From Lepus europaeus (lineage: Eukaryota; Chordata; Mammalia; Lagomorpha; Leporidae), in contig NC_084847.1 of NCBI RefSeq assembly GCF_033115175.1, positions 43,137,905 through 43,201,904 on the forward strand: a stretch of 64,000 nt of DNA, in the 5' to 3' direction. Below, one piece after another: positions 1 to 64,000 of the stretch; within the stretch, counting starts at the first letter, position 1, and every line of letters starts with the position of its first letter. The position numbers and the translations under genes were made by a program. A model generated the notes under the pieces. That model did no database searches. It was not told the origin of the DNA and was given only the letters and a program-made list of their open reading frames with translations.

Positions 1-3000
1 GATGACATTTTATGCACTTGCCTAACGAAAAGAATTTGCTTTTCTCCAAAACCATTTTTACTGTGATTTTCTCGGTCCATTGCATACGAATTCCACCAAG
101 CTTTGTCCGGATATGACTGGATGAAACCAGAAATATCCGGTTGTGTTTTGGCTAACTCAATCCCAGATATAGCTACTGTCTCTGTGTTTGTGTTTTCCGG
201 ATATTATCAACGGACTTTATGGTTTTGAATGTTTTTATCAGGGAACATTTAATTTTATGCTGGGAAACACTAATTGGTTCCACATGAGACATCAACTCTA
301 CACATTCATATTTTCTAGGTAGAATGCTTGAGGAGCTGCGGCAAACAAACATGATATTTCTGTATGTATAGATGACCTTTAAGCACTTGTCTAAGGAAAA
401 GACTTTGCTTTTTCTAAAACCATTTTGACTGTGATTTTCTCAGTCTATTGCATACTAATTCCACCCCACTTTGTGCGGATATGACTGGATGAAACCAGGA
501 ATATCCGGTTGTGCTTTGCCTAACTCAATCGCAGATATTACTACATCCTCTGTGTTTGTGTGTTCTGGATATTATTGACGAGCTTTATTGTTTTGAATAT
601 TTTTATCAGGGAACGTTTAATTTTATACCGTAGAAACACTAATTTATTCCACATGGAGATACCAGCTCTACACATTCGTATTTTCTAGGGAGAAAGCTAG
701 AGGGACTTCGGCAAACAAACATGATATTTCTGTTTGTATAGATGACATTTTACGCACTTGCCATTCGAAAAGACTTTGCTTTTCTCTAAAACCATTTTTA
801 CTGTGATTTTCTCGGTCCATTGCATACGAATTCCCCCATACTTTGTCCGGATATGACTGGATAAAACCAGAAATATCCGGTTGTGTTTTGGCTAACTCAA
901 TCCCAGATATTGCTACAGCCTCTGTGTTTGTGTTTTCTGGATATTATCAAAGGACTTTATGGTTTTGATTTTTTTATCAGGGAATATTTAATTTTGTGCT
1001 GGAAAACACTAATTGGTTCCACATGGGGACAGCAGCACTAAACATTCGTATTTTCAGGGAGAAAGCTAGAGGAACTGCGGCAAACAAACATGATATTTCT
1101 GTTTGTATAGTTGACATTTTATGCACTGCCCGCAAGAAAAGACTTTGCTTTTCTCCAAAATCATTTTTACTGTGATTTCCTCAGTCCATTACATACGAAT
1201 TCCACCCAATTTTTTCCGGATATGACTGGATGAAACCAGGAATATCTGGTTGTGTTTTGGCTTATTATATCCCAGATATTGCTACAGCCTTAGTGTCTGT
1301 GTTTTCTGCATATTATCGATGGATTTTACTGTTTTAATGTTTTTATCGGGGAACATTTAATTTTGTGCTTAGAAACACTAATTGGTTCATCATGGAGACA
1401 CCAGCTCTACACATTTGTATTTTCAAGGGAGAAAACTAGAGGAACTGCGGCAAACAAACATGATATTTCAGTTTGTATAGATGACATTTTTTGCACTTGC
1501 CAAAAGAAAAGACTTTACTTTTCTCCATAAACATTTTTATTGTGATTTTCTCTGTCCATTGCATACGAATTCCACACCACTTTGTCCGCATATGACCTGT
1601 TGAAACCAGAAATATCCGGTTGTGTATTGGCTATCAATCTGAAAGATTGTGAAATCCTCTGTGTTTGTGTTTTCTGGATATTATCGACGTGCTTTACTGT
1701 TTTGAATATTTTTTCAGGGAACATTTAATTTTGTGCTGGGAAACACTAATTGGTTCATCATGTGGACACCAGCTCTACGCATTCATATTTTCTAGGGAGA
1801 AAGCTAGAGGAACTGCGGCAATCAAATATGATATTTCTTTTTGTGTAGATGACATTTTCTGCACTTGCCTAACAAAAAGACTTTGCTTTTCTCCAAAACC
1901 ATTTTTACTGTGATTTTCTCGGTCCATTACATACGAATTCCACACCATTTTACCGGATATGACTGGATGAAAGCAGAAATATCCGGTATTGTTTTGGCTA
2001 ACTCAATCCCAGATATTGCTACAGCCTCTGTGTTTGTGTTTTCCTGACATTATCCATGGACTTTATTGTTTTGAATGTTTTTTATCAGGGAACATTTAAT
2101 TTTGTTCTTGGAAACACTAATGGGTTCCACATGGAGCTAAAAGCTCTACACATTCGTATTTTCTAGGGAGAAAACTAGAGGAACTGCGGCAAACAAACAT
2201 GATATTTCTATTTTCATCGATGACAATTTATGCACTTGCCTAATGAAAAGACTTTGCTTTTCTCTAAAACCATTTTTACTGTGATTTACTCAGTCCATTG
2301 CATATGAATTCCATACCACTTGGTAAGGATATGACTGGATGAAACCAAAAATATCCGGTTGTGTTTTGGCTAACTCAATCAGAGATATTGTGAATGACTC
2401 TGTGTTTGTGTTTTCTGGATATTATCGATGGAGTTTATTATTTTGAATGTTTTTATCAGGGAACATTTAATTTCTTACCGTTGAATCCCTAATTGATTCA
2501 TCATGTGGACACCAGCTCTACGCATTCGTATTTTCTAGGGAGAAAACTAGAGGAACTGCGGCAAACAAACATGATATTTCTGTTTGTATAGATGACATTT
2601 TGTGCACTTGCCCAACGAAAAGAATTTGCTTTTCTCCATAACCATGTTTACTGTGATTTTCTCAGTCCCTTACATATAGATTCCACACGAGTTTAATGGA
2701 AATGACTGGATGATACCAGAAATATCCGGTTGTGTTTTGGCTTACTCAATCCGAAATATTGTGAAAGGTTCTGTGTTTGTGTTTTCCTGATATTATCGAT
2801 GGACTTTATTGTTTTGAATGTTTTTATCATAGATCATTTAATATTGTACTGTTGAAACACTAATTGGTTCCACATGGAGACACCAGCTCTACACATTCGT
2901 ATTTTCTAAGGAGAATGCTAGAGGAACTGTGGCAAACAAACATGATATTTCTGTTTGTATCGATGACATTTGATGCACTTGCCTAACGAAAAGACTTTGC

Positions 3001-4069
3001 TTTTCTCCAAAACCATTTGTACTGTGATTTTCTCGGTCCATTGCATACCAATTCCACACCACTTTGTCTGGATATAACTGGATGAAACCAGCAATATACG
3101 GTTTTGTTTTGGCTAACTTAATCCCAGATATTGCTACAGCCTCTATGTTTGTGTTTTCCGGATATTATCGATGGACTTTATTGTTTTGAATGTTTTTTAT
3201 CAGGGAACATTTAATTTTCTGCTTGGAAACACTAATTGGTTCCACATGGAGACAACAGCTCTACAAATTCGTATTTTCTAGGGAGAAAGCTAGAAGAACT
3301 GCGGCAAACAAACATGATATTTCTGTTTGTATCGATGACATTTTATGCACTTGCCTAACAAAAAGACTTTGCTTTTCTCCAAAACCATTTTTGCTCTGAT
3401 TTTCTGGGTCCATTGCAAACGAATTCCACAACAATTTGTCCAGATATGACTGGATGAAACCAGAAATATCCGGTTGTGTTTTGGCTAACTCAATCCGAAA
3501 TATTGCTACAGCCTGTCTGTTTGTGAATCCTGATATTATCGATGGACTTTATTGTTTTGAATGTTTTTATCAGGGATCATTTAATTTTGTACCGTTGAAA
3601 CACTAATTGGTTCCACCTGGAGACACCAGCTCTACACATTCTTATTTTCTATGGAGAAAGCTAGAGGACCTGTGGCAAACAAAGATGATATTTCTGTTTG
3701 TTTAGATGACATTTTATGCACTTGCCTAACGAAAAGACTTGGCTTTTCTCCAGAACCATTTTTACGCTGATTTTCTCGCTCCATTGCATACGACTTCCAC
3801 CCTAGTTTGTCCAGATATGACTGGATGAAACTGGAAATTTCCGGTTTTGTTTTAGCTAACTCAATCCCAGAGATTGCTACAGCCTCTGTGTTTGTGTTTT
3901 CCGGATATTATCCATGGACTTTATTGTTTTGAATGATTTTTATCGGGGAACATTTTATTTTCAGCTTGGATACAGGAATTGGTTTTACATGTATACACGA
4001 GCTCTACACATTCGTATTTTCTAGGGAGAAAGCTAGAGGAACTGCGGCAAACAAACATGATATTTCTGT
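1..4069. repeat. 371-bp satellite array, left block
   Basis: Eleven head-to-tail monomers can be counted by the recurring GATGACATTTTATGCACTTG start, at about 1, 371, 741, 1110, 1480, 1848, 2219, 2591, 2962, 3334 and 3705, giving units of 368-372 bp. The array runs off the left edge. Monomers differ by scattered substitutions and share an EcoRI-type GAATTC, a CCGGATAT/ATATCCGG dyad and a TTTTCTAGGGAGAAAGCTAGAGGAACTG-like block. The length is close to a centromeric satellite class reported for rabbit, but I cannot confirm identity. No full CENP-B box was seen. Short open frames recur in many monomers but shift phase between units and have no recognisable homologue, so none is called as a gene. 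Confidence 0.95.
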
Positions 4070-4622
4070 TGTAAGACCCCCGAAAGGTATCTCACACTTC
4101 TACCGACCCCAGAAACACGAATTCCAGTCCAATCGATGCAAGTGCATGAGGAAGTTTATTACATCTGCGCAGATGGGCCAACTCTAAGCACAACAGCACC
4201 CTCTAGTGCAGTGCGAGAAGAGAGGCCCCGATCATCAACCGCTCAAAGTATTTAAGGCTTAAAACCACAACATTAGCATATCTCCACAGCATTACACAAA
4301 GGATCACAAGATAAACCGCAGCATGACGAATTATCATAAGTTAAAGGGTTTTTCCTGGGTGAGGGGACAAAAAACCTTGAGCAAGCATAAACACGGGTTC
4401 ATCATGACCAAAAACTTAACATAGCTTCTAAAATAATTATCACATGCTCAATTATCTCATAAAAGCATTAGCACAATCATCACATGTTACAAGGTCAGCT
4501 AAAGTCTAGTTATCTAAAAAAAAATGCATTTTGCAAGCCCAGCCGTTTTGTACAAAAGCAAAACAGTATGCAGTTAGCTCACAAGCAACTCCAATTTAAC
4601 CCCATCCTGCCTCAATTTCACA
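4070..4622 (-). repeat. 3' LTR of the provirus (553 bp)
   Basis: The element begins TG and ends CA when read on either strand and matches the copy at 8,614-9,166 at 550 of 553 positions. I found the three differences by eye, around 4,357 (t/a), 4,397 (t/g) and 4,428 (t/c). Read on the minus strand it has a TATA-like TTAAATA (4,249-4,255) and an AATAAA polyadenylation signal (4,155-4,160), in the usual U3-R-U5 order. As the 3' LTR it would supply the poly(A) site for all viral transcripts, including the two bZIP messages. Confidence 0.95.
4155..4160 (-). terminator. AATAAA poly(A) signal in the 3' LTR
   Basis: TTTATT on the plus strand reads AATAAA on the minus strand, about 90 nt downstream of the TATA-like box. 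That is the expected spacing for an LTR whose R region lies between them. It is the likely 3' end signal of the genomic and spliced RNAs. Confidence 0.75.
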
Positions 4623-4640
4623 TTCCCCCCTTTTCTTTTT
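4623..4640 (-). promoter_or_regulatory. Polypurine tract
   Basis: Immediately upstream of the 3' LTR on the minus strand is an uninterrupted purine run, AAAAAGAAAAGGGGGGAA. This is the standard plus-strand DNA priming site of retroviruses. It confirms the minus orientation and the internal LTR edge. Confidence 0.9.
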
Positions 4641-4713
4641 GTCAAATTTTAATCTTAAAATTTAAGTGAAATTATGGGGATGAGTTATACCATTTGCACC
4701 ACAGCCATTAATA

Positions 4714-5268
4714 TTAGGTCCAAGGGGCAGGGACGCTGTCGGTGCGGACAATGCAGGTGGGGCGGCGCCGGTTCAGTACGAGAATCAGCTGCTGCCGCTC
4801 CTGCTCCAGCTCCCTGACCTGCATCTTTAGTACCGCGTTTCTGAACTCCAGCCGCTCAAACTCCCGCTGCAGGGTCTCCGTGCGCTCCTTCCTCCGGGCC
4901 CACACCGCCTTGTTCTGTTCCAAGCGCCTTTTCCTCCGCTCCTCCTGTTCGTCGAGCTCACTTTCTACAGGTTGGGGCCTCTTGTCCAGGTTTACCTTGT
5001 TAGCGTTGCCGTTGGCGGGGGCGTCTTTCCCATCCTCCGCCTCCTTTACCACTTCTTTCTTTCTTAAGTCCTTGGTGGTGACCTCGGTGCTGGTGTCCAC
5101 GGCTGCGTCAGGCATGCCCAGCTTTATCTCCAGCAAGGGCACGATTATGGTCCCAATGCATTTCAGCTCCTTCACGATCAGAGCCGAGCCGGGCCGTCCG
5201 GTCAGGGGGTCTTGCCCTGGCAGAGAGCCCGTGGTCACAAAAGGGTCGGGAATCTGCCCATGCATCAT
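4714..5268 (-). CDS. JDP2: JDP2-derived bZIP protein with in-frame prothymosin-alpha segment
   Basis: 184 aa, starting at ATG 5,268 with the double Met typical of JDP2. Residues 1-51 match the JDP2 N terminus (MMHGQIPDPFVTTGSLPG), shortened before EIKLG. Residues 52-90 match the N terminus of prothymosin alpha, including its own Met (MPDAAVDTSTEVTTKDL, then DAPANGNAN). KVNLD follows, then JDP2 resumes at residue 96 with KRPQPVESELDEQEERRKRR. The zipper has perfect heptad leucines at 133, 140, 147, 154 and 161, followed by RPTCIVRTDSV. The normal C-terminal tail is replaced by PAPWT. JDP2 is a nuclear AP-1/ATF-family repressor that dimerises with Jun proteins. The basic region here reads NKAVWARRKERTE, four residues shorter than the cellular form, so DNA binding is doubtful. 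No introns: derived from mRNA. A GTG-initiated extension to 5,286 is open but not needed. Confidence 0.93.
   Translation of the reverse strand: MMHGQIPDPFVTTGSLPGQDPLTGRPGSALIVKELKCIGTIIVPLLEIKLGMPDAAVDTSTEVTTKDLRKKEVVKEAEDGKDAPANGNANKVNLDKRPQPVESELDEQEERRKRRLEQNKAVWARRKERTETLQREFERLEFRNAVLKMQVRELEQERQQLILVLNRRRPTCIVRTDSVPAPWT
4984..5115 (-). other. PTMA: Prothymosin-alpha-derived insert within the JDP2 ORF
   Basis: These 132 bp encode residues 52-95 of the chimera. About 39 of them align with the start of prothymosin alpha, an acidic nuclear protein, beginning at its initiator Met. Codons for TTK and DLRKKEVV are contiguous, although I recall an intron near this point in the cellular gene, so the source was a processed transcript or retrocopy. 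The join on each side keeps frame and falls between JDP2 LG and KRPQ, which I suspect is a JDP2 exon junction (inference). The last codons, AAG GTA AAC, resemble a splice donor. The acidic tail of prothymosin is absent. Confidence 0.88.
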
Positions 5269-5286
5269 AGCAGGCCGGCCAGGCAC

Positions 5287-5896
5287 AGGGTCTGAAACGA
5301 GTGTGGGAGCACGAAACTTTTTCTTTATCCTGCAACAAAGGAGGGGAGCCGGGTATGAATACTAAACAGTCTTCAAAAGTCCCACCCCGAGCAGATTCCA
5401 AGAGCCACTCCACTCAAGATAAGACTCTTAAAAGACCGTCCAGTTGAAACTTTGGTGTTGTAAAGTTAAAATCCGAGTTTAAGCTGATAGGCGGCAGCCG
5501 GCCGCCTCCCCATGCGCCCACCAAATCCGCTGCCAGACACAGGTTTACAAACACATCTCTGTGCCTTGCAGCCGATTTTATGAGCACAAAAGCAAGTCTA
5601 CAGGGTAGGGGAAGCATGTTCCGCGGGATAGAAAAATTACAAAAAGGCATCAGAATTTAAAAACAGAAAATACAACAGAGACAAAAACAGAAAACACATC
5701 CCTTGACCCAAATACTTTTTGTGACTTTCACACACCCTCTTCGACTTACTTTAAACATTTTACCATTTTTATTTCAGTCTAGAGTAAACTAGCCATCCGG
5801 ATAAAGTCATCCTTACAAACCATGTCCTTTTCTTATGTAAAAAGCTCTCTCTCTTTTTAACCCTTTTTACCAACAATACTCTTTCCTTTCATGTCC
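5287..5896 (-). other. Spacer between the two captured ORFs
   Basis: About 600 bp follow the CEBPE stop. The first part (5,650-5,896) is AT-rich and without long frames. The second part is moderately GC-rich with an open frame at 5,414-5,650 (78 aa) that I do not recognise. A frame from ATG 5,413 overlaps the JDP2 start out of register, but it would be removed if the acceptor at 5,330 is used. It could be remnant env, host UTR carried in with either gene, or JDP2 leader. Only the last 60 bp are plausibly JDP2 5' UTR. Confidence 0.5.
5329..5353 (-). promoter_or_regulatory. Candidate splice acceptor before the JDP2 ORF
   Basis: The minus strand reads a pyrimidine-rich tract, GGCTCCCCTCCTTTGTTGCAG, with exon sequence starting at 5,329. 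This is 61 nt ahead of the JDP2 ATG. Splicing from the leader donor at 8,553 to here would give a subgenomic message with the JDP2 chimera as first long frame and would remove the out-of-frame ATG at 5,413. Confidence 0.55.
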
Positions 5897-6550
5897 CTAA
5901 TGTTTAGTGACCAATGACATTAAATTTATAACAGCTTTCAAAAACCTGTGCAGGATATTTAGCTCCTGCGTAAGCTGCTCCACGCGCCTGCGCAGCTGCT
6001 CATTCTCTGCCATGTACTGCTGTATCTCCAGGATGCGCCGCTTGGTCTTGCGCACGGCGATATTGTTGCGCTCCCGCCGCAGCCGGTACTCCAGGCTGTC
6101 ATTCACTGCCTTCTTGCCCTCCTGCGAGGGGTCAGCCGAGGAGGGCGCCTCGAGGGGGCTGCTGGGGGGCACGGTGGTGGCCAAGGGGGCCTCGGGGACG
6201 CACTGGGGCTGGCCCGGTGCCGTCAGGGTTGGGGGCAGGTGCACGGGGGGCACAGTGGTGGCCAAGGGGGCCTCGGGGACGCACTGGGGCTGGCCCGGCG
6301 CCGTCAGGGTTGGGGGCAGGTGCACGGTCGTCTGCCCGCAGTGTGCCACCTGGTACTGCAGGGGATTGTAACTGCCCCAGTTGCCACCTCGGCCGCCCTC
6401 TGGCCCCCGGGGCTTCTCCTTCACAGCCACCGTCCTAGGGTTGTAGCTCCCTGGGCTGCTGTCAGGTGCCGACTCCATGGCAGAAAGGTCGGAGAGCAAA
6501 GCCGGGGACTGTTCCTCCTGGAAGCCCTCGAAGCCCTGGGAGGCGAACAT
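5897..6550 (-). CDS. CEBPE: C/EBP-epsilon-derived bZIP protein
   Basis: 217 aa from ATG 6,550. Residues 12-30 ([19 protein letters not shown]) resemble part of the C/EBP-epsilon activation domain. A large internal deletion then joins to [20 protein letters not shown] (31-50) and [16 protein letters not shown] (59-74), diagnostic of this paralogue. Residues 76-102 are duplicated in tandem as 103-129. The bZIP domain starts at [23 protein letters not shown]. Four residues covering the conserved Ser-Arg DNA contacts are missing (RKTKRR), four more are missing in the fork (QQYMAENE), and one Lys is missing in VNDSL. Heptad positions Y179, L186, L193 and L200 are kept. After residue 200 the normal tail is replaced by an unrelated 17 residues. 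The cellular factor (about 281 aa) drives granulocyte maturation. This version should dimerise but bind DNA poorly (inference). No intron. Confidence 0.93.
6164..6325 (-). repeat. 81-bp tandem duplication inside the CEBPE ORF
   Basis: Two adjacent 81 bp copies (6,245-6,325 and 6,164-6,244) encode the same 27 residues, [15 protein letters not shown]...TTVPP. They differ by about two silent bases. The duplication preserves frame and enlarges a proline-rich linker between the CGQT motif and the bZIP domain. Template slippage during reverse transcription is a likely origin. Confidence 0.95.
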
Positions 6551-6830
6551 TTAAGCAAAGCCTGGCGGGGTAGGGAAGTTGCAAAAGAATTAATACTTGG
6601 CCCCAACCAATCTGCCGCGAGTGTGGGTTTCCATACGCAGTTTATATACAGAAGCTTGAACGCAGCGCAAGTCAGCACTGCCCAGTTTGTTATAGTGCTG
6701 TGCCTGTCGCTGCATCCACGCCCCCACATCCAGCCCAGACCAGATCAATCAGCAACATCTCGACCCAGTCCCTAGTGCCAGCTCTCCGTTATGGTTAAAG
6801 CTTCCCCTAGCTGAATAAAGCTTTCTTTAG
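6551..6830 (-). other. Unassigned proviral segment upstream of CEBPE
   Basis: About 280 bp lie between the integrase scrap and the CEBPE start. An open frame crosses it (6,421-6,729) but runs into the CEBPE region out of register and shows no motif I recognise. It may be degenerate pol end, env leader or host 5' UTR captured with CEBPE. GC content is high compared with the surrounding satellite. Confidence 0.4.
6561..6590 (-). promoter_or_regulatory. Candidate splice acceptor before the CEBPE ORF
   Basis: The minus strand reads TTGCAACTTCCCTACCCCGCCAG with exon sequence from 6,561, only 11 nt ahead of the CEBPE ATG at 6,550. The tract is less perfect than the one at 5,330. Use of this site would make CEBPE the first open frame of a spliced message. 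Confidence 0.4.
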
Positions 6831-6854
6831 CTAAACCCCCCTGCACCCTGGCCA

Positions 6855-6940
6855 CCTCTGGCTTGCCCGGGAGACAAAGCTGGGTCCATTATCTGAACCC
6901 AGTACCTTTGGTTGCCCAAATCGGGGAAACATTGGCGCTT
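6855..6940 (-). pseudogene. pol: Integrase catalytic-core fragment (pol remnant)
   Basis: The frame contains PRFGQPKVLGSDNGPSFVSR, the integrase core stretch around the second acidic residue of the DDE triad. It follows the RNase H scrap with only a few residues between, so the rest of RNase H, the zinc-binding N terminus and the first part of the core are deleted. The frame ends in stops within about 30 bp. Non-functional. Confidence 0.85.
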
Positions 6941-6949
6941 CGTCGGAAA

Positions 6950-7131
6950 AGCCTTTGTCTGTTCTGAGTTCCCCATGGGTAGTGGCGAAAGCGTACCTGC
7001 TGTTCTTGTGAATTTTCACCCACTCCTTTTTTCTTGGCTGCACGGAGTGCTTGGTCCATAGCGATCAGCTCTGCCCGCCAAGCAAAGTTCTCGGGAGGGG
7101 GGTTGGAGATAGAAACCAAGACCACTGACCT
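6950..7131 (-). pseudogene. pol: RNase H fragment (pol remnant, frameshifted)
   Basis: Two overlapping frames carry consecutive parts of a gammaretroviral RNase H. One has ENFAWRAELIAMDQALRAAKK (about 7,100-7,033) with the catalytic Glu region. After a shift, the next has KNSRYAFATTHGELRTDKGF (about 7,004-6,950), where the usual catalytic Asp before SRYAF is Asn. The frameshift, the substitution and the missing RT and tether show it is dead. Confidence 0.85.
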
Positions 7132-7500
7132 CGTTCGGCCGCCTCTCACTGTTGTCCCCGTTGTACTCCGGAAGCTAGGGGGATGTCGGCTCACGTGGGC
7201 CCGTCCCGGACACCGCAGGAGGTGATGGAGCATTATCCATAGGAACCTGGGCAGGGCCTGCATCCCCAACACTATCCCCAGCCGTGTGACGGACCACACG
7301 TATCCCAGCAAGGGAGGGGCCGCTGTCGCCCAGCCTCACCACTCCGCTGCTGCCGTCTTTCCTCTCGCTGGCTTGCAGAGGCCGTTTTCGGTCAGTTCAG
7401 TCCCGTGTGGCAGACGTGCACCACTGGATTCCCGTTGTTAGTCGGATCTTAAGCAGACTTGTCCTTTTGGGCACTTCTCTGCGCTTTTGTCGGTCTCCCG
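7132..7500 (-). other. Unassigned GC-rich proviral segment
   Basis: This segment lies between the gag remnant and RNase H. It is GC-rich, and frames across it (for example VRLGDSGPSLAGIRVVRH, then an open stretch to a stop near 7,160) have no motif I recognise from gag, protease or reverse transcriptase. It could be rearranged pol or a further piece of captured host RNA. Confidence 0.4.
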
Positions 7501-7509
7501 GGGTCCCTG

Positions 7510-7585
7510 CCTATTCTGATTTTCCCTTACTCTGCTGCCCTTTAACTGTGGTGGCCAGGATCCTAATTAGTTCCTGTTTCTTAGC
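7510..7585 (-). pseudogene. gag: Possible gag CA/NC-junction remnant
   Basis: A short minus-strand frame reads KKQELIRILATTVKGQQ, which resembles the charged region at the end of gammaretroviral capsid running into nucleocapsid. A stop follows within ten codons and no zinc knuckle is readable. It would sit just where the capsid/nucleocapsid boundary should be if most of gag is deleted. Confidence 0.4.
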
Positions 7586-7759
7586 CCATCTTAAACTTCC
7601 CCTTTTGTTTTTAACTAAATAACTTTAACCCCTTCAGCTAATCTCTTCAGGAGAGTCTGGCAGTAGAGTCTGAGTCTCCTACAGAGTTTCATTTAAGTAT
7701 AGTAAAATTAATGTTAGTAAAACAGGCCCTGCAAGTCCTGTCAGGGCTTGTGATCCCAG

Positions 7760-8056
7760 TTATAAGGTGGAGAAGGGCGGCCAGTTAGAACGGGTCGGGG
7801 GTCCTCCCTTCTCCATTTCATCGGATTCTTCCTCCTCCATTTCTCTTCTGGTTTCCAAAAAGGGCACCGCGGGCCTCTTTGGGAAGCGGGGGATATAAGG
7901 TGCCATCCTAAGGAGGCGAGGGGCTGGCCACTCAGATGTACAGAAACTTGTCCAGTTCTTCTTTTGCACTCTTATAGACAAGTTTTGGGCCCGCTCCCGG
8001 ACCTCTCTCCAATGACCTAAAGTAAGACTCAAAGGTGTAGTTAATTCCTGTCCCAT
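7760..8056 (-). pseudogene. gag: gag matrix start, truncated
   Basis: ATG at 8,056 opens [16 protein letters not shown], the N-myristoylation signal and first helix of a gammaretroviral matrix protein, continuing to [12 protein letters not shown]. The frame runs 98 residues, the last third being Glu- and Pro-rich, then meets TAA at 7,760-7,762. Capsid is absent. A 98 aa myristoylatable matrix peptide could still be made. The upstream in-frame ORF extension to 8,125 lacks matrix similarity, so I chose the MGQ start. Confidence 0.9.
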
Positions 8057-8153
8057 GTTGGAGGGGAAAGGCAAATAAGGAAAGTATATTAGAACACAGA
8101 AACAATCACAAGACTCACAAATCACAAGACTTCACAAAGACACTGCGCGCAAA

Positions 8154-8297
8154 ACCAAGACAAAACCGAAACCACAACTTCCGACGGGAGTGGCTGCTGC
8201 CACCAGCCCTTCTCCCGGGGAAGAAGACCGAGACAAAACTGAAACCAAAACTTCCGACGGGAGTGGCTGCTGCCACCAGCCCCCTTCTCCCGGGGAA
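8154..8297 (-). repeat. 72-bp leader duplication
   Basis: Two imperfect copies in the untranslated leader share ACTTCCGACGGGAGTGGCTG and TCTCCCGGGG. They differ by a few substitutions and a two-base length change in the C run. Confidence 0.85.
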
Positions 8298-8547
8298 GAA
8301 AACCTTTTACCTGGTGGGAGAGCGGCCTAGCCAGCCTCCCCCAAATCACCGCCACTGGAGCATCCCCCAGGGCCCGAGCCAGGGGTCGCGGACACGTCTG
8401 TCCTTTCCTACTACTGGCTCAACTCTTTCGGCGCCTAGCACCCGGACGCCTAGCGCCCGTACAACATAAACCTCTGGTACGTCAAGCGCCCCGGGAAAAA
8501 ATAAAAAAAAATCAACAAAACACACAAAAACACTTAAAACAGCAAAA

Positions 8548-8555
8548 ACTTACCT
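8548..8555 (-). promoter_or_regulatory. Major splice donor
   Basis: The minus strand reads CGGAG|GTAAGTTT, a near-perfect consensus donor in the leader about 45 nt downstream of the primer site. With the acceptors at 6,562 and 5,330 it offers a route to separate CEBPE and JDP2 messages. Confidence 0.75.
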
Positions 8556-8591
8556 CCGATTGGAAAATGGAGCGTGGGTCTGGGGTCTCGA

Positions 8592-8609
8592 ATCCCGGAC
8601 GAGCCCCCA
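8592..8609 (-). promoter_or_regulatory. Primer binding site, tRNA-Pro
   Basis: The minus strand reads TGGGGGCTCGTCCGGGAT four bases after the 5' LTR. This is complementary to the 3' end of proline tRNA, the primer used by murine leukaemia-type gammaretroviruses. It fixes orientation and class. Confidence 0.97.
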
Positions 8610-8613
8610 AGAA

Positions 8614-9166
8614 TGTAAGACCCCCGAAAGGTATCTCACACTTCTACCGACCCCAGAAACACGAATTCCAGTCCAATCGATGCAAGTGCATGAGGAAGTT
8701 TATTACATCTGCGCAGATGGGCCAACTCTAAGCACAACAGCACCCTCTAGTGCAGTGCGAGAAGAGAGGCCCCGATCATCAACCGCTCAAAGTATTTAAG
8801 GCTTAAAACCACAACATTAGCATATCTCCACAGCATTACACAAAGGATCACAAGATAAACCGCAGCATGACGAATTATCATAAGTTAAAGGGTTTTTCCA
8901 GGGTGAGGGGACAAAAAACCTTGAGCAAGCATAAACACGGGGTCATCATGACCAAAAACTTAACATAGCTCCTAAAATAATTATCACATGCTCAATTATC
9001 TCATAAAAGCATTAGCACAATCATCACATGTTACAAGGTCAGCTAAAGTCTAGTTATCTAAAAAAAAATGCATTTTGCAAGCCCAGCCGTTTTGTACAAA
9101 AGCAAAACAGTATGCAGTTAGCTCACAAGCAACTCCAATTTAACCCCATCCTGCCTCAATTTCACA
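8614..9166 (-). repeat. 5' LTR of the provirus (553 bp)
   Basis: Partner of the LTR at 4,070-4,622, with three substitutions between them. The promoter elements read on the minus strand: TATA-like TTAAATA at 8,793-8,799 and AATAAA at 8,699-8,704. It would drive transcription leftward through gag, CEBPE and JDP2. Its outer end abuts the CTGT duplication at 9,167. Confidence 0.95.
8793..8799 (-). promoter_or_regulatory. LTR TATA-like box
   Basis: CCTTAAATACTTTG on the minus strand in the 5' LTR, about 90 nt before AATAAA. Spacing fits a core promoter with transcription starting some 25-30 nt downstream, within R. Confidence 0.55.
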
Positions 9167-9791
9167 CTGTTTGTATAGATGACATTTTATGCACTTGCCT
9201 AACGAAAAGACTTTCCTTTTTTCCAAACCATTTTTACTGTGATTTTCTCGGTCCATTGCCTATGAATTCCACAGACCTTTGTCCGGATATGACTGGATGA
9301 AACCAGAAATATCCGGTTGTGTTTTGGCTAACTCAATCTGAAATATTGCTACAGCCTTTCTGTTTGTGTATTCCTGATATTATCCATGGACTGTATTGTT
9401 TTGAATATTTTTATCAGGGAACATTTAATTTTGTACCATTGAAACACTAATTGGTTCATCATGGGAACACCAGCTCTACACTTTCGTATTTTCTAGGGAG
9501 AAAGCTAGAGGAACTGTGGCAAACAAACATGATATTTACGATTATATAGATGGCATTTTATGCACTTGCCTAACGAAAGACTTTGCTTTTCTCCAAAACC
9601 ATTATTACTGTGATTTTCTCGGTCCATTGCATACGAATTCCACAACACTTTCTCCGGATATGACTGGAGGAAACCAGAAATATCCGGTTGTTTTGTTTAA
9701 TTCAATCCGAAATATTGCGAGAGCCTCTGTGTTTGTGTTTTATGGATATTATCGATGTGCTGTATGGTTTTGAATGTTTTTATCAGGGAAC

Positions 9792-9890
9792 ATTTTTTTT
9801 GACAGGCAGAGTGGACAGTGAGAGAGAGACAGAGAGAAAGGTCTTCCTTTTGCCGTTGGTTCACCCTCCAATGGCCGCCGCGGTAGCCCA
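9792..9890 (-). mobile_element. Truncated lagomorph C SINE inside the satellite
   Basis: TTTTTTTTGACAGGCAGAGTGGACAGTGAGAG through CCAATGGCCGCCGCGG is the 3' part of a C SINE in antisense. It replaces about 114 bp of its host monomer, which resumes at AGATGATATTTCTG, so insertion was accompanied by a deletion or followed by one. Confidence 0.9.
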
Positions 9891-12800
9891 AGATGATATT
9901 TCTGTTTGTATCAATAACATTTTATGCACTTGCCTAACAAAAAGACTTTGCTTTTCTCCAAAACCATTTTTACTGTGATTTTCTCGGTCCATTCCATAGG
10001 AATTCCACATGAATGTGTCCGGATATGACTGGATGAAACCGGAAATATCCGGGTTTTTTTTCGCTAACTCAATCCCAGATATTCCTAAAACCTCTGTGTT
10101 TTCTGGATATTATCAATGGACTTTATTGCTTTGAATGTTTTTATCATGGAATATTTAATTTTGTACCGTTCAAATACTAATTGGTTCATCATGGGGACAC
10201 CAGTTCCACACATTAGTATTTTCTAAGGAGAAAGCAAGAGGAACTGCGGCAAACAAACATTTCATTTCTGTTTGTATAGATGACATTTTATGCACTTGCC
10301 TAACAAAAAGACTTTGCTTTTCTCCAAAACCTTTCTTACTGTGATTTTCTTGGTCCATTGCATACGAATTCCATACCACTTTGTCCGGATATGACTGGAT
10401 GAAAACAAACATATCCAGTTGTGTTTTGGTTAACTCAATCCGAAATATTGTGAAATCCTCTGTGCTTGTGTTTTCTGGATATTTCTATGGATTTTATTGT
10501 TTTGAATGTTTTTCATCAGGGAACATTTAATTTTGTGCTTGGTATCACTAATTGGTTCCACATGGAGACAACAGCTCTACGCATTCGTATTTTCTAGGGA
10601 GAAAGCTAGAGGAACTGTGACAAACAAACATGATATTTCTGTTTGTATAGATGACATTTTATGCAGTTGCCTAACGAAAAGACTTTGCTTTACTCCAAAA
10701 CCATTGTTACTGTGATTTTCTCGGTCCATTGCATACGAAATCCACACTAGTTTGTCCGGATATGACTGGATGAAACCAGAAATACCCAGCTGTGTTTTGG
10801 TTAACCCAATCCGAAATATTGTGAAATCCTCTGTGTTTGTGTTTTCTGGATATTATCGATGCATTTTATTGTTTGGAATGTTTTTATCAGGGAACATTTA
10901 ATTTTCTGCTTGGAAACACTAATTGGTTCATCAAGGGGACACCAGCTCTACACATTCGTATTTTCTAGGGAGAAAGCTAGAGGAACTGTGACAAACAAAC
11001 ATGATATTTCTGTTTGTATAGATGACATTTTATGCAGTTGCCTAACGAAAAGACTTTGCTTTTCTCCAAAACCATTGTTACTGTGATTTTCTCGGTCCAT
11101 TGCATACGAATTCCACACCAGTTTGTCCGGATATGACTGGATGAAAACAGAAATATCTGGTTGTTTTGGCTAACTTAATCCCAGATATTGCTACAGCGTC
11201 TGAGTTTGTGTTTTCTGGATATTATCAATGGACTTTATTGTTTTGACTGTTTTTATCAGGGAACAATTAATTTTGTACCATTGAAACACTAATTGGTACA
11301 TCATGGGGACACCAGGTCCACACATTAGTATTTTCTAGCGAGAAAGATAGAGGAATTGCGACAAACAAACATGATAATTCTGTTTGTATAGATGACATTT
11401 TATGCACTTGCCTAAAGAAAAGACTTTACTTTTCTCCAAAACCATTTTTACTGTGATTTTCTCGGTCCATTGCATACGAATTCCACACTACTTTGTTCGG
11501 ATATGACTGGATGAAACCAGAAATATCTGTTTATATTTTGGCTAACTCAATCCCAGATATTCCTACAGCTTCTGTGTTTGTGTTTTCTGGATATTATCAA
11601 CGGACTTCATTGTTTGAATGATTTTTATCGGTGAACATTTTATTTTGAATTTGGATACAGTAATTGGTTCCACATGGAGACTCCAGCTCCACACATTCAT
11701 ATTTTCTAGGGAGATAGCTAGAGGAACTGCGGCAAGGAAACATGACATTTTTGTTTGTATAGATTATATTTTATGAACTTGCCTAACGAAAAGACTTTGC
11801 TTTTCTCCAAACCATTTTTACTGTTATTATCTCGTTCCATTGCATATGAATTCCACAGCAGTTTGTCTGGATATGACTGGATGAAACTGGAAATATCTAG
11901 TTTTGTTTTGTCTAACTCAATCCCAGATATTGCTACAGCCTCTGTGTTTGTGTATTCTGATATTAGATGGACTGTATTGTTTTGAATGTTTTTTTATCTG
12001 GGAACATTTAATTTTGTGCTTGGAAACATTAATTGGTTCCACAGGGAGACACCAGCTCTACACATTCGTATTTTCTAAGGAGAATGCTAGAGGAACTGCG
12101 GCAAAAAAAACATGATATTTCTGTTTGTATAGATGATATTTTCTGCACTTGCCCAACGAAAAGACTTTGCTTTTCTCTAAATCCATTTTTACTGTGATTT
12201 TCTCGGTCCATTGCATACGAATTCCACACCAGTTTGTCCGGATATTACTGGATGAAACCGGAAAAATCCGGTTTGGTTTTGGCTAACTCAATCCCAGATA
12301 TTGCTACAACTTCTGTGTTTGTGTTTTCTGGATATTATCAATGGATGTTTTTGTTTTCAATGTTTCTTCTCAGGGAACATGTATTTTGAGCTTCGATACA
12401 GTAATTGGTTCCACATGGAGACACCAGCTCTACATATTCGTATTTGCTAGGGAGAAAGCTAGAGGAACGGCGGAAAACAAACTTGATATTTCTCTTAGTA
12501 TAGATGACATTTTATGCATTTGCCTAACGAAAAGACTTTGTTTTTCTCTAAAACCATTTTTACTGTGATTTTCTCGGTACATTGCATACGAATTCCACAC
12601 CAGATTGTCCGGATATGACCGGATGAAGTCGGAAATATCCACTTTTTTTTGCTAACTCAATCCCAGATATTGCTACAGCCTCTGTGTTTGTGTATTCCTG
12701 ATACTATCCACGGACTTTATTGTTTTGAATGATTTTTATCAGGGAATATTTAATTTTGTGCTTGGAATCACTAATTGGTTCCACATGGAGAAACGAGCTC

Positions 12801-13276
12801 TACACTTTCGTATTTTCCAGGGACAAAGCTAGAGGAACTGCGAAAAAGAAGCATGATATTTCTGTTTGTATAGATGACATTTTATACACTTTCCTAACAA
12901 AAAGACTTCGCTTTTCTCCAAAACCATTTTTATTGTGATTTTCTCAGTCTATTGCATACGAATTCCACACCACTTTGTCCGGATATGACTGGATGAAACC
13001 AAAAATATCCGGTTGTGTTTTGGCTAACTCAATCAAAGATATTGCTACAGTCTCTGCGTTTTTGTTTTCTGGATATTATCAAGGACTTTATTGTTTTGAA
13101 TATTTTTTATCAGGAATATTTTATATTGAGCTTGGATACAGTAATTGGTTCCACAAGGCGACACCAGCTCTACATATTCGTATTTTCTAGGGAGAAATCT
13201 AGAGGAACTGCGACAAAGAAACATGATATTTCTGCTTGTATCGATGACATTTTATGCACTTGCCTAACGAAAAGAG

Positions 13277-15131
13277 TTTGCTTTTCTCCAAAACCATTTT
13301 TACTGTGATTTTCTCTGTCCATTGCATATGAATTACACACCCGTTTGTCCGGATATGACTGGATGAAACCAGAAATATCCGGTTGAGTTTTGGCTAACTC
13401 AATACAAAATATTGTGAAAGCCTCTGTTTTTGTGTTATCTGGATATTATCGTTGGACTTTATTGTTTTGAATGCTTTTATCATGGATCATTTAATTTTGT
13501 ACCGTTTAAACACTAATTGGTTCATCATGGAGACACCAGCTCTACACATTCGTATTTTCTAGGGAGAAAGCTAGAGGAACTGTGGCAAACAAATATGATA
13601 TTTCCGTTTGGATCGATGATATTTTATGCACTTGCCTAACGAAAAGACTTTGCTTTTCTCGAAAGCCATTTGTACTGTGATTTTCTCGGTCCATTGCATA
13701 CGAATTCCACACGAGTTTGTCCGGATATGACTAGATGAAACCGGAAATATCCGGTTTTGTTTGGGCTAACTCAATCCCAGATATAGCTACAGCCTCTGTG
13801 TTTGTGTTTTCTGAATATTATCCATGGACTTTATTGTTTTGAATGTTTTTATCAGGGAACATTTATTTTTGTATCATAGAAACAATAATTGGTTCCACAT
13901 GGAGACACCAGCTCTACACATTCGTATATTCTAGGGAGAAAGCTAGAAGAACTGAGGCAAACAAACATGATATTTCTGTTTGTATAGATGACATATTATG
14001 CACTTGCCTAACGAAAAGACTTTGCTTTTCTCCAAAACTATTTTTACTGTGATTTTCTCGGTCCATTGCATACGAATTCCACACCACTTTTTCCGGATAT
14101 GACTGGATGAAACCAGAAATATCCGCTTTTGTTTTTGCTAACTCAATCCGAAATATTGCTACAGCCTCTGGGTTTATGTTTCTGGATATTATCGATGGAC
14201 ATTATTGTTTTGAATGTTTTTATCAGGGAACATTTCATTTTGTACCGTTTAAACACTAATGGGTTCATCATGGGAACATCAGCTCTACACATTCGTATTT
14301 TCTAGGGAGAAAGCTAGAGGAACTGTGGCAAACAAACATATTTCTGTTTGTATAGACGACATTTTATGCACTTGCCTAACGAAAAGACATTGCATTTATC
14401 CAAAACCATTTTTACTGTGATTTTCTCGTTCTATTGCATACAAATTCCACACCATTTGTCCGGATATGACTGGATGAAACAAAAAATATCCGGTTGTGTT
14501 TTGGCTAACTCAATCCGAAATATTGTGAAAGCCTCTGTTTTTGTGTTTTCTGGATATTATCGTTGGACTTTATTGTTTTGAATGTTTTTATCAGGGATCA
14601 TTTAATTTTGTACCGTTTAAACACTAATTGGTTCCACATCGAGACACCAGCTCTACACATTCGTATTTTCTAGGGAGAAAGCTAGAGGAACTGCGACAAA
14701 CAAACATGATATGTTTGTTTGTATCGATGACATTTTATGCACTTGCCTAACGAAAAGACTATGCTATTCTCCATAACCATTTTTACTGTGATTTTCTTGG
14801 TCCATTGCATACGAATTGCACACCACTTTCTCCGTATATGACTGGATGAAACCAGAAATACCCGGTTGTGTTTCGGTTAATTCAATCCGAAATATTGTGA
14901 AATCCTCTGTGTTTGTGTTTTCTGGATATTATCGATGCATTTTATTGTTTTGAATGTTTTTATCAGGGAACATTTCATTTTGTACCGTTCTAACACTAAT
15001 TGGTTCATCAAGGGGACACCAGCTCTACACATTCGTATTTTCTAGGGAGAAAGCTAGAGGAACTGCGACAAACAAACATGATATTTCTGTTTGTATAGAT
15101 GACATTTTATGCAGTTGCCTAACGAAAAAAC
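13277..15131. repeat. Five-monomer higher-order unit, copy 1
   Basis: 1,855 bp (5 x 371) matched at a constant offset of 1,855 by the next copy. Only one substitution was noticed (G at 13,530 versus A at 15,385). Individual monomers within the unit are far more diverged from each other. Confidence 0.93.
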
Positions 15132-16986
15132 TTTGCTTTTCTCCAAAACCATTTTTACTGTGATTTTCTCTGTCCATTGCATATGAATTACACACCCGTT
15201 TGTCCGGATATGACTGGATGAAACCAGAAATATCCGGTTGAGTTTTGGCTAACTCAATACAAAATATTGTGAAAGCCTCTGTTTTTGTGTTATCTGGATA
15301 TTATCGTTGGACTTTATTGTTTTGAATGCTTTTATCATGGATCATTTAATTTTGTACCGTTTAAACACTAATTGGTTCATCATGAAGACACCAGCTCTAC
15401 ACATTCGTATTTTCTAGGGAGAAAGCTAGAGGAACTGTGGCAAACAAATATGATATTTCCGTTTGGATCGATGATATTTTATGCACTTGCCTAACGAAAA
15501 GACTTTGCTTTTCTCGAAAGCCATTTGTACTGTGATTTTCTCGGTCCATTGCATACGAATTCCACACGAGTTTGTCCGGATATGACTAGATGAAACCGGA
15601 AATATCCGGTTTTGTTTGGGCTAACTCAATCCCAGATATAGCTACAGCCTCTGTGTTTGTGTTTTCTGAATATTATCCATGGACTTTATTGTTTTGAATG
15701 TTTTTATCAGGGAACATTTATTTTTGTATCATAGAAACAATAATTGGTTCCACATGGAGACACCAGCTCTACACATTCGTATATTCTAGGGAGAAAGCTA
15801 GAAGAACTGAGGCAAACAAACATGATATTTCTGTTTGTATAGATGACATATTATGCACTTGCCTAACGAAAAGACTTTGCTTTTCTCCAAAACTATTTTT
15901 ACTGTGATTTTCTCGGTCCATTGCATACGAATTCCACACCACTTTTTCCGGATATGACTGGATGAAACCAGAAATATCCGCTTTTGTTTTTGCTAACTCA
16001 ATCCGAAATATTGCTACAGCCTCTGGGTTTATGTTTCTGGATATTATCGATGGACATTATTGTTTTGAATGTTTTTATCAGGGAACATTTCATTTTGTAC
16101 CGTTTAAACACTAATGGGTTCATCATGGGAACATCAGCTCTACACATTCGTATTTTCTAGGGAGAAAGCTAGAGGAACTGTGGCAAACAAACATATTTCT
16201 GTTTGTATAGACGACATTTTATGCACTTGCCTAACGAAAAGACATTGCATTTATCCAAAACCATTTTTACTGTGATTTTCTCGTTCTATTGCATACAAAT
16301 TCCACACCATTTGTCCGGATATGACTGGATGAAACAAAAAATATCCGGTTGTGTTTTGGCTAACTCAATCCGAAATATTGTGAAAGCCTCTGTTTTTGTG
16401 TTTTCTGGATATTATCGTTGGACTTTATTGTTTTGAATGTTTTTATCAGGGATCATTTAATTTTGTACCGTTTAAACACTAATTGGTTCCACATCGAGAC
16501 ACCAGCTCTACACATTCGTATTTTCTAGGGAGAAAGCTAGAGGAACTGCGACAAACAAACATGATATGTTTGTTTGTATCGATGACATTTTATGCACTTG
16601 CCTAACGAAAAGACTATGCTATTCTCCATAACCATTTTTACTGTGATTTTCTTGGTCCATTGCATACGAATTGCACACCACTTTCTCCGTATATGACTGG
16701 ATGAAACCAGAAATACCCGGTTGTGTTTCGGTTAATTCAATCCGAAATATTGTGAAATCCTCTGTGTTTGTGTTTTCTGGATATTATCGATGCATTTTAT
16801 TGTTTTGAATGTTTTTATCAGGGAACATTTCATTTTGTACCGTTCTAACACTAATTGGTTCATCAAGGGGACACCAGCTCTACACATTCGTATTTTCTAG
16901 GGAGAAAGCTAGAGGAACTGCGACAAACAAACATGATATTTCTGTTTGTATAGATGACATTTTATGCAGTTGCCTAACGAAAAAAC
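15132..16986. repeat. Five-monomer higher-order unit, copy 2
   Basis: Second copy of the block at 13,277. Similarity extends to about 17,012 and then breaks at TTTTTAC. It shows recent unequal exchange or amplification in the array. Confidence 0.93.
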
Positions 16987-17755
16987 TTTGCTTTTCTCCA
17001 AAACCATTTTTACACTGATTTTCTCGGTACACTGCATACGAATTCCACACCACTATGTTCGGATGTGACTGGATGAAACCGGAAATATCCGGTTTTGTTG
17101 TGGCTAACTCAATCCCAAATATTGCTACAGCCTCTGTGTTTGTGTTTTCTGGATATTATCAACGGACTTTATTGTTTGAAAGTTTTTTTATCGGTGAACA
17201 TTTTATTTTGAATTTGGATACAGTAATTGGTTCCACATGGAGACACCATCTCCACACATTCATATTTTCTAGGGAGATAGCTAGAGGAACTGCGGCAAAC
17301 AAACATGATATTTCTGTTTGTATAGATGATATTTTATGCACTTGCCTAAAGAAAACACTTTGCTTTTCTCCAAAACCATTTTTACTGTTATTATCTCGTT
17401 CCATTGCATACAAATTCCACACCAATTTGTCCGGATATGACTGGATGAAACCGGAAATATCTGGTTTTCTTTTGGCTAACTCAATCCCAGATATTGCTAC
17501 AGCCTTTGTGTTTTTGTGTTCCTGATATTATCCACTAAGTTTATTGTTCTGAATGTTTTTTAACAGGGAATATTTTATTTTGTGCTTGCAAACACTAAAT
17601 GGTTCCACATGGAGACACCAGCTCTACACATTCGTAATTTCTAGGGAGAAAGCTAGAGGAACTGTGACAAACAAACATGATATTTCTGTTTGTATAGATG
17701 ACATTTTATGCAGTTGCCTAACGAAAAGACTTTGCTTTTCTCCAAAACCATTTTT

Positions 17756-19700
17756 GCTGCCTCTAGGTCTCAGTGTTCAGATCCAGCAAATGGGGAGCAA
17801 AATCCCCACCTTGATCCCTCCACCAGCGCCTGCTGGGGGAGCTGGCAAGATTTTCCATGCCCCTGGGGAAATGGCAGGGCTACTGTTTGGTTGGGGAGAC
17901 CAGGCATCAGGTGGGAACCAGGGCTGTCCTGAAGGCCCAGGAGGCACCATGGCACCCAGAGCCTGGTCTCAAAGGCCTACTTGGCATGGACGTGGGAGCT
18001 GAAATGAGGTGTGATATCTGAGTGCACGCAGAACTCTGATCTAGGACCATGTGACTGCCAATGGCCCTTTGAAGTGCTTTTGGGGCATGTAATTAACTGT
18101 ACCTGAAATATTACTTGATCATTTATGTGGAAAATTAAATTGTGCAGTGTCAGACATGAATAATTGCACAGCAGGGTGTGCAGCATAATACAGCTCCTCC
18201 CCAGTGCTCCAGCCCACCCCCTTCTCCAAGACAAGAGCAGAATTCTTGACTTTTAAACTTTCCCCTTTGTCCTGAAAAGCCTTGTTGTCCTGGGGGAAGG
18301 GCAGAGGGGCAGGGGAGGGGCTTCCTACTGGGGCTTGGGGCTGCCCTAAGGGAACTTCTCTGGGTCCCTGGCCACCTGGTGACTTTGGGCCACACACCTG
18401 GCCATGGCCTCAGCCTCAGTTTCCCCCAACCTTGTGGGAGAGACACATTTGTGGATGATGCCATGGGTATCCCAGGTCTGCCACTGGAGTCTGACAGCTT
18501 CCATGGAGATCCTAAACCCCTGCTACTCAGTGACCTGGGTCCTGATCTTTTCTTCCAGGGTAAGGGTGGAGGTTGGGACAGAGCCCCGTGCCATGAAGAG
18601 ATTTGGGAGCCAAGCAGTCCTGGTTCTGATGCTTATCAGCCATGTGGCTACTCTGAGTCTCAGTTTTCCCACCTGTACAATGGGGATGATTTCCCTCCTG
18701 GGGTTGGAAACACCTGAACCTTTGCACATTCTATTCCACCTTCCAGGGTGCTCTTTCTTCCCCTCTGCTCCTAGTCCTCATTTATCTGTGCTCTGCTCAG
18801 ACATACCTTACTTTTAGGAGGTAATTTTGCTGATCCCTCTGAATTGAACCTTCAGGAAAGTTTCCCTGACCCCTCCCCAGCCTTTCCCCAACTCCCCTCC
18901 CATTACTCATCACTTCCAACCCCCCCCCCACCATGCATTTACTTAATCTGCTTCATCCCAGGGCCTGATACAGTGTGAGGCACAAAACAGTGGCTCTGGA
19001 AGCGGTAGCTGCAAACTGTCTCCATATCTGCCCCAGGCTGTGTGTGTGTGTGACTGTGTGTGCACATCAGAGATGGCCAAGCAGCAACAGTGTGAGCTGG
19101 TGTTGGCTGGGAACTGAGACATTAAACCAGGGCAGATATCTGTCCTAGTTAAGGTACTGGTTAAGATGCCTCCACACCTGCTGTTCTGGATGTCCACGCT
19201 TTAGCCCAGAGGAGTGACCAGGACTGCACCTGCTCAGCCCAGGCTGGGCTTGCAATCCTGGGCCCTGGACTCTCTACACCGACACTCGTTCTCTCCTCTC
19301 CTGCATGGTGCAAGTCAGAGGCAACATGACCACCAGGTGTGGGGTGCCATGATGATTTCATTTATGCAAACATCTTCAAAATGTCCTTCTCCCCCCTTTC
19401 GATTCTAAATGAAACAAAAGCATCTTCAAAGACCCTAAAGGTACATTGGGTCCTAGGCTGTGTGTGTGTTTGTGTGTGTGCATGCACGGTTGGTGGGCTA
19501 TGTTGGCTCTGGTCTGAGGGGAAACTGAGGTAAGGGGTGGGAGCTGTGTTAAGAGTGTGGCTCAAGGTGGGTGTGTGGAGCTCACTGGATGCTTCCTCAA
19601 AGTCCTCCCTCACCCTTGGTGGTCCACATGCTGACTCTCCTGTGGTTGTCCTGAGTCTGCCTGGATAGTGCCTACCTAGCCTTTGCAGGGGGTCGAGAGG
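17756..19700. other. Unique sequence beside the satellite, no gene seen
   Basis: Single-copy-looking DNA starts directly at the satellite edge. It holds MIR-like fragments (18,395-18,440 and 18,595-18,715), a C run at 18,921-18,930 and short TG runs near 19,040 and 19,460. Open frames here are short, overlapping on both strands, and resemble nothing I know. Confidence 0.6.
18595..18715 (+). repeat. MIR-like SINE fragment
   Basis: CCTGGTTCTGATGC...CATGTGGCTACTCTGAGTCTCAGTTTTCCCACCTGTACAATGGGGATGAT follows the core of the ancient mammalian MIR element. Confidence 0.75.
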
Positions 19701-19739
19701 CCCCCCAGGAAAAACCCTGGTTTAGGACTCAGCACATTG

Positions 19740-20075
19740 AGACTCACACATGATCTGACTGCTGCCAGGTGGGAGAAGCCTCAGGCACATTTCCCACACC
19801 TCAACTTCCTGCTGAGGGGCCTTGTAACCGTCAGTTAGATAAACAATTCCAGAATGTGGGCAAGTTGTGTAAGACAGCTCTAGGAGCTACGTGACCTATA
19901 AGACGATTGGTAAAAGGCTTTGGTGCCACTACTCCCTCTGCCCAATAGAACTGTTCTTACCACCCCATGCTATCTCCCCCTTTGCCTACTCTATCAAAGC
20001 TTGCACCTGATTGCTAATAAATGGACATGTTCACCGAAACTCTCTGGTGCTTCTTGTTGAAGAATGCCATCGCCC
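19740..20075 (+). repeat. Possible solo LTR
   Basis: A plus-strand module has CTATAAGAC (about 19,897) and GCTAATAAATGGACATG (AATAAA at 20,016-20,021) followed by a GT-rich stretch. That layout fits U3-R-U5. Ends are unclear and no target duplication was found. Confidence 0.35.
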
Positions 20076-20569
20076 AACCATCCAATATGTGTGGGCCTCA
20101 AAAGACAAGCCCACACCCTCCTACGGCCCCCAGAAGTGGACTAAGAGTCCTCCTACCCTCCATATCTGCATTTTGGGCAGCTCATCCCTTGCCCTCTTTG
20201 TGGGAGGGTGCAGCCAAAAGCCACAACTGGTTATATAAGCCACAGAGATCTCATCATGGAGTGTCCCCTCCCTCCCATGGACCCCTGAAAGCCAGGACTT
20301 CAGGACCCTTGGAGGGCTGGATCTCATGCTCTGGGGAGGACAGATACTGCTGCTGTCCTGAGTGCTGGACAGCTCAGAGCACACAGCGTCAAACTGGCCC
20401 CTGCTGCCCCCTCACCCTTCCTGCAACACCAGGGAGACAATCTCAGCAGGCACCAACGTGTCCTAGACTCTTGTCTCACCAGCCCACTAACCCACTACTA
20501 AAAAGATTTGGAATTGGAGGAAGCTGTGGGCAGGTAACTGTGGAGTTTGTCTGTAAATATGTTGGAAGT

Positions 20570-20660
20570 GGGGGCCAGCACTGTGGCATACTGGGTAAAG
20601 CCACTGCCTACAGTGCCATCATCGCATATAGGTGCTAGTTCGAGTCCCAGTTACTCCACT
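20570..20660 (+). mobile_element. C SINE 5' fragment
   Basis: GGGGCCAGCACTGTGGCATACTGGGTAAAGCC is the tRNA-related head. It stops after the box B region, where an L1 3' end begins. Confidence 0.85.
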
Positions 20661-21775
20661 TTTTTTAACTTTTATTTAATGAATATAAATTTCCAAAGTA
20701 CAGCTTATGGATTACAATGGCTTCCCCCACCCAATAACTTCCCTCCCACCTGCAACCCTCCTCTTTCCCGCTCCCTCTCCCCTTCCATTCACATCAAGAA
20801 TCATTTTCAATTCTCTTTATATACAGAAGATCAGTTTAGTATATATTAAGTAAAGATTTCAACAGTTTGCCCCCACATAGCAACACAAAGTGAAAAATAC
20901 TGTTGGAGTACTAGTTATAGCATTAAATCACAATGTACAGCACATTAAGGACAGAGATCCTACATGATTTTTTTTAAGAATTGATTAATTTTCTATGCAA
21001 TTTCCAATTTAACACCAAGTTTTTTTTTTCATTTTCAATTATCTTTATATACAGAAGATCAATTCAGGGTATACTAAGTAAAGATTTCATCAGTTTGCAC
21101 CCACACATAACATAAAGTGTAAAATACTGTTTGAGTACTAGTTATAGCATTAATTCACATTGAACAACACATTAAGGACAGAAATCCTACATGAGGAGTA
21201 AGTGCACAGTGACTCCTGTTGTTGACTTAACAATTTGACACTCTTGTTTATGGCATCAGTAATCTCCCTAGGCTCTAGTCATGAGTTGCCAAGGCTATGG
21301 AAGCCTTTAGGGTTCGCCGACTTTGATCTTATTCCAACAGGGTCATAGTCAAAGTGGAAGTTCTCTCCTCCCTTCAGAGAAAGGTACCTCCTTCTTTGAT
21401 GGCCCCGTTCTTTCCACTGGGATCTCACTTGCAGAGATCTTTCATTTAGGTCTTCTTTTTTTTCCAGAGTAGGCTTTCCATGCCTACAATGCTCTCATGG
21501 GCTCTTCAGCCAGATCCAAATGCCTTAAGGGCTGATTCTGAGGCCAGAGTGCTATAAAGGACATCTGCCATTCTATGAGTCTGCTGTGTATCCCGCTTCC
21601 CATGTTGGATTGTTCTCTCCCTTTTTGATTCTATCAGTTAGTATTAGCAGACACTAGTCTTGTTTGTGTGATCCCTTTGACGATTAGACCTATCAGTGTG
21701 ATCAATTGTAAAATAAAATGAAAAAGATCCAATGTCAAAAAAAGAATAATTTAAATGATTCCACTGTTTTGGATT
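20661..21775 (-). mobile_element. Rabbit-type L1 3' end, antisense
   Basis: TTTTTTTAACTTTTATTTAATGAATATAAATTTCC is the reversed poly(A)-side end. The following kilobase is L1 3' UTR-type sequence. A stretch around TTTATATACAGAAGATCA with its downstream 150 bp occurs twice (about 20,803 and 21,043), so two L1 ends or an internal duplication are present. Confidence 0.8.
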
Positions 21776-23560
21776 TTATTTCATCTGAAACAACACCACG
21801 AGGATAATTCTTTTTGCATTTGATAATTTATATTTTGCAGATAACTCTGAAAATTCCGAGCATTTGATGTTGAAGGCTTTTGATACAAACTGTCAAGAAA
21901 AAATGGAGCTAATGTGTCATTCCACTGATGCTGCAGGTCAGAACTCAGGTGGTGGGAGGGGTGAGAGGAGAGGGTCTCTGGAGGAGCCTTTCTCATGAGC
22001 AGGACTCTGTCTCCTGGCCTGCTGTAGCAGAGCCACAGCTTCCCAACTTCTGTCATCAACACAGCCCCCAATCGTCCTGTGCCTTTGAGCAAGCCATTTC
22101 CCTAGTTAAAGCCTCGCTTCTCTCCCTGTATCTTGGCATGGCTGGGTGGGCTCTGAAGCCGTCAGAGCAACTCATGATTGATTGGTAATGCCTGCTGTGG
22201 GGGGCTGTATGGAGAGTGCCCAGCTGTCTGAGCTCAGTCAAAAGAGTGCTTAGAAAGAGTGCTGTGATCAAGTGATAATGTCTGTCATGAGCGTAATAAG
22301 TGGTGTGCTGGCTCCTTTGCTGTGTATTTGCTCTTCCAGGACTAGACACTGTTAAAGGCTATTCAAGGCCTGAAAGGGCAAGGACTTTTTATCCTCTCAG
22401 TTGAGGTCTGGATGCGGGGAAGAGCTTCACCGAATTCTCCAAGTGCTCCCACTCAGCTCAGTCTCATTGCAGGTCCACAGCAACAGAGCTAAGGAGCAAA
22501 TGACATCTGATCTGTCTCTAGACCTCCACTATCCTCTGGCAACACTGTGCCCAGTCTGTAGCAGAAGGAACGGGGATTTCCTCCAATTTCAGTATTCCAC
22601 TCAGTTTTTATCACTTTAGAGTTCATCGTTTTCTAATTGTATGAATACCATGGCAAATTTAATAGTTCTATGGTTGGTTTATTGCATTCAGCAAAATTAT
22701 GTGCATGAAGTGTTTGCCGAGGGAGACGCAGTGGGCTCCTTAATCACGTAAAGATGATAATTTAATTGTTACACTTGTTGAGGTAATGAGATTTTTTAAA
22801 GTCTACAAACTGAAAGAGAAACGAGAAACATTAATTTCAGGAGACAAGCAAGCCAACAACTGGCACATCCTTCCAGCCCACCCTAGTGATGATGGGCTCT
22901 GGAGAGGCAGTGGGGAGTGGGCTGGCCTGTGGGGCTGAAAATGAGGCTCACCTTTTGCTTTCCAATGTGGGGCTCAAGAGCTGTTTTGGGAGTACCAGAG
23001 AGGCAGAGAGAAGTGCTCAGATTGCTTTGCTGGGTACAATAGCCTGATTGCACTGTTGGGCATCCTGTTTCCCACGCTGTCCTTGGTGCAGGTGGTCTGG
23101 CCCCTGGGAGTGGCACGTGATTCAGGGTTGTTGCATGTGAGCAGCACTTTGCCCCGGCTGCCTGATTGGCTTGGAGTAGTCACATGGCTTGTGAACTGAT
23201 GCTCATTTTCCCAGGCACCTTTGTGAGAGCTGTCTTGACCAAGGCTCTGCCTTTGTGGCAGCTGAGCAGGGGCATCTGGAGCCTGAATCTTCAGCCTGGC
23301 GTTCGAGGAGCCAGCTCTGCCGTGCTGTGGCTTCTGAGTTCTGTGTGAGCTCCCTGTCTGCTACAGCCACACCAGGTGAGCTGCTGGGACCAGCGACCCC
23401 GGAGACCCACCATGGTTGGGGCTTCCTTTCCACTTCAACTGGAACTAACCTGCATGTTACCATTTTACACTTTGGAATTCCCTCTGAGATCTTGTTTGAA
23501 CACAGGTTTCTGTTGTTAAAACTTAGGACTTGCGCTAGAGCCTTAGGGCTCTTAAACTAC
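21776..23560. other. Unique sequence, no gene seen
   Basis: No splice-bounded frame, RNA gene or clear repeat recognised. Several 60-100 aa frames overlap on both strands without similarity I recognise. Confidence 0.5.
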
Positions 23561-23564
23561 TGTT

Positions 23565-23850
23565 TTTTCTTGAGAGAGAGAGAGAGAGACTCCTATCTGC
23601 TGATTTACTCCCCGAATTCCTGCATTTGGGCAGAGGCAGAGGCCATAGCCAGTAAGGAAATCCATCCGGGTCTCCCAGGCAGGTGGCAGGGATTCATGTA
23701 CTTGAGCCGTCACTGCTGCTTCCAGGCACATGAGCAGGAAGCTAGAATCTGGAATGGTGCCAGAATGTGAGCCCATGCACTCTGATATGTCTGGGTGTAG
23801 CTGTCCCAACTGGCATCTTAGTCGCTAGGTCAAATACCCGCTGTCCCCAG
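23565..23850 (-). mobile_element. Old C SINE
   Basis: Starts with a GAGAGA run after a T-rich stretch and ends GCTAGGTCAAATACCCGCTGTCCCC. Strongly diverged. Confidence 0.75.
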
Positions 23851-24680
23851 GAGCTCTGGATGAGGCCAGAGGGATGTGCACATGCATGCATGCGTGTCCC
23901 AGATGCCTGTTCTGAATTGTGTCCAATTTCACCACGAAGGCACCATTCAGAGTAGACTTTGCAGCCTAGTAGACGTCTTCAGGAGGGAAGGAGGAAGTGT
24001 GTGGGCTTCCAGGTGGAGGGAGCAACAGATGTACATGGCCTGGGGGTGGGGAAGACTAGAAGGCATCTGGGGAGGCCTGGATGCCCTGGGGTGGATGGAC
24101 GCAGGGGTCCCTGGGCCATGGGAGGGTGGTTGTGGGGAGGTGGGTTGGAGCTGGCAGGCCTTGGGCCCCTGGGCCTGTGCAGTGTTAATTGCTGGGAACA
24201 AGGCAGATTGTGGGTGGGAACCACCTCTCTCAGTGTGGCTGTGCTGGAGCCTCTGTGTCCTGTGTCTGAGGAGGAAGTGAGAGGAACAGACCTTCATCTG
24301 TGGAGGAATCCCAGGTCCTGTGGCCCACATTTCAGCGCTGGCTGGACCCCACCATTCCCAGCACTGGAATCCAAGTGATATTTTGAGGAGGGGGCCTGGG
24401 AGGCGGCTGGTGGATGTGGGGTGGGTGGAGAAGGCATGGCTGCTCAGCCAGCTCCATTTCCCTGCATGATTTATGGGCACTGGCCCTGGTTCCCAGGAGA
24501 AAGCAAGCTTTCCCCGCCCCATCAGGGACCTCCTCTGAAGCTAAGGAGAGGTCAGAAATCCGTACTAGCCCTGAGGGCCTTGCCACTTCTTTCCTGGGTG
24601 CCCCTTTCCCCAAGTCCAGCCCTGTGATCCTGGTTGCATTGTACTAGAGGCAAAAGCTGCCCCAGTTTTTTTTTTCTTGT
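23851..24680. other. Unique GC-rich sequence, no gene seen
   Basis: Long frames on both strands (up to 191 aa on the minus strand, 23,947-24,522) reflect GC richness. They are Pro/Ser-rich, mutually overlapping and lack recognised domains. Confidence 0.5.
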
Positions 24681-24689
24681 CAACTTTCT

Positions 24690-25036
24690 TCAGATTTTGT
24701 TTGTAAACATTTATTGTATTGGTTTGAAAGGCAGAGTAACAGAGACAGAGAGAGAGAGAGAGACAGAAAGAGAGAGCTTCCATCCGCTGGTTCACTCCTC
24801 AAATGGCCATAATGGCTGGGACTGGGCCAGGCTAATACCAGGAGCCCAGAGCTTCTTCCAGGTCTCCCATGTGAGTTCAGGGGCCCAAGCACCTGGGCCA
24901 TCTTCTGCTGCTTTTCTATGCGCATTAGCAGGGAGCTGGATAGAAAGTGGAGCAGCTGGCACATGAACAGACACTCTGATGTGGGATGTCAGTGTCACAG
25001 GTGGTGGCTTTACCTGCTGTGCCACAGCACCGGCCC
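24690..25036 (-). mobile_element. C SINE
   Basis: TTTATTGTATTGGTTTGAAAGGCAGAG at the reversed 3' end, GCTGTGCCACAGCACCGGCCCC at the reversed 5' end. Nearly full length. Confidence 0.9.
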
Positions 25037-25390
25037 CACTTTTTCCTGACTCTTCCTTGTAGAAGTCATAGCTGTGAACATGACTAGTGTGCCTACTGCA
25101 TGCAGGAGCCACACTAAGTGCCTATGAGGGCTTTCACCTTAAATTCTCTTGGCAAGTTGACAAGTTCTGGTTTTGCATGAAGCCTGCTCAGAATCTGTGG
25201 ACAGGAGTGTGAACAAGGGGAAAGGAGAGAGGGAAGGAGAGGAGGAGGAAGAGAGGGAACTGAGGCACAATTTGGCTTCCTTGATTGAGGTTCTGAGGAG
25301 AAGCAATGGAAAGTATGCATGAAATACACAGGAAGTTCAGGGTAAGAAGCAAAGGAACACAGGGAGGCGGGGTGGCTGTTGGGTGCCATG
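25037..25390. other. Unique sequence, no gene seen
   Basis: Includes a purine-rich GGAGAGGGAAGG stretch near 25,220-25,260 and nothing else recognised. Confidence 0.5.
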
Positions 25391-25678
25391 AGCTAAGCTG
25401 GGTGTCCAGAGCACCTGCATCCCTTGTCGGAGTGCCCAGGGTTCATGTCCAGGTCTGGCTCTACATCTGAAGCCAGCTTCCTGCTGGTGCACACCCTGGG
25501 AGGCAGCAATGGTGGCTCAACTACTTGGGTCCCTGCCAGCCATGTGGAAATCCTGGATGTAATTCCTGGCTCCCAGCTTCTCTGTGGTTCAGCCCTGCCT
25601 GCGTGGACATTTGAGGAGTGAACAAGCAGGTGTGAGGTCTCTGTCTATCTCTCTGCCTTTCAAATAAACTGAAAATAA
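25390..25678 (+). mobile_element. Old C SINE
   Basis: Diverged copy ending CTGCCTTTCAAATAAACTGAAAATAAAG. Confidence 0.75.
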
Positions 25679-25699
25679 AGTCCAGACAGCACTCCTAAG

Positions 25700-25760
25700 A
25701 GGTTGGTGCTCTTATCATACCCATTTTACAGATGGGGAAATTGAGGTCAAAGAAGAAGAT
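25700..25760 (+). repeat. MIR-like fragment
   Basis: CTCTTATCATACCCATTTTACAGATGGGGAAATTGAGG is the conserved MIR core. Confidence 0.75.
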
Positions 25761-25924
25761 GGGAATTCTGCTTCACTTGCACTGTACCCCATACTGCAGA
25801 AGACCTGCCTCCAGCTGTGATGGGTTTGGGAACACATGAAGGCAGATATGACTGCTGGGGCTGGCTGTCCTGTCCCTGGCCTACTTATCCCGTCCAATCC
25901 CATTATGCCCCAGTGACATGATCA

Positions 25925-26035
25925 ATGCACCCATTTTACAGAGTAAACAGACTGAGGCTTAAAGAGAGTGTATGACCCTCCTAAAGCCACACAGCAGGAA
26001 GCAGCAGGGCTAACACAGCAACCTGGGTCTCTCCC
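25925..26035 (+). repeat. MIR-like fragment
   Basis: CACCCATTTTACAGAGTAAACAGACTGAGGCTTAAAG followed by AAGCCACACAGCAGGAAG. Confidence 0.75.
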
Positions 26036-26897
26036 TTCCTTCAGCCTCCCCCTCAGGAATTGGTTCAGTCACCACTTGTTCACACTCAGCGCCTGCCTCT
26101 TAGGGAACTATAATGCAGTGACCACCCACAGGCTGCAGTCACATAGCATAGCTCTGCCCAGCTCAGCCCCAACCAGAGGTGTGTGGTCTGTCCTGACACG
26201 GTTGCAGTGCATGTCGGATCCCCTGAGCTGTGATGGCTGCAGCCTCAGCCTGATGTATGAAGCTGCTGTTTTTATATGAAAATCACCACCTGGAAATCTT
26301 ATGGTCCTCCTGACATTGATGGAGTCAAGCTAATGGCTTGAGAGGCCTTGGGATAAAAGGGTACACTTATATTTGGCATCTGAGTGGGGATTGTGGCCAG
26401 GGCTATGTGGGGATGACAGGAGATATACACATGCTTTGGGCATGGCCACATACCTCTGCATGATTGCCCAGCTGTGTGGGAGGAATGCAAACAGCCACAG
26501 TGCAGAGGTATATATGCTGCTCTCATGCTCACATGGGCATGCATGTGCACACAAAACACATACACATGTGGGTAGGGAGGTACCCAGTCACACTCATGAG
26601 TATCCCTGCCAGTGTACAGCCTTAGTGCATGGGTACTTCTATACGAACATGTGTTAGCACACACAGCAGGCATGCAGACGCCTACATGATACCACACATC
26701 CCCAGACACATGATACCTTCATACATGCCTGTGCACACACAGCCAGGCCACACACACACTCCTGAGGGTTCATGCACACATGTGTATGGCACTGTGATAC
26801 CTGTGCATGCTCACACACCCACAACCTCATGCCACTCACACCGCCCTGCATCTGGACTGTGCATCTCCACAACTGGCCAGCAGGTGAGGAAATAAGT
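26036..26897. other. Unique sequence with ACACA-rich tract
   Basis: From about 26,420 to 26,870 the sequence is rich in CACACA/CATGCA words, an old decayed CA microsatellite region. No gene seen. Confidence 0.6.
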
Positions 26898-27033
26898 GGA
26901 GCTGGGTTTGAATCTTGACTCTGCCCCTTCCTAGCTATGTCTTAGGATAGATGAGTTCATCCTTTGGGCCTCATTTTCCCCATATTTCCAAAGGGTGTCA
27001 TGTGAACTTCATCCCTCAGAGTTATGGAAGGTT
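26898..27033 (+). repeat. MIR-like fragment
   Basis: GTTTGAATCTTGACTCTGCCCCTTCCTAGCTATG... matches the MIR consensus style and leads into the GATGGT microsatellite. Confidence 0.75.
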
Positions 27034-27268
27034 AGGTGATGAGGATCGGCATGATGAGGATGATAGTGATGGTGGTGATGATCATGGTGGTGGTGGTGGT
27101 GATGGTGATGGTAATAATGATGATGGTGATGATGAAGGTGAGGGTGATGATGGTGATCGAGGTGATGATGGTGATCGAGGTGATGATGGTGATGATGATG
27201 GTGGTGGTGATAATGGTGATGATGATGGCGATGGTGATGGTGATGGTGATGATGGTGATAGTGGTGAT
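27034..27268 (+). repeat. (GATGGT/GAT)n microsatellite
   Basis: About 235 bp of interrupted GATGGTGATGATGGT repeats. All three plus frames and the minus frames are open for 80-110 codons with Asp/Gly, Met/Val or Ile/Thr monotony, so no gene is called. Confidence 0.95.
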
Positions 27269-28905
27269 CATTTCTGTTGTTAGCTTGTCACCTCCTAATG
27301 CCAGGTCCTTTGATTAAATCACCATGTGGCTTCAGACAAAGCCCTCTCTGGCTCTGGTTCTTATTCAATCAACTTGGAGGTGTCAATGGACTGTAATACC
27401 TTACAATGTGGCTCCTGGCCTGACCATTTTCCTTAGGCTCTGAATGATAAGCTGTAACTGAGGCAGATTGTACCCTCAAATCCTGGGAGATCTTCTGGTG
27501 TAAATGTCCAGGCACAGCCCAACACTAGGAGCACCTGACCAAGACCTGAAAGGGCTGGGCCATTTGGCATGGCTGGGCCACTGTCCCACAGGGAGCAAGA
27601 GGGACATTGTAGGTCTTCTACCAAAGCTGGGTGATTTATGTGCCAACTCTAAGGCTGGATGTTTGTCAATGCTCCACATGGGAGGCAGGGAGGCCAGGAG
27701 GGGCCTGGGGAGAAGGTGTTTAATGAGGTGGGTAAACATTAGGTGAGTGGCAGTGCTGGCTCTTCACTGGGAGCTGGGCTGAAGATTTTCCCAGCTGCAA
27801 ATGCTGAGGCATGGGGCCTTATGGCTGCTGTTTATTCCCATCATCCTTCTGAGGAATTAACCTGTCGGGCAGAGGTGGGACCAACCTCCACCTGCATCAC
27901 CTGAACCAAGCTCACATCTTGTCTCTTTCCAGGAGCAGCGTGAAGTGGGAAGGGAGGTGGCCAGGGGTGGGGAGCAGAGCTTTACCTCCCAGTGCTCACT
28001 AAGCAGCTCCATGACACCAGCACTGTGGCCCTGCCTCTCAGAACCCCAGTCGCTGCTACTGTAAAATGGAATTACAACAAATGCAGCTGAGATTCCAGAA
28101 GAAGAGCAGGACTTGGTCCCGGGAAGCCTTGTCCTTGGTGCAAGCCTTTTTAAACAGAGCAGGGACAAGTGGCCTGGGGCAGGGTGAGGGTGATGTCTGC
28201 AAGCTCACTCTCAAAGCCCACCCCTGCCTGGCACTACGTGTCAGCTTGTGCAAGGCCTTAAGTCTTGAGAAACCTCCCTCAGGGCGGCTCCTCTGAGACC
28301 ACGATGTATATGGCAGCAAAGAAGAGCACTGCTGGCAAAGGGTACAGCATGTGAAAAGCCCCAGGGCTGGGACAGAATCATGACTTGGATAGGAAACTGT
28401 GACACATTCTGGGGGATAAGCAGGAGAGGCAGGGAGTGATGCTGAGAATGACACATAGAGATGCAAGGGAGACATGAGTATAAATTTTTCTTTTACATTT
28501 TCTGTTTAATTCCTTTATGCTCTGTGCATGCATGCAATTTCATACACATACATGAATGTCATGTCCCCTGCATGTTCCTTCAGGGCTGACAGCTTTATTT
28601 TCTCATTTTCTTTCCCCTTGGCTTCCGCCAGTCCCATCTGTATCTATTTTCTGAAGTTATAATGGTGATATCCTGTGGCCTGGGTCAGTTAGAGGCTATC
28701 AGGTCTGTCTCGTGCATGAATCTGGAGGCCATGGAGTTCGAGAGTGCAGCGCCAGCCCCTGGCGAGACCCACTGTGCTGCATCAGAGCATGGCTGAGAGG
28801 CAGGAGGACCACACAAGGGAGCACAGGGGCCAGGCTCACTGGATGATCAGCACCTGCGGGTGCAGCCTTAATCCACCCGGGAGTTCACACCTCGTAAGGC
28901 TTCAC
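27269..28905. other. Unique sequence, no gene seen
   Basis: No supported exon or repeat. Long frames such as 28,056-28,475 minus lack recognised domains. Confidence 0.5.
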
Positions 28906-28907
28906 AC

Positions 28908-28957
28908 CTTTTTTAATAAAAATGTATTTATTTATTTGAAAGGCAGAGAGATAGAGC

Positions 28958-28994
<37 letters not shown>

Positions 28995-29252
28995 TCTTCC
29001 ATCTGCTGGTTCACTCTCCAAATGGCTGCAACTGCTGAGGCTGGGCCAGACTGAAGCCAGGAGCCAGGAACTTCATCTGGGTTTCCCACACAAAGGTGCA
29101 GGGACCCAAGCACTTGGACCATCCTCCAATGCCTTCCCAGATGCATTAGCAGAGAGCTGGATTCCAACTGGAGCAGCTGGGTCTTGAACCAGTGCCCATA
29201 TAGGATACTGGCCTCAAGCAGTATCTTAATCTGTATGCTACAGTGCCAGCCC
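28908..29252 (-). mobile_element. C SINE
   Basis: TATTTATTTATTTGAAAGGCAGAG then a GA run, ending CTACAGTGCCAGCCCC. Confidence 0.92.
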
Positions 29253-29489
29253 CATAAGATTGCTTTTTTAAAAAATCCCTTACACTTTACAAGTCTTGCA
29301 CCAGTGATCTAGAGGGGTATTGCTTTCAGTCCATGCATAGTCTGTGATTTGGGTTTTCCCAAGGCTCTCTCTGGCTTCAGAGTGGGGAATGCATTGGAAG
29401 GTGAGATGTCCGTAGACCGTTGATAATTTGTTGATGTCCATATTCTCTACCCCTTGCCCCTGCCCCCACCAGACTGAGCTTTCTGAGGG

Positions 29490-29580
29490 TAGTGTCTTGT
29501 CTGTCTAGTCCTCCCCAGTGTCTTCCAGTACCTGTCAGTCTACTACAGAGTAGGTGCTCAATGAAAATGGTGGAAATGAA
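29490..29580 (+). repeat. L2/MIR-like 3' end
   Basis: CCAGTACCTGTCAGTCTACTACAGAGTAGGTGCTCAATGAAAATG resembles the common tail of L2 and MIR. Confidence 0.6.
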
Positions 29581-29621
29581 GGAGGGGTGAATGTGTGTGC
29601 ATGTGTGTGTACATGTGTGTG

Positions 29622-29752
29622 GCTGAGGGTTGGTGGGTGGGTAGATGGGTGGATAAGTAGAAAGATGAATGGAAGGAATGATGAGTGGATACATAGATGG
29701 GTGGTAGATGGGTAGGTGGGTGGAAATGTGGGTAGATGGATGGGTGGGTGGC
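29622..29752 (+). repeat. (TGGGTGGA)n minisatellite
   Basis: Imperfect GGTGGGTGGGTAGATGGGTGGA-type units. The minus strand yields a Pro/His/Thr-rich frame that is an artefact. Confidence 0.85.
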
Positions 29753-31424
29753 CACACAATCCACTGTGTGGGGTGGCCACACAGTGAGGCAGGGAGGCAC
29801 TGATCCAGCCCCAGTGGCTGCTTTCATCTGCTGCTCTTTGCTCCTTCTCAGAGGTCTGGGCAGGGCCTTCTCACCCCCACAGAGGGAGCCTGCACCCCTA
29901 GCCTTCCCCTTCTAGCCTCTGCCTGCCCCATAGGTGGCCATGGAGTGGAAAAGACACATTCCTGTTTCTGCTCTGCTACCATCCAACCTCGGTGCCCTCA
30001 TCAGCAGGTTGGGTTTCTAGCATCCCAGGAAGCACACCATGAGGAACCTTCAGGAAGCTGTATTCTTTGGAGAGACAGCTCCTTTCACCCCACAGGGTCT
30101 CTCCTGCTTTCAGGGCTGTACATCTGACCCAGGAAGCTCCTGGGGTCCCACCTACAATGGCCTAGGTGGTAAACTCAAGGCCCTAACTCGCTGTTTCACT
30201 CCCAGCCTTTCACATGTCTCAGGCGCTCACCCCTCTCGCCTCCACTGGTTTACACTGTCCCCACAGTGTAAGCTCTTGTTTTTGTCCTTGTTTATCCTTG
30301 AACTTGCCTTTGGCTGCCCCCCAACCAGCCTAGCCTGGGAACTTTGGCTTAAACACCTAAGGGAGGAATGCTGGCTGGATGTTTGCCCCAGCTCATTCAT
30401 TAATCCCTTGGTTCATTCATTTCATAGGCATCTGCTGAGGTGCACCATGCCCCAGGCACTGTTGGGAACTGACAAATAGCAATATAAACACTCATATGGT
30501 GCTCATGAAACTGACATTTCTACCAAAGCCATTAACATGTTGGTATGAAATTTATGAATGGGATCTGGCCATTTTTCTGCCTATGGTTGGTGTGGTCCAA
30601 GGGGCAGATAAATGAGTGGGGATGAGGGAGCCCCTTAGTGCCTTAGCCTGCCCCTGATGTGGGGAGTGAGCTCCCTGTTGCTGAAGGCATGCAAGCAGAC
30701 ACAAGATAACTCCTTAATGAGGCTCTGGGCATCTGTGAGAGGGTTGAACCTCAGAATACTTAAAGATCCTCTCAGTTCCAGGTGTCCCTAGCTATGGGCT
30801 GGGCACTAGCTAGAATCCCATCCCTGGAACTGCCCCAACTTGATGGCTTCAGCTTCCTTGCTCCCAAGCCTGTGAACTTGGCTCCTCAAATATGTCAGGT
30901 TCTGCTGAGCAGGTGCCCCCTCCCCCCAGTCCTGGGGCTGGGAGCTATCCCCTATGCCTGCCTGTCTCCTCTTTCCCTGTCGTGTTTATGAGACTGTTAT
31001 CTGTGGTTGCCCAGGTGACCTTGGCTCCACGTTCTGGTCTGAACCCGACTTCTGGCCTAGCTCATGCCTTTGGGAGGCGGCAACTGCTCCTGTCTCCAGT
31101 CTGGGCAGGTGTTTTGGGTGGAAACCATGCATTTCTTAGCATCACAAGCACACAGGAGCTCCTGGTTTCACCTCTGGCTCTAGCCGTGACCAGCTTCCTG
31201 GTTGGGGATGGGAGAGTTAGAAGCCTGGCTCTGCAGCAGGGCTGAGTTTCAATCCTGCTCTGAGCCTTCACCCTTCCTGGAGTGTTGCTCAGGCAGTGAG
31301 TCCAGACCCTCTCGACGTCCATGAGGATTGATTCACAGCTCTGGCCTTTCTCAGGGAGCCTGGATGGGCTGGGAGATGAGGGACAGAGTTCACAGTGTCA
31401 GCCCAGGGGATATGTTATGTCTTT
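29753..31424. other. Unique sequence, no gene seen
   Basis: Contains an L2-like stretch near 30,385-30,510 (TTCATTCATTTCATAGGCATCTGCTGAGG...CAGGCACTGTTGGGAA). No exon recognised. Confidence 0.5.
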
Positions 31425-31740
31425 TCTTTAGAAAGGTTTACTTCATCATTTGTTGTAATTTAAAAGGCTGAGCAACAGATAAAGAGAAATCATTCATCCA
31501 CTGGTTCACTCCCCAAAAAGCCTGCAATGTCCAGGGCTGGGGCAGGCTGAAGCCAGGAGCCTGGAATTCAATTGAAGTCTTCTACATGGGTGGCAGCGGC
31601 CCAAGTCTTTGAGCCATCACCTGCTGTTTCCCAAGGCACAGGGAGCTGCGATCAGGAACACGGCTGAGACCAGAACCCAGGGCTCCATTCTGACACCAAT
31701 GTGGGCATCCCTTACTGCATCTTAATTGTGTGACATACGC
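31425..31740 (-). mobile_element. Old C SINE
   Basis: Diverged copy with CCACTGGTTCACTCCCCAAAAAG and GAAGCCAGGAGCCTGGAATTC. Confidence 0.75.
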
Positions 31741-33410
31741 CCACCCTGTGGATTCATGTTTAAACAGTGGTGACACAAATGAAGGTGGCAGGAAGGCTGA
31801 TGGGTCCTGATGCTCTCCTGGGAGCAGGTGCAGCACCAGCAGCCAAGTGAGCTGGCCTCTCCATCCCTGAGAAGCATGTTTTGTCTGTACTGGGTGGGCT
31901 CCTGACTTTGAAATGAGAGTATTTTGGGGAGAAACCATCTCTCCCATATCTGGAGCAGGGTGGGGACAAGCTGTTGCTCTCATATCTGTGTTCACACTGC
32001 TGTCACACATGGGGATGCCAGTGAAGGAGAGAGAGGGAGTTGGAACTTTCAGCATTCTCTATCTCCCTATGTTCCCTGTGCATCCTGGGGTCTTGTGTTG
32101 GGGGCTGGATGAGGTTACTGGAGCCAGATGGCTTAGGTATTTACTCACTGTGGGGTCCCCCAGCCCCAGGCTCTCTTCCATCAAAATGGGTGCTGAAGTA
32201 GAGAAGATAAATGAGCCATCAGGTCCCAAAGAGGGGGGCATCTTCTCCTCACAGGACCTGGGTGCTCTGCAGAGACTGAAGCAGGAAAGCCCTTCCCCCA
32301 ACCAGTACACATGTTTGCACTCACAGACACACACAGCAGTGCTGAGACGGGCACAGGTGCACATTCAGACACACACGAGCACATGGGCATGAGTGCTTGC
32401 CTGGAACACACACTCACACACACACGTGCACAGAGTGACATGCACAGGATGTAACCCAGTGAGCAGAATTCAAGCTGATCATGGCGATGAGGAGACATTG
32501 GAAGGCTGTAGCATTCCAACTCATGCATGGCAGTGGATTCAAGGCAAAAGAAATCAGCTCAGTGAGTGGTAGTCAAGGCAGACTTCTTGGAGGAAGAATG
32601 CTTAGCCCACTCCTGAGGAACAGAGAACCCACATCAAGGAGCTTTGAGCTTCTGCCTGGGATGTGTGTACTCGGCACTGTGTGTCACACACATGGGTGCC
32701 TGCAAAGGGCCACATTGTTATCCCATTTTTGAGAAGCTGAAACCAAGGCTCAGGCCTTGGAGATCAAGGAGCTGCGTGTTAGAGCCAAGGTGGAAAGGTC
32801 ACAGCTACAGGTCCACTTGCAGAAACCCCTTCTCTTGCAGTTTCCCACACCCTGCCATGTACCTGCAGTCTTGGGATGGGAGGGGGCGACTGTTCTGAGT
32901 GATAGGATACAAAATTCCGCGATGGACTGTTAGGACTGTTTGGAGTGAGTTGGAGCCTCCGGTTTCTGTCCAGCTCAGCCCCAGTGGCTGGCATGCCCTG
33001 GCAAGTTATATTCCCCTGTCTGGGGCATGGCCCCATTGGTCTGTTTTCAGGGGCAGGTAGCTGGGGCTGTGGGAACCCCTTGGATGGGGGTGATGGAGGC
33101 TCACTGAGCATCAGAGTCCCTGCTGGCTCCAGCTCTGGCACTTCACATGGGCTGGGCTGGGGCAGTGCCCTTCACTGCTGTTGGAGGCAAGGGTGGGGGC
33201 GCTGGGTGACTGCACACCTGTGGGATGCTTCTGCCCCAGGAGAGCCCTTGGGGTCACAGCATATGTTAATTCAAGGAGATCTGGGCTCACGCCCTCCCCA
33301 CATCTTACGTAGCTGTCAAATGTGGATAAAGAGTGCTCCTGGGATCACTGAAGGCACTGGGGGTGGAGCCTCCCCACTTCTGACTCTGGAATCTTCTGTG
33401 TCTTTCTTTT
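31741..33410. other. Unique sequence, no gene seen
   Basis: Includes a CACACA-rich stretch at 32,310-32,430. No splice-bounded coding frame recognised. Confidence 0.5.
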
Positions 33411-34070
33411 AAAAAAGGTTTATTTGGGGGACCGGCGCTGTGACGCAGCGGGTTAACGCCCTGGCCTGAAGCACTGGCATCCCATATGGGCATCGGTTCT
33501 AGTCCTGGCTGCTCCTCTTCCGATACAGCTCCCAATTAATGTACCTGGGAAAGCAGAAGGAGATGGCCCAAGTGCTTGGGCCCCTGCACCCATGTGAGAG
33601 ACCCGGAAGAAGCTCCTGGCTCCTGGCTTTGGATTGGCGCAGCTCCGGCTGTTTCGGCCAATTGGGGAGTGAACCATCGAATGGAAGACCTCTCTCTCTC
33701 TCTCTCTCTCTGCCTCTCCTCTCTCTGTGTAACTCTGACTTTCAAATAAATAAATAAATAATTTTTTAAAAAAAAGGTTTATTTGTTTATTTGGAAGGGA
33801 GAGTTAGAGAGAGAGAGAGAGAGAGAGAACGAGAGCAGTTCCATCTATTGGTTCACTCCCTGTATGGCACAACAGTCAGAGCTGAGCCAGGCTGCAGCCA
33901 GGAGCCTAGACTTTCATCTGGGTCTCCCATGTGGGTGCAGGGGCCCAAGGACCTGGGCCATCTTCCACTATTTTCCCAGGCGCATTAGCAGAGAGCTGGA
34001 TTGGAAGTGGAGCAGCCGGGACTCATATGGGTACTCATAGGGGATACCAGCACTGCAGCACTGGCCCCAA
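33411..34070 (-). mobile_element. C SINE split by a younger SINE
   Basis: The reversed 3' end AAAAAAGGTTTATTTG starts at 33,411 and resumes at 33,773. The element ends CACTGGCCCC near 34,070. The repeat of AAAAAGGTTTATTTG is the target duplication of the inner copy. Confidence 0.9.
33427..33770 (+). mobile_element. Younger C SINE nested in an older one
   Basis: Full-length plus copy, GGACCGGCGCTGTGACGCAGCGGG to CAAATAAATAAATAAATAATTTTTT, flanked by AAAAAGGTTTATTTG on both sides. Confidence 0.95.
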
Positions 34071-34349
34071 CTTTGATGAAGTAAGTGCTCATTAAACATC
34101 CACTGTTGCTATTGTGAGGATTAAATGAACAAAACACGCATCTGTTCAGGAGTTGTTACAAAATAGGTGCTTAACAGGTGTTTCCCCAGTACTGTTTTCA
34201 CATGGAGTGGCTGGGAAAACAAGGTGAGGGACCGTCAGGACTCTGGGGGCTGATTATTCAGGCTGCAGTGTAACTTCTGCAATGCCATTCGTTCTGCCCG
34301 CACCTGCTGCACACCAGGTGGCTTGTCCTGTGCTCTGGAAGCCTCCTCA

Positions 34350-34465
34350 TTAAACCCTTTCTGTGGCACTTTTGTGACCCCTGTTTCACTGAGGCCCAGA
34401 GGTGCCATGACTTTCTCACATATTCCAAAACTAGCACAGGAAAAAGCCAGGATTTGAACCCACTT
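34350..34465 (-). repeat. MIR-like fragment
   Basis: GTTTCACTGAGGCCCAGAGGTGCCATGAC...GCCAGGATTTGAACCC. Contains the conserved MIR words GAGGCCCAGAG and AGGATTTGAACCC. Orientation uncertain. Confidence 0.6.
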
Positions 34466-34587
34466 TTTTTTTGAGCAATATCCACCCTCCTTGGTCTCTT
34501 GTGGGCCACTTCCACTGATTTGGTCCCATTGTACCCAGTGCTGATATTAAAAACCTCTTCCCTTTAACTCACTTTAAAAAGATCTCA

Positions 34588-34905
34588 GCTGGGGCCTGTG
34601 CTGTGGCATAGTGGGTAGAGCTTCCACCTGCAGTGCAGGCATCCCATATGGGCGCTGGTTCGAGTACTGGCTACTCTGTTTTCAATCCAGTTCCCTGCCA
34701 ATGTATCTGGGAAAGCAGTGGGAGATGACCCAAGTGTTTGGGCTCCTGCCATTCATCAGACCCTGATGGAATTCCAGGCTCCTGGGTTTAGTTTGGCCCA
34801 GGCCTTGCTGTCACAGCCCATTTGAGGAGTGAACCAGTGGCTGGAAGATCTCTCTCTCCCTCTCTCTCTCACTCTAACTTTCAAATAAATAAAATAAATC
34901 CTAAA
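34588..34905 (+). mobile_element. C SINE
   Basis: GGGGCCTGTGCTGTGGCATAGTGGGTAGAGC to CAAATAAATAAAATAAATCC. Confidence 0.92.
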
Positions 34906-35109
34906 ACATAAAGCTTGCTAGGACATGGAAGCTGCTTGTTGTGGTGAGACTGTGCCCCTAGATGCTCACCCCCAAAGCTGACATTGACGGTACTGGCAGG
35001 TGGGGAGTGTGAGAGGGAGTTAGGGCTAGGGGAGGTCAGGAGGAAGAGAGACTCGAGCCAGCACACTCACTGTGTGTTGCCATGCAATGGCCCCCACATG
35101 CATGTCACA

Positions 35110-35400
35110 GCAAGAAGGTCCTGGCCAGGGGCCAGCATTTGACTTTATGGCTAGGACACCCACATTCCATCCCCAGCTCCGACCATGGACTCCAGATTCC
35201 TGCCAGTGCAGACCATGGGAGGGGGCAGCAGGGATGGCTCACGTGATTGGGTTCCTGTCACCCATGTGGGAGATCTGGATTGAGTTCCTGGCTCCCAGCT
35301 TCAGCCCTGGCTAGACCCATTGCTGGCATCTGGGGAGTGAAGCAGCAGACAGGAGCTCTCTCTCGGTGTCTGGCTCTGAGCCTCTCTGCTGCTCGGAAGA
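35110..35400 (+). mobile_element. Old C SINE
   Basis: Diverged, recognised by CACCCATGTGGGAGATCTGGATTGAGTTCCTGGCTCCCAGC. Confidence 0.75.
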
Positions 35401-37198
35401 AAGAAGGCTTTCCAGAGCCATGAGCCAAGCACACTGCTGGTCTGTATAAACTACCTGGCCTCAAGTACTTTGTGACAGCAACAGGAAATGGACAAAGACA
35501 CTGCCCATCCAGTTGGAGCATCTTAGGTGGTGGCACATTGCCATAGATGTGTGGTGATTTATCTAAAGCCACACAGCAGACCTAACTCTGGAAAGGACGA
35601 TGTCCAGGTATTCCTTGCCCTTCCCAGAAGTACGTGTGTGCACCCACGCTCGTGTCTCAGGGTAAGTCCTACCTGGCCACGGAGGGAGATCAGCTCTATC
35701 CTCAGAGGCTTCCAGGTTTCCATGTCAAAGTTGAACTGGGGCCCAGTGAGGCTGAGCAGCTCCAGGAAACACACAGTGAGTGAGCTGGGGCAGTGGGGGA
35801 GCTGGGGTCTGGAGCATGTGGGGAGGTCCACATGACCCTGAAGCGGGACCATGGCTGCCTGCAGTGAAGATGGGGTGGACTCGGGCCAGCAGCAGCCTTC
35901 AGTCTGCTGTCCAATCCACTTCCTTCCTCCAAACATCAGTGCCATTGTACCTTTGTGCTTTCTGGAACAGATCTTGTGTGCAGAGGTCATGGCGCAGCTG
36001 ATGTGTTGAATATTTTTAACTTGGAGAAAACAGGCCTGGGCCCTGTGCACCTCCTGCCAGGCAGTCATACCTCCTTGGGACCAGGAATGTAGTTTACTTC
36101 CTGCCTTCCATAGCCTCTCCTACTCCCACCTTACTGCCCTGGCAGCCCCCTCTTCTCAAGGCTAGATGGCTAAAGAGTTGGGAATTCTCCTAAAACTCTT
36201 AAACCTAGCACTGAGAGATGATAGAAATATGGTGACACAGGCGATTCCTGCAGGCTTGTGGGGTGGCAGGGGGCAGTGGGTGGGCCAGCCCTGGTGGCTG
36301 GCTGGTTGTGGAATTCAGAGGCATAGATGCAGGGAGAAAGAAGCACAATCACAGCTCCCTGAGATGGAGCTCTCGCTGTGGGCCAGCGGAATCTGTCTCC
36401 ATCTCCACAAAGCCCCAGGAGCTGTGTGAGGAGGGTACTATTATCCACTGCCCATTGTCTTGCAGGCAGCATCATGGAGCTCAGAGACACTGGAGCAACT
36501 GCCCCAAGGTCACACAGCCAGGAAATTGCAGGGCTGGGCCCATTCTTCTGTTCTGCACAAACATGGATCTACACAGGCCACATGCATGCACACACAACAC
36601 AGCCTGCAACACAATGAACAACAGGGAGGCATAGACAAGGCATGACAGATGCAGGGTGCATGCCTGCATGGACTTGCACACGCGTTCGGAGATCGAGAGC
36701 AGAGAGCTCACCTGACTGTCTGGAGCTGGGCCAGCGCTCTGTCCCTCAGATGCTGGGAGCATCAGCTTCCTTCTGCAGCCACCCCCCTCCCCGCCTCCAC
36801 CAGGTGCTCTCCACCATGGCTCCAGCCAACTCCCCAGATATGCTGAACGCCCTGGGATGCCTCAACTCACAGGCAGTGGGGGGTGCCCAGACCACCCACA
36901 GATGTCTGCTGCACCAGCCAGCCCCAGCCTCAGAGGAGCCAGACACCAAGGGGAGGAGGGAAGCTCTGCCAGGCAAGGCCTCAGCACTTGGACCGTGCAG
37001 CACAGTAGCGGCCTGCTGCTGGAGAGGGGCTGGGTTCTGGGCTCCCAGGAGAAACCTCCTGAGACTCAGCCCAGCTGGAAGCCACTGTGAGGCATGGGGC
37101 TGGGCCTCAGTCTCCACATCTGTGCCTAGCAGGTGAGAGGGCCAGCTTGGCCCCACGAGCGTGTCATGGGGCCGTCCCCACTTAGAACTGAGGGGCGT
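35401..37198. other. Unique sequence, no gene seen
   Basis: A MIR-like fragment lies at about 36,425-36,545 (CATCATGGAGCTCAGAGACAC...GGTCACACAGCCAGGAAATTGCAGGGCTGG). Otherwise no supported feature. Confidence 0.5.
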
Positions 37199-37199
37199 T

Positions 37200-37531
37200 G
37201 GGGCCAGTGCTGTGGAGCAGTAGGTTAATCCTCCGCCTACGGTGCCAGCACCCCAAATGGACACCGGTTCTAGTCCCACCTGCCCCTCTTCCAATCCAGC
37301 TCTCTGCTATGGCCTGGGAAAGCAGTGGAGGATGGCCCAAGTCCTTGGGCCCCTGCAATCACATGGAAGACTGGGAAGAAACAACTGGCTCCTGGCTTCA
37401 GATCGGCACAGCTCCGGCTGCTGTGGCCATCTGGGGAGTGAACCAACAGAAGGAGGACCTTTCTCTCTGTCTCTACCTCTCACTGTCTCTCTACCTCTCA
37501 CATAAATAAATAAAATCTTAAAGAAAAAAAG
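37200..37531 (+). mobile_element. C SINE
   Basis: GGGGCCAGTGCTGTGGAGCAGTAGGTTAATCC to CACATAAATAAATAAAATC. Confidence 0.93.
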
Positions 37532-38930
37532 ATAATTGAGGGGCATGGGAAAGATTGCCCATGATGAGGCCAGCAGGCTGACACCACTGGGCTGGGAGAC
37601 CCTGGCTGGCTCGCTCTTTGAAGGTGGGCAGCCTCTGCTATGGCCACATGAACAGGATGCAGGAATTAAGACTGCGTACATCATGCTGCGCTCACATCTC
37701 CTTGTCGCCCGAGACACTCTTCTCAGGGAAGCACTTGCCAGCCTTGGGATGGAGGGCGTTAAGGCCCACAGCATCACGTGGACCTGGCTGGAGGCTGGGT
37801 GAGATTCCACATTGCTTCTCTTTAAGAGGCAACAAAAGAAAGCACCCAACGCATGTCCAGGGCTCCATCCCACCAGGACTTTGTCCACTACGTGACTTTG
37901 GAAACCTCTCTGAGCCTATTATCTCATCTGTAAAATGGGGACGAATGAGAAAGCAGATGTGGCAGGCTTGGCAGGGCAGGCCCAGGGCACCAGTGTCCCA
38001 GAGAGAGGAAGGAGTGGGTGTGATGCAGCCCAGTGTCAGCAGTGTCCCGCCCGGGTCCCAGCTTAGGGCTGGCTGTAGAGGATGTGTGACTTGGTTTTTC
38101 CAGGCTTCTCACCTGTAATAGACTGTAGGTTCTGGCCTCTATCAATCTCCCCTCTCAGACACAAATGCCTGTGACTGGTGCCTGCACTGCCCGCTCTGAT
38201 GTGGACCCACAAAGAGCAGAGCGGGGCTGTTATTTTGAGGGCTGTTACCACGCTTCCCTCTGAGGGGTCTCCGCTGCCACTGGCCTGCCATTCCCACAGC
38301 TGGTGGCAGAGCTCTGAGCTGGTTCTCAAGGGCAAGGGCCTGGACAGAGGGTGGCAGCCCCGCCCTGGGTGGGGGTTACAGTTACACCCTAAGGGTGGGG
38401 GACCTCCCTGCCCCTCCTGGCTCTTCCCCTCCTCCCTCTCTCCTTATTTTGGCAGCCTGAGCACCCACTATGTGCTCCCAGGGCTTCCCTAGGTAATCAC
38501 TATCCATAATGAAGTCATGGCTCAGAGAGGGACAGGGTATTCCCCAAGGACACACAGCAGGAAAGGACACTGGCTGCCTCCCCCTCCCCCACCTCTACCT
38601 CCTCCCCCACTCCTGCACTCCCTTCCTCCCTCCCCTCCCATTTCCCCTTCCTTCCTCTCTCCTGGTTCTTTCCCCAGAAGTCTCCTTGTCCCTGTTCTTC
38701 CTGTGGTGATCCAGGAAATCCTGATGCAGGGAGCCCGTGACAGCTTCTCCTACAGCCCAGCCTGTGTGCCTAGCTCACCCTGTGCCTCCCACCCCCACAC
38801 AGCTCTGGAGGGCTCTGAAGGAGAAGCCTCTGGCATAAAGCTGGGGCTTGGTCTGGACTCCTTGCTTGTGTCCCCCACAACTGAGGCCCATACTTTCTCT
38901 ATGTTGTCTGAAGCACACACACCTTGCTTG
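37532..38930. other. Unique sequence, no gene seen
   Basis: Has a CCTCCC-rich pyrimidine stretch at 38,575-38,660. No exon recognised. Confidence 0.5.
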
Positions 38931-39234
38931 TTTAAAGAGTTTGTTTGTTTGAAAGGCAGAGTAGCAGAGAGAGAGAGAGGAGAGAGAGAGAACTCTTTCA
39001 TCTGCTGATTCTCTCCCCACATGCCCCAACAGGCACATCCAGGGCTGAGTCAGCCTGAAGCTAGAGCCGGGAACTCCATCCGGGTCTGCCATGTGGATGG
39101 CAGGGCCCCAAGCACCTGGGCCATCACCTGCTCTCTCCTGGCAGGAAGCTGGACTGGAAGTGGAGGTGGGACTTGAACCCAGGCACATGGACAGCCCCAG
39201 TGGTGTCTTAGCCAGCAGCACAACACCAACCCCT
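38931..39234 (-). mobile_element. C SINE
   Basis: GTTTGTTTGTTTGAAAGGCAGAGTAGCAGAGAGAG to GCACAACACCAACCCC. Confidence 0.9.
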
Positions 39235-39459
39235 AGCCAGGAACACTTTAAATGGAGAGGTTGGACATCACCACCAGGTGCACAAGGCCTAGGTTGGCAG
39301 GTCCACACCCACTTAACACACAGCATCTGCCCCTCACAGAACCCTCTCAGGGACCTGGGTTTTGCCCAATTTGTCATGGACGATTGGGGAGCTCCAAGAT
39401 GGTTTGCCTTCTCCCAGTGGAGGCACAATTTCAAATGACCCCTAGTTGAGGCAGGTTGA

Positions 39460-39690
39460 GATGTCCACCAAGCTGGCCTGTATCCCACCTTGGAGGTCCT
39501 TGCTCTGCTCCTGATTACAGCTTCCTGTTGCTGATGTGCACCCTGGGATGTAGCAGGTGACAGCTCAAGTACTTGAGTCCCTGCCACCCCGTGGGAGACC
39601 TGGATGGGGTTCCTGGCTCCCAACCCAGCATTCCCCCCCCCCACTCCCACAGTCAGACTCCATCTCTCTGCATTTCAAATAAATGAAAAA
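39460..39690 (+). mobile_element. Old C SINE fragment
   Basis: GCTCTGCTCCTGATTACAGCTTCCTG...CTGCATTTCAAATAAATG, interrupted by a C run at 39,631. Confidence 0.7.
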
Positions 39691-40047
39691 GAAAGAAAGG
39701 AAAATGTGAACATTAATCCAAACGATAATAAGGACAACTATTGATATCACAACTCCAGATAGGCCTGGCGGGTGCAGGCTGTGTGACACTGGATGAGTCC
39801 CTGCATCTCTCTGACCTCTGCTGTCCTCATCCATGGGAACAGCTTCCTTCTGGTCCCTGACTCACAGCTGGAGGGTGAGGATGGACTGGGGTTGTGTCTC
39901 TGAGCAGACTAGCAGGGATTCAGTAAACAAAAGTGGCGCAGATTGTTTATCCTTAGGTACTTGCGAAAGACCTCAAAATGTTTGTGGAAGCAGAATTAAA
40001 AGGTGATGCTTCTGTAGGTGCAAAAATTTTGAAATCTGTGCCTAGCT

Positions 40048-40403
40048 TTTTTTAAACGATTTATTTATTTATTTGAAAGTCAGAGTTACACAGAGAGAGG
40101 AGAGGTAAAGAGAAAAAGAGAGCAAGAGCGAGAGAGAGAGAGAGGTCTTCCATCCACTGGTTCACTCCCCAATTGGCTACAATGGCTGGAACTGTGCTGA
40201 TCTGAAGCCAGGAGCCAGGAGCTTCTTCTGGGTCACCCACACAGGTGCAGGGGCCCAAGGACTTGGGCCATCTTCTACTGCTTCCCCAGGCCATAGCAGA
40301 GAGCTGGATTGGAAGAGGAGCAGCTGGGACTAGAACTGGCGCCTATATGGGATGCTGGCGCTTCAGGCCATGGTGTTAACCTGCTGTGTCACAGCCTCAG
40401 CCC
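40048..40403 (-). mobile_element. C SINE
   Basis: GATTTATTTATTTATTTGAAAGTCAGAG to CTGTGTCACAGCCTCAGCCCC. Confidence 0.93.
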
Positions 40404-40431
40404 CTTGTGCCTAGCCTTTATGTGTGTCTGT

Positions 40432-40640
40432 GTTTTTTTAATATTTATTTATTTATTTATTTATTTATTTATTTGAGAGAGAGAGAGAAGGAAAGTCTTC
40501 CATCTGCTGGTCACTCCCCAGTTGGCTGCAAAGGCCAGAGCTGGGATAAGCTGAAGCCAGGAGCTTCTTCTGGGTCTCCCACATGAGTTCAGGGGCCCAG
40601 CACTGCTTTCCCAGGCCGTCAGCAGAGATCAATGCCCAGC
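40432..40640 (-). mobile_element. C SINE 3' part with (TATT)n
   Basis: A run of TTTATTTATT units (40,438-40,475) precedes GAGAGAGAAGGAAAGTCTTCCATC. The head of the element is missing. Confidence 0.88.
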
Positions 40641-40777
40641 TTTTGTAGCACAACATGATCTCCAAAGAATTTTTGAGGGCACCTTCTAGATATCAGTTTG
40701 ATGTGTTTTACACTAAAATATAATTAATTTTTAGTTCCATATTCTATGACCTCTTTATTTTTAATTTGTTATTGTCT

Positions 40778-41035
40778 TCTTTTTTTGAAAGGGAGAGAGA
40801 CAGAGAGATCTCCCACTTACTGGTTCACTCCCCGAATGCCTACAAAAGCCAGGGCTAGCACAGGTAGAAGCCAGGAAGCCTGGAGCTCCATCTGGGTCTC
40901 TCACGTGGGTGGCATCACCTTGAGCCATCACCTGCTGCCTTCCCAGGGTGCACATCAGCAGACAGCCAGATGGAAAACAGCACTGCTGGAACTCAAACCA
41001 GGCACTCCAACATGAGCTCCACCTCTGCGCGTGAC
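40778..41035 (-). mobile_element. Old C SINE
   Basis: TTTTTTTGAAAGGGAGAGAGACAG to GAACTCAAACCAGGCAC. Confidence 0.8.
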
Positions 41036-44010
41036 ACCTGCCCCACCCTGCACGAGCTTGCTGGAGTGCCCTTGTCCATGTCACTCACTTTGTGTGTCAG
41101 TTTCCTGTCACTGTAGGAAGGATCCACCCTGGACTGAGGACTTCAGCACTTGGCGATCCTCTGCTGCAGGGTGTGTGGGCCAAATGGTTCCATTTGAGGA
41201 TTTCTCTCCAGCTGTCCTGGGGTGGCAGGGCCTGATCAGAGCTGGAAGATCTGCTGTCAAGGTGGCTTCCCTCAAACAGATCTCATTCATTTTTCCAACA
41301 AAGCTTCCAGGCAGATGCCCATTTCAAAGAGGAGCAAGTGGAGGCTTGGGGCTCAAAGACTCCCTCATCTACAGACACACCCAGGGTGATTCCAGATCTG
41401 TGTTCTTCACTCTCCCCTGCATCTCAGGGGCCTGGCTGGGACAGAAGCTACTTAGGGGCCACCTGGCTGCTGGCCAGTGCGGGCAGGGCAGGGTGCAATC
41501 AACACAGATGGCCTATCCCAACTCCCCCGCCGAGGAAGGCAGCAGAAGCAGCATGTTGGTGAGGCTGAAGGCATTTTTGTTGACAAGCAAATGTCCGTAT
41601 TATGCTGCAACAAATGGCTGGAGATGCAGTTGCAAACACAGTTGCTCACCAGCCCCTGGTTTTGTTTTCTCCTTCAAACAGAAAAAAAAAATCTTCGCTG
41701 CCACCAAATGGGATGAGCAAAGCTGGCTGTGTCGTAGATCTTCCACACCTGCCCTAGTGGGTGCTTGGGGGTCGGGTAGCTTAGCCCTTTCACTTCAACC
41801 AGGGGCATATTTGGTGGTGGGGGGGTATCTTTTCAGGCTGTGGGGGAACTGCTGACCCTGGGGAGGGGCTGTGCTCCCAGACAGAGAAGGAGCTTGGGCA
41901 TGACATGGAACATCAGATCAGTCGTGGGCAGTCCAGTGCCTGGCTCAGTCAGGCTCTGATGATCCGGCTGACTCTGAGAAAGACAGTGTTCCGCAACACC
42001 CCCTGCCCCGCTGTGCTCAGACCCTCACTGGGGATAGGTGGTGGGAGGGTCCAGGCCCCAGCCCTGGAGTCTGGCTCATGGGGCTGGGGACAGAGACCTG
42101 CACATCTGCCATTTCCAACGCACCACTGTCCCTTCCCAGGGTGCTGCTGCTGGGAGTTGTGTGGCCGGGACTCGACCCCATGCTCTGATGCAGGACGCTG
42201 TGCCAAAAGATCAGCCCCAGAAGATACCATTTGTTTACTTCCCTTGCTGTAGCCACACCCCTGGCCTGGCCACGCCTACCTTCCCCAGGACTTTCCTGGG
42301 CTCTGGGCCATCAGCCTACCTGCTTTGTGGGCTAAGGGTGTGTGTAGCTTTGACACCTGGCTGTTGCTTTTAGTTTCTCACCTTCAGATTCTCACCTCTG
42401 CGTGGTGAGGGTCCCCGAGAAGACTTGTGGCTGCCTGGGCCCTGATGCTGAGACCTCAGGCACTGGCAGAGTGGCTGAGACCAGGATCCTGGGCCCCCTG
42501 GGGCTGCTTCCCTGGCTGAGACTAGAGAAGCGTGTCACCTCCCAGGGACCAGGATACAGGATGGATCCCCTGGATGGGATGTCTGGAGGCCGGGTGACTC
42601 CGACAGGTGAGGCTTGGAGAGGTAAAAGTGTCCAAGGTCACCAGCTGCATGTTGGTCTCCCTGGGGCTTGGATTCAGCTGGTTTACCCCTGCCACTGAAG
42701 GCCAGCCCAAATTAGAAGTGGTCCTTCTTTCTCTCCTGTATGGTGATCAGTCCCTGACTTGGTCACCCTGAGCCCTGCCTGGGCCCATGTCTTCCCCATC
42801 CTGTTCCCCATAGCTCCCTGCCTGTGGTTGAAGCAGGGGGAAGGGAATGGAAGAAGGGCAGTCAACAAAGCCAGTTCCAGCATCTACTCCTTTGGGGACC
42901 CTGGTTAGTCCATCTCTTACAGGAAGCCTGCCAGGATTGCCCCAATCACAGGAACCTCACCTGCCTCTTTCTGACATCAAAGAGCCTGGACTACTTGTGG
43001 CATTCTGCCCCATTCCCCTTCCCCCACCCTCTGAGCAGCACCTACAGTGGTGAACCATGTAGTAGCTAATGGCACAGTCTCTGGGTTCAGAGAGTCCGGG
43101 TTGTACCTAGCTCTGTCACTGGACATGTGGGCCCCTCTTGCCCTGAGGTTCTGTGTCAGCATCTCCAGCAGCAGAAGGTCATCCTGAGGACTGAATCAGA
43201 ATGTAGAGGTGTCTTCCATTGTTAAGTCTTCATGGACTGAATCTGGGAGATTTAGCAGGCAGCAGCTACAGTCAGAAGCAGCTTGCTTTCCCCAGTAGAG
43301 CTTCTTGTAGCTTGCTAAAAGCAAAGAGCTGTGACCAATGGCTGCATTCCTCCTGTGTCAGGGCTGCTGGCGGAAGCCAGCAGAGGCATTTGGGCAGGGT
43401 ACCCAGCCCGTGCGACAGCAGCAGGGCCAATGAGCAGACAACTCCATGAGCTGTGCACCCAACTCCTCTCTCCTGGGCCCATTCTGCAGCTTGGGGCACC
43501 CATCTCGGGCTGCTAAGCACTGTCCGTGGGAGTCTTGTGACAGGGACCCTCTTTGCTCAGTAGCATCCCTGCCAGACCCAGTCGCAGGAGAAGCCCTGGT
43601 CAGCAGGCAGATGAATCAGTGATCTAGATACATGTTCCCAGTAATGTTTTCTTCCTGAAGGGCTGTGCATGGATTTCTTCTCATTAATGCTCTGAGGGGG
43701 CAAAAAAAAGAAACAAAACAACAACAACAACAACAAAAAAAAAAAACAAACAAACCCTTAGGCTTCAGTGCTGGAGAATTCAGTTTAAGCAAAATGGCAA
43801 AATGCAGAGGGGAATGCTACAATTTGCTTCTTTTTGATTTTGTCTCTTGCTGGCTTGAAGGATTGGGTTCTATAACAGGTCAATTTCAGACCATTTGATG
43901 TTGATACATGAAGATCCCAAGGGATTATTGAATACAATTTTTATCCAGCTGCGATGGGGTTGACTGTTAAATATAGAGTTCCACCCCTGTTTTCCAGGTG
44001 GTGAAAAATC
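41036..44010. other. Unique sequence, no gene seen
   Basis: Nearly 3 kb with few repeats. A CAA/A-rich patch lies at 43,700-43,755. The longest frame (41,031-41,855 plus, 274 aa) has no domain I recognise and is not splice-bounded. Confidence 0.45.
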
Positions 44011-44011
44011 T

Positions 44012-44665
44012 TTTTAAAGGGTCTATCTATTTTATTTTAAAAGCAGAGTGGCATGTGGGGGGGAGGGGGCAGGAATCTTCCATCTACTTCTTCACTCCCC
44101 AAAGGCACACAATGGTCAGGGCTGGTCCAGCACAAAGCCAGGAGCCACAAACTCCATTCAGGTCATTCACATGGGTGGCATGGACCCAAGTATTCATAGC
44201 ATCTTCCTCTGCGTTCACAGAAGGAAACTGGATCAAAAGTAGAGCAACAGGAGGCTGGCGCTGTGGCATAGCAGGTAAAGCTGCCGCCTGCAGTGCTGGC
44301 ATCCCATATGGATGCCAGTTTGAGTCCCAGCTGCTCAACTTCCCATCCAACTCTCTGCTATGGCCTGGGAAAGCAGTAGAAGATGGCCCAAGTCCTTGGG
44401 GCCCTGCACCCACGTGGGAGACCCGGAAGAGGCTCCTGGCTCCAGATCAGCACAGCTCTGGTCATTGCAGCCATCTGGGGAGTGAACCAATGCATGGAAG
44501 ACCTCTCTCTCCCTCTCTTTCCCTCTCTGCCTCTGACTCTCTGTAACTCTTTCAAGCAAATAAATATTTTAAAAAATTAGAACAACAGGACTTGAATTGG
44601 CACCAATATATGCGATGCTAACCTCACAGATGGTGGCTTACACTCTGTGCCACAATACTGGCCCC
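44012..44665 (-). mobile_element. Old C SINE split by a younger SINE
   Basis: Two halves, 44,012-44,250 and 44,576-44,665 (ending CACAATACTGGCCCC), flank the plus copy. AGAGCAACAGG and AGAACAACAGG are its target duplication. Confidence 0.88.
44252..44575 (+). mobile_element. C SINE nested in an older one
   Basis: GGCTGGCGCTGTGGCATAGCAGG to CAAGCAAATAAATATTTTAAAAAATT. Confidence 0.92.
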
Positions 44666-44713
44666 AGAAAATCCTCTTACAGTGAAGCACTGGGGGCCAG
44701 TGATTGAAATTAT

Positions 44714-45048
44714 ATGGTGGCTGGCACTGCGGCTCAATAGGCTAATCCTCTGCCTGCAGCACAGGCACTCCGGGTTCTAGTCCTGGTCAGGGTGCTGGAT
44801 TCTGTCCTGGTTGCTCCTCTTCCAGTCCAGCTCTCTGTTGTGGCCCGGGAGTGCAGTGGAGGATGGCCCAGGTCCTTGGGCCCTAAACCCACATGGGAGA
44901 CCAGGAGAAGCACCTGGCTCCTGGCTTTGGATCAGCATGGTGCGCTGGCCACAGCATGCCGGTCACAGCGGCCATTTAGGGGTGAACCAACAGAAAAGGA
45001 AGACCTTTCTGTCTGTCTCTCTCACTGTCCACTCTGCCTGTCAAAAAG
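44714..45048 (+). mobile_element. C SINE
   Basis: GGCTGGCACTGCGGCTCAATAGGC to CACTCTGCCTGTCAAAAAG, of the CCTGTCAAAA-tailed subfamily. Its tail has expanded into the GAAG repeat. Confidence 0.93.
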
Positions 45049-45212
45049 AAAGGAAGGAAGGAAGGAAGGAAGGAAGGAAGGAAGGAAGGAAGGAAGGAAG
45101 GAAGGAAGGAAGGAAGGAAGGAAAAAAGGAAGGAAGGGAGGAAGGGAGGGAGGGAGGGAGGGAGGGAGGAAGCAAGGGAGGGAGGAAGCAAGGGAGGAAG
45201 GAAGAAAGAAAT
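45049..45212 (+). repeat. (GGAA)n / (GGGA)n microsatellite
   Basis: About 160 bp of GAAGGAAGG changing into GGGAGGGAGG, starting at a SINE A-tail. Confidence 0.97.
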
Positions 45213-45526
45213 TATATAAGACAAGTATAAGAACATGGCCATAGAATAAAAAATGAATGATTGAGCAGTTTCTGGTGTGGCAGAGGAGAGTAAAAACGTG
45301 CATAAGAATACACACACACACACGTCATTAAATGGGGAAAAGTTACCTCTCTCTGTTGTAAATTTAAATGCAGTCTAGAGTAGTGTAGGCCATTTGTAAG
45401 GTATGCTGAGCTAATGGATTCATAATGACTTTTAAAGCATCACTCAGGTGAGATATATTGCTCATTTTTAATTGTATATAATTATACTTTTTCATAATCT
45501 AAGGCAACATAGCTAAAGTAAATCTA

Positions 45527-45590
45527 GAGGCCAGCGCTGTGGTGTAGTGGGTAAAGTTGCCACCTTCAGTGCTGGCATCTCTATTGGCTT
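45527..45590 (+). mobile_element. C SINE 5' fragment
   Basis: GAGGCCAGCGCTGTGGTGTAGTGGGTAAAGTTGCC only. Confidence 0.85.
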
Positions 45591-47238
45591 AACTATAAAT
45601 GATTTTATTATCTGGAACACTGCTGAAATAAAAGGTAAAAGAAACAACTGTTGTTTTTCTAATATAGGAGAAAGCATTTAAAAGTGTATATACTCTCAAT
45701 GTTAAGTGAATTATGATGCTTTTGATGGGAGAACACTGGTTTGCCTCACATCCAACCCTCCTTTGGGGCAACGTTTGCAGAAGAGCTGGGGCATCCTGGA
45801 CCTGCTTGCAATCCAATTTCTGGTCATGGGGGAAAGGGAAGTCTGATGGTCTCCACAGGGAGTAGAGGAATCTGTTTTCATCCCTGGAGGTAGGCCCAGG
45901 TAGAGCTCCATGCTTGAAGGGGGAGGAGGTTGTCAAAGGAGGTTGAAGGGGAATAGTGAGAAATCAGAGGTGACAATCCCAGGAGCCAAATCAGATTTTC
46001 TTTCTACTGCGTGTCTCTCAGTGATTTTCCCAAGGTGAGAAATCAGAGGGGGTACGTGGTGTGGGGGGGTGGTCAGCGGGTATTAAGTTATGTTAGATAG
46101 GAGGTATAAGTTCTGGTGTTCTGTTGCACAGTAGGGTAAATATAGCTAATAATATTACATATTTCAAAATAGTGAGAGGATGTTTGGATGTTGTAATTAT
46201 CAGGAAATGATAAAAAGTTTGAGGTGATGGATATGTTATCACACATTATATAAACACATCACCACATCATGCTCTACCCCGTAAATATGTACAATTATCA
46301 TGTATTAATTCTAAAAAGTTGATCACATGGGAGTTGAGACTAGAGTATTGGTTCCCAGAGGCTGGGAGTTATCGTGCTTGTCTATTATTCTGTAACTCTG
46401 TACATGTCCAGTGCAGGAACATGGTGTCTGGTGAAGCAGTGCATGAATCTGTAATTTCAGTCCATGTTGTCAAACTGACTTCTGTACGGGCTGTATCAAC
46501 ATACAATCTGCAGCAGCATTCTCTATTTCTATGTAACAAACTCCCCCTCAGATTTAATGGCTCAAAATAAGAATACTCATTTTGTTTACAAAATCCATTA
46601 ACATGGGCAGCACTCAGTGGAAATAGTTCATCTTTGTTCCATGTGGTTCCTGATGGGGTGGCTCAATTTGGGGCTGGATTCATTTTTCAAGATGGCTCAC
46701 TCTCAGGACTTGCAAGCTGGTGCTTGCTGTAAGCTTCACTCTCAGCCAAAGGCCCTCAGTTTCTGTCCATACGGACCTCTCCATAGGCAGCACGGGCTTC
46801 CTCGTGGTGTGCTGGCTGGATCCCACTAGCAAGTGTCCCAAGAGAATCACCTTTTATGAGCTGGCTTTGGAAGTCACATGGCTTCACTTCCTCCATAGTC
46901 AACAGGCTTCCTCAGACCAGACCCAAGGGGAAGGGGCATAGATCCTTGCCTCCTGATGGGAAGTGTATGTAAATCACATTTAACCCATGTTGTGGGAGAA
47001 GCCCATGGGATGGGGGAACTGTTTCTGTTTTGGAAAATACAATCTGCCACAGCTGACCCTCTGGCCCAGAAAAGTCACAGCCCTCTCCAAAACAAAGCAC
47101 ACTCATCTTCTCCAAGACTCCCAAATTTTGTCCCTTATGGCATCAGCCGTTAAGTCAGGATCTTGTCATCCCAGTCAGGTCCACATGCAGATGAAGATCT
47201 TGGAGTTCAGTTCCCTGGGTGTGTTTCCTTGAATTCAT
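45591..47238. other. Unique and old repeat sequence, no gene seen
   Basis: From about 46,500 to 46,920 there is an ancient interspersed repeat related to the one at 48,360-48,830 (shared words TTAATGGCTCAAAATAAG-type start, GATGGCTCACTC, CAAGAGAAT, CTTTTATGA). I cannot name the family. Confidence 0.45.
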
Positions 47239-47318
<80 letters not shown>

Positions 47319-47326
47319 TCTCCCCC
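47239..47326 (+). repeat. (TC)n microsatellite
   Basis: About 88 bp of near-perfect TC repeats. Confidence 0.97.
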
Positions 47327-47333
47327 CTCCATG

Positions 47334-47821
47334 TCCTGTGGGTTAAACAAAGTTATTTGGCCCCACCTCCCTCCCCTAACCAGCATACAATGTGGGAAAG
47401 GCCTAGGAATAACCACTAGGTAATCTTGTTTGAGTCAATAGAGGCTGCAGCAATTCTGAAAAGTCGCTGAGCTGAGCACCAGTTGCTAGTTTGTTAATTA
47501 GGGTTTAGTTCAATTCCCCAGGAGTTGTTCTCTGTGATTCTTGGTTCCACCCTCTGTGCTTTGGTTCTGCCCTGAGTCATGGTCCCCTGGCCTGTGCTTG
47601 AGGCTGTGTGGTTTTCGAAGCCTGCTTTCTGCCCACTGAAGTTTGATGGCTCGAAAGCTCTCTCCATTCTTTCTAATGGAAGCTGATAAAATGGAACTGT
47701 GTACCAATTCGTAATAAAGACCACACCCACAGTCTCTCTGAGACAAGTCCATCTCTCTTTTGCCTTTCCTGTGACTCAGGGCACGCCACCTTCAGGATCC
47801 TCAAAAGCCTCGTGTTTCACA
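47334..47821 (+). repeat. Possible solo LTR
   Basis: Begins TGTCCTGTGGGTTAAAC and ends GTGTTTCACA, with CGTAATAAAGACCACACC (AATAAA near 47,713) about 110 bp before the end. The shape is that of an LTR. No target duplication found and the left edge abuts a microsatellite. Confidence 0.4.
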
Positions 47822-48999
47822 CAGAGGGTTGGCCTATGAGGCACAGCCTTGGATCTTTCTCAAGTTGTCACAAAGGGTTTCATTTTTGCTGTGATGCCCT
47901 TTCTGAAATTAATTGTTGTCTGCTGCTTAGGTTAGTATGAGACATTCAGAAATTCCTGAAAAATATAAATATAAAATGTTTATATTTATCAGGCCTTTAT
48001 TCAGCTTATCTGTTTCCTCTCACATTTCATTTTGGTGAGCCAGAAGCTCTCAGCTGGTAATTCCAAAAGTTCCTTAAGCACATCTCCTATTTTCTGTTAC
48101 TGAAGGGGACAATGCCACCCTGCATTTCTTCTTTAAAGGTCCTCTTTCCTCCAGCATCTAATAATATCATCCTTACCCTCCTTAAAGCTCTTGACAAAGA
48201 CCCTTTAGACTTCCACCATGTCTCCACAAGGCCCTTTATAATTTCAGTATCAATCTTTTCCCTTCTATCTTCTTCCCACTGCTCAGTTCCCACCGCCCGT
48301 GCTATATGGCTTAAGTTTTTGTATTGGCAGCACCCCACTTCCAGGTACCAAAATCTGTTAACAGTTTTCTATTGCTGCTTAGCATAATATTTCTTGGGGG
48401 ATCAAAACAGCAACCACCATTTATTTTGTTTAAAAACCTGCCATTTGGGCAAGACTTCATGGGCAGTTTCCCTCCAGTCTAGGGTAACATGAGCAGGAAA
48501 GGCCTGCCTGAGGAATGGAGGATCCACTATCATGATGGCTCACTCACAGGGCTGGCAAGGATGCTGCTGGGGCTGTGGGCCTTGGCTCCTCGCCATGTGG
48601 GCTTCTCCTTGGGCTGTCTGGTTTTCTTCATGGAAAGGTGGCTGAGTTTAGAGCAAGCAGTCCCAAGAGAATGCAGACATCTCCCTGTCTTTTATGATGT
48701 CTTGAGAGTCATAGGCTTGGCTTCCACCACAGTCACAGGATTGACCATACTCAACAGAGGGAACACAGACTTCATGTCCATGATGGAGAAGTCCAAGTCA
48801 CATTGCAAATAAAGCCTTTGTGGTGGCTGATATCTTGGCCATTTTTTTCTGAACATGCCATCTGCCACCCACTCACAATAGCAGCAAGAGAGTACCTGTT
48901 TCCTCGCAGCTTTCTTGAGATAGTATGTTACTGAGCTCGTAGAAAATATCAAGCTTGTGGGCAATAACAAGCTTGGTGATAAAACATCAAGCTTTTTCT
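47822..48999. other. Old interspersed repeat and unique sequence
   Basis: 48,360-48,830 is the second member of the unnamed repeat family seen at 46,500. No exon recognised. Confidence 0.45.
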
Positions 49000-49312
49000 A
49001 CCTTTTTTAAAAAAAATTGATTTGAAACAAGACAAAAAAAAAAAGCGAGTGAGCTCCTACCCACTAGCCTACTCCTCAAATGCCCCCACAGGGCTGGGGC
49101 TGAGCTGGGCTGAAGTCAGGAACTGGGGACTCAGTCCAGGTCCTCCCCATGAGTGGCAGGAGTTTAAGCACCTGAACCATCACTACTGACTCCCAGGGTC
49201 TACACCAGCAAGAAACTGGAGCCAAGAACTGGGCATTGAACCCAGGTGCTCCAATTATGGGATGCAGGTGTCCTAACTGGTGTCTCAACTGCCAGCTAAA
49301 CTCCTGTCCCCT
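49000..49312 (-). mobile_element. Old C SINE
   Basis: A-rich reversed tail, then CTACTCCTCAAATGCCCCCACAGGGC, ending CAGCTAAACTCCTGTCCCC. Confidence 0.75.
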
Positions 49313-49342
49313 CTAGTTTTAATGTAAATTTCTTCTTGTTGG

Positions 49343-49673
49343 GTCCAGCATTGTGGCACAGTGGGTTAAAGCCCTGTCCTGAAGTGCTGGCATCCCATAT
49401 GGGCGCCGGTTCTAGTCCCGGCTGCTCCTCTTCTGATCCAGCTCTCTGCTATGGCCTGGGAAAGCACTAGAAGATAGCCCAAGTCCTTGGGCCCCTGCAC
49501 CCATGTGGGAGACCCAGAGGAAGCTCCTGGCTCCTGGCTTCAGATGGGTACACCTCTGGCTGTTGCTGCCAATTGGAGAGTGAACCAGTGAGTGGAAGAC
49601 CACTCTCTTTCTTTCTGCCTTTCCTCTCTCTGTGTAACTCTGACTTTCAAATAAATAAATAAATCTTTAAAAC
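49343..49673 (+). mobile_element. C SINE
   Basis: GGGTCCAGCATTGTGGCACAGTGGGTTAAAGCC to CAAATAAATAAATAAATCTTT. Confidence 0.93.
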
Positions 49674-49770
49674 ATTTTTCTTCTTGTTATGAGTACAGAT
49701 GTACATTTTCATGTGTTGAAGTTCTATATGAATCTTCTTTCCTGTGAATTGTCTTTTTAAGTTATTTGTA

Positions 49771-50062
49771 TATATTTTTAAAGGATTTATTTATTTGAAA
49801 GGCAGAGTTACAGAGATGGAGGGGGAGAGAGAGAGAGAGAGATCAATCTACCATCCGTTGGTTCACTCTCAAAATGTCCATAACAGCTGGAGCTGGGTCA
49901 ATCAGAAGCCAGGAGCCAGGAGTTTCTTCTGGGTCTCCCATTTGGGTTCAGTGGCCCAAGTACGTGGGCCATCTTCCAATGCTTTCCCAGGCTCATTAGC
50001 AGGGAGCTGGATCAGAAGTGGAGCAGCCAATACTTGTACTGACACCCATATGGGATGCCCTA
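49771..50062 (-). mobile_element. C SINE
   Basis: GGATTTATTTATTTGAAAGGCAGAG to CACCCATATGGGATGCC. Head truncated. Confidence 0.9.
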
Positions 50063-50079
50063 AAAGAGCTTAGTCTTTC

Positions 50080-50370
50080 TTTAAGATTTCATTTATTTGA
50101 GAGGTAGAATTACAGACTGAGAGAGAGAGACAGAGAGAAATATCTTCCATATGCTGATTCACTCCCCAAATGAGCCGATGGAAGACAGGAGCCAGGAGTT
50201 TCTCCCACATGTGTTCCAGGCCCCAAGCACTTGGGGCATCTTCTACTGCTTTCCCAGGACACAGCAGATAGCTGGATGGGAAATGGAGCAGCCAGGACTA
50301 GAACCAGTGCTATATGGGATGCCAGCACTGCAGGTGTCAGCTTTACCGGCTGTGCCATGGGTCAGCCCCA
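50080..50370 (-). mobile_element. C SINE
   Basis: AAGATTTCATTTATTTGAGAGGTAGAATTACAG to GCTGTGCCATGGGTCAGCCCC. Confidence 0.9.
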
Positions 50371-50445
50371 AATCTTTCTAATATATAAAACACTTCCCTA
50401 GATCAGTGAGAGGTTAGGAGTCCATTAGAAAAGTATACAAACAAG

Positions 50446-50656
50446 GCTCAGTGCTGTGGCATACATCTGCAGTGCCAGCATCCATGTGAACACTGGTTCG
50501 AGTCCCAGCTGTTCCACTTCGCATCCAGCTCCCTGCTAATGAGCCTGGGAAAGTATCAAAAGATGGCCGAAGTACTTGGGATGAGACCTGTATCTCTGTC
50601 TCTACTATCTCTGTATAACTCTGACTTTCAAATAAATAAATAAATCTTAAAAAAAG
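50446..50656 (+). mobile_element. C SINE with internal deletion
   Basis: GGCTCAGTGCTGTGGCATAC, then a jump from GTACTTGGGATGAG to CTCTGTCTCTACTATCTCTG and the CAAATAAATAAATAAATC tail. Confidence 0.88.
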
Positions 50657-50837
50657 AGTAAAACTCAAACTTTTATTCACCACCACAAGGCCTCGGGATT
50701 TAGCTCCTGCTCACTTCTCTCAGCTTGTCTTACCTCACTCTCTCCCTTCCTGCACCCTGATCACAGTGCCCTTTTTTCATTTTCTCAAATATCCATGGCT
50801 GTTGCATATAGTATTTAGCACATGCCAAAAATGCCCC

Positions 50838-51078
50838 TGCACCCAAGTGGGAAACCTGGTTGAAGCTTATGGCTCCTTAAATTCCCCCAAAGGTTTTCCA
50901 CTGCATTTAAGAGTAAAACTCAGCAGTTTGGATGGCCCAAGTCCTTGGGCACCTGCACCCACGTGGGAGACCCAGAAGAAGCTCCTGACTCCTGGCTTTG
51001 GGTCAGTGCAGCTCCAGCAGTTGCAGCCAACTGGGGAGTGAACCATCAATGGAAGACCTCTCTCTCTCCGCCTCTCAA
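50838..51078 (+). mobile_element. C SINE fragments
   Basis: CCTGCACCCAAGTGGGAAACCTGG and, after a gap, GGATGGCCCAAGTCCTTGGGC to CTCTCTCTCCGCCTCTC. They lie inside an imperfect flanking duplication. Confidence 0.75.
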
Positions 51079-51229
51079 TACCCATGGTTGTTGTGTATAG
51101 TATTTAGCACATGCCGAAAATGCTCTTTTCTACTTATATTGCCTTCAAACTCACTTTACATTTTGTTTCCACTGAGTTTTGACAATTCCTTTAAGAAGCA
51201 TTATTAGCATCTTCTCTCTTTTTTAAATT

Positions 51230-51588
51230 TATTTTTATTTATTTATTTTTTGACAGGCAGTGTGGACAGTGAGAGAGAGAGAGAGAGACAGAGAGAAAGG
51301 TCTTCCTTTTGCCATTGGATCACCCTCCAATGGCTGCCACGGCCGGCGCGCTGTGGCCAGTGCATTGCACTGATCTGAAGGTAGGAGCCAGGTACTTCTC
51401 CTGGTCTCCCATGCAGGTGCAGGGCCCAGGGACTTAGGCCATCCTCCACTGCACTCCCAGGCCATAGCAGAGAGCTGGCCTAGAAGAGGGGCAACCGGAA
51501 CAGAATTCGGCGCCCTGACCGGGACTAGAACCTGGTGTGCTGGCACCGCAGGCGGAGGATTAGCCTATTGAGCTACAGCGCCGGCCTC
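51230..51588 (-). mobile_element. C SINE
   Basis: TTTATTTATTTTTTGACAGGCAGTGTGG to GAGCTACAGCGCCGGCCTC. Full length, CCTGTCAAA-tailed subfamily. Confidence 0.95.
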
Positions 51589-51596
51589 TCTCTCTT

Positions 51597-51928
51597 TTTA
51601 AAGATTTATTTATTTTACTTGAAAGGTGTAGTTACAGAGTGGGAGAGGCAAAGTCAGAGAGGAGAAATCTTCCATTTGCTGGTTCACTCTGCAAATGGTT
51701 GCAACAGCCATAGCTGGACTAATCCAAAGCTAGGAGCCAAGAGTTTCCTCCAAGTCTTCTATGTGGGTGCAAGGGCCCAAACACCTAGGCCATCTTCCAC
51801 TGCTTTCCCAGGCACATTAGCAGGGAGCTGCATTAGAAGTAGAGCAGCAGGGACTCAAACTTTTCACCCGTATGGGATGCTGGCGCTGTAGATGGAGGCT
51901 TAACCCACTATGCCACAGCGCCAGCCCC
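51597..51928 (-). mobile_element. C SINE
   Basis: AAAGATTTATTTATTTTACTTGAAAGG to GCCACAGCGCCAGCCCC. Nine bases from its neighbour. Confidence 0.93.
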
Positions 51929-51968
51929 AGCACCTTATTCTTACTTTGTATGAGAAAGAACTAATCTG

Positions 51969-52250
51969 ATGGGGCTGGTGCTGTGGTGTATGTAGTGTGT
52001 TAAGCCGCTACCTGTGATTCTGCCACTCCATATGGGCACAGGTTCATGTCCTGGAAGCTCCACTTCTGATCCAGTTCCTTGCTAATGGCCTGGGAAAGCA
52101 TAGGAAGATGGCTGAAGTACTCCAGCCCTTGCCATCCACTTGGGAGACTTGGATAGAGTTCCAGGCCCACTCAGGGCAGTGAACCAGTGGTTGAAAGACC
52201 TCTCTCTGTGTCTCCCTCTCTCTAACTCTGCCTTTAAAATAAAGCTCTTT
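51969..52250 (+). mobile_element. C SINE
   Basis: GGGGCTGGTGCTGTGGTGTATG to CTGCCTTTAAAATAAAGC. Confidence 0.9.
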
Positions 52251-52611
52251 AAGGGAAAGAAACATCGAATTTTCAATTTATTAGAATATTTTCTAAATGT
52301 CTGTCAGTGAGTTCCTTAGGGTTTAGGACCATGTATGTTTTACTCACTGATGTATATCTGAAGAATAGTAAGTTGAAGCAATCGACACTGGCATCTGGTG
52401 TGTTAAGCAAAACAGCTATTTAAAGTAGAGATCCATAAAAGATATCTGAAATTTCAATTTAAAACATAAATGCATATTCATTCTCTCATCTTCTGAAAAG
52501 AAACTGACTTTAATGTGAGAGTGGCTTTAATGACTAACTGGTCATCCCCATAATGTGTGTTTGCTTTGTTAAAGTAGAATGAGCAAATGACTCTGAAATA
52601 AAAAATGCCTA
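52251..52611. other. AT-rich sequence, nothing seen
   Basis: No gene, repeat family or regulatory signal recognised. Confidence 0.5.
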
Positions 52612-52925
52612 GGGGCCGGCGCTGTGGCTCACTTGGTTAATCCTCCACCTGCAGCACCGGCATCTCATATGAGCGCTGGGTTCTAGTCCTGGTTGCTCCT
52701 CTTCCAGTCCAGCTCAGTGACCTGGGAAGGCAGTGGAGGCATGGCCCAAGTGCTTGGGCCCCTGCACCCGCATGGGAGACTAGGAAGAAGCACCTGGCTC
52801 CTGGCTTCGGATTGGTGCAGTTCTGCCGTAGTGGCCATTTGGGGAATGAAACAACGGAAGGAAGACCTTTCTCTCTGTGTGTCTCTCTCACTGTCTATAA
52901 CTCTACCTGTTAAATAAATTAAAAA
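52612..52925 (+). mobile_element. C SINE
   Basis: GGGGCCGGCGCTGTGGCTCACTTGG to CTCTACCTGTTAAATAAATT. Confidence 0.95.
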
Positions 52926-53512
52926 ATGCATAGAATCCTCTGAGAGTTTTTATGTCTTCAGTGTTTACAATTTTGCTCACAATTAATTTGATAGCATTTT
53001 TTTGGAAAGTGACTGGAATTATTTTACTGAGTCTTTCCAAAGCATTCAATTGGCTTTCTTAGCAATAACTGCTTATCACATCCATATCCTATCAATTTAG
53101 ATAATACTCAAATTACAGAATTGTAACAATAGGCTTACAAAGGTTTTGGAAGAAATGCAACAGTGTGTTGATAGACAATAGCCTGTGGCAACAAATATCA
53201 TCAGGCATATTTAATAATCCCATTAGCTCCGAATGCTCACAGTGACTGGGGCATCATTTGCTCACTGGAAGTACAGAGAGAACAGCAAGTGTTTAAATTC
53301 TGGCCAGCTGTGTTAAGTGAAGGGTGATTAAAAGACAGTCACAACATTTAGCATAGCAGTTCATGAAAAAGAGTCTGGTGAAAGTGCTGGAAGTAGAAAT
53401 GACCTAGAGTCTCTTGGTTCTGGATTTTTTTATCTTTTTGAGAATTGGAAAATGAAAAGTGCCTACATTCTGAGAACAATGATAGCACTGTAGAGAGGAA
53501 AACACAACTCAC
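52926..53512. other. AT-rich sequence beside the candidate exon
   Basis: Looks intronic. No repeat recognised. Confidence 0.45.
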
Positions 53513-53601
53513 CTGGGATCTGGCCAGCTGCAATCCGTTATTCATTTCTTTCTCTTCCATGGTCACCTCTTGGGAAAGCCCAGCATTCTGAGAAGGCATA
53601 C
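53513..53601 (-). CDS. Candidate internal exon of an unidentified host gene
   Basis: On the minus strand a pyrimidine-rich CTTTTCTCTATTTCATAG acceptor precedes 89 bp ending CCCAG|GTGAGT, a consensus donor. One frame is fully open: two bases of a split codon, then MPSQNAGLSQEVTMEEKEMN followed by nine further residues ending ARSQ at a codon boundary. The peptide is hydrophilic and acidic in the middle, typical of a disordered linker. I do not recognise the protein. An untranslated or non-coding exon, or a chance pairing of splice-like sites, remains possible. No second exon of the same gene was recognised in the window. Confidence 0.45.
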
Positions 53602-55130
53602 CTATGAAATAGAGAAAAGTGGTATCTTGTTCATACATGAAATGAAGGCTAAATTTAAATCTTAGAGCTTTTGTCTCATGTTGCTAAGGTGGATGGTGTA
53701 TATGAGCTTCAAGCTGCATGACCTAGCTGTAGCACCCCTGTTACTCTGGGGAAGGAATTCACTGGACAACCTTCTCTCCGCTGTGTTAAAACTCTACTTG
53801 GGCATATGGGCAGCTCAGTACTTTTCAGCCCCGACTTTCCTAGGGAAATTGGAAGATGCCTCTACTCCCAGATATTTGGATTGAACTGGTGTGCAGAGGG
53901 CCAGGACAATGCTTTCAGTTCTAAAGTCTCCGAGTGATTCTAAACATAAATGTGCACTGCTGAGGTGAGATGGTACACAGAACATGTGTTGAGGGTCTCT
54001 TCTCACTCTGTATAAGTTCATGAGGCAGAAATTCACTTCCAAACCTAAGATCCCAGAGCTCTGCCTCTCCTCTCCTCTCAATAGGTCTTTAAATAGGACA
54101 AGGAGATTTCATTCTTCTCCCTTTAGTTTACCTTTCTTTTTGAGTATCTGCATTCAGTCCTCCAGCAGGATGACCACACATGTTTGTAGTTCTTGCGCTG
54201 TCATGTCACCAAAGCTTGGCTTCGCTGGTCAGGACACACACTTGTGCCAGCAGCTTCAGTGCCTGAGTGACAGTGGATGCGCCCAGCAGTTAAAGGGGCC
54301 CCATCTCTGATGAAAGTCTTAGGAGCCAATGGGAGAACCACAAGAATGGAGTCTGCTTCCCAGGGACAGCCACTCTCAGAATCTTGCCTTGTGGGAGCAG
54401 AGTTGAGAAGCAGGAGCTCTTGAAGGTACTTATTACTTTTCCCCCCCAAAGGCATCAATCCTCATGTATAAACTTCTCTATGGTACACAAGTCTGTCTCT
54501 TGGTGGGGATCTTGTGAGATGCAGTTTCAGGCCGAGTACCTGCAATGAGATGCACACAGTCAGCAGAAGACATCAGCAGTCTCAGCCACCTAGGGATCTA
54601 CAAATTACTCATTGATACAAACAGGGCACTAAGGTATGGCTTTCTTTAAAACAATGAAAAGGCACGTCAAGAATTTCTGAGATTCACATAGTGCAGAAAG
54701 AGATGTATAGCTGTAACAACTACACAACATTTAGCCTCACTCCTTCCCCATTCTCTTCCCAGAACAGCAAACACAGCAGCCGTGGCCTACTGAAACATCT
54801 TCAGAAAGAGTGGCATTTTGTTGTTTGTTTCAGAGAAAGATGGAAAAGCAGACATTTCAACAATAAACAAATAAGTGGAAACATATTAATTTGCTAATAA
54901 TCATGAAAGAATACACTTTCTGTTCACAAAGTTTGACCTGAAAAATCTCTCAAAAAGCGAGTGACAGAAATACAGAAGCCATTTCTGAGAAGCAATCTGT
55001 TGTGCAGACAGAAGCTGCCAATAATAACAGAATGGCCTTTTGAAATAAGGAAGGACTTCACCATCTGGGGGCACTAATTTAATACTTCACAGCCAATTCA
55101 CTAAGAGGCAGGCCTTTCTGGAGTAAATAT
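53602..55130. other. Unique sequence, no gene seen
   Basis: Possible intron of the candidate exon's gene. Several short frames without similarity. Confidence 0.45.
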
Positions 55131-55461
55131 ATTTTTTAAAGATTTATTTACGTGAGAGGCAGAGTTACAGAAAGAGAGGGAGAGAGACAGAGAGAGAGAG
55201 GTTTTCTATCTGCTGGTTCACTCCTCAAATGGCCACAATGGCTGGAGCTGTGCTGATCCAAAGCCAGGAGCCAGGAGCTTCTTCTGGGTCTCCTACATGG
55301 GTGCAGGGGCCCAAGCACTTGGGCCATCTTCCACTGCTTTCCCAGGATATCAACAGGGATCTGGATGGGAAGTGGAGAACCTGGGAGTTGAACTGGTCAC
55401 CCATATAGGATGCCAGCACCGCAGGTGGATGCTTAAACTACTGTGCCACAGCATTAGCCCC
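55131..55461 (-). mobile_element. C SINE
   Basis: TTTTTTAAAGATTTATTTACGTGAGAGGCAG to CTGTGCCACAGCATTAGCCCC. Confidence 0.93.
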
Positions 55462-55500
55462 TTGGGAGTAATTTGAAAACACTTTAAGAACTAGGTTCTT

Positions 55501-55828
55501 GGGGCCACCACTGTGGCATAGTGGGTAAAGTCGCCGTCAGCAGTACTGGCATCCCATGTGGGTGCTGGTTTGAGCCCTGGCATCTCCTCTTCCTATCCAG
55601 CTCTCTGCTATGGCATGGAAAAGCAGTGGAAGACGGCTTAAGTCCCTGGGCCTCTACACCTGCGGGGGAAACCTGGAAGAAGCTCCTGGCTCCTGGCTTC
55701 AGATCAGCGCAGCTCCAGCCATTGTGGCCAATTGGGAAGTGAACCAGCAGATGGAAGACCTCTCCTTCTGCCTCTCCTTCTCTGTAACTCTGACTTTCAA
55801 ATAAATAAATAAATAATAATAATAATAA
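55501..55828 (+). mobile_element. C SINE
   Basis: GGGGCCACCACTGTGGCATAGTGGG to CAAATAAATAAATAAATAATAATAATAAT. Confidence 0.93.
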
Positions 55829-56449
55829 TGGAAGGTTATTTTTTGCCAAGCATAAGCTCTGAGAAAGTCCCACTGTCAGAAGAGGCAGACGGAGGTTCTG
55901 AGAATGCTCAGGTTTGAAGCCCAATCACCTCAAAAGCCAGGTATCTCACAACAGCAAACAGCATTTACCACATTAGGCAGAACAAAGTTGCTCCAATACA
56001 TGCACTGAAATCCTGAGATTACCCAGTTTAGGTTATCCCGAACGTGCTTAATAACATCTTACTGTCTCCTGTTACACAAGGGGACCAAATCAAGTCTGCA
56101 AAGATGCTGGTTTCCAAAGTTAAATGTTTCCTTGCTACAAATCGTAGAGATCTTCATATGGTAATGTACATTGTTACAACATGAGTCTCAAAGGATGGGG
56201 AGCATGCTGAATGTTTTATGTAATGTTCCTCAAATACATTTAACTTGAATATATTTTATACGGCATCCAATGGGACTAGGGTTCCACAGAACACACCTCT
56301 GGTTCTGTTTTAGAGGGCTGATTTAGTTCCTAGTTAGTTGGTTTAAGGAAGTATCTTAAGTTGAAGATGACTCAGGCTGAGTGAAAGAGCTGGTTCTGTA
56401 ATGTAGGTCTCATGAAGTCCTCCTTAGTACTTATTCTGCCCCCTTTTCT
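55829..56449. other. AT-rich sequence, nothing seen
   Basis: No feature recognised. Confidence 0.5.
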
Positions 56450-56762
56450 TTCTTTTTAAAAATATTTATGTATTTGAAAGGCAGCATTAGAGAGATGAAG
56501 GGGGGGGAGAGAGAGAGAGAGAGACTCCTCAAATGGCTGCAACACTCAGAGCTGGGCCGATTTGAGGCCAGGAGCCAGGAGTTTCTTCTAGGTCTCCTAC
56601 AGGGGTGCAGGGGCCCAAGGACTTGGGCCATCCTCTACTGCTTTCCCAGGCCATAGCAGAGAGCTGTTTTGGAAGTGGAGCAGCTAGGACTCGAACTAGT
56701 GCCCCATATAGGATGCCGGCACTGCAGGTGGCGGGTTTACCCACTACACCACAATGTTGGAC
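56450..56762 (-). mobile_element. C SINE
   Basis: TTTTAAAAATATTTATGTATTTGAAAGGCAGC to CACTACACCACAATGTTGG. Confidence 0.9.
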
Positions 56763-57304
56763 TCCTTTCACTTTATCTACTCTTTCTTTTCATAATTTCC
56801 TTTTGAGTTCTCTATTGTAAAGAACAAAATAAAGACACCCCCTCAACTCAGTGTCTAATTCTTCATACAACACACATGTGGACCTTTCTTGAGCAGCCCT
56901 GTGGGATTGCTGCAGTCTATGTTCTCAGAAAAAAAATGTCTATTTAAGGTGTATGTTAGAAAGGCACAACCGTACACACATTCTTAGGCATATTAACCCA
57001 TTGAGTCCCAAGCTTTTAATTCTGCAAACATTTCAATGACATTTATTTCAAAGTTATCCTAAGTGGTATGTTTACTGCTCAATTTAAGTCTTTCTGGGTG
57101 TCCTATATATAGAAAGATGGCACTTCACAGGTTAAATTAACTACAGTGCAACAAATTACACAGAATGGCCTAGAAAGTAACAAATTCCCTTTGATTACCT
57201 AAAGAAGGTCCAAATGACAATTAACTCAGACTAAGATTCTTGGATCAACAGTTTCCCTTTCACTCTGAGCTCTTCCAACAATCCCAGTGATTGCTGTGTA
57301 GCAA
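56763..57304. other. AT-rich sequence, nothing seen
   Basis: No feature recognised. Confidence 0.5.
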
Positions 57305-57510
57305 AGGCATGCACTGGTTCTCAACCTGGATTATGCATTAGACACACTTGCAGTGATTTTGAAGTATACAGATGTAAAGGTAGAGACGTTCAGGTTCCAC
57401 CCAAAAGCTACTGCAGCAGAACCTGCAGAGGTGGAGTTGGACATCCACATACTTCAAAGAATGCCACATGAGTGATTTTGAGGCAAGAGTTCACAACTGT
57501 TGGAGTCTTT
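57305..57510 (+). mobile_element. MER5-like hAT DNA transposon fossil
   Basis: ACTGGTTCTCAACCTGGATTATGCATTAGACACAC... with CCACCCAAAAGCTACTGCAGCAGAACCTGCAGAGG and an inverted end AGTTCACAACTGTTGG has the layout of a MER5A element. Confidence 0.7.
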
Positions 57511-58660
57511 CATTTCCTTGATTGCCTCAATCCCAAAGAGTTTCCCTATCATTCTATACAAGCCATTCACTTCCAGGACACACCACCCCAGAAATATTTC
57601 TCACCTTGGGAAATTCTACACAGTGGAACATAGACTGGGTAGCAAAAAAAGGAAGACTGGGGGCGGGGCTTAGTAGGAGGGAAAATAGATCAGAATTTAT
57701 CAAAGTTAATCTGAAGCCCACTTGAGTCATGGTTATTTGTTGAAAAGACGAGTCACACGCTCTTACCCAGACCTGATGGAATAGTACCTTGGGAGGCCCA
57801 GGAATTTGCATCAGAAAGTAATTCTTCCTTCAGTCCCTACATTCTCTCCAGCCTCCCCACCCTATTCCTCCTACTCTACCTCCAAATTGATAATGAAATT
57901 TCACTTTTGAATTCTCCGAATCATTTAAAAACATTTAATGTCCCTCTCAACATTCAAAACTCTCCCTGTCTATGCACTCCTCGGTAACCATCTTTCTCTT
58001 TTTTCAAGGCCACAATTCTTGAAAAGGATAGTCTATAGTTATTCTAGGTACTCACTTGGGTATATGGTTTATGCCATGGAACTCATGACTTCCCACTTAT
58101 TTAAACTTGATGGATATTTGACACTCTGGCAGTTGCCTCTTTCTTTGCTTCCAGTCTCTCCCAGTGGGCTATGCTCTACCTACATTTATCGGTTGTTTTT
58201 CCTTAAGATTTCCCAGAATCTACTCTTGTTCCCTCTGCAGTTGGAGTAAAGGGATCTTTCAAACATAGGAAGCAGATCATTTTCATCCCTAGACTTGAAT
58301 CCTCCAGGGATTCCACTCCTAGGCTGGAGTCCAAAGCCTTGAGGATGCCTATGACCTGCCTGCTTCCATGTCCTTCCCTCCCTTATAACAACACCTACTC
58401 TTAAACAGGCAAAGTCAGCTTAAATCAGGGAAGACTCTGACATCACAGACCAGAGGACAGCACACATGATCACCTTTTTACTTCGGGCAGCAATTTTTTT
58501 TTTTATCACTGTGTCATTTGTCTAGCAACTCATCTTTAACATCTCACCATTGTATAACACTAACCTCCAGGATTCCAGTCTTGTTAACTATTCTATTTTC
58601 AAATTGCCCAGTGCCAACACATAATAGGTACTCAATAAATATTTACTAAATGAGTGGGTG
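57511..58660. other. Unique and L2-like sequence
   Basis: 58,250-58,500 resembles an L2 3' region (GATTCCACTCCTAGGCTGGAGTCCAAAGCC...ATGACCTGCC). 58,590-58,650 has an L2/MIR tail (ATAATAGGTACTCAATAAATATTTACTAAATGAG). No exon seen. Confidence 0.5.
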
Positions 58661-59110
58661 CTGGCTCCGCAGCCTGAGCCAATGACGCCTGCTGCAGCGA
58701 CTGTTCCTCACCACTGCCGAGAATTAGGCAGGCTGCCCACAGCTTGCCTTGACCGAGGAGACCGAGGAGGGGAAGTGCGCCACCCGCCACTCAGCCTTCC
58801 CCAAACCCAGGGGACAATCAGGCATGGTGTGGAGCCCAGTTGAAGGCAGGGCCTCACTTTATTGTAAAAGGGAGGTGTATATATAGCTGAGGTACAGAGC
58901 TGATGGTATAGAGGGATGAGCGGATGCAGGCAAGGGGTGGGGTGATGTGATGCAAAAGGGTCTTAGCCACTCCTATTGCACCACCTTAATGATCCTTAGG
59001 CAAAAGCACCCTGGGGCTGGGGTGTTTTCCACCAGGGATTTGAAACTTAAAGACAGGTTTTCAAATTCAAGGCAGGCTCAGGAAGTTTCCTCTAGGCCTC
59101 TCTGGATTCA
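58661..59110 (-). repeat. Possible solo LTR
   Basis: On the minus strand TATATATA (58,878-58,885) is followed 15-20 bp later by AATAAA (58,858-58,863) and a GC-rich U5-like stretch to about 58,661. Close TATA and polyadenylation signals fit some retroviral LTRs. Boundaries were not resolved. Confidence 0.4.
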
Positions 59111-59596
59111 GCCTCCCCCACAGCCCACCGACTGGGCCCCTGGGGCTGGACCAGCAGCTGGCGCCTGGCTGGGGCTGATGACAGCCTTCCCACAATGGCA
59201 ACTTGGCAGCACGGGCTCCCGTTGCCTGCTACGCATGCACCGGCGGAACCCGGGCCACAGCTGAGGAGGCTGGGGCTCCGCACTCTCACCTGCACTTGGC
59301 GTTTGCACCTCACTAGGGCCGCACTGACTCCTGGAGACCTGGGCTTGTGTAATCGGCCCTCAGCGTTCCTGGGAGGTCAGGACCTGTGCGGAGGACCCAT
59401 CCCACTGCCCCTGGTTATCAGCCAGCCTCCTGCCTCAGTGCTGGAACCAACTCTCCACACGCCCCTCCTTCCTCCCCATCCTCCCCATTTATAGTGATGA
59501 AGCTCAAACCATAATGATTGAATGATACACATATTTGCACATCTACAGTGAGAAGAATGGAATTTTTAATAGGGATAACATTTCCTTTAATTGGGA
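59111..59596. other. GC-rich sequence, no gene seen
   Basis: Contains a small CpG-rich patch near 59,215-59,330. Open frames here overlap on both strands and show no recognised domain. Confidence 0.45.
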
Positions 59597-59935
59597 TTCT
59601 AAACTACTCCTCTGCCTGCGGCGCCAGCACTCTGGGTTCTAGTCCTGATTGGGGCACCGGTTCTGTCCTGGTTGCTCCTCTTCCAGTCCAGCTCTCTGCT
59701 GTGGCCCGAGAAGGCAGTAGAGGATGGCCCAAGTGCTTGGACCCTGAACCCGCATGGGAGACCAGGAGGAAGCACCTGGCTCCTGGCTTCAGATCGGCAA
59801 CAACGCGCCAGCGGTAACGGCCATTTGGGAGGTGAACCAACAGAAGGAAGACCTTTCTCTGTCTCTCTCTCTCACTGTCTAACTCTGCCTGTCAAAAACA
59901 AAAAACAAAAACAAACAAACAAACAAAAAAACTAC
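59597..59935 (+). mobile_element. C SINE, 5' truncated
   Basis: CTCCTCTGCCTGCGGCGCCAGCACTCTGGG to CTAACTCTGCCTGTCAAAAAC and an A-rich AAACAAAC tail. Confidence 0.93.
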
Positions 59936-61105
59936 TGCACCCTGCTCACCAAAATGGATTGCAAAGGTTCATCTGGAAACAAAAACCAAACACAACTTGA
60001 AAAGCAAATGCAGTTTTGTTCCTGAAGAACAGTTTTACCAACAGGGAGATTCGGGTTCCATTTAGCTGAGGGGGAGCAAAACTGAGATTTCGTTTTAAGA
60101 AAATGGGTCCGGGGACTGGGGAGCTAAGCCGCCTTTGGAGATGAACAAGATGGAATGAGCTGGCTGTTTGGAAACCGGCTCCAATCAAGCGGTCACAAAA
60201 GTTGTAAGTCCGCTCAAACATCTGGGAAAGGAACAGACTGTTCTCTCTGGAATCTACCAAGGTCTGCTGAGTATTGACAAAATCTGTAACACTGTTGCCT
60301 TTTACATTCTCAACACACTATAGAAGCAGCAACTTTTTCCCCCCAGCACATCTGTGAAGGCCCACACAGGGACTCTAGCTTTCCTCTTCAGCATTCTGCA
60401 CTCGTGCTGACCCCCACCCCCATTTCTCCCTTTTCCTCAAAGGTCTTCATTGAAGACCATGCAGATGAAGTTGTGTCAGGAGTCAGTGTTGCCCACTGCT
60501 CGGGGGAATCCCCGGCACTGTCATTTCCAGGATGCTATGTCCCATGGAAGAAAGATTTGGTGATTCTAAGAGGTGTGCAGAAAAAGGTCTTGAGAGAAAA
60601 TGCCAACGAGCAAAGAGGAAACTTATTTCACTGGGGTACTTCCACTCTGCAGAGCAATGTCTTGGTTTAGGCATATGTGTAAAATACCAAGCTTCAGCTT
60701 TGTTTTATTTTTTTTTCTGGAAAGCATAGTAGTCAATGCAACTTGTTGGGCAATAATAATATAGGCAGAGATTTTGTTCCTAGATAGACAAAAGTCAGAA
60801 AGACAGGGAGTACAAGGTATGACAACAAAAAGTAGAAAGATACAAAGTGAAACTGTCAGAATCCTTGTTCTTTTTTTCTGAATAAGGAAGCTTTCTCTGT
60901 GAGTAAGCAGCTAAATAAATCATGTCAGTCTGCATGCTTTGTTACTTCTTATAACCAGCGAGCTTCTGGCTGACTCTACCAGTCTGCACTGCCCCAGAAG
61001 TGTTGATACAGATGGATTTGATGTCACACATATCTCTCTTTGTTCTGCTAGTAGGAACGTACAGCAATTCTATTATCTCAGACTACCTGGGCATGAAAGT
61101 CTAAT
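59936..61105. other. Unique sequence, no gene seen
   Basis: No supported exon. A frame at 60,404-60,670 is short and without similarity I recognise. Confidence 0.45.
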
Positions 61106-62105
61106 TATTTTTGTTGAGCGGCTATTTCATCTATTTTTTTTCTTTCTGATAACAGCTGTTCTAACTGGAGTGAGGTAATCTCTGACTGTGATAAATCATT
61201 GCATTTCACTGATGGCTAGTGATATGGAACATTTTTAATTTATTTGTTGCCCATTTGTATGTCTTCTTTTGAGAAATGCCTGTTCAGATCCATTGTTCCT
61301 TTTTAATGTTTATTTGTTGTTATTGCTATATTTTTTGAGTTCCTTATATGGTCTGCAAATTGTTCATCAAGGAATAGTGTGCAAACATTATTTCCTACTC
61401 TGTTGGTTGTATCTGCATTGTTTCCTCTGCTGTGCAGAAGTTTCTCAGTTGATAGTCTTGTTTAGTTTTGCTTCTGTTGCCTGTGTTTTTGGAGTGTTAG
61501 CCAAAATATTCTTGCCTATACCAATGTTTGGAAGCTTTTCCTTCTAGTAGTTTCATGTCTTGCATACAGGTCTTTGATCTGTTTTGAATTGATTTTTGTA
61601 AAGAATGAGAGGTAGGATCTAGTTACAATCTCCTGCAGATGGATATACAATTTCCCCAGCACCATTTATTGAGGATATTGTCCTTTCTGTAATTTGTTTG
61701 TGGTGTCTTTCCCAAGGATCAGTTAACTGTAGATGTGCATATTTATCTCTGAGATATCTATTATGTTCTATTGATCTGTGCATCTGTTCTTAAACCTGAT
61801 TACTATAGTTCTGCAGCGTGTCTTGATACCCAGGTTCTTTTTTTAAGATTGTTGTAGCTATTTGGGGTATTTCATGCTTCCACATGAATTTCAGTATCAT
61901 TTTCTAGTTTCTGGTTTTGTGAAGAATCTTATTGGTATTTTGGTGGAGACTGTTGAATTGGTAAATTTCTCTGGGTAATACAGAATTTGATCTTCCAATC
62001 CATGCACAGGTCATTTCACTTTTTTGTGTCTTTAATTTTTCATTGTTTTTGTAATTTTCATTGTAGAATTCTTTCTGTGCTTGATTGAACTTATTCCAAG
62101 ATTTT
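61106..62105 (-). mobile_element. Old L1 fragment, antisense
   Basis: Words such as AACAGCTGTTCTAACTGGAGTGAGGTAAT, TGCATTTCACTGATGGCTAGTG, GTCTTCTTTTGAGAAATG and CTGTGCAGAAGTTT are typical of mammalian L1 3' regions read in antisense. Confidence 0.85.
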
Positions 62106-62377
62106 TAAAAAATACTTTATTTAAGGTACACAAATTTCATGTATTTAATACACATATAGATTTATGAACATAGTGATACTTCCCACTGTACCCTCCCTCT
62201 TAACCCTGTTCCCACTCCTCTTCCTCCTCCCTCTCCTATTCCTACTGTTAATTTTTATAAAGATATGTTTTCAGTTCATATTCATAGGATTAACCCTACA
62301 CTAAGTAAAGAATTCAACTAATAATATGAAGGAAAAAATTGACAAAAACACTATTTATAAAAAAAACACTGTTCGTA

Positions 62378-62712
62378 AGCCGGTGCCGTGGCTTAACAGG
62401 CTAATCCTCCACCTTGCGGCACCGGCACACCGGGTTCCAGTCCCGGTCGGGGTGCCAGATTCTATCCCGGTTGCCCCTCTTCCAGGCCAGCTCTCTGCTA
62501 TGGCCTGGGAAGGCAGTGGAGGATGGCCCAAGTCTTTGGGCCCTGCACCCGCATGGGAGACCAGGAGAAGCACCTGGCTCCTGGCTTTGGATCAGCATGA
62601 TGCACCTGCCGTGGCAGCCATTGGAGGGTGAACCAACGGCAAAAAGGAAGACCTTTCTCTCTGTCTCTCTCTCTCACTATCCAATCTGCCTGTCAAAAAA
62701 AAAAAAAAAACA
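62378..62712 (+). mobile_element. C SINE (first of a pair at one site)
   Basis: GCCGGTGCCGTGGCTTAACAGGC to CCAATCTGCCTGTCAAAAAA. AAAACACTGTTC lies on both sides. Confidence 0.95.
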
Positions 62713-62717
62713 CTGTT

Positions 62718-63070
62718 CGGGCTGGCGCTGCAGCTCAATAGGCTAATCCTCCGCCTAGCAGCACCGGCACACCAGGTTCTAGTCCCGGTCAGGGTGCCGG
62801 ATTCTGTCCTGGTTGCCCCTCTTCCAGGCCAGCTCTCTGCTGTGGCCCGGGAGTGCAGTGGAAGATGGCCCAAGTGCTTGGGCCCTGCACCCCATGGGAG
62901 ACCAGGATAAGCACCTGGCTCCTGCCTTTGGATCAGCGTGGTGCGCCCGCTGCAGTGTGCCTGCCGTGGCGGCCATTGGAGGGTGAACCAACGGCAAAGA
63001 CCTTTCTGTCTCTCTCACACTGTCCACTCTGCCTGTCAAAATAAATAAATAAATAAATATTACAAAATAA
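62718..63070 (+). mobile_element. C SINE (second of the pair)
   Basis: GGGCTGGCGCTGCAGCTCAATAGGC to CCTGTCAAAATAAATAAATAAATAAATATT, followed by a third AAAACACTGTTC. Confidence 0.95.
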
Positions 63071-63408
63071 AAAAAACACTGTTCTTCATCTCAAAATGTT
63101 GACTTCACTCCTATACATTGCATTTTAAGTACCATTTAGGTACTTCATTAGTTACCACAGGTCAGGGAAAACATATGGTACTTGTCTTTTGGGGATTGGC
63201 TTATTTCACTAAGTATAACGGATTCCAGTTGCGTCCATTTTGTTGAAAAAAAAAACAGGATTTCATTTTCTTCACCACTGGGTAGTATTCCGTGGTGTTT
63301 GCATAACATAATTTCTTTTTCCAATCATCAGTTGATGGGCACTGGTTGATTCCATATCTTAGCTATTGTGAATTTTTTAAGTTATTTTTGATAGAATTGC
63401 TTTTATAA

Positions 63409-63410
<2 letters not shown>

Positions 63411-63461
<51 letters not shown>

Positions 63462-63462
63462 T
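63411..63462 (+). repeat. (TC)n microsatellite
   Basis: About 50 bp of TC repeats at the edge of a SINE. Confidence 0.95.
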
Positions 63463-63772
63463 CAAGATTTACTTTATTTGAAAGACAGAGCTACAGAGAG
63501 AGGTAGAGACAGAGAGAGCTCTTCCATCTGCTGGTTCACTGCCCAGATGACCACAACGACCAGAGCTCTGCAGATCCAAAGCCAGGAGCTTCCTCTGGGT
63601 TTCCCACATGGGTTCATGGGCCCAAGGACTTGGGCCATCCTCCATTGCTTTCCCAGGCCATAGCAGAGGTCTGCATTGGAAGAGGAGCAGCCGAGACTAG
63701 AACCAGTGCCCAAATGGAATGCTGACCCTTAAGGCCAGTGCGTTAGCCCACTGTGCCACAGTGCCGGTCCCT
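63463..63772 (-). mobile_element. C SINE
   Basis: AAGATTTACTTTATTTGAAAGACAGAG to CTGTGCCACAGTGCCGGTCCC. Inserted in L1. Confidence 0.93.
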
Positions 63773-64000
63773 ATAATTTCCTTCTCAGCAAGTTCATTAT
63801 TGGTTTGTATAAGCGCTACTGATTTATGAAAGCTTATTTTGTTTCCTGAAATATTACTAAATTGGTTTATCAGTGCTGGCAGTCTTTTGGTGGAATCGTT
63901 AGGTTTTTCTGCATGTAGAATCATACCATTTGAAATGAGGATAATTTGAATGTTTTCATCAACACATATTGGAATATAATTTTTTTTACTTTTTTTTGAA
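63773..64000 (-). pseudogene. L1 ORF2 reverse-transcriptase fragment
   Basis: Minus-strand frame with NDSTKRLPALINQFSNISGN and TNNELAEKEI, the stretch of L1 ORF2p downstream of the reverse-transcriptase active site. It is cut at its 3' side by a SINE and runs off the window. Confidence 0.85.

What the first reader, a model, noticed from the sequence alone, without database searches (positions are those of the whole stretch)
4070..9166. Endogenous gammaretrovirus carrying two captured host bZIP genes
Seen: paired LTRs, tRNA-Pro primer site, gag matrix start and pol scraps surround two intronless ORFs with unmistakable CEBPE and JDP2 motifs in the place of env. Known: acutely transforming retroviruses such as MH2, E26 and AEV carry two host genes, but such viruses are rarely found as germline proviruses. 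Inference: this is a fossil of, or a relict source for, a double-transducing defective virus in a lagomorph. I know of no description of this combination, but cannot search.
Basis: partly seen in the sequence, partly recalled or inferred. Interest (0 to 1): 0.97.

Follow-up and report, generated by a model that had tools for sequence, protein, structure and literature searches.

The report
Hare retroviruses carrying stolen gene-switch genes
The hare genome carries dozens of copies of a defective retrovirus that picked up pieces of three host genes, including two gene-switch proteins that kept their pairing part but changed or lost the normal DNA-gripping part, so they probably jam the host's own switches.

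Summary
Window 4070-9166 (minus strand) is a gammaretrovirus-type provirus in a 372-bp satellite: 553-bp LTRs differing at 3 sites, a 4-bp target duplication, a gag matrix start, an integrase scrap, and two open intronless ORFs from CEBPE and JDP2.

The host assembly, very probably Lepus europaeus, holds at least 33 loci with CEBPE followed by JDP2 (26 with both near-full and stop-free) and at least 21 with a CEBP-like ORF followed by env. Near-full matches are almost all open (CEBPE 41 of 42, JDP2 32 of 33). Codon-model omega among copies is 0.42 and 0.50. Seven of 11 LTR pairs show no difference inside the LTR, so spread is very recent.

Zipper leucines are kept (108/108; 114/115), yet basic region or hinge is altered in all 37 CEBP and all 23 JDP2 ORFs examined. 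The CRNK and SRDK deletions fall at homologous positions. Best reading: a helper-dependent, germline-amplifying lineage whose cargo acts as dimerisation-only bZIP inhibitors. Structure and selection are shown; the inhibitor action is inferred. Nine answered full-text searches found no description.

The parts
4066..4069 (.). target-site duplication, left copy (CTGT)
4070..4622 (-). 3' LTR (553 bp, TG...CA in virus sense)
4623..4640 (-). polypurine tract next to the 3' LTR
   Evidence: sequence; role inferred
4714..5286 (-). JDP2-derived ORF (190 aa from GTG; first ATG at 5268), with the prothymosin insert and the 4-aa CRNK deletion (junction about 4893/4894)
4984..5115 (-). prothymosin alpha (PTMA) derived insert, 44 residues, inside the JDP2 ORF
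5329..5330 (-). strong splice acceptor upstream of JDP2 (exon starts 5329); a weaker one at 5291
   Evidence: (99.92 percentile of AGs in the window)
5287..5896 (-). segment between the ORFs; pieces match DNA around the CEBP-env junction of related copies
5897..6550 (-). CEBPE-derived ORF, 217 aa; lacks SRDK (basic region) and KVLE (hinge)
6164..6327 (-). 81-bp tandem duplication in the CEBPE ORF (27 aa twice)
6561..6562 (-). splice acceptor ending 11 nt before the CEBPE ATG
   Evidence: (96.98 percentile)
6834..7043 (-). integrase (rve) scrap shared with env-bearing relatives
7763..8056 (-). gag matrix start (first 44 aa match MA), then truncated
8151..8304 (-). 73-bp tandem repeat in the leader
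8553..8554 (-). splice donor CGGAG|GTAAGT in the leader
   Evidence: (99.97 percentile of GTs)
8592..8609 (-). primer-binding site (tRNA-Pro type by recall)
8614..9166 (-). 5' LTR
9167..9170 (.). target-site duplication, right copy (CTGT)

Best explanation
This is one member of a defective gammaretrovirus-type lineage in the hare germline. Shown: copies lack most of gag and pol and carry cDNA of CEBPE and of JDP2 interrupted by a PTMA piece. Shown as sequence, use inferred: one leader donor and two acceptors, each shortly before one bZIP ORF, would make two subgenomic messages. Inferred: a helper supplied Gag-Pol, letting it re-enter the germline many times. Inferred from sequence: the products keep a leucine zipper but not a normal basic region and hinge, so they form dimers that cannot bind DNA properly and titrate C/EBP, Jun and ATF-type partners. 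That would block differentiation or AP-1 and C/EBP programmes in the infected cell, as dominant-negative v-ErbA is thought to do (recalled). Selection kept the reading frames while the virus replicated.
For: Copies: 33 loci with CEBPE then JDP2 1.0-1.6 kb on (match starts), 25 of them with a gag MA match 1.4-2.6 kb before. In 26 of the 33 both matches are near-full and stop-free (counted). Open frames: 41 of 42 CEBPE matches covering at least 195 of 217 residues and 32 of 33 JDP2 matches covering at least 180 of 190 have no stop. Selection: omega 0.42 (30 distinct sequences) and 0.50 (22); at kappa 6, lnL -2597.3 vs -2622.6 (CEBPE, omega 0.4 vs 1) and -2043.9 vs -2056.3 (JDP2, 0.5 vs 1). Indels are multiples of 3 in 11 of 14 ORF events vs 7 of 42 between the ORFs (Fisher p 5e-5). 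Core lengths: host 29; 18 ORFs have 21, 13 have 25, 5 have 28, and 1 has 29 with the invariant Asn changed to His. CRNK is missing in 22 of 22 JDP2 rows and in L046. Zipper leucines: 108/108 in the 36 of 38 CEBP rows that could be read, 114/115 in the 23 of 25 JDP2 rows. The acceptor AG before CEBPE is kept in 21 of 21 rows, the one before JDP2 in 20 of 21, the donor in 6 of 6 leaders read far enough. LTR pairs without difference inside the LTR: C9, C1, C5, C12, C13, C20 and C10 (its one mismatch being in the flank).
Against: No expression, protein or DNA-binding data were available. Against the host gene CEBPE has omega 0.67-1.29, so early relaxed or positive selection cannot be told apart. 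Loci were chosen by protein match, which favours open frames and in-frame indels. Stops do occur: 12 of 120 CEBPE rows and 4 of 53 JDP2 rows, mostly shorter matches. Five CEBP ORFs beside env or an env piece keep the basic residues and are only one residue shorter than the host in the hinge, so loss of DNA binding is less certain there. No helper is proven; gag-containing frames of 569 aa or more were seen at 18 of 150 scored MA matches (1263 candidates), but their relation to this family was not tested.
Confidence: 0.66

Rival explanations
1. A classical acutely transforming virus: the captured bZIP proteins still bind DNA and act as active (onco)transcription factors.
For: JDP2 over-expression is oncogenic in T-ALL and Jdp2 is a common retroviral integration site (PMC6028512, passages read). 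Five CEBP ORFs keep basic-region residues.
Against: Core spacing is 4 or 8 residues short in 31 of 37 CEBP ORFs, and 22 of 22 JDP2 rows lack CRNK. Pfam does not recognise a bZIP in the window's JDP2 ORF at E up to 0.1.
Confidence: 0.14
2. The captured genes are passengers. A defective element was copied passively by helper machinery and the frames are open only because the copies are young.
For: Several copies are nearly identical and young. The integrase scrap next door carries stops in many copies.
Against: Omega is well below 1 and indels in the ORFs, unlike those between the ORFs, are mostly multiples of three. The splice acceptors are conserved.
Confidence: 0.12
3. Processed pseudogenes of CEBPE and JDP2 landed inside an ordinary ERV, or an assembly join put them together.
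For: Both ORFs lack the host introns.
Against: At 33 loci the two genes lie in the same order, 25 of them with gag upstream; the ten extra loci whose LTRs I read have LTR pairs, with target duplications wherever both flanks could be read. No poly(A) follows either ORF.
Confidence: 0.01
4. The hare has put the bZIP ORFs to use as its own genes, for example as inhibitors of immune or germ-cell programmes.
For: Many are annotated as hare genes and selection is purifying.
Against: Selection spans copies at many new, independent insertion sites, which points to the replicating element rather than one fixed locus.
Confidence: 0.07

Closest known systems
Double-gene acutely transforming avian retroviruses (AEV erbA-erbB, E26 myb-ets, MH2 mil-myc); recalled
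   Same: Defective retrovirus with two host genes replacing viral genes; in AEV one of them is a dominant-negative transcription factor.
   Different: Gammaretroviral type, mammalian, multicopy in the germline, three host genes, and both main products are bZIP proteins with altered DNA-binding parts.
Gammaretroviruses with a captured bZIP gene, such as v-fos of FBJ-MSV; recalled
   Same: A captured bZIP cDNA in a gammaretrovirus.
   Different: v-fos keeps DNA binding; here the basic region or hinge is altered. I recall no C/EBP or JDP2 capture.
Simian sarcoma virus with v-sis (PMC13297096, passages read)
   Same: A retrovirus with a captured host gene. That review says such a virus would perish with its helper unless it entered the germ line.
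   Different: Here germline entry and amplification have happened.
HTLV-1 HBZ bZIP factor (PMC6950816, abstract start in the listing; antisense origin recalled)
   Same: A retroviral bZIP protein that blocks recruitment of host ATF/CREB factors.
   Different: HBZ is antisense, from a deltaretrovirus, and I know of no host-gene origin; here the genes are sense-strand host cDNA.
CHOP/DDIT3 and designed A-C/EBP or A-Fos inhibitors; recalled
   Same: A leucine zipper with an altered basic region acts as a dominant negative.
   Different: Cellular or designed proteins, not viral.

Membership tests
Endogenous gammaretrovirus (class I ERV) | paired LTRs with TG...CA ends and a 4-bp target duplication | tested here: met
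   also C44, C9, C21
Endogenous gammaretrovirus (class I ERV) | MLV-type gag matrix | tested here: met
   PF01140 E 5.8e-16; PDB 1mn8 E 1.4e-13
Endogenous gammaretrovirus (class I ERV) | gammaretroviral env | tested here: met
   only in related copies: TLV_coat E 1.2e-32 for L039; no env match in the window element
Endogenous gammaretrovirus (class I ERV) | reverse transcriptase phylogeny | not tested
   pol is mostly deleted in this element
Acutely transforming (oncogene-transducing) retrovirus | host cDNA replaces viral genes | tested here: met
   ORFs cross host introns and sit between an integrase scrap and the 3' LTR
Acutely transforming (oncogene-transducing) retrovirus | replication-defective, helper-dependent | tested here: inconclusive
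   gag truncated and pol reduced to a scrap; helper dependence itself not shown
Acutely transforming (oncogene-transducing) retrovirus | transforms cells or causes tumours | not testable with these tools
   none
C/EBP transcription factors | leucine zipper | tested here: met
   zipper leucines 108/108
C/EBP transcription factors | intact basic region and fixed spacing to the zipper | tested here: not met
   0 of 37 ORFs match the host in both core length and invariant residues
JDP2 / AP-1 repressors | leucine zipper | tested here: met
   114/115 leucines
JDP2 / AP-1 repressors | basic region with the invariant C/S-R pair | tested here: not met
   CRNK absent in 22 of 22 rows and in L046
Processed pseudogene | poly(A) tail and own target duplication | tested here: not met
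   no poly(A) at the ORF ends in the sequence; no formal search for gene-level duplications

The most novel reading that the evidence does not exclude
Hares host a living, germline-amplifying class of helper-dependent retroviruses whose selected cargo is a pair of dimerisation-only bZIP inhibitors. The two genes reached the same DNA-binding loss by homologous 4-residue deletions, and sister lineages that keep env reached comparable changes by other routes. It would be a natural, heritable 'A-ZIP' virus aimed at C/EBP and AP-1.
Probability: 0.5. Interest if true: 0.96.

Novelty: new variant of a known kind. Interest (0 to 1): 0.93.

Why it matters
Oncogene-carrying retroviruses are usually seen as short-lived accidents that die with their tumour and helper. 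Here such a virus has entered a mammalian germline, kept its captured genes open across dozens of loci, and split into gene-content classes, so its evolution can be read step by step against the host genes. The repeated change of the DNA-binding part with retention of the zipper suggests what selection favoured: interference, not activation. It also makes testable whether hares carry heritable loci able to disturb myeloid or lymphoid differentiation, and whether nearly identical copies are still spreading.

Tried and rejected
IMG/VR scans for JDP2 and gag relatives found none. The idea that the prothymosin part came from a later recombination was dropped: L047, the JDP2 least diverged from the host (dS 0.088), already has the insert and the CRNK deletion. 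The idea that env-bearing copies are complete viruses with an accessory gene was dropped: at the 17 of 21 loci where a gag MA row was found it lies only 1.6-2.3 kb before the CEBP match, so most of pol must be missing there too. Artefact or join was dropped. The likelihood-ratio p-values printed compare fits with different kappa and are not used; values at the same kappa are quoted. LTR mismatches include flank bases; one search corrected eight of ten pairs, and for C27:30.0M and C10 no boundary was found, so stands for those. The comparisons with AEV, MH2, E26, v-fos and CHOP are recalled; I did not look for papers on them.
Full report
What is in the window. Window 4070-9166 is a provirus on the minus strand, inside a 372-bp satellite array (1-4070 and 9167-17759). 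Its LTRs are 553 bp and differ at 3 sites; at assumed rates of 2.2e-9 to 4.5e-9 per site per year this is about 0.6-1.2 million years (rates recalled). The flanks carry a CTGT duplication. Inside, in virus order, are a primer site, a splice donor, a gag matrix start, an integrase scrap, a CEBPE-derived ORF, a 610-base segment, and a JDP2-derived ORF with a prothymosin insert. The window has a lagomorph-type SINE motif (recalled) 26 times, up to 3 mismatches, against 2.1 expected.

Host. The assembly G000 holds the window at C27:43137905-43201904. Nine of its contigs have exactly the lengths listed for Lepus europaeus proteins; C10, C12 and C13 come close to listed lengths but differ by 5-18 kb. 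I take the host to be European hare, possibly another version of the assembly. In the protein searches 8 of the best 9 CEBPE relatives are named Lepus europaeus and one is unnamed (114 rows), and 7 viral-type JDP2 relatives are all Lepus europaeus (best 120 of 266 rows). No rabbit protein of the viral type is among the rows shown; each row stands for a 90% cluster, so members of other species could be hidden. A query with an env-class CEBP ORF found one unnamed fragment only, at E up to 1e-12.

Origin from host genes. The host CEBPE gene has an intron after ...LRVLK, and host JDP2 has introns after ...VKSE and ...FLQR. The viral ORFs run straight across these points, so they come from spliced RNA. 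The viral CEBPE shares APLATTVPP with hare CEBPE, where pika has a different sequence. In a protein tree pika, bear, elephant and Tasmanian devil group apart from hare (98/93), placing the viral branches beside the hare gene; the root is the midpoint and the env-class rows have long branches.

A family, not one fossil. JDP2 search: 53 matches, of which 33 cover at least 180 of 190 residues and 32 of those have no stop. CEBPE search: 120 matches from 150 scored of 211 candidates; 42 cover at least 195 of 217 residues and 41 of those have no stop. Rows with stops number 4 of 53 and 12 of 120. I merged the CEBPE rows to 88 loci, leaving out the host gene: 33 have JDP2 downstream, 21 have env downstream, 34 have neither in these capped searches. 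In 26 of the 33 both matches are near-full and stop-free. Some loci are tandem or duplicated copies (C103, C634, perhaps C185). Of the 45 JDP2 rows entered, 12 are not behind a CEBP match. The LTR has 1657 first-look candidates, 40 scored.

Gene-content classes. (i) CEBP then env: 15 of the 21 loci have a stop-free env match in a frame of 689-776 aa. (ii) CEBP then JDP2 without an env match, as in the window. (iii) CEBP without a JDP2 match; L029 keeps residues 171-186 of the viral JDP2, so some are deletion products. (iv) JDP2 without CEBP: in L047 it follows an env surface piece; in L046 it lies before env and runs into an MLV-type integrase C-terminal piece (E 2.4e-4, below cut-off). The integrase scrap of the window is found at 93-97% identity in 11 env-class loci (C1, C6 twice, C10, C303, C3, C185 five times) and at 89-97% in many double-gene loci, but only at 74% or less, or in pieces, in others such as C21 and C44:14.27M. 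This suggests a shared defective ancestor with later recombination.

Selection. Among copies the codon model gives omega 0.42 for CEBPE (30 distinct sequences) and 0.50 for JDP2 (22), both well below 1 at fixed kappa. Pairwise sums agree (0.445 and 0.514). Against the host, omega is higher: CEBPE 0.67-1.29 in 31 rows, JDP2 0.56-1.05 in 22 rows. That fits rapid change after capture followed by constraint. Indel lengths in the ORFs are multiples of three in 11 of 14 events, against 7 of 42 between the ORFs (20 loci against the window copy). L048 was dropped because of a stop; L029, L042 and L046 were left out of the JDP2 codon set and L039-L045 out of the CEBPE set. Loci were chosen by protein match, which biases towards open frames.

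What changed in the proteins. In 37 CEBP ORFs the stretch from the basic region to the zipper is 21 residues in 18, 25 in 13, 28 in 5 and 29 in 1, against 29 in the host; the last one has the invariant Asn replaced by His. The 4-residue loss is KVLE in the hinge; the 8-residue class has also lost SRDK. In 22 of 22 JDP2 rows CRNK is missing, and in L046. SRDK and CRNK occupy the same place, the C/S-R pair of the bZIP signature (recalled). Zipper leucines are kept at 108 of 108 positions (36 of 38 rows readable) and 114 of 115 (23 of 25 rows). So pairing was kept while normal DNA binding was very probably lost in most. This last step is inferred from the fixed spacing of bZIP proteins (recalled).

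Expression. The leader donor ranks at 99.97% of GT sites in the window, the acceptor before JDP2 at 99.92% and the one before CEBPE at 96.98% of AG sites; the last ends 11 nt before the ATG (approximate matrices from memory). The acceptors are kept in 20 of 21 and 21 of 21 rows, the donor in 6 of 6 leaders read far enough, four pieces being too short. Splicing itself was not observed.

Recency. LTR pairs at ten other double-gene loci: zero differences in C9, C1, C5, C12, C13 and C20 (553-686 bp); C10 zero within the LTR and C27:30.0M about 7 plus a gap; C44 2, and C21 1 plus a gap. The duplicated flanks differ between loci (the C1 piece ends too early to show its full duplication), so these are separate integrations.

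Literature. Nine answered searches in the open full-text library listed no paper describing CEBPE or JDP2 in a retrovirus or such a hare family, judged by titles and abstract starts. One paper holds 'endogenous retrovirus', CEBPE and JDP2 together, a single-cell method paper (listing only). Passages of two papers were read. Subscription journals and bioRxiv were not covered.

Verdict. Observation confirmed and enlarged. Kind: a new variant of the transducing-retrovirus kind, remarkable for germline amplification, three captured genes and selected bZIP proteins with altered DNA-binding parts.

Noticed in passing
window 1-4070 and 9167-17759: 372-bp satellite array, 85% matches between units, into which the provirus inserted.
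   Followed up: partly
G000 C103 about 99650-117106: CEBP-like copies repeated at 4364-base spacing, so whole units seem to have been amplified in tandem; C634 also holds several.
   Followed up: no
G000 C223 about 4357553-4378766: Gag matrix matches repeated at 5269-base spacing, another tandem array of a related element.
   Followed up: no
G000: 18 of 150 scored gag matrix matches lie in open frames of 569 aa or more, so less broken relatives exist in the genome; their relation to this family was not tested.
   Followed up: no
P0227: A predicted rabbit JDP2 isoform skips the basic-region exon; the host may itself make a zipper-only JDP2.
   Followed up: no
P0006: An annotated hare CEBPE-like gene model starts in leader-like sequence, as if spliced from the viral leader into CEBPE.
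   Followed up: no
window 50000-50042: A 44-base stretch 82% identical to part of the JDP2 ORF (E 1.7e-5); origin unknown.
   Followed up: no
window 8151-8304: 73-bp tandem repeat in the proviral leader.
   Followed up: no
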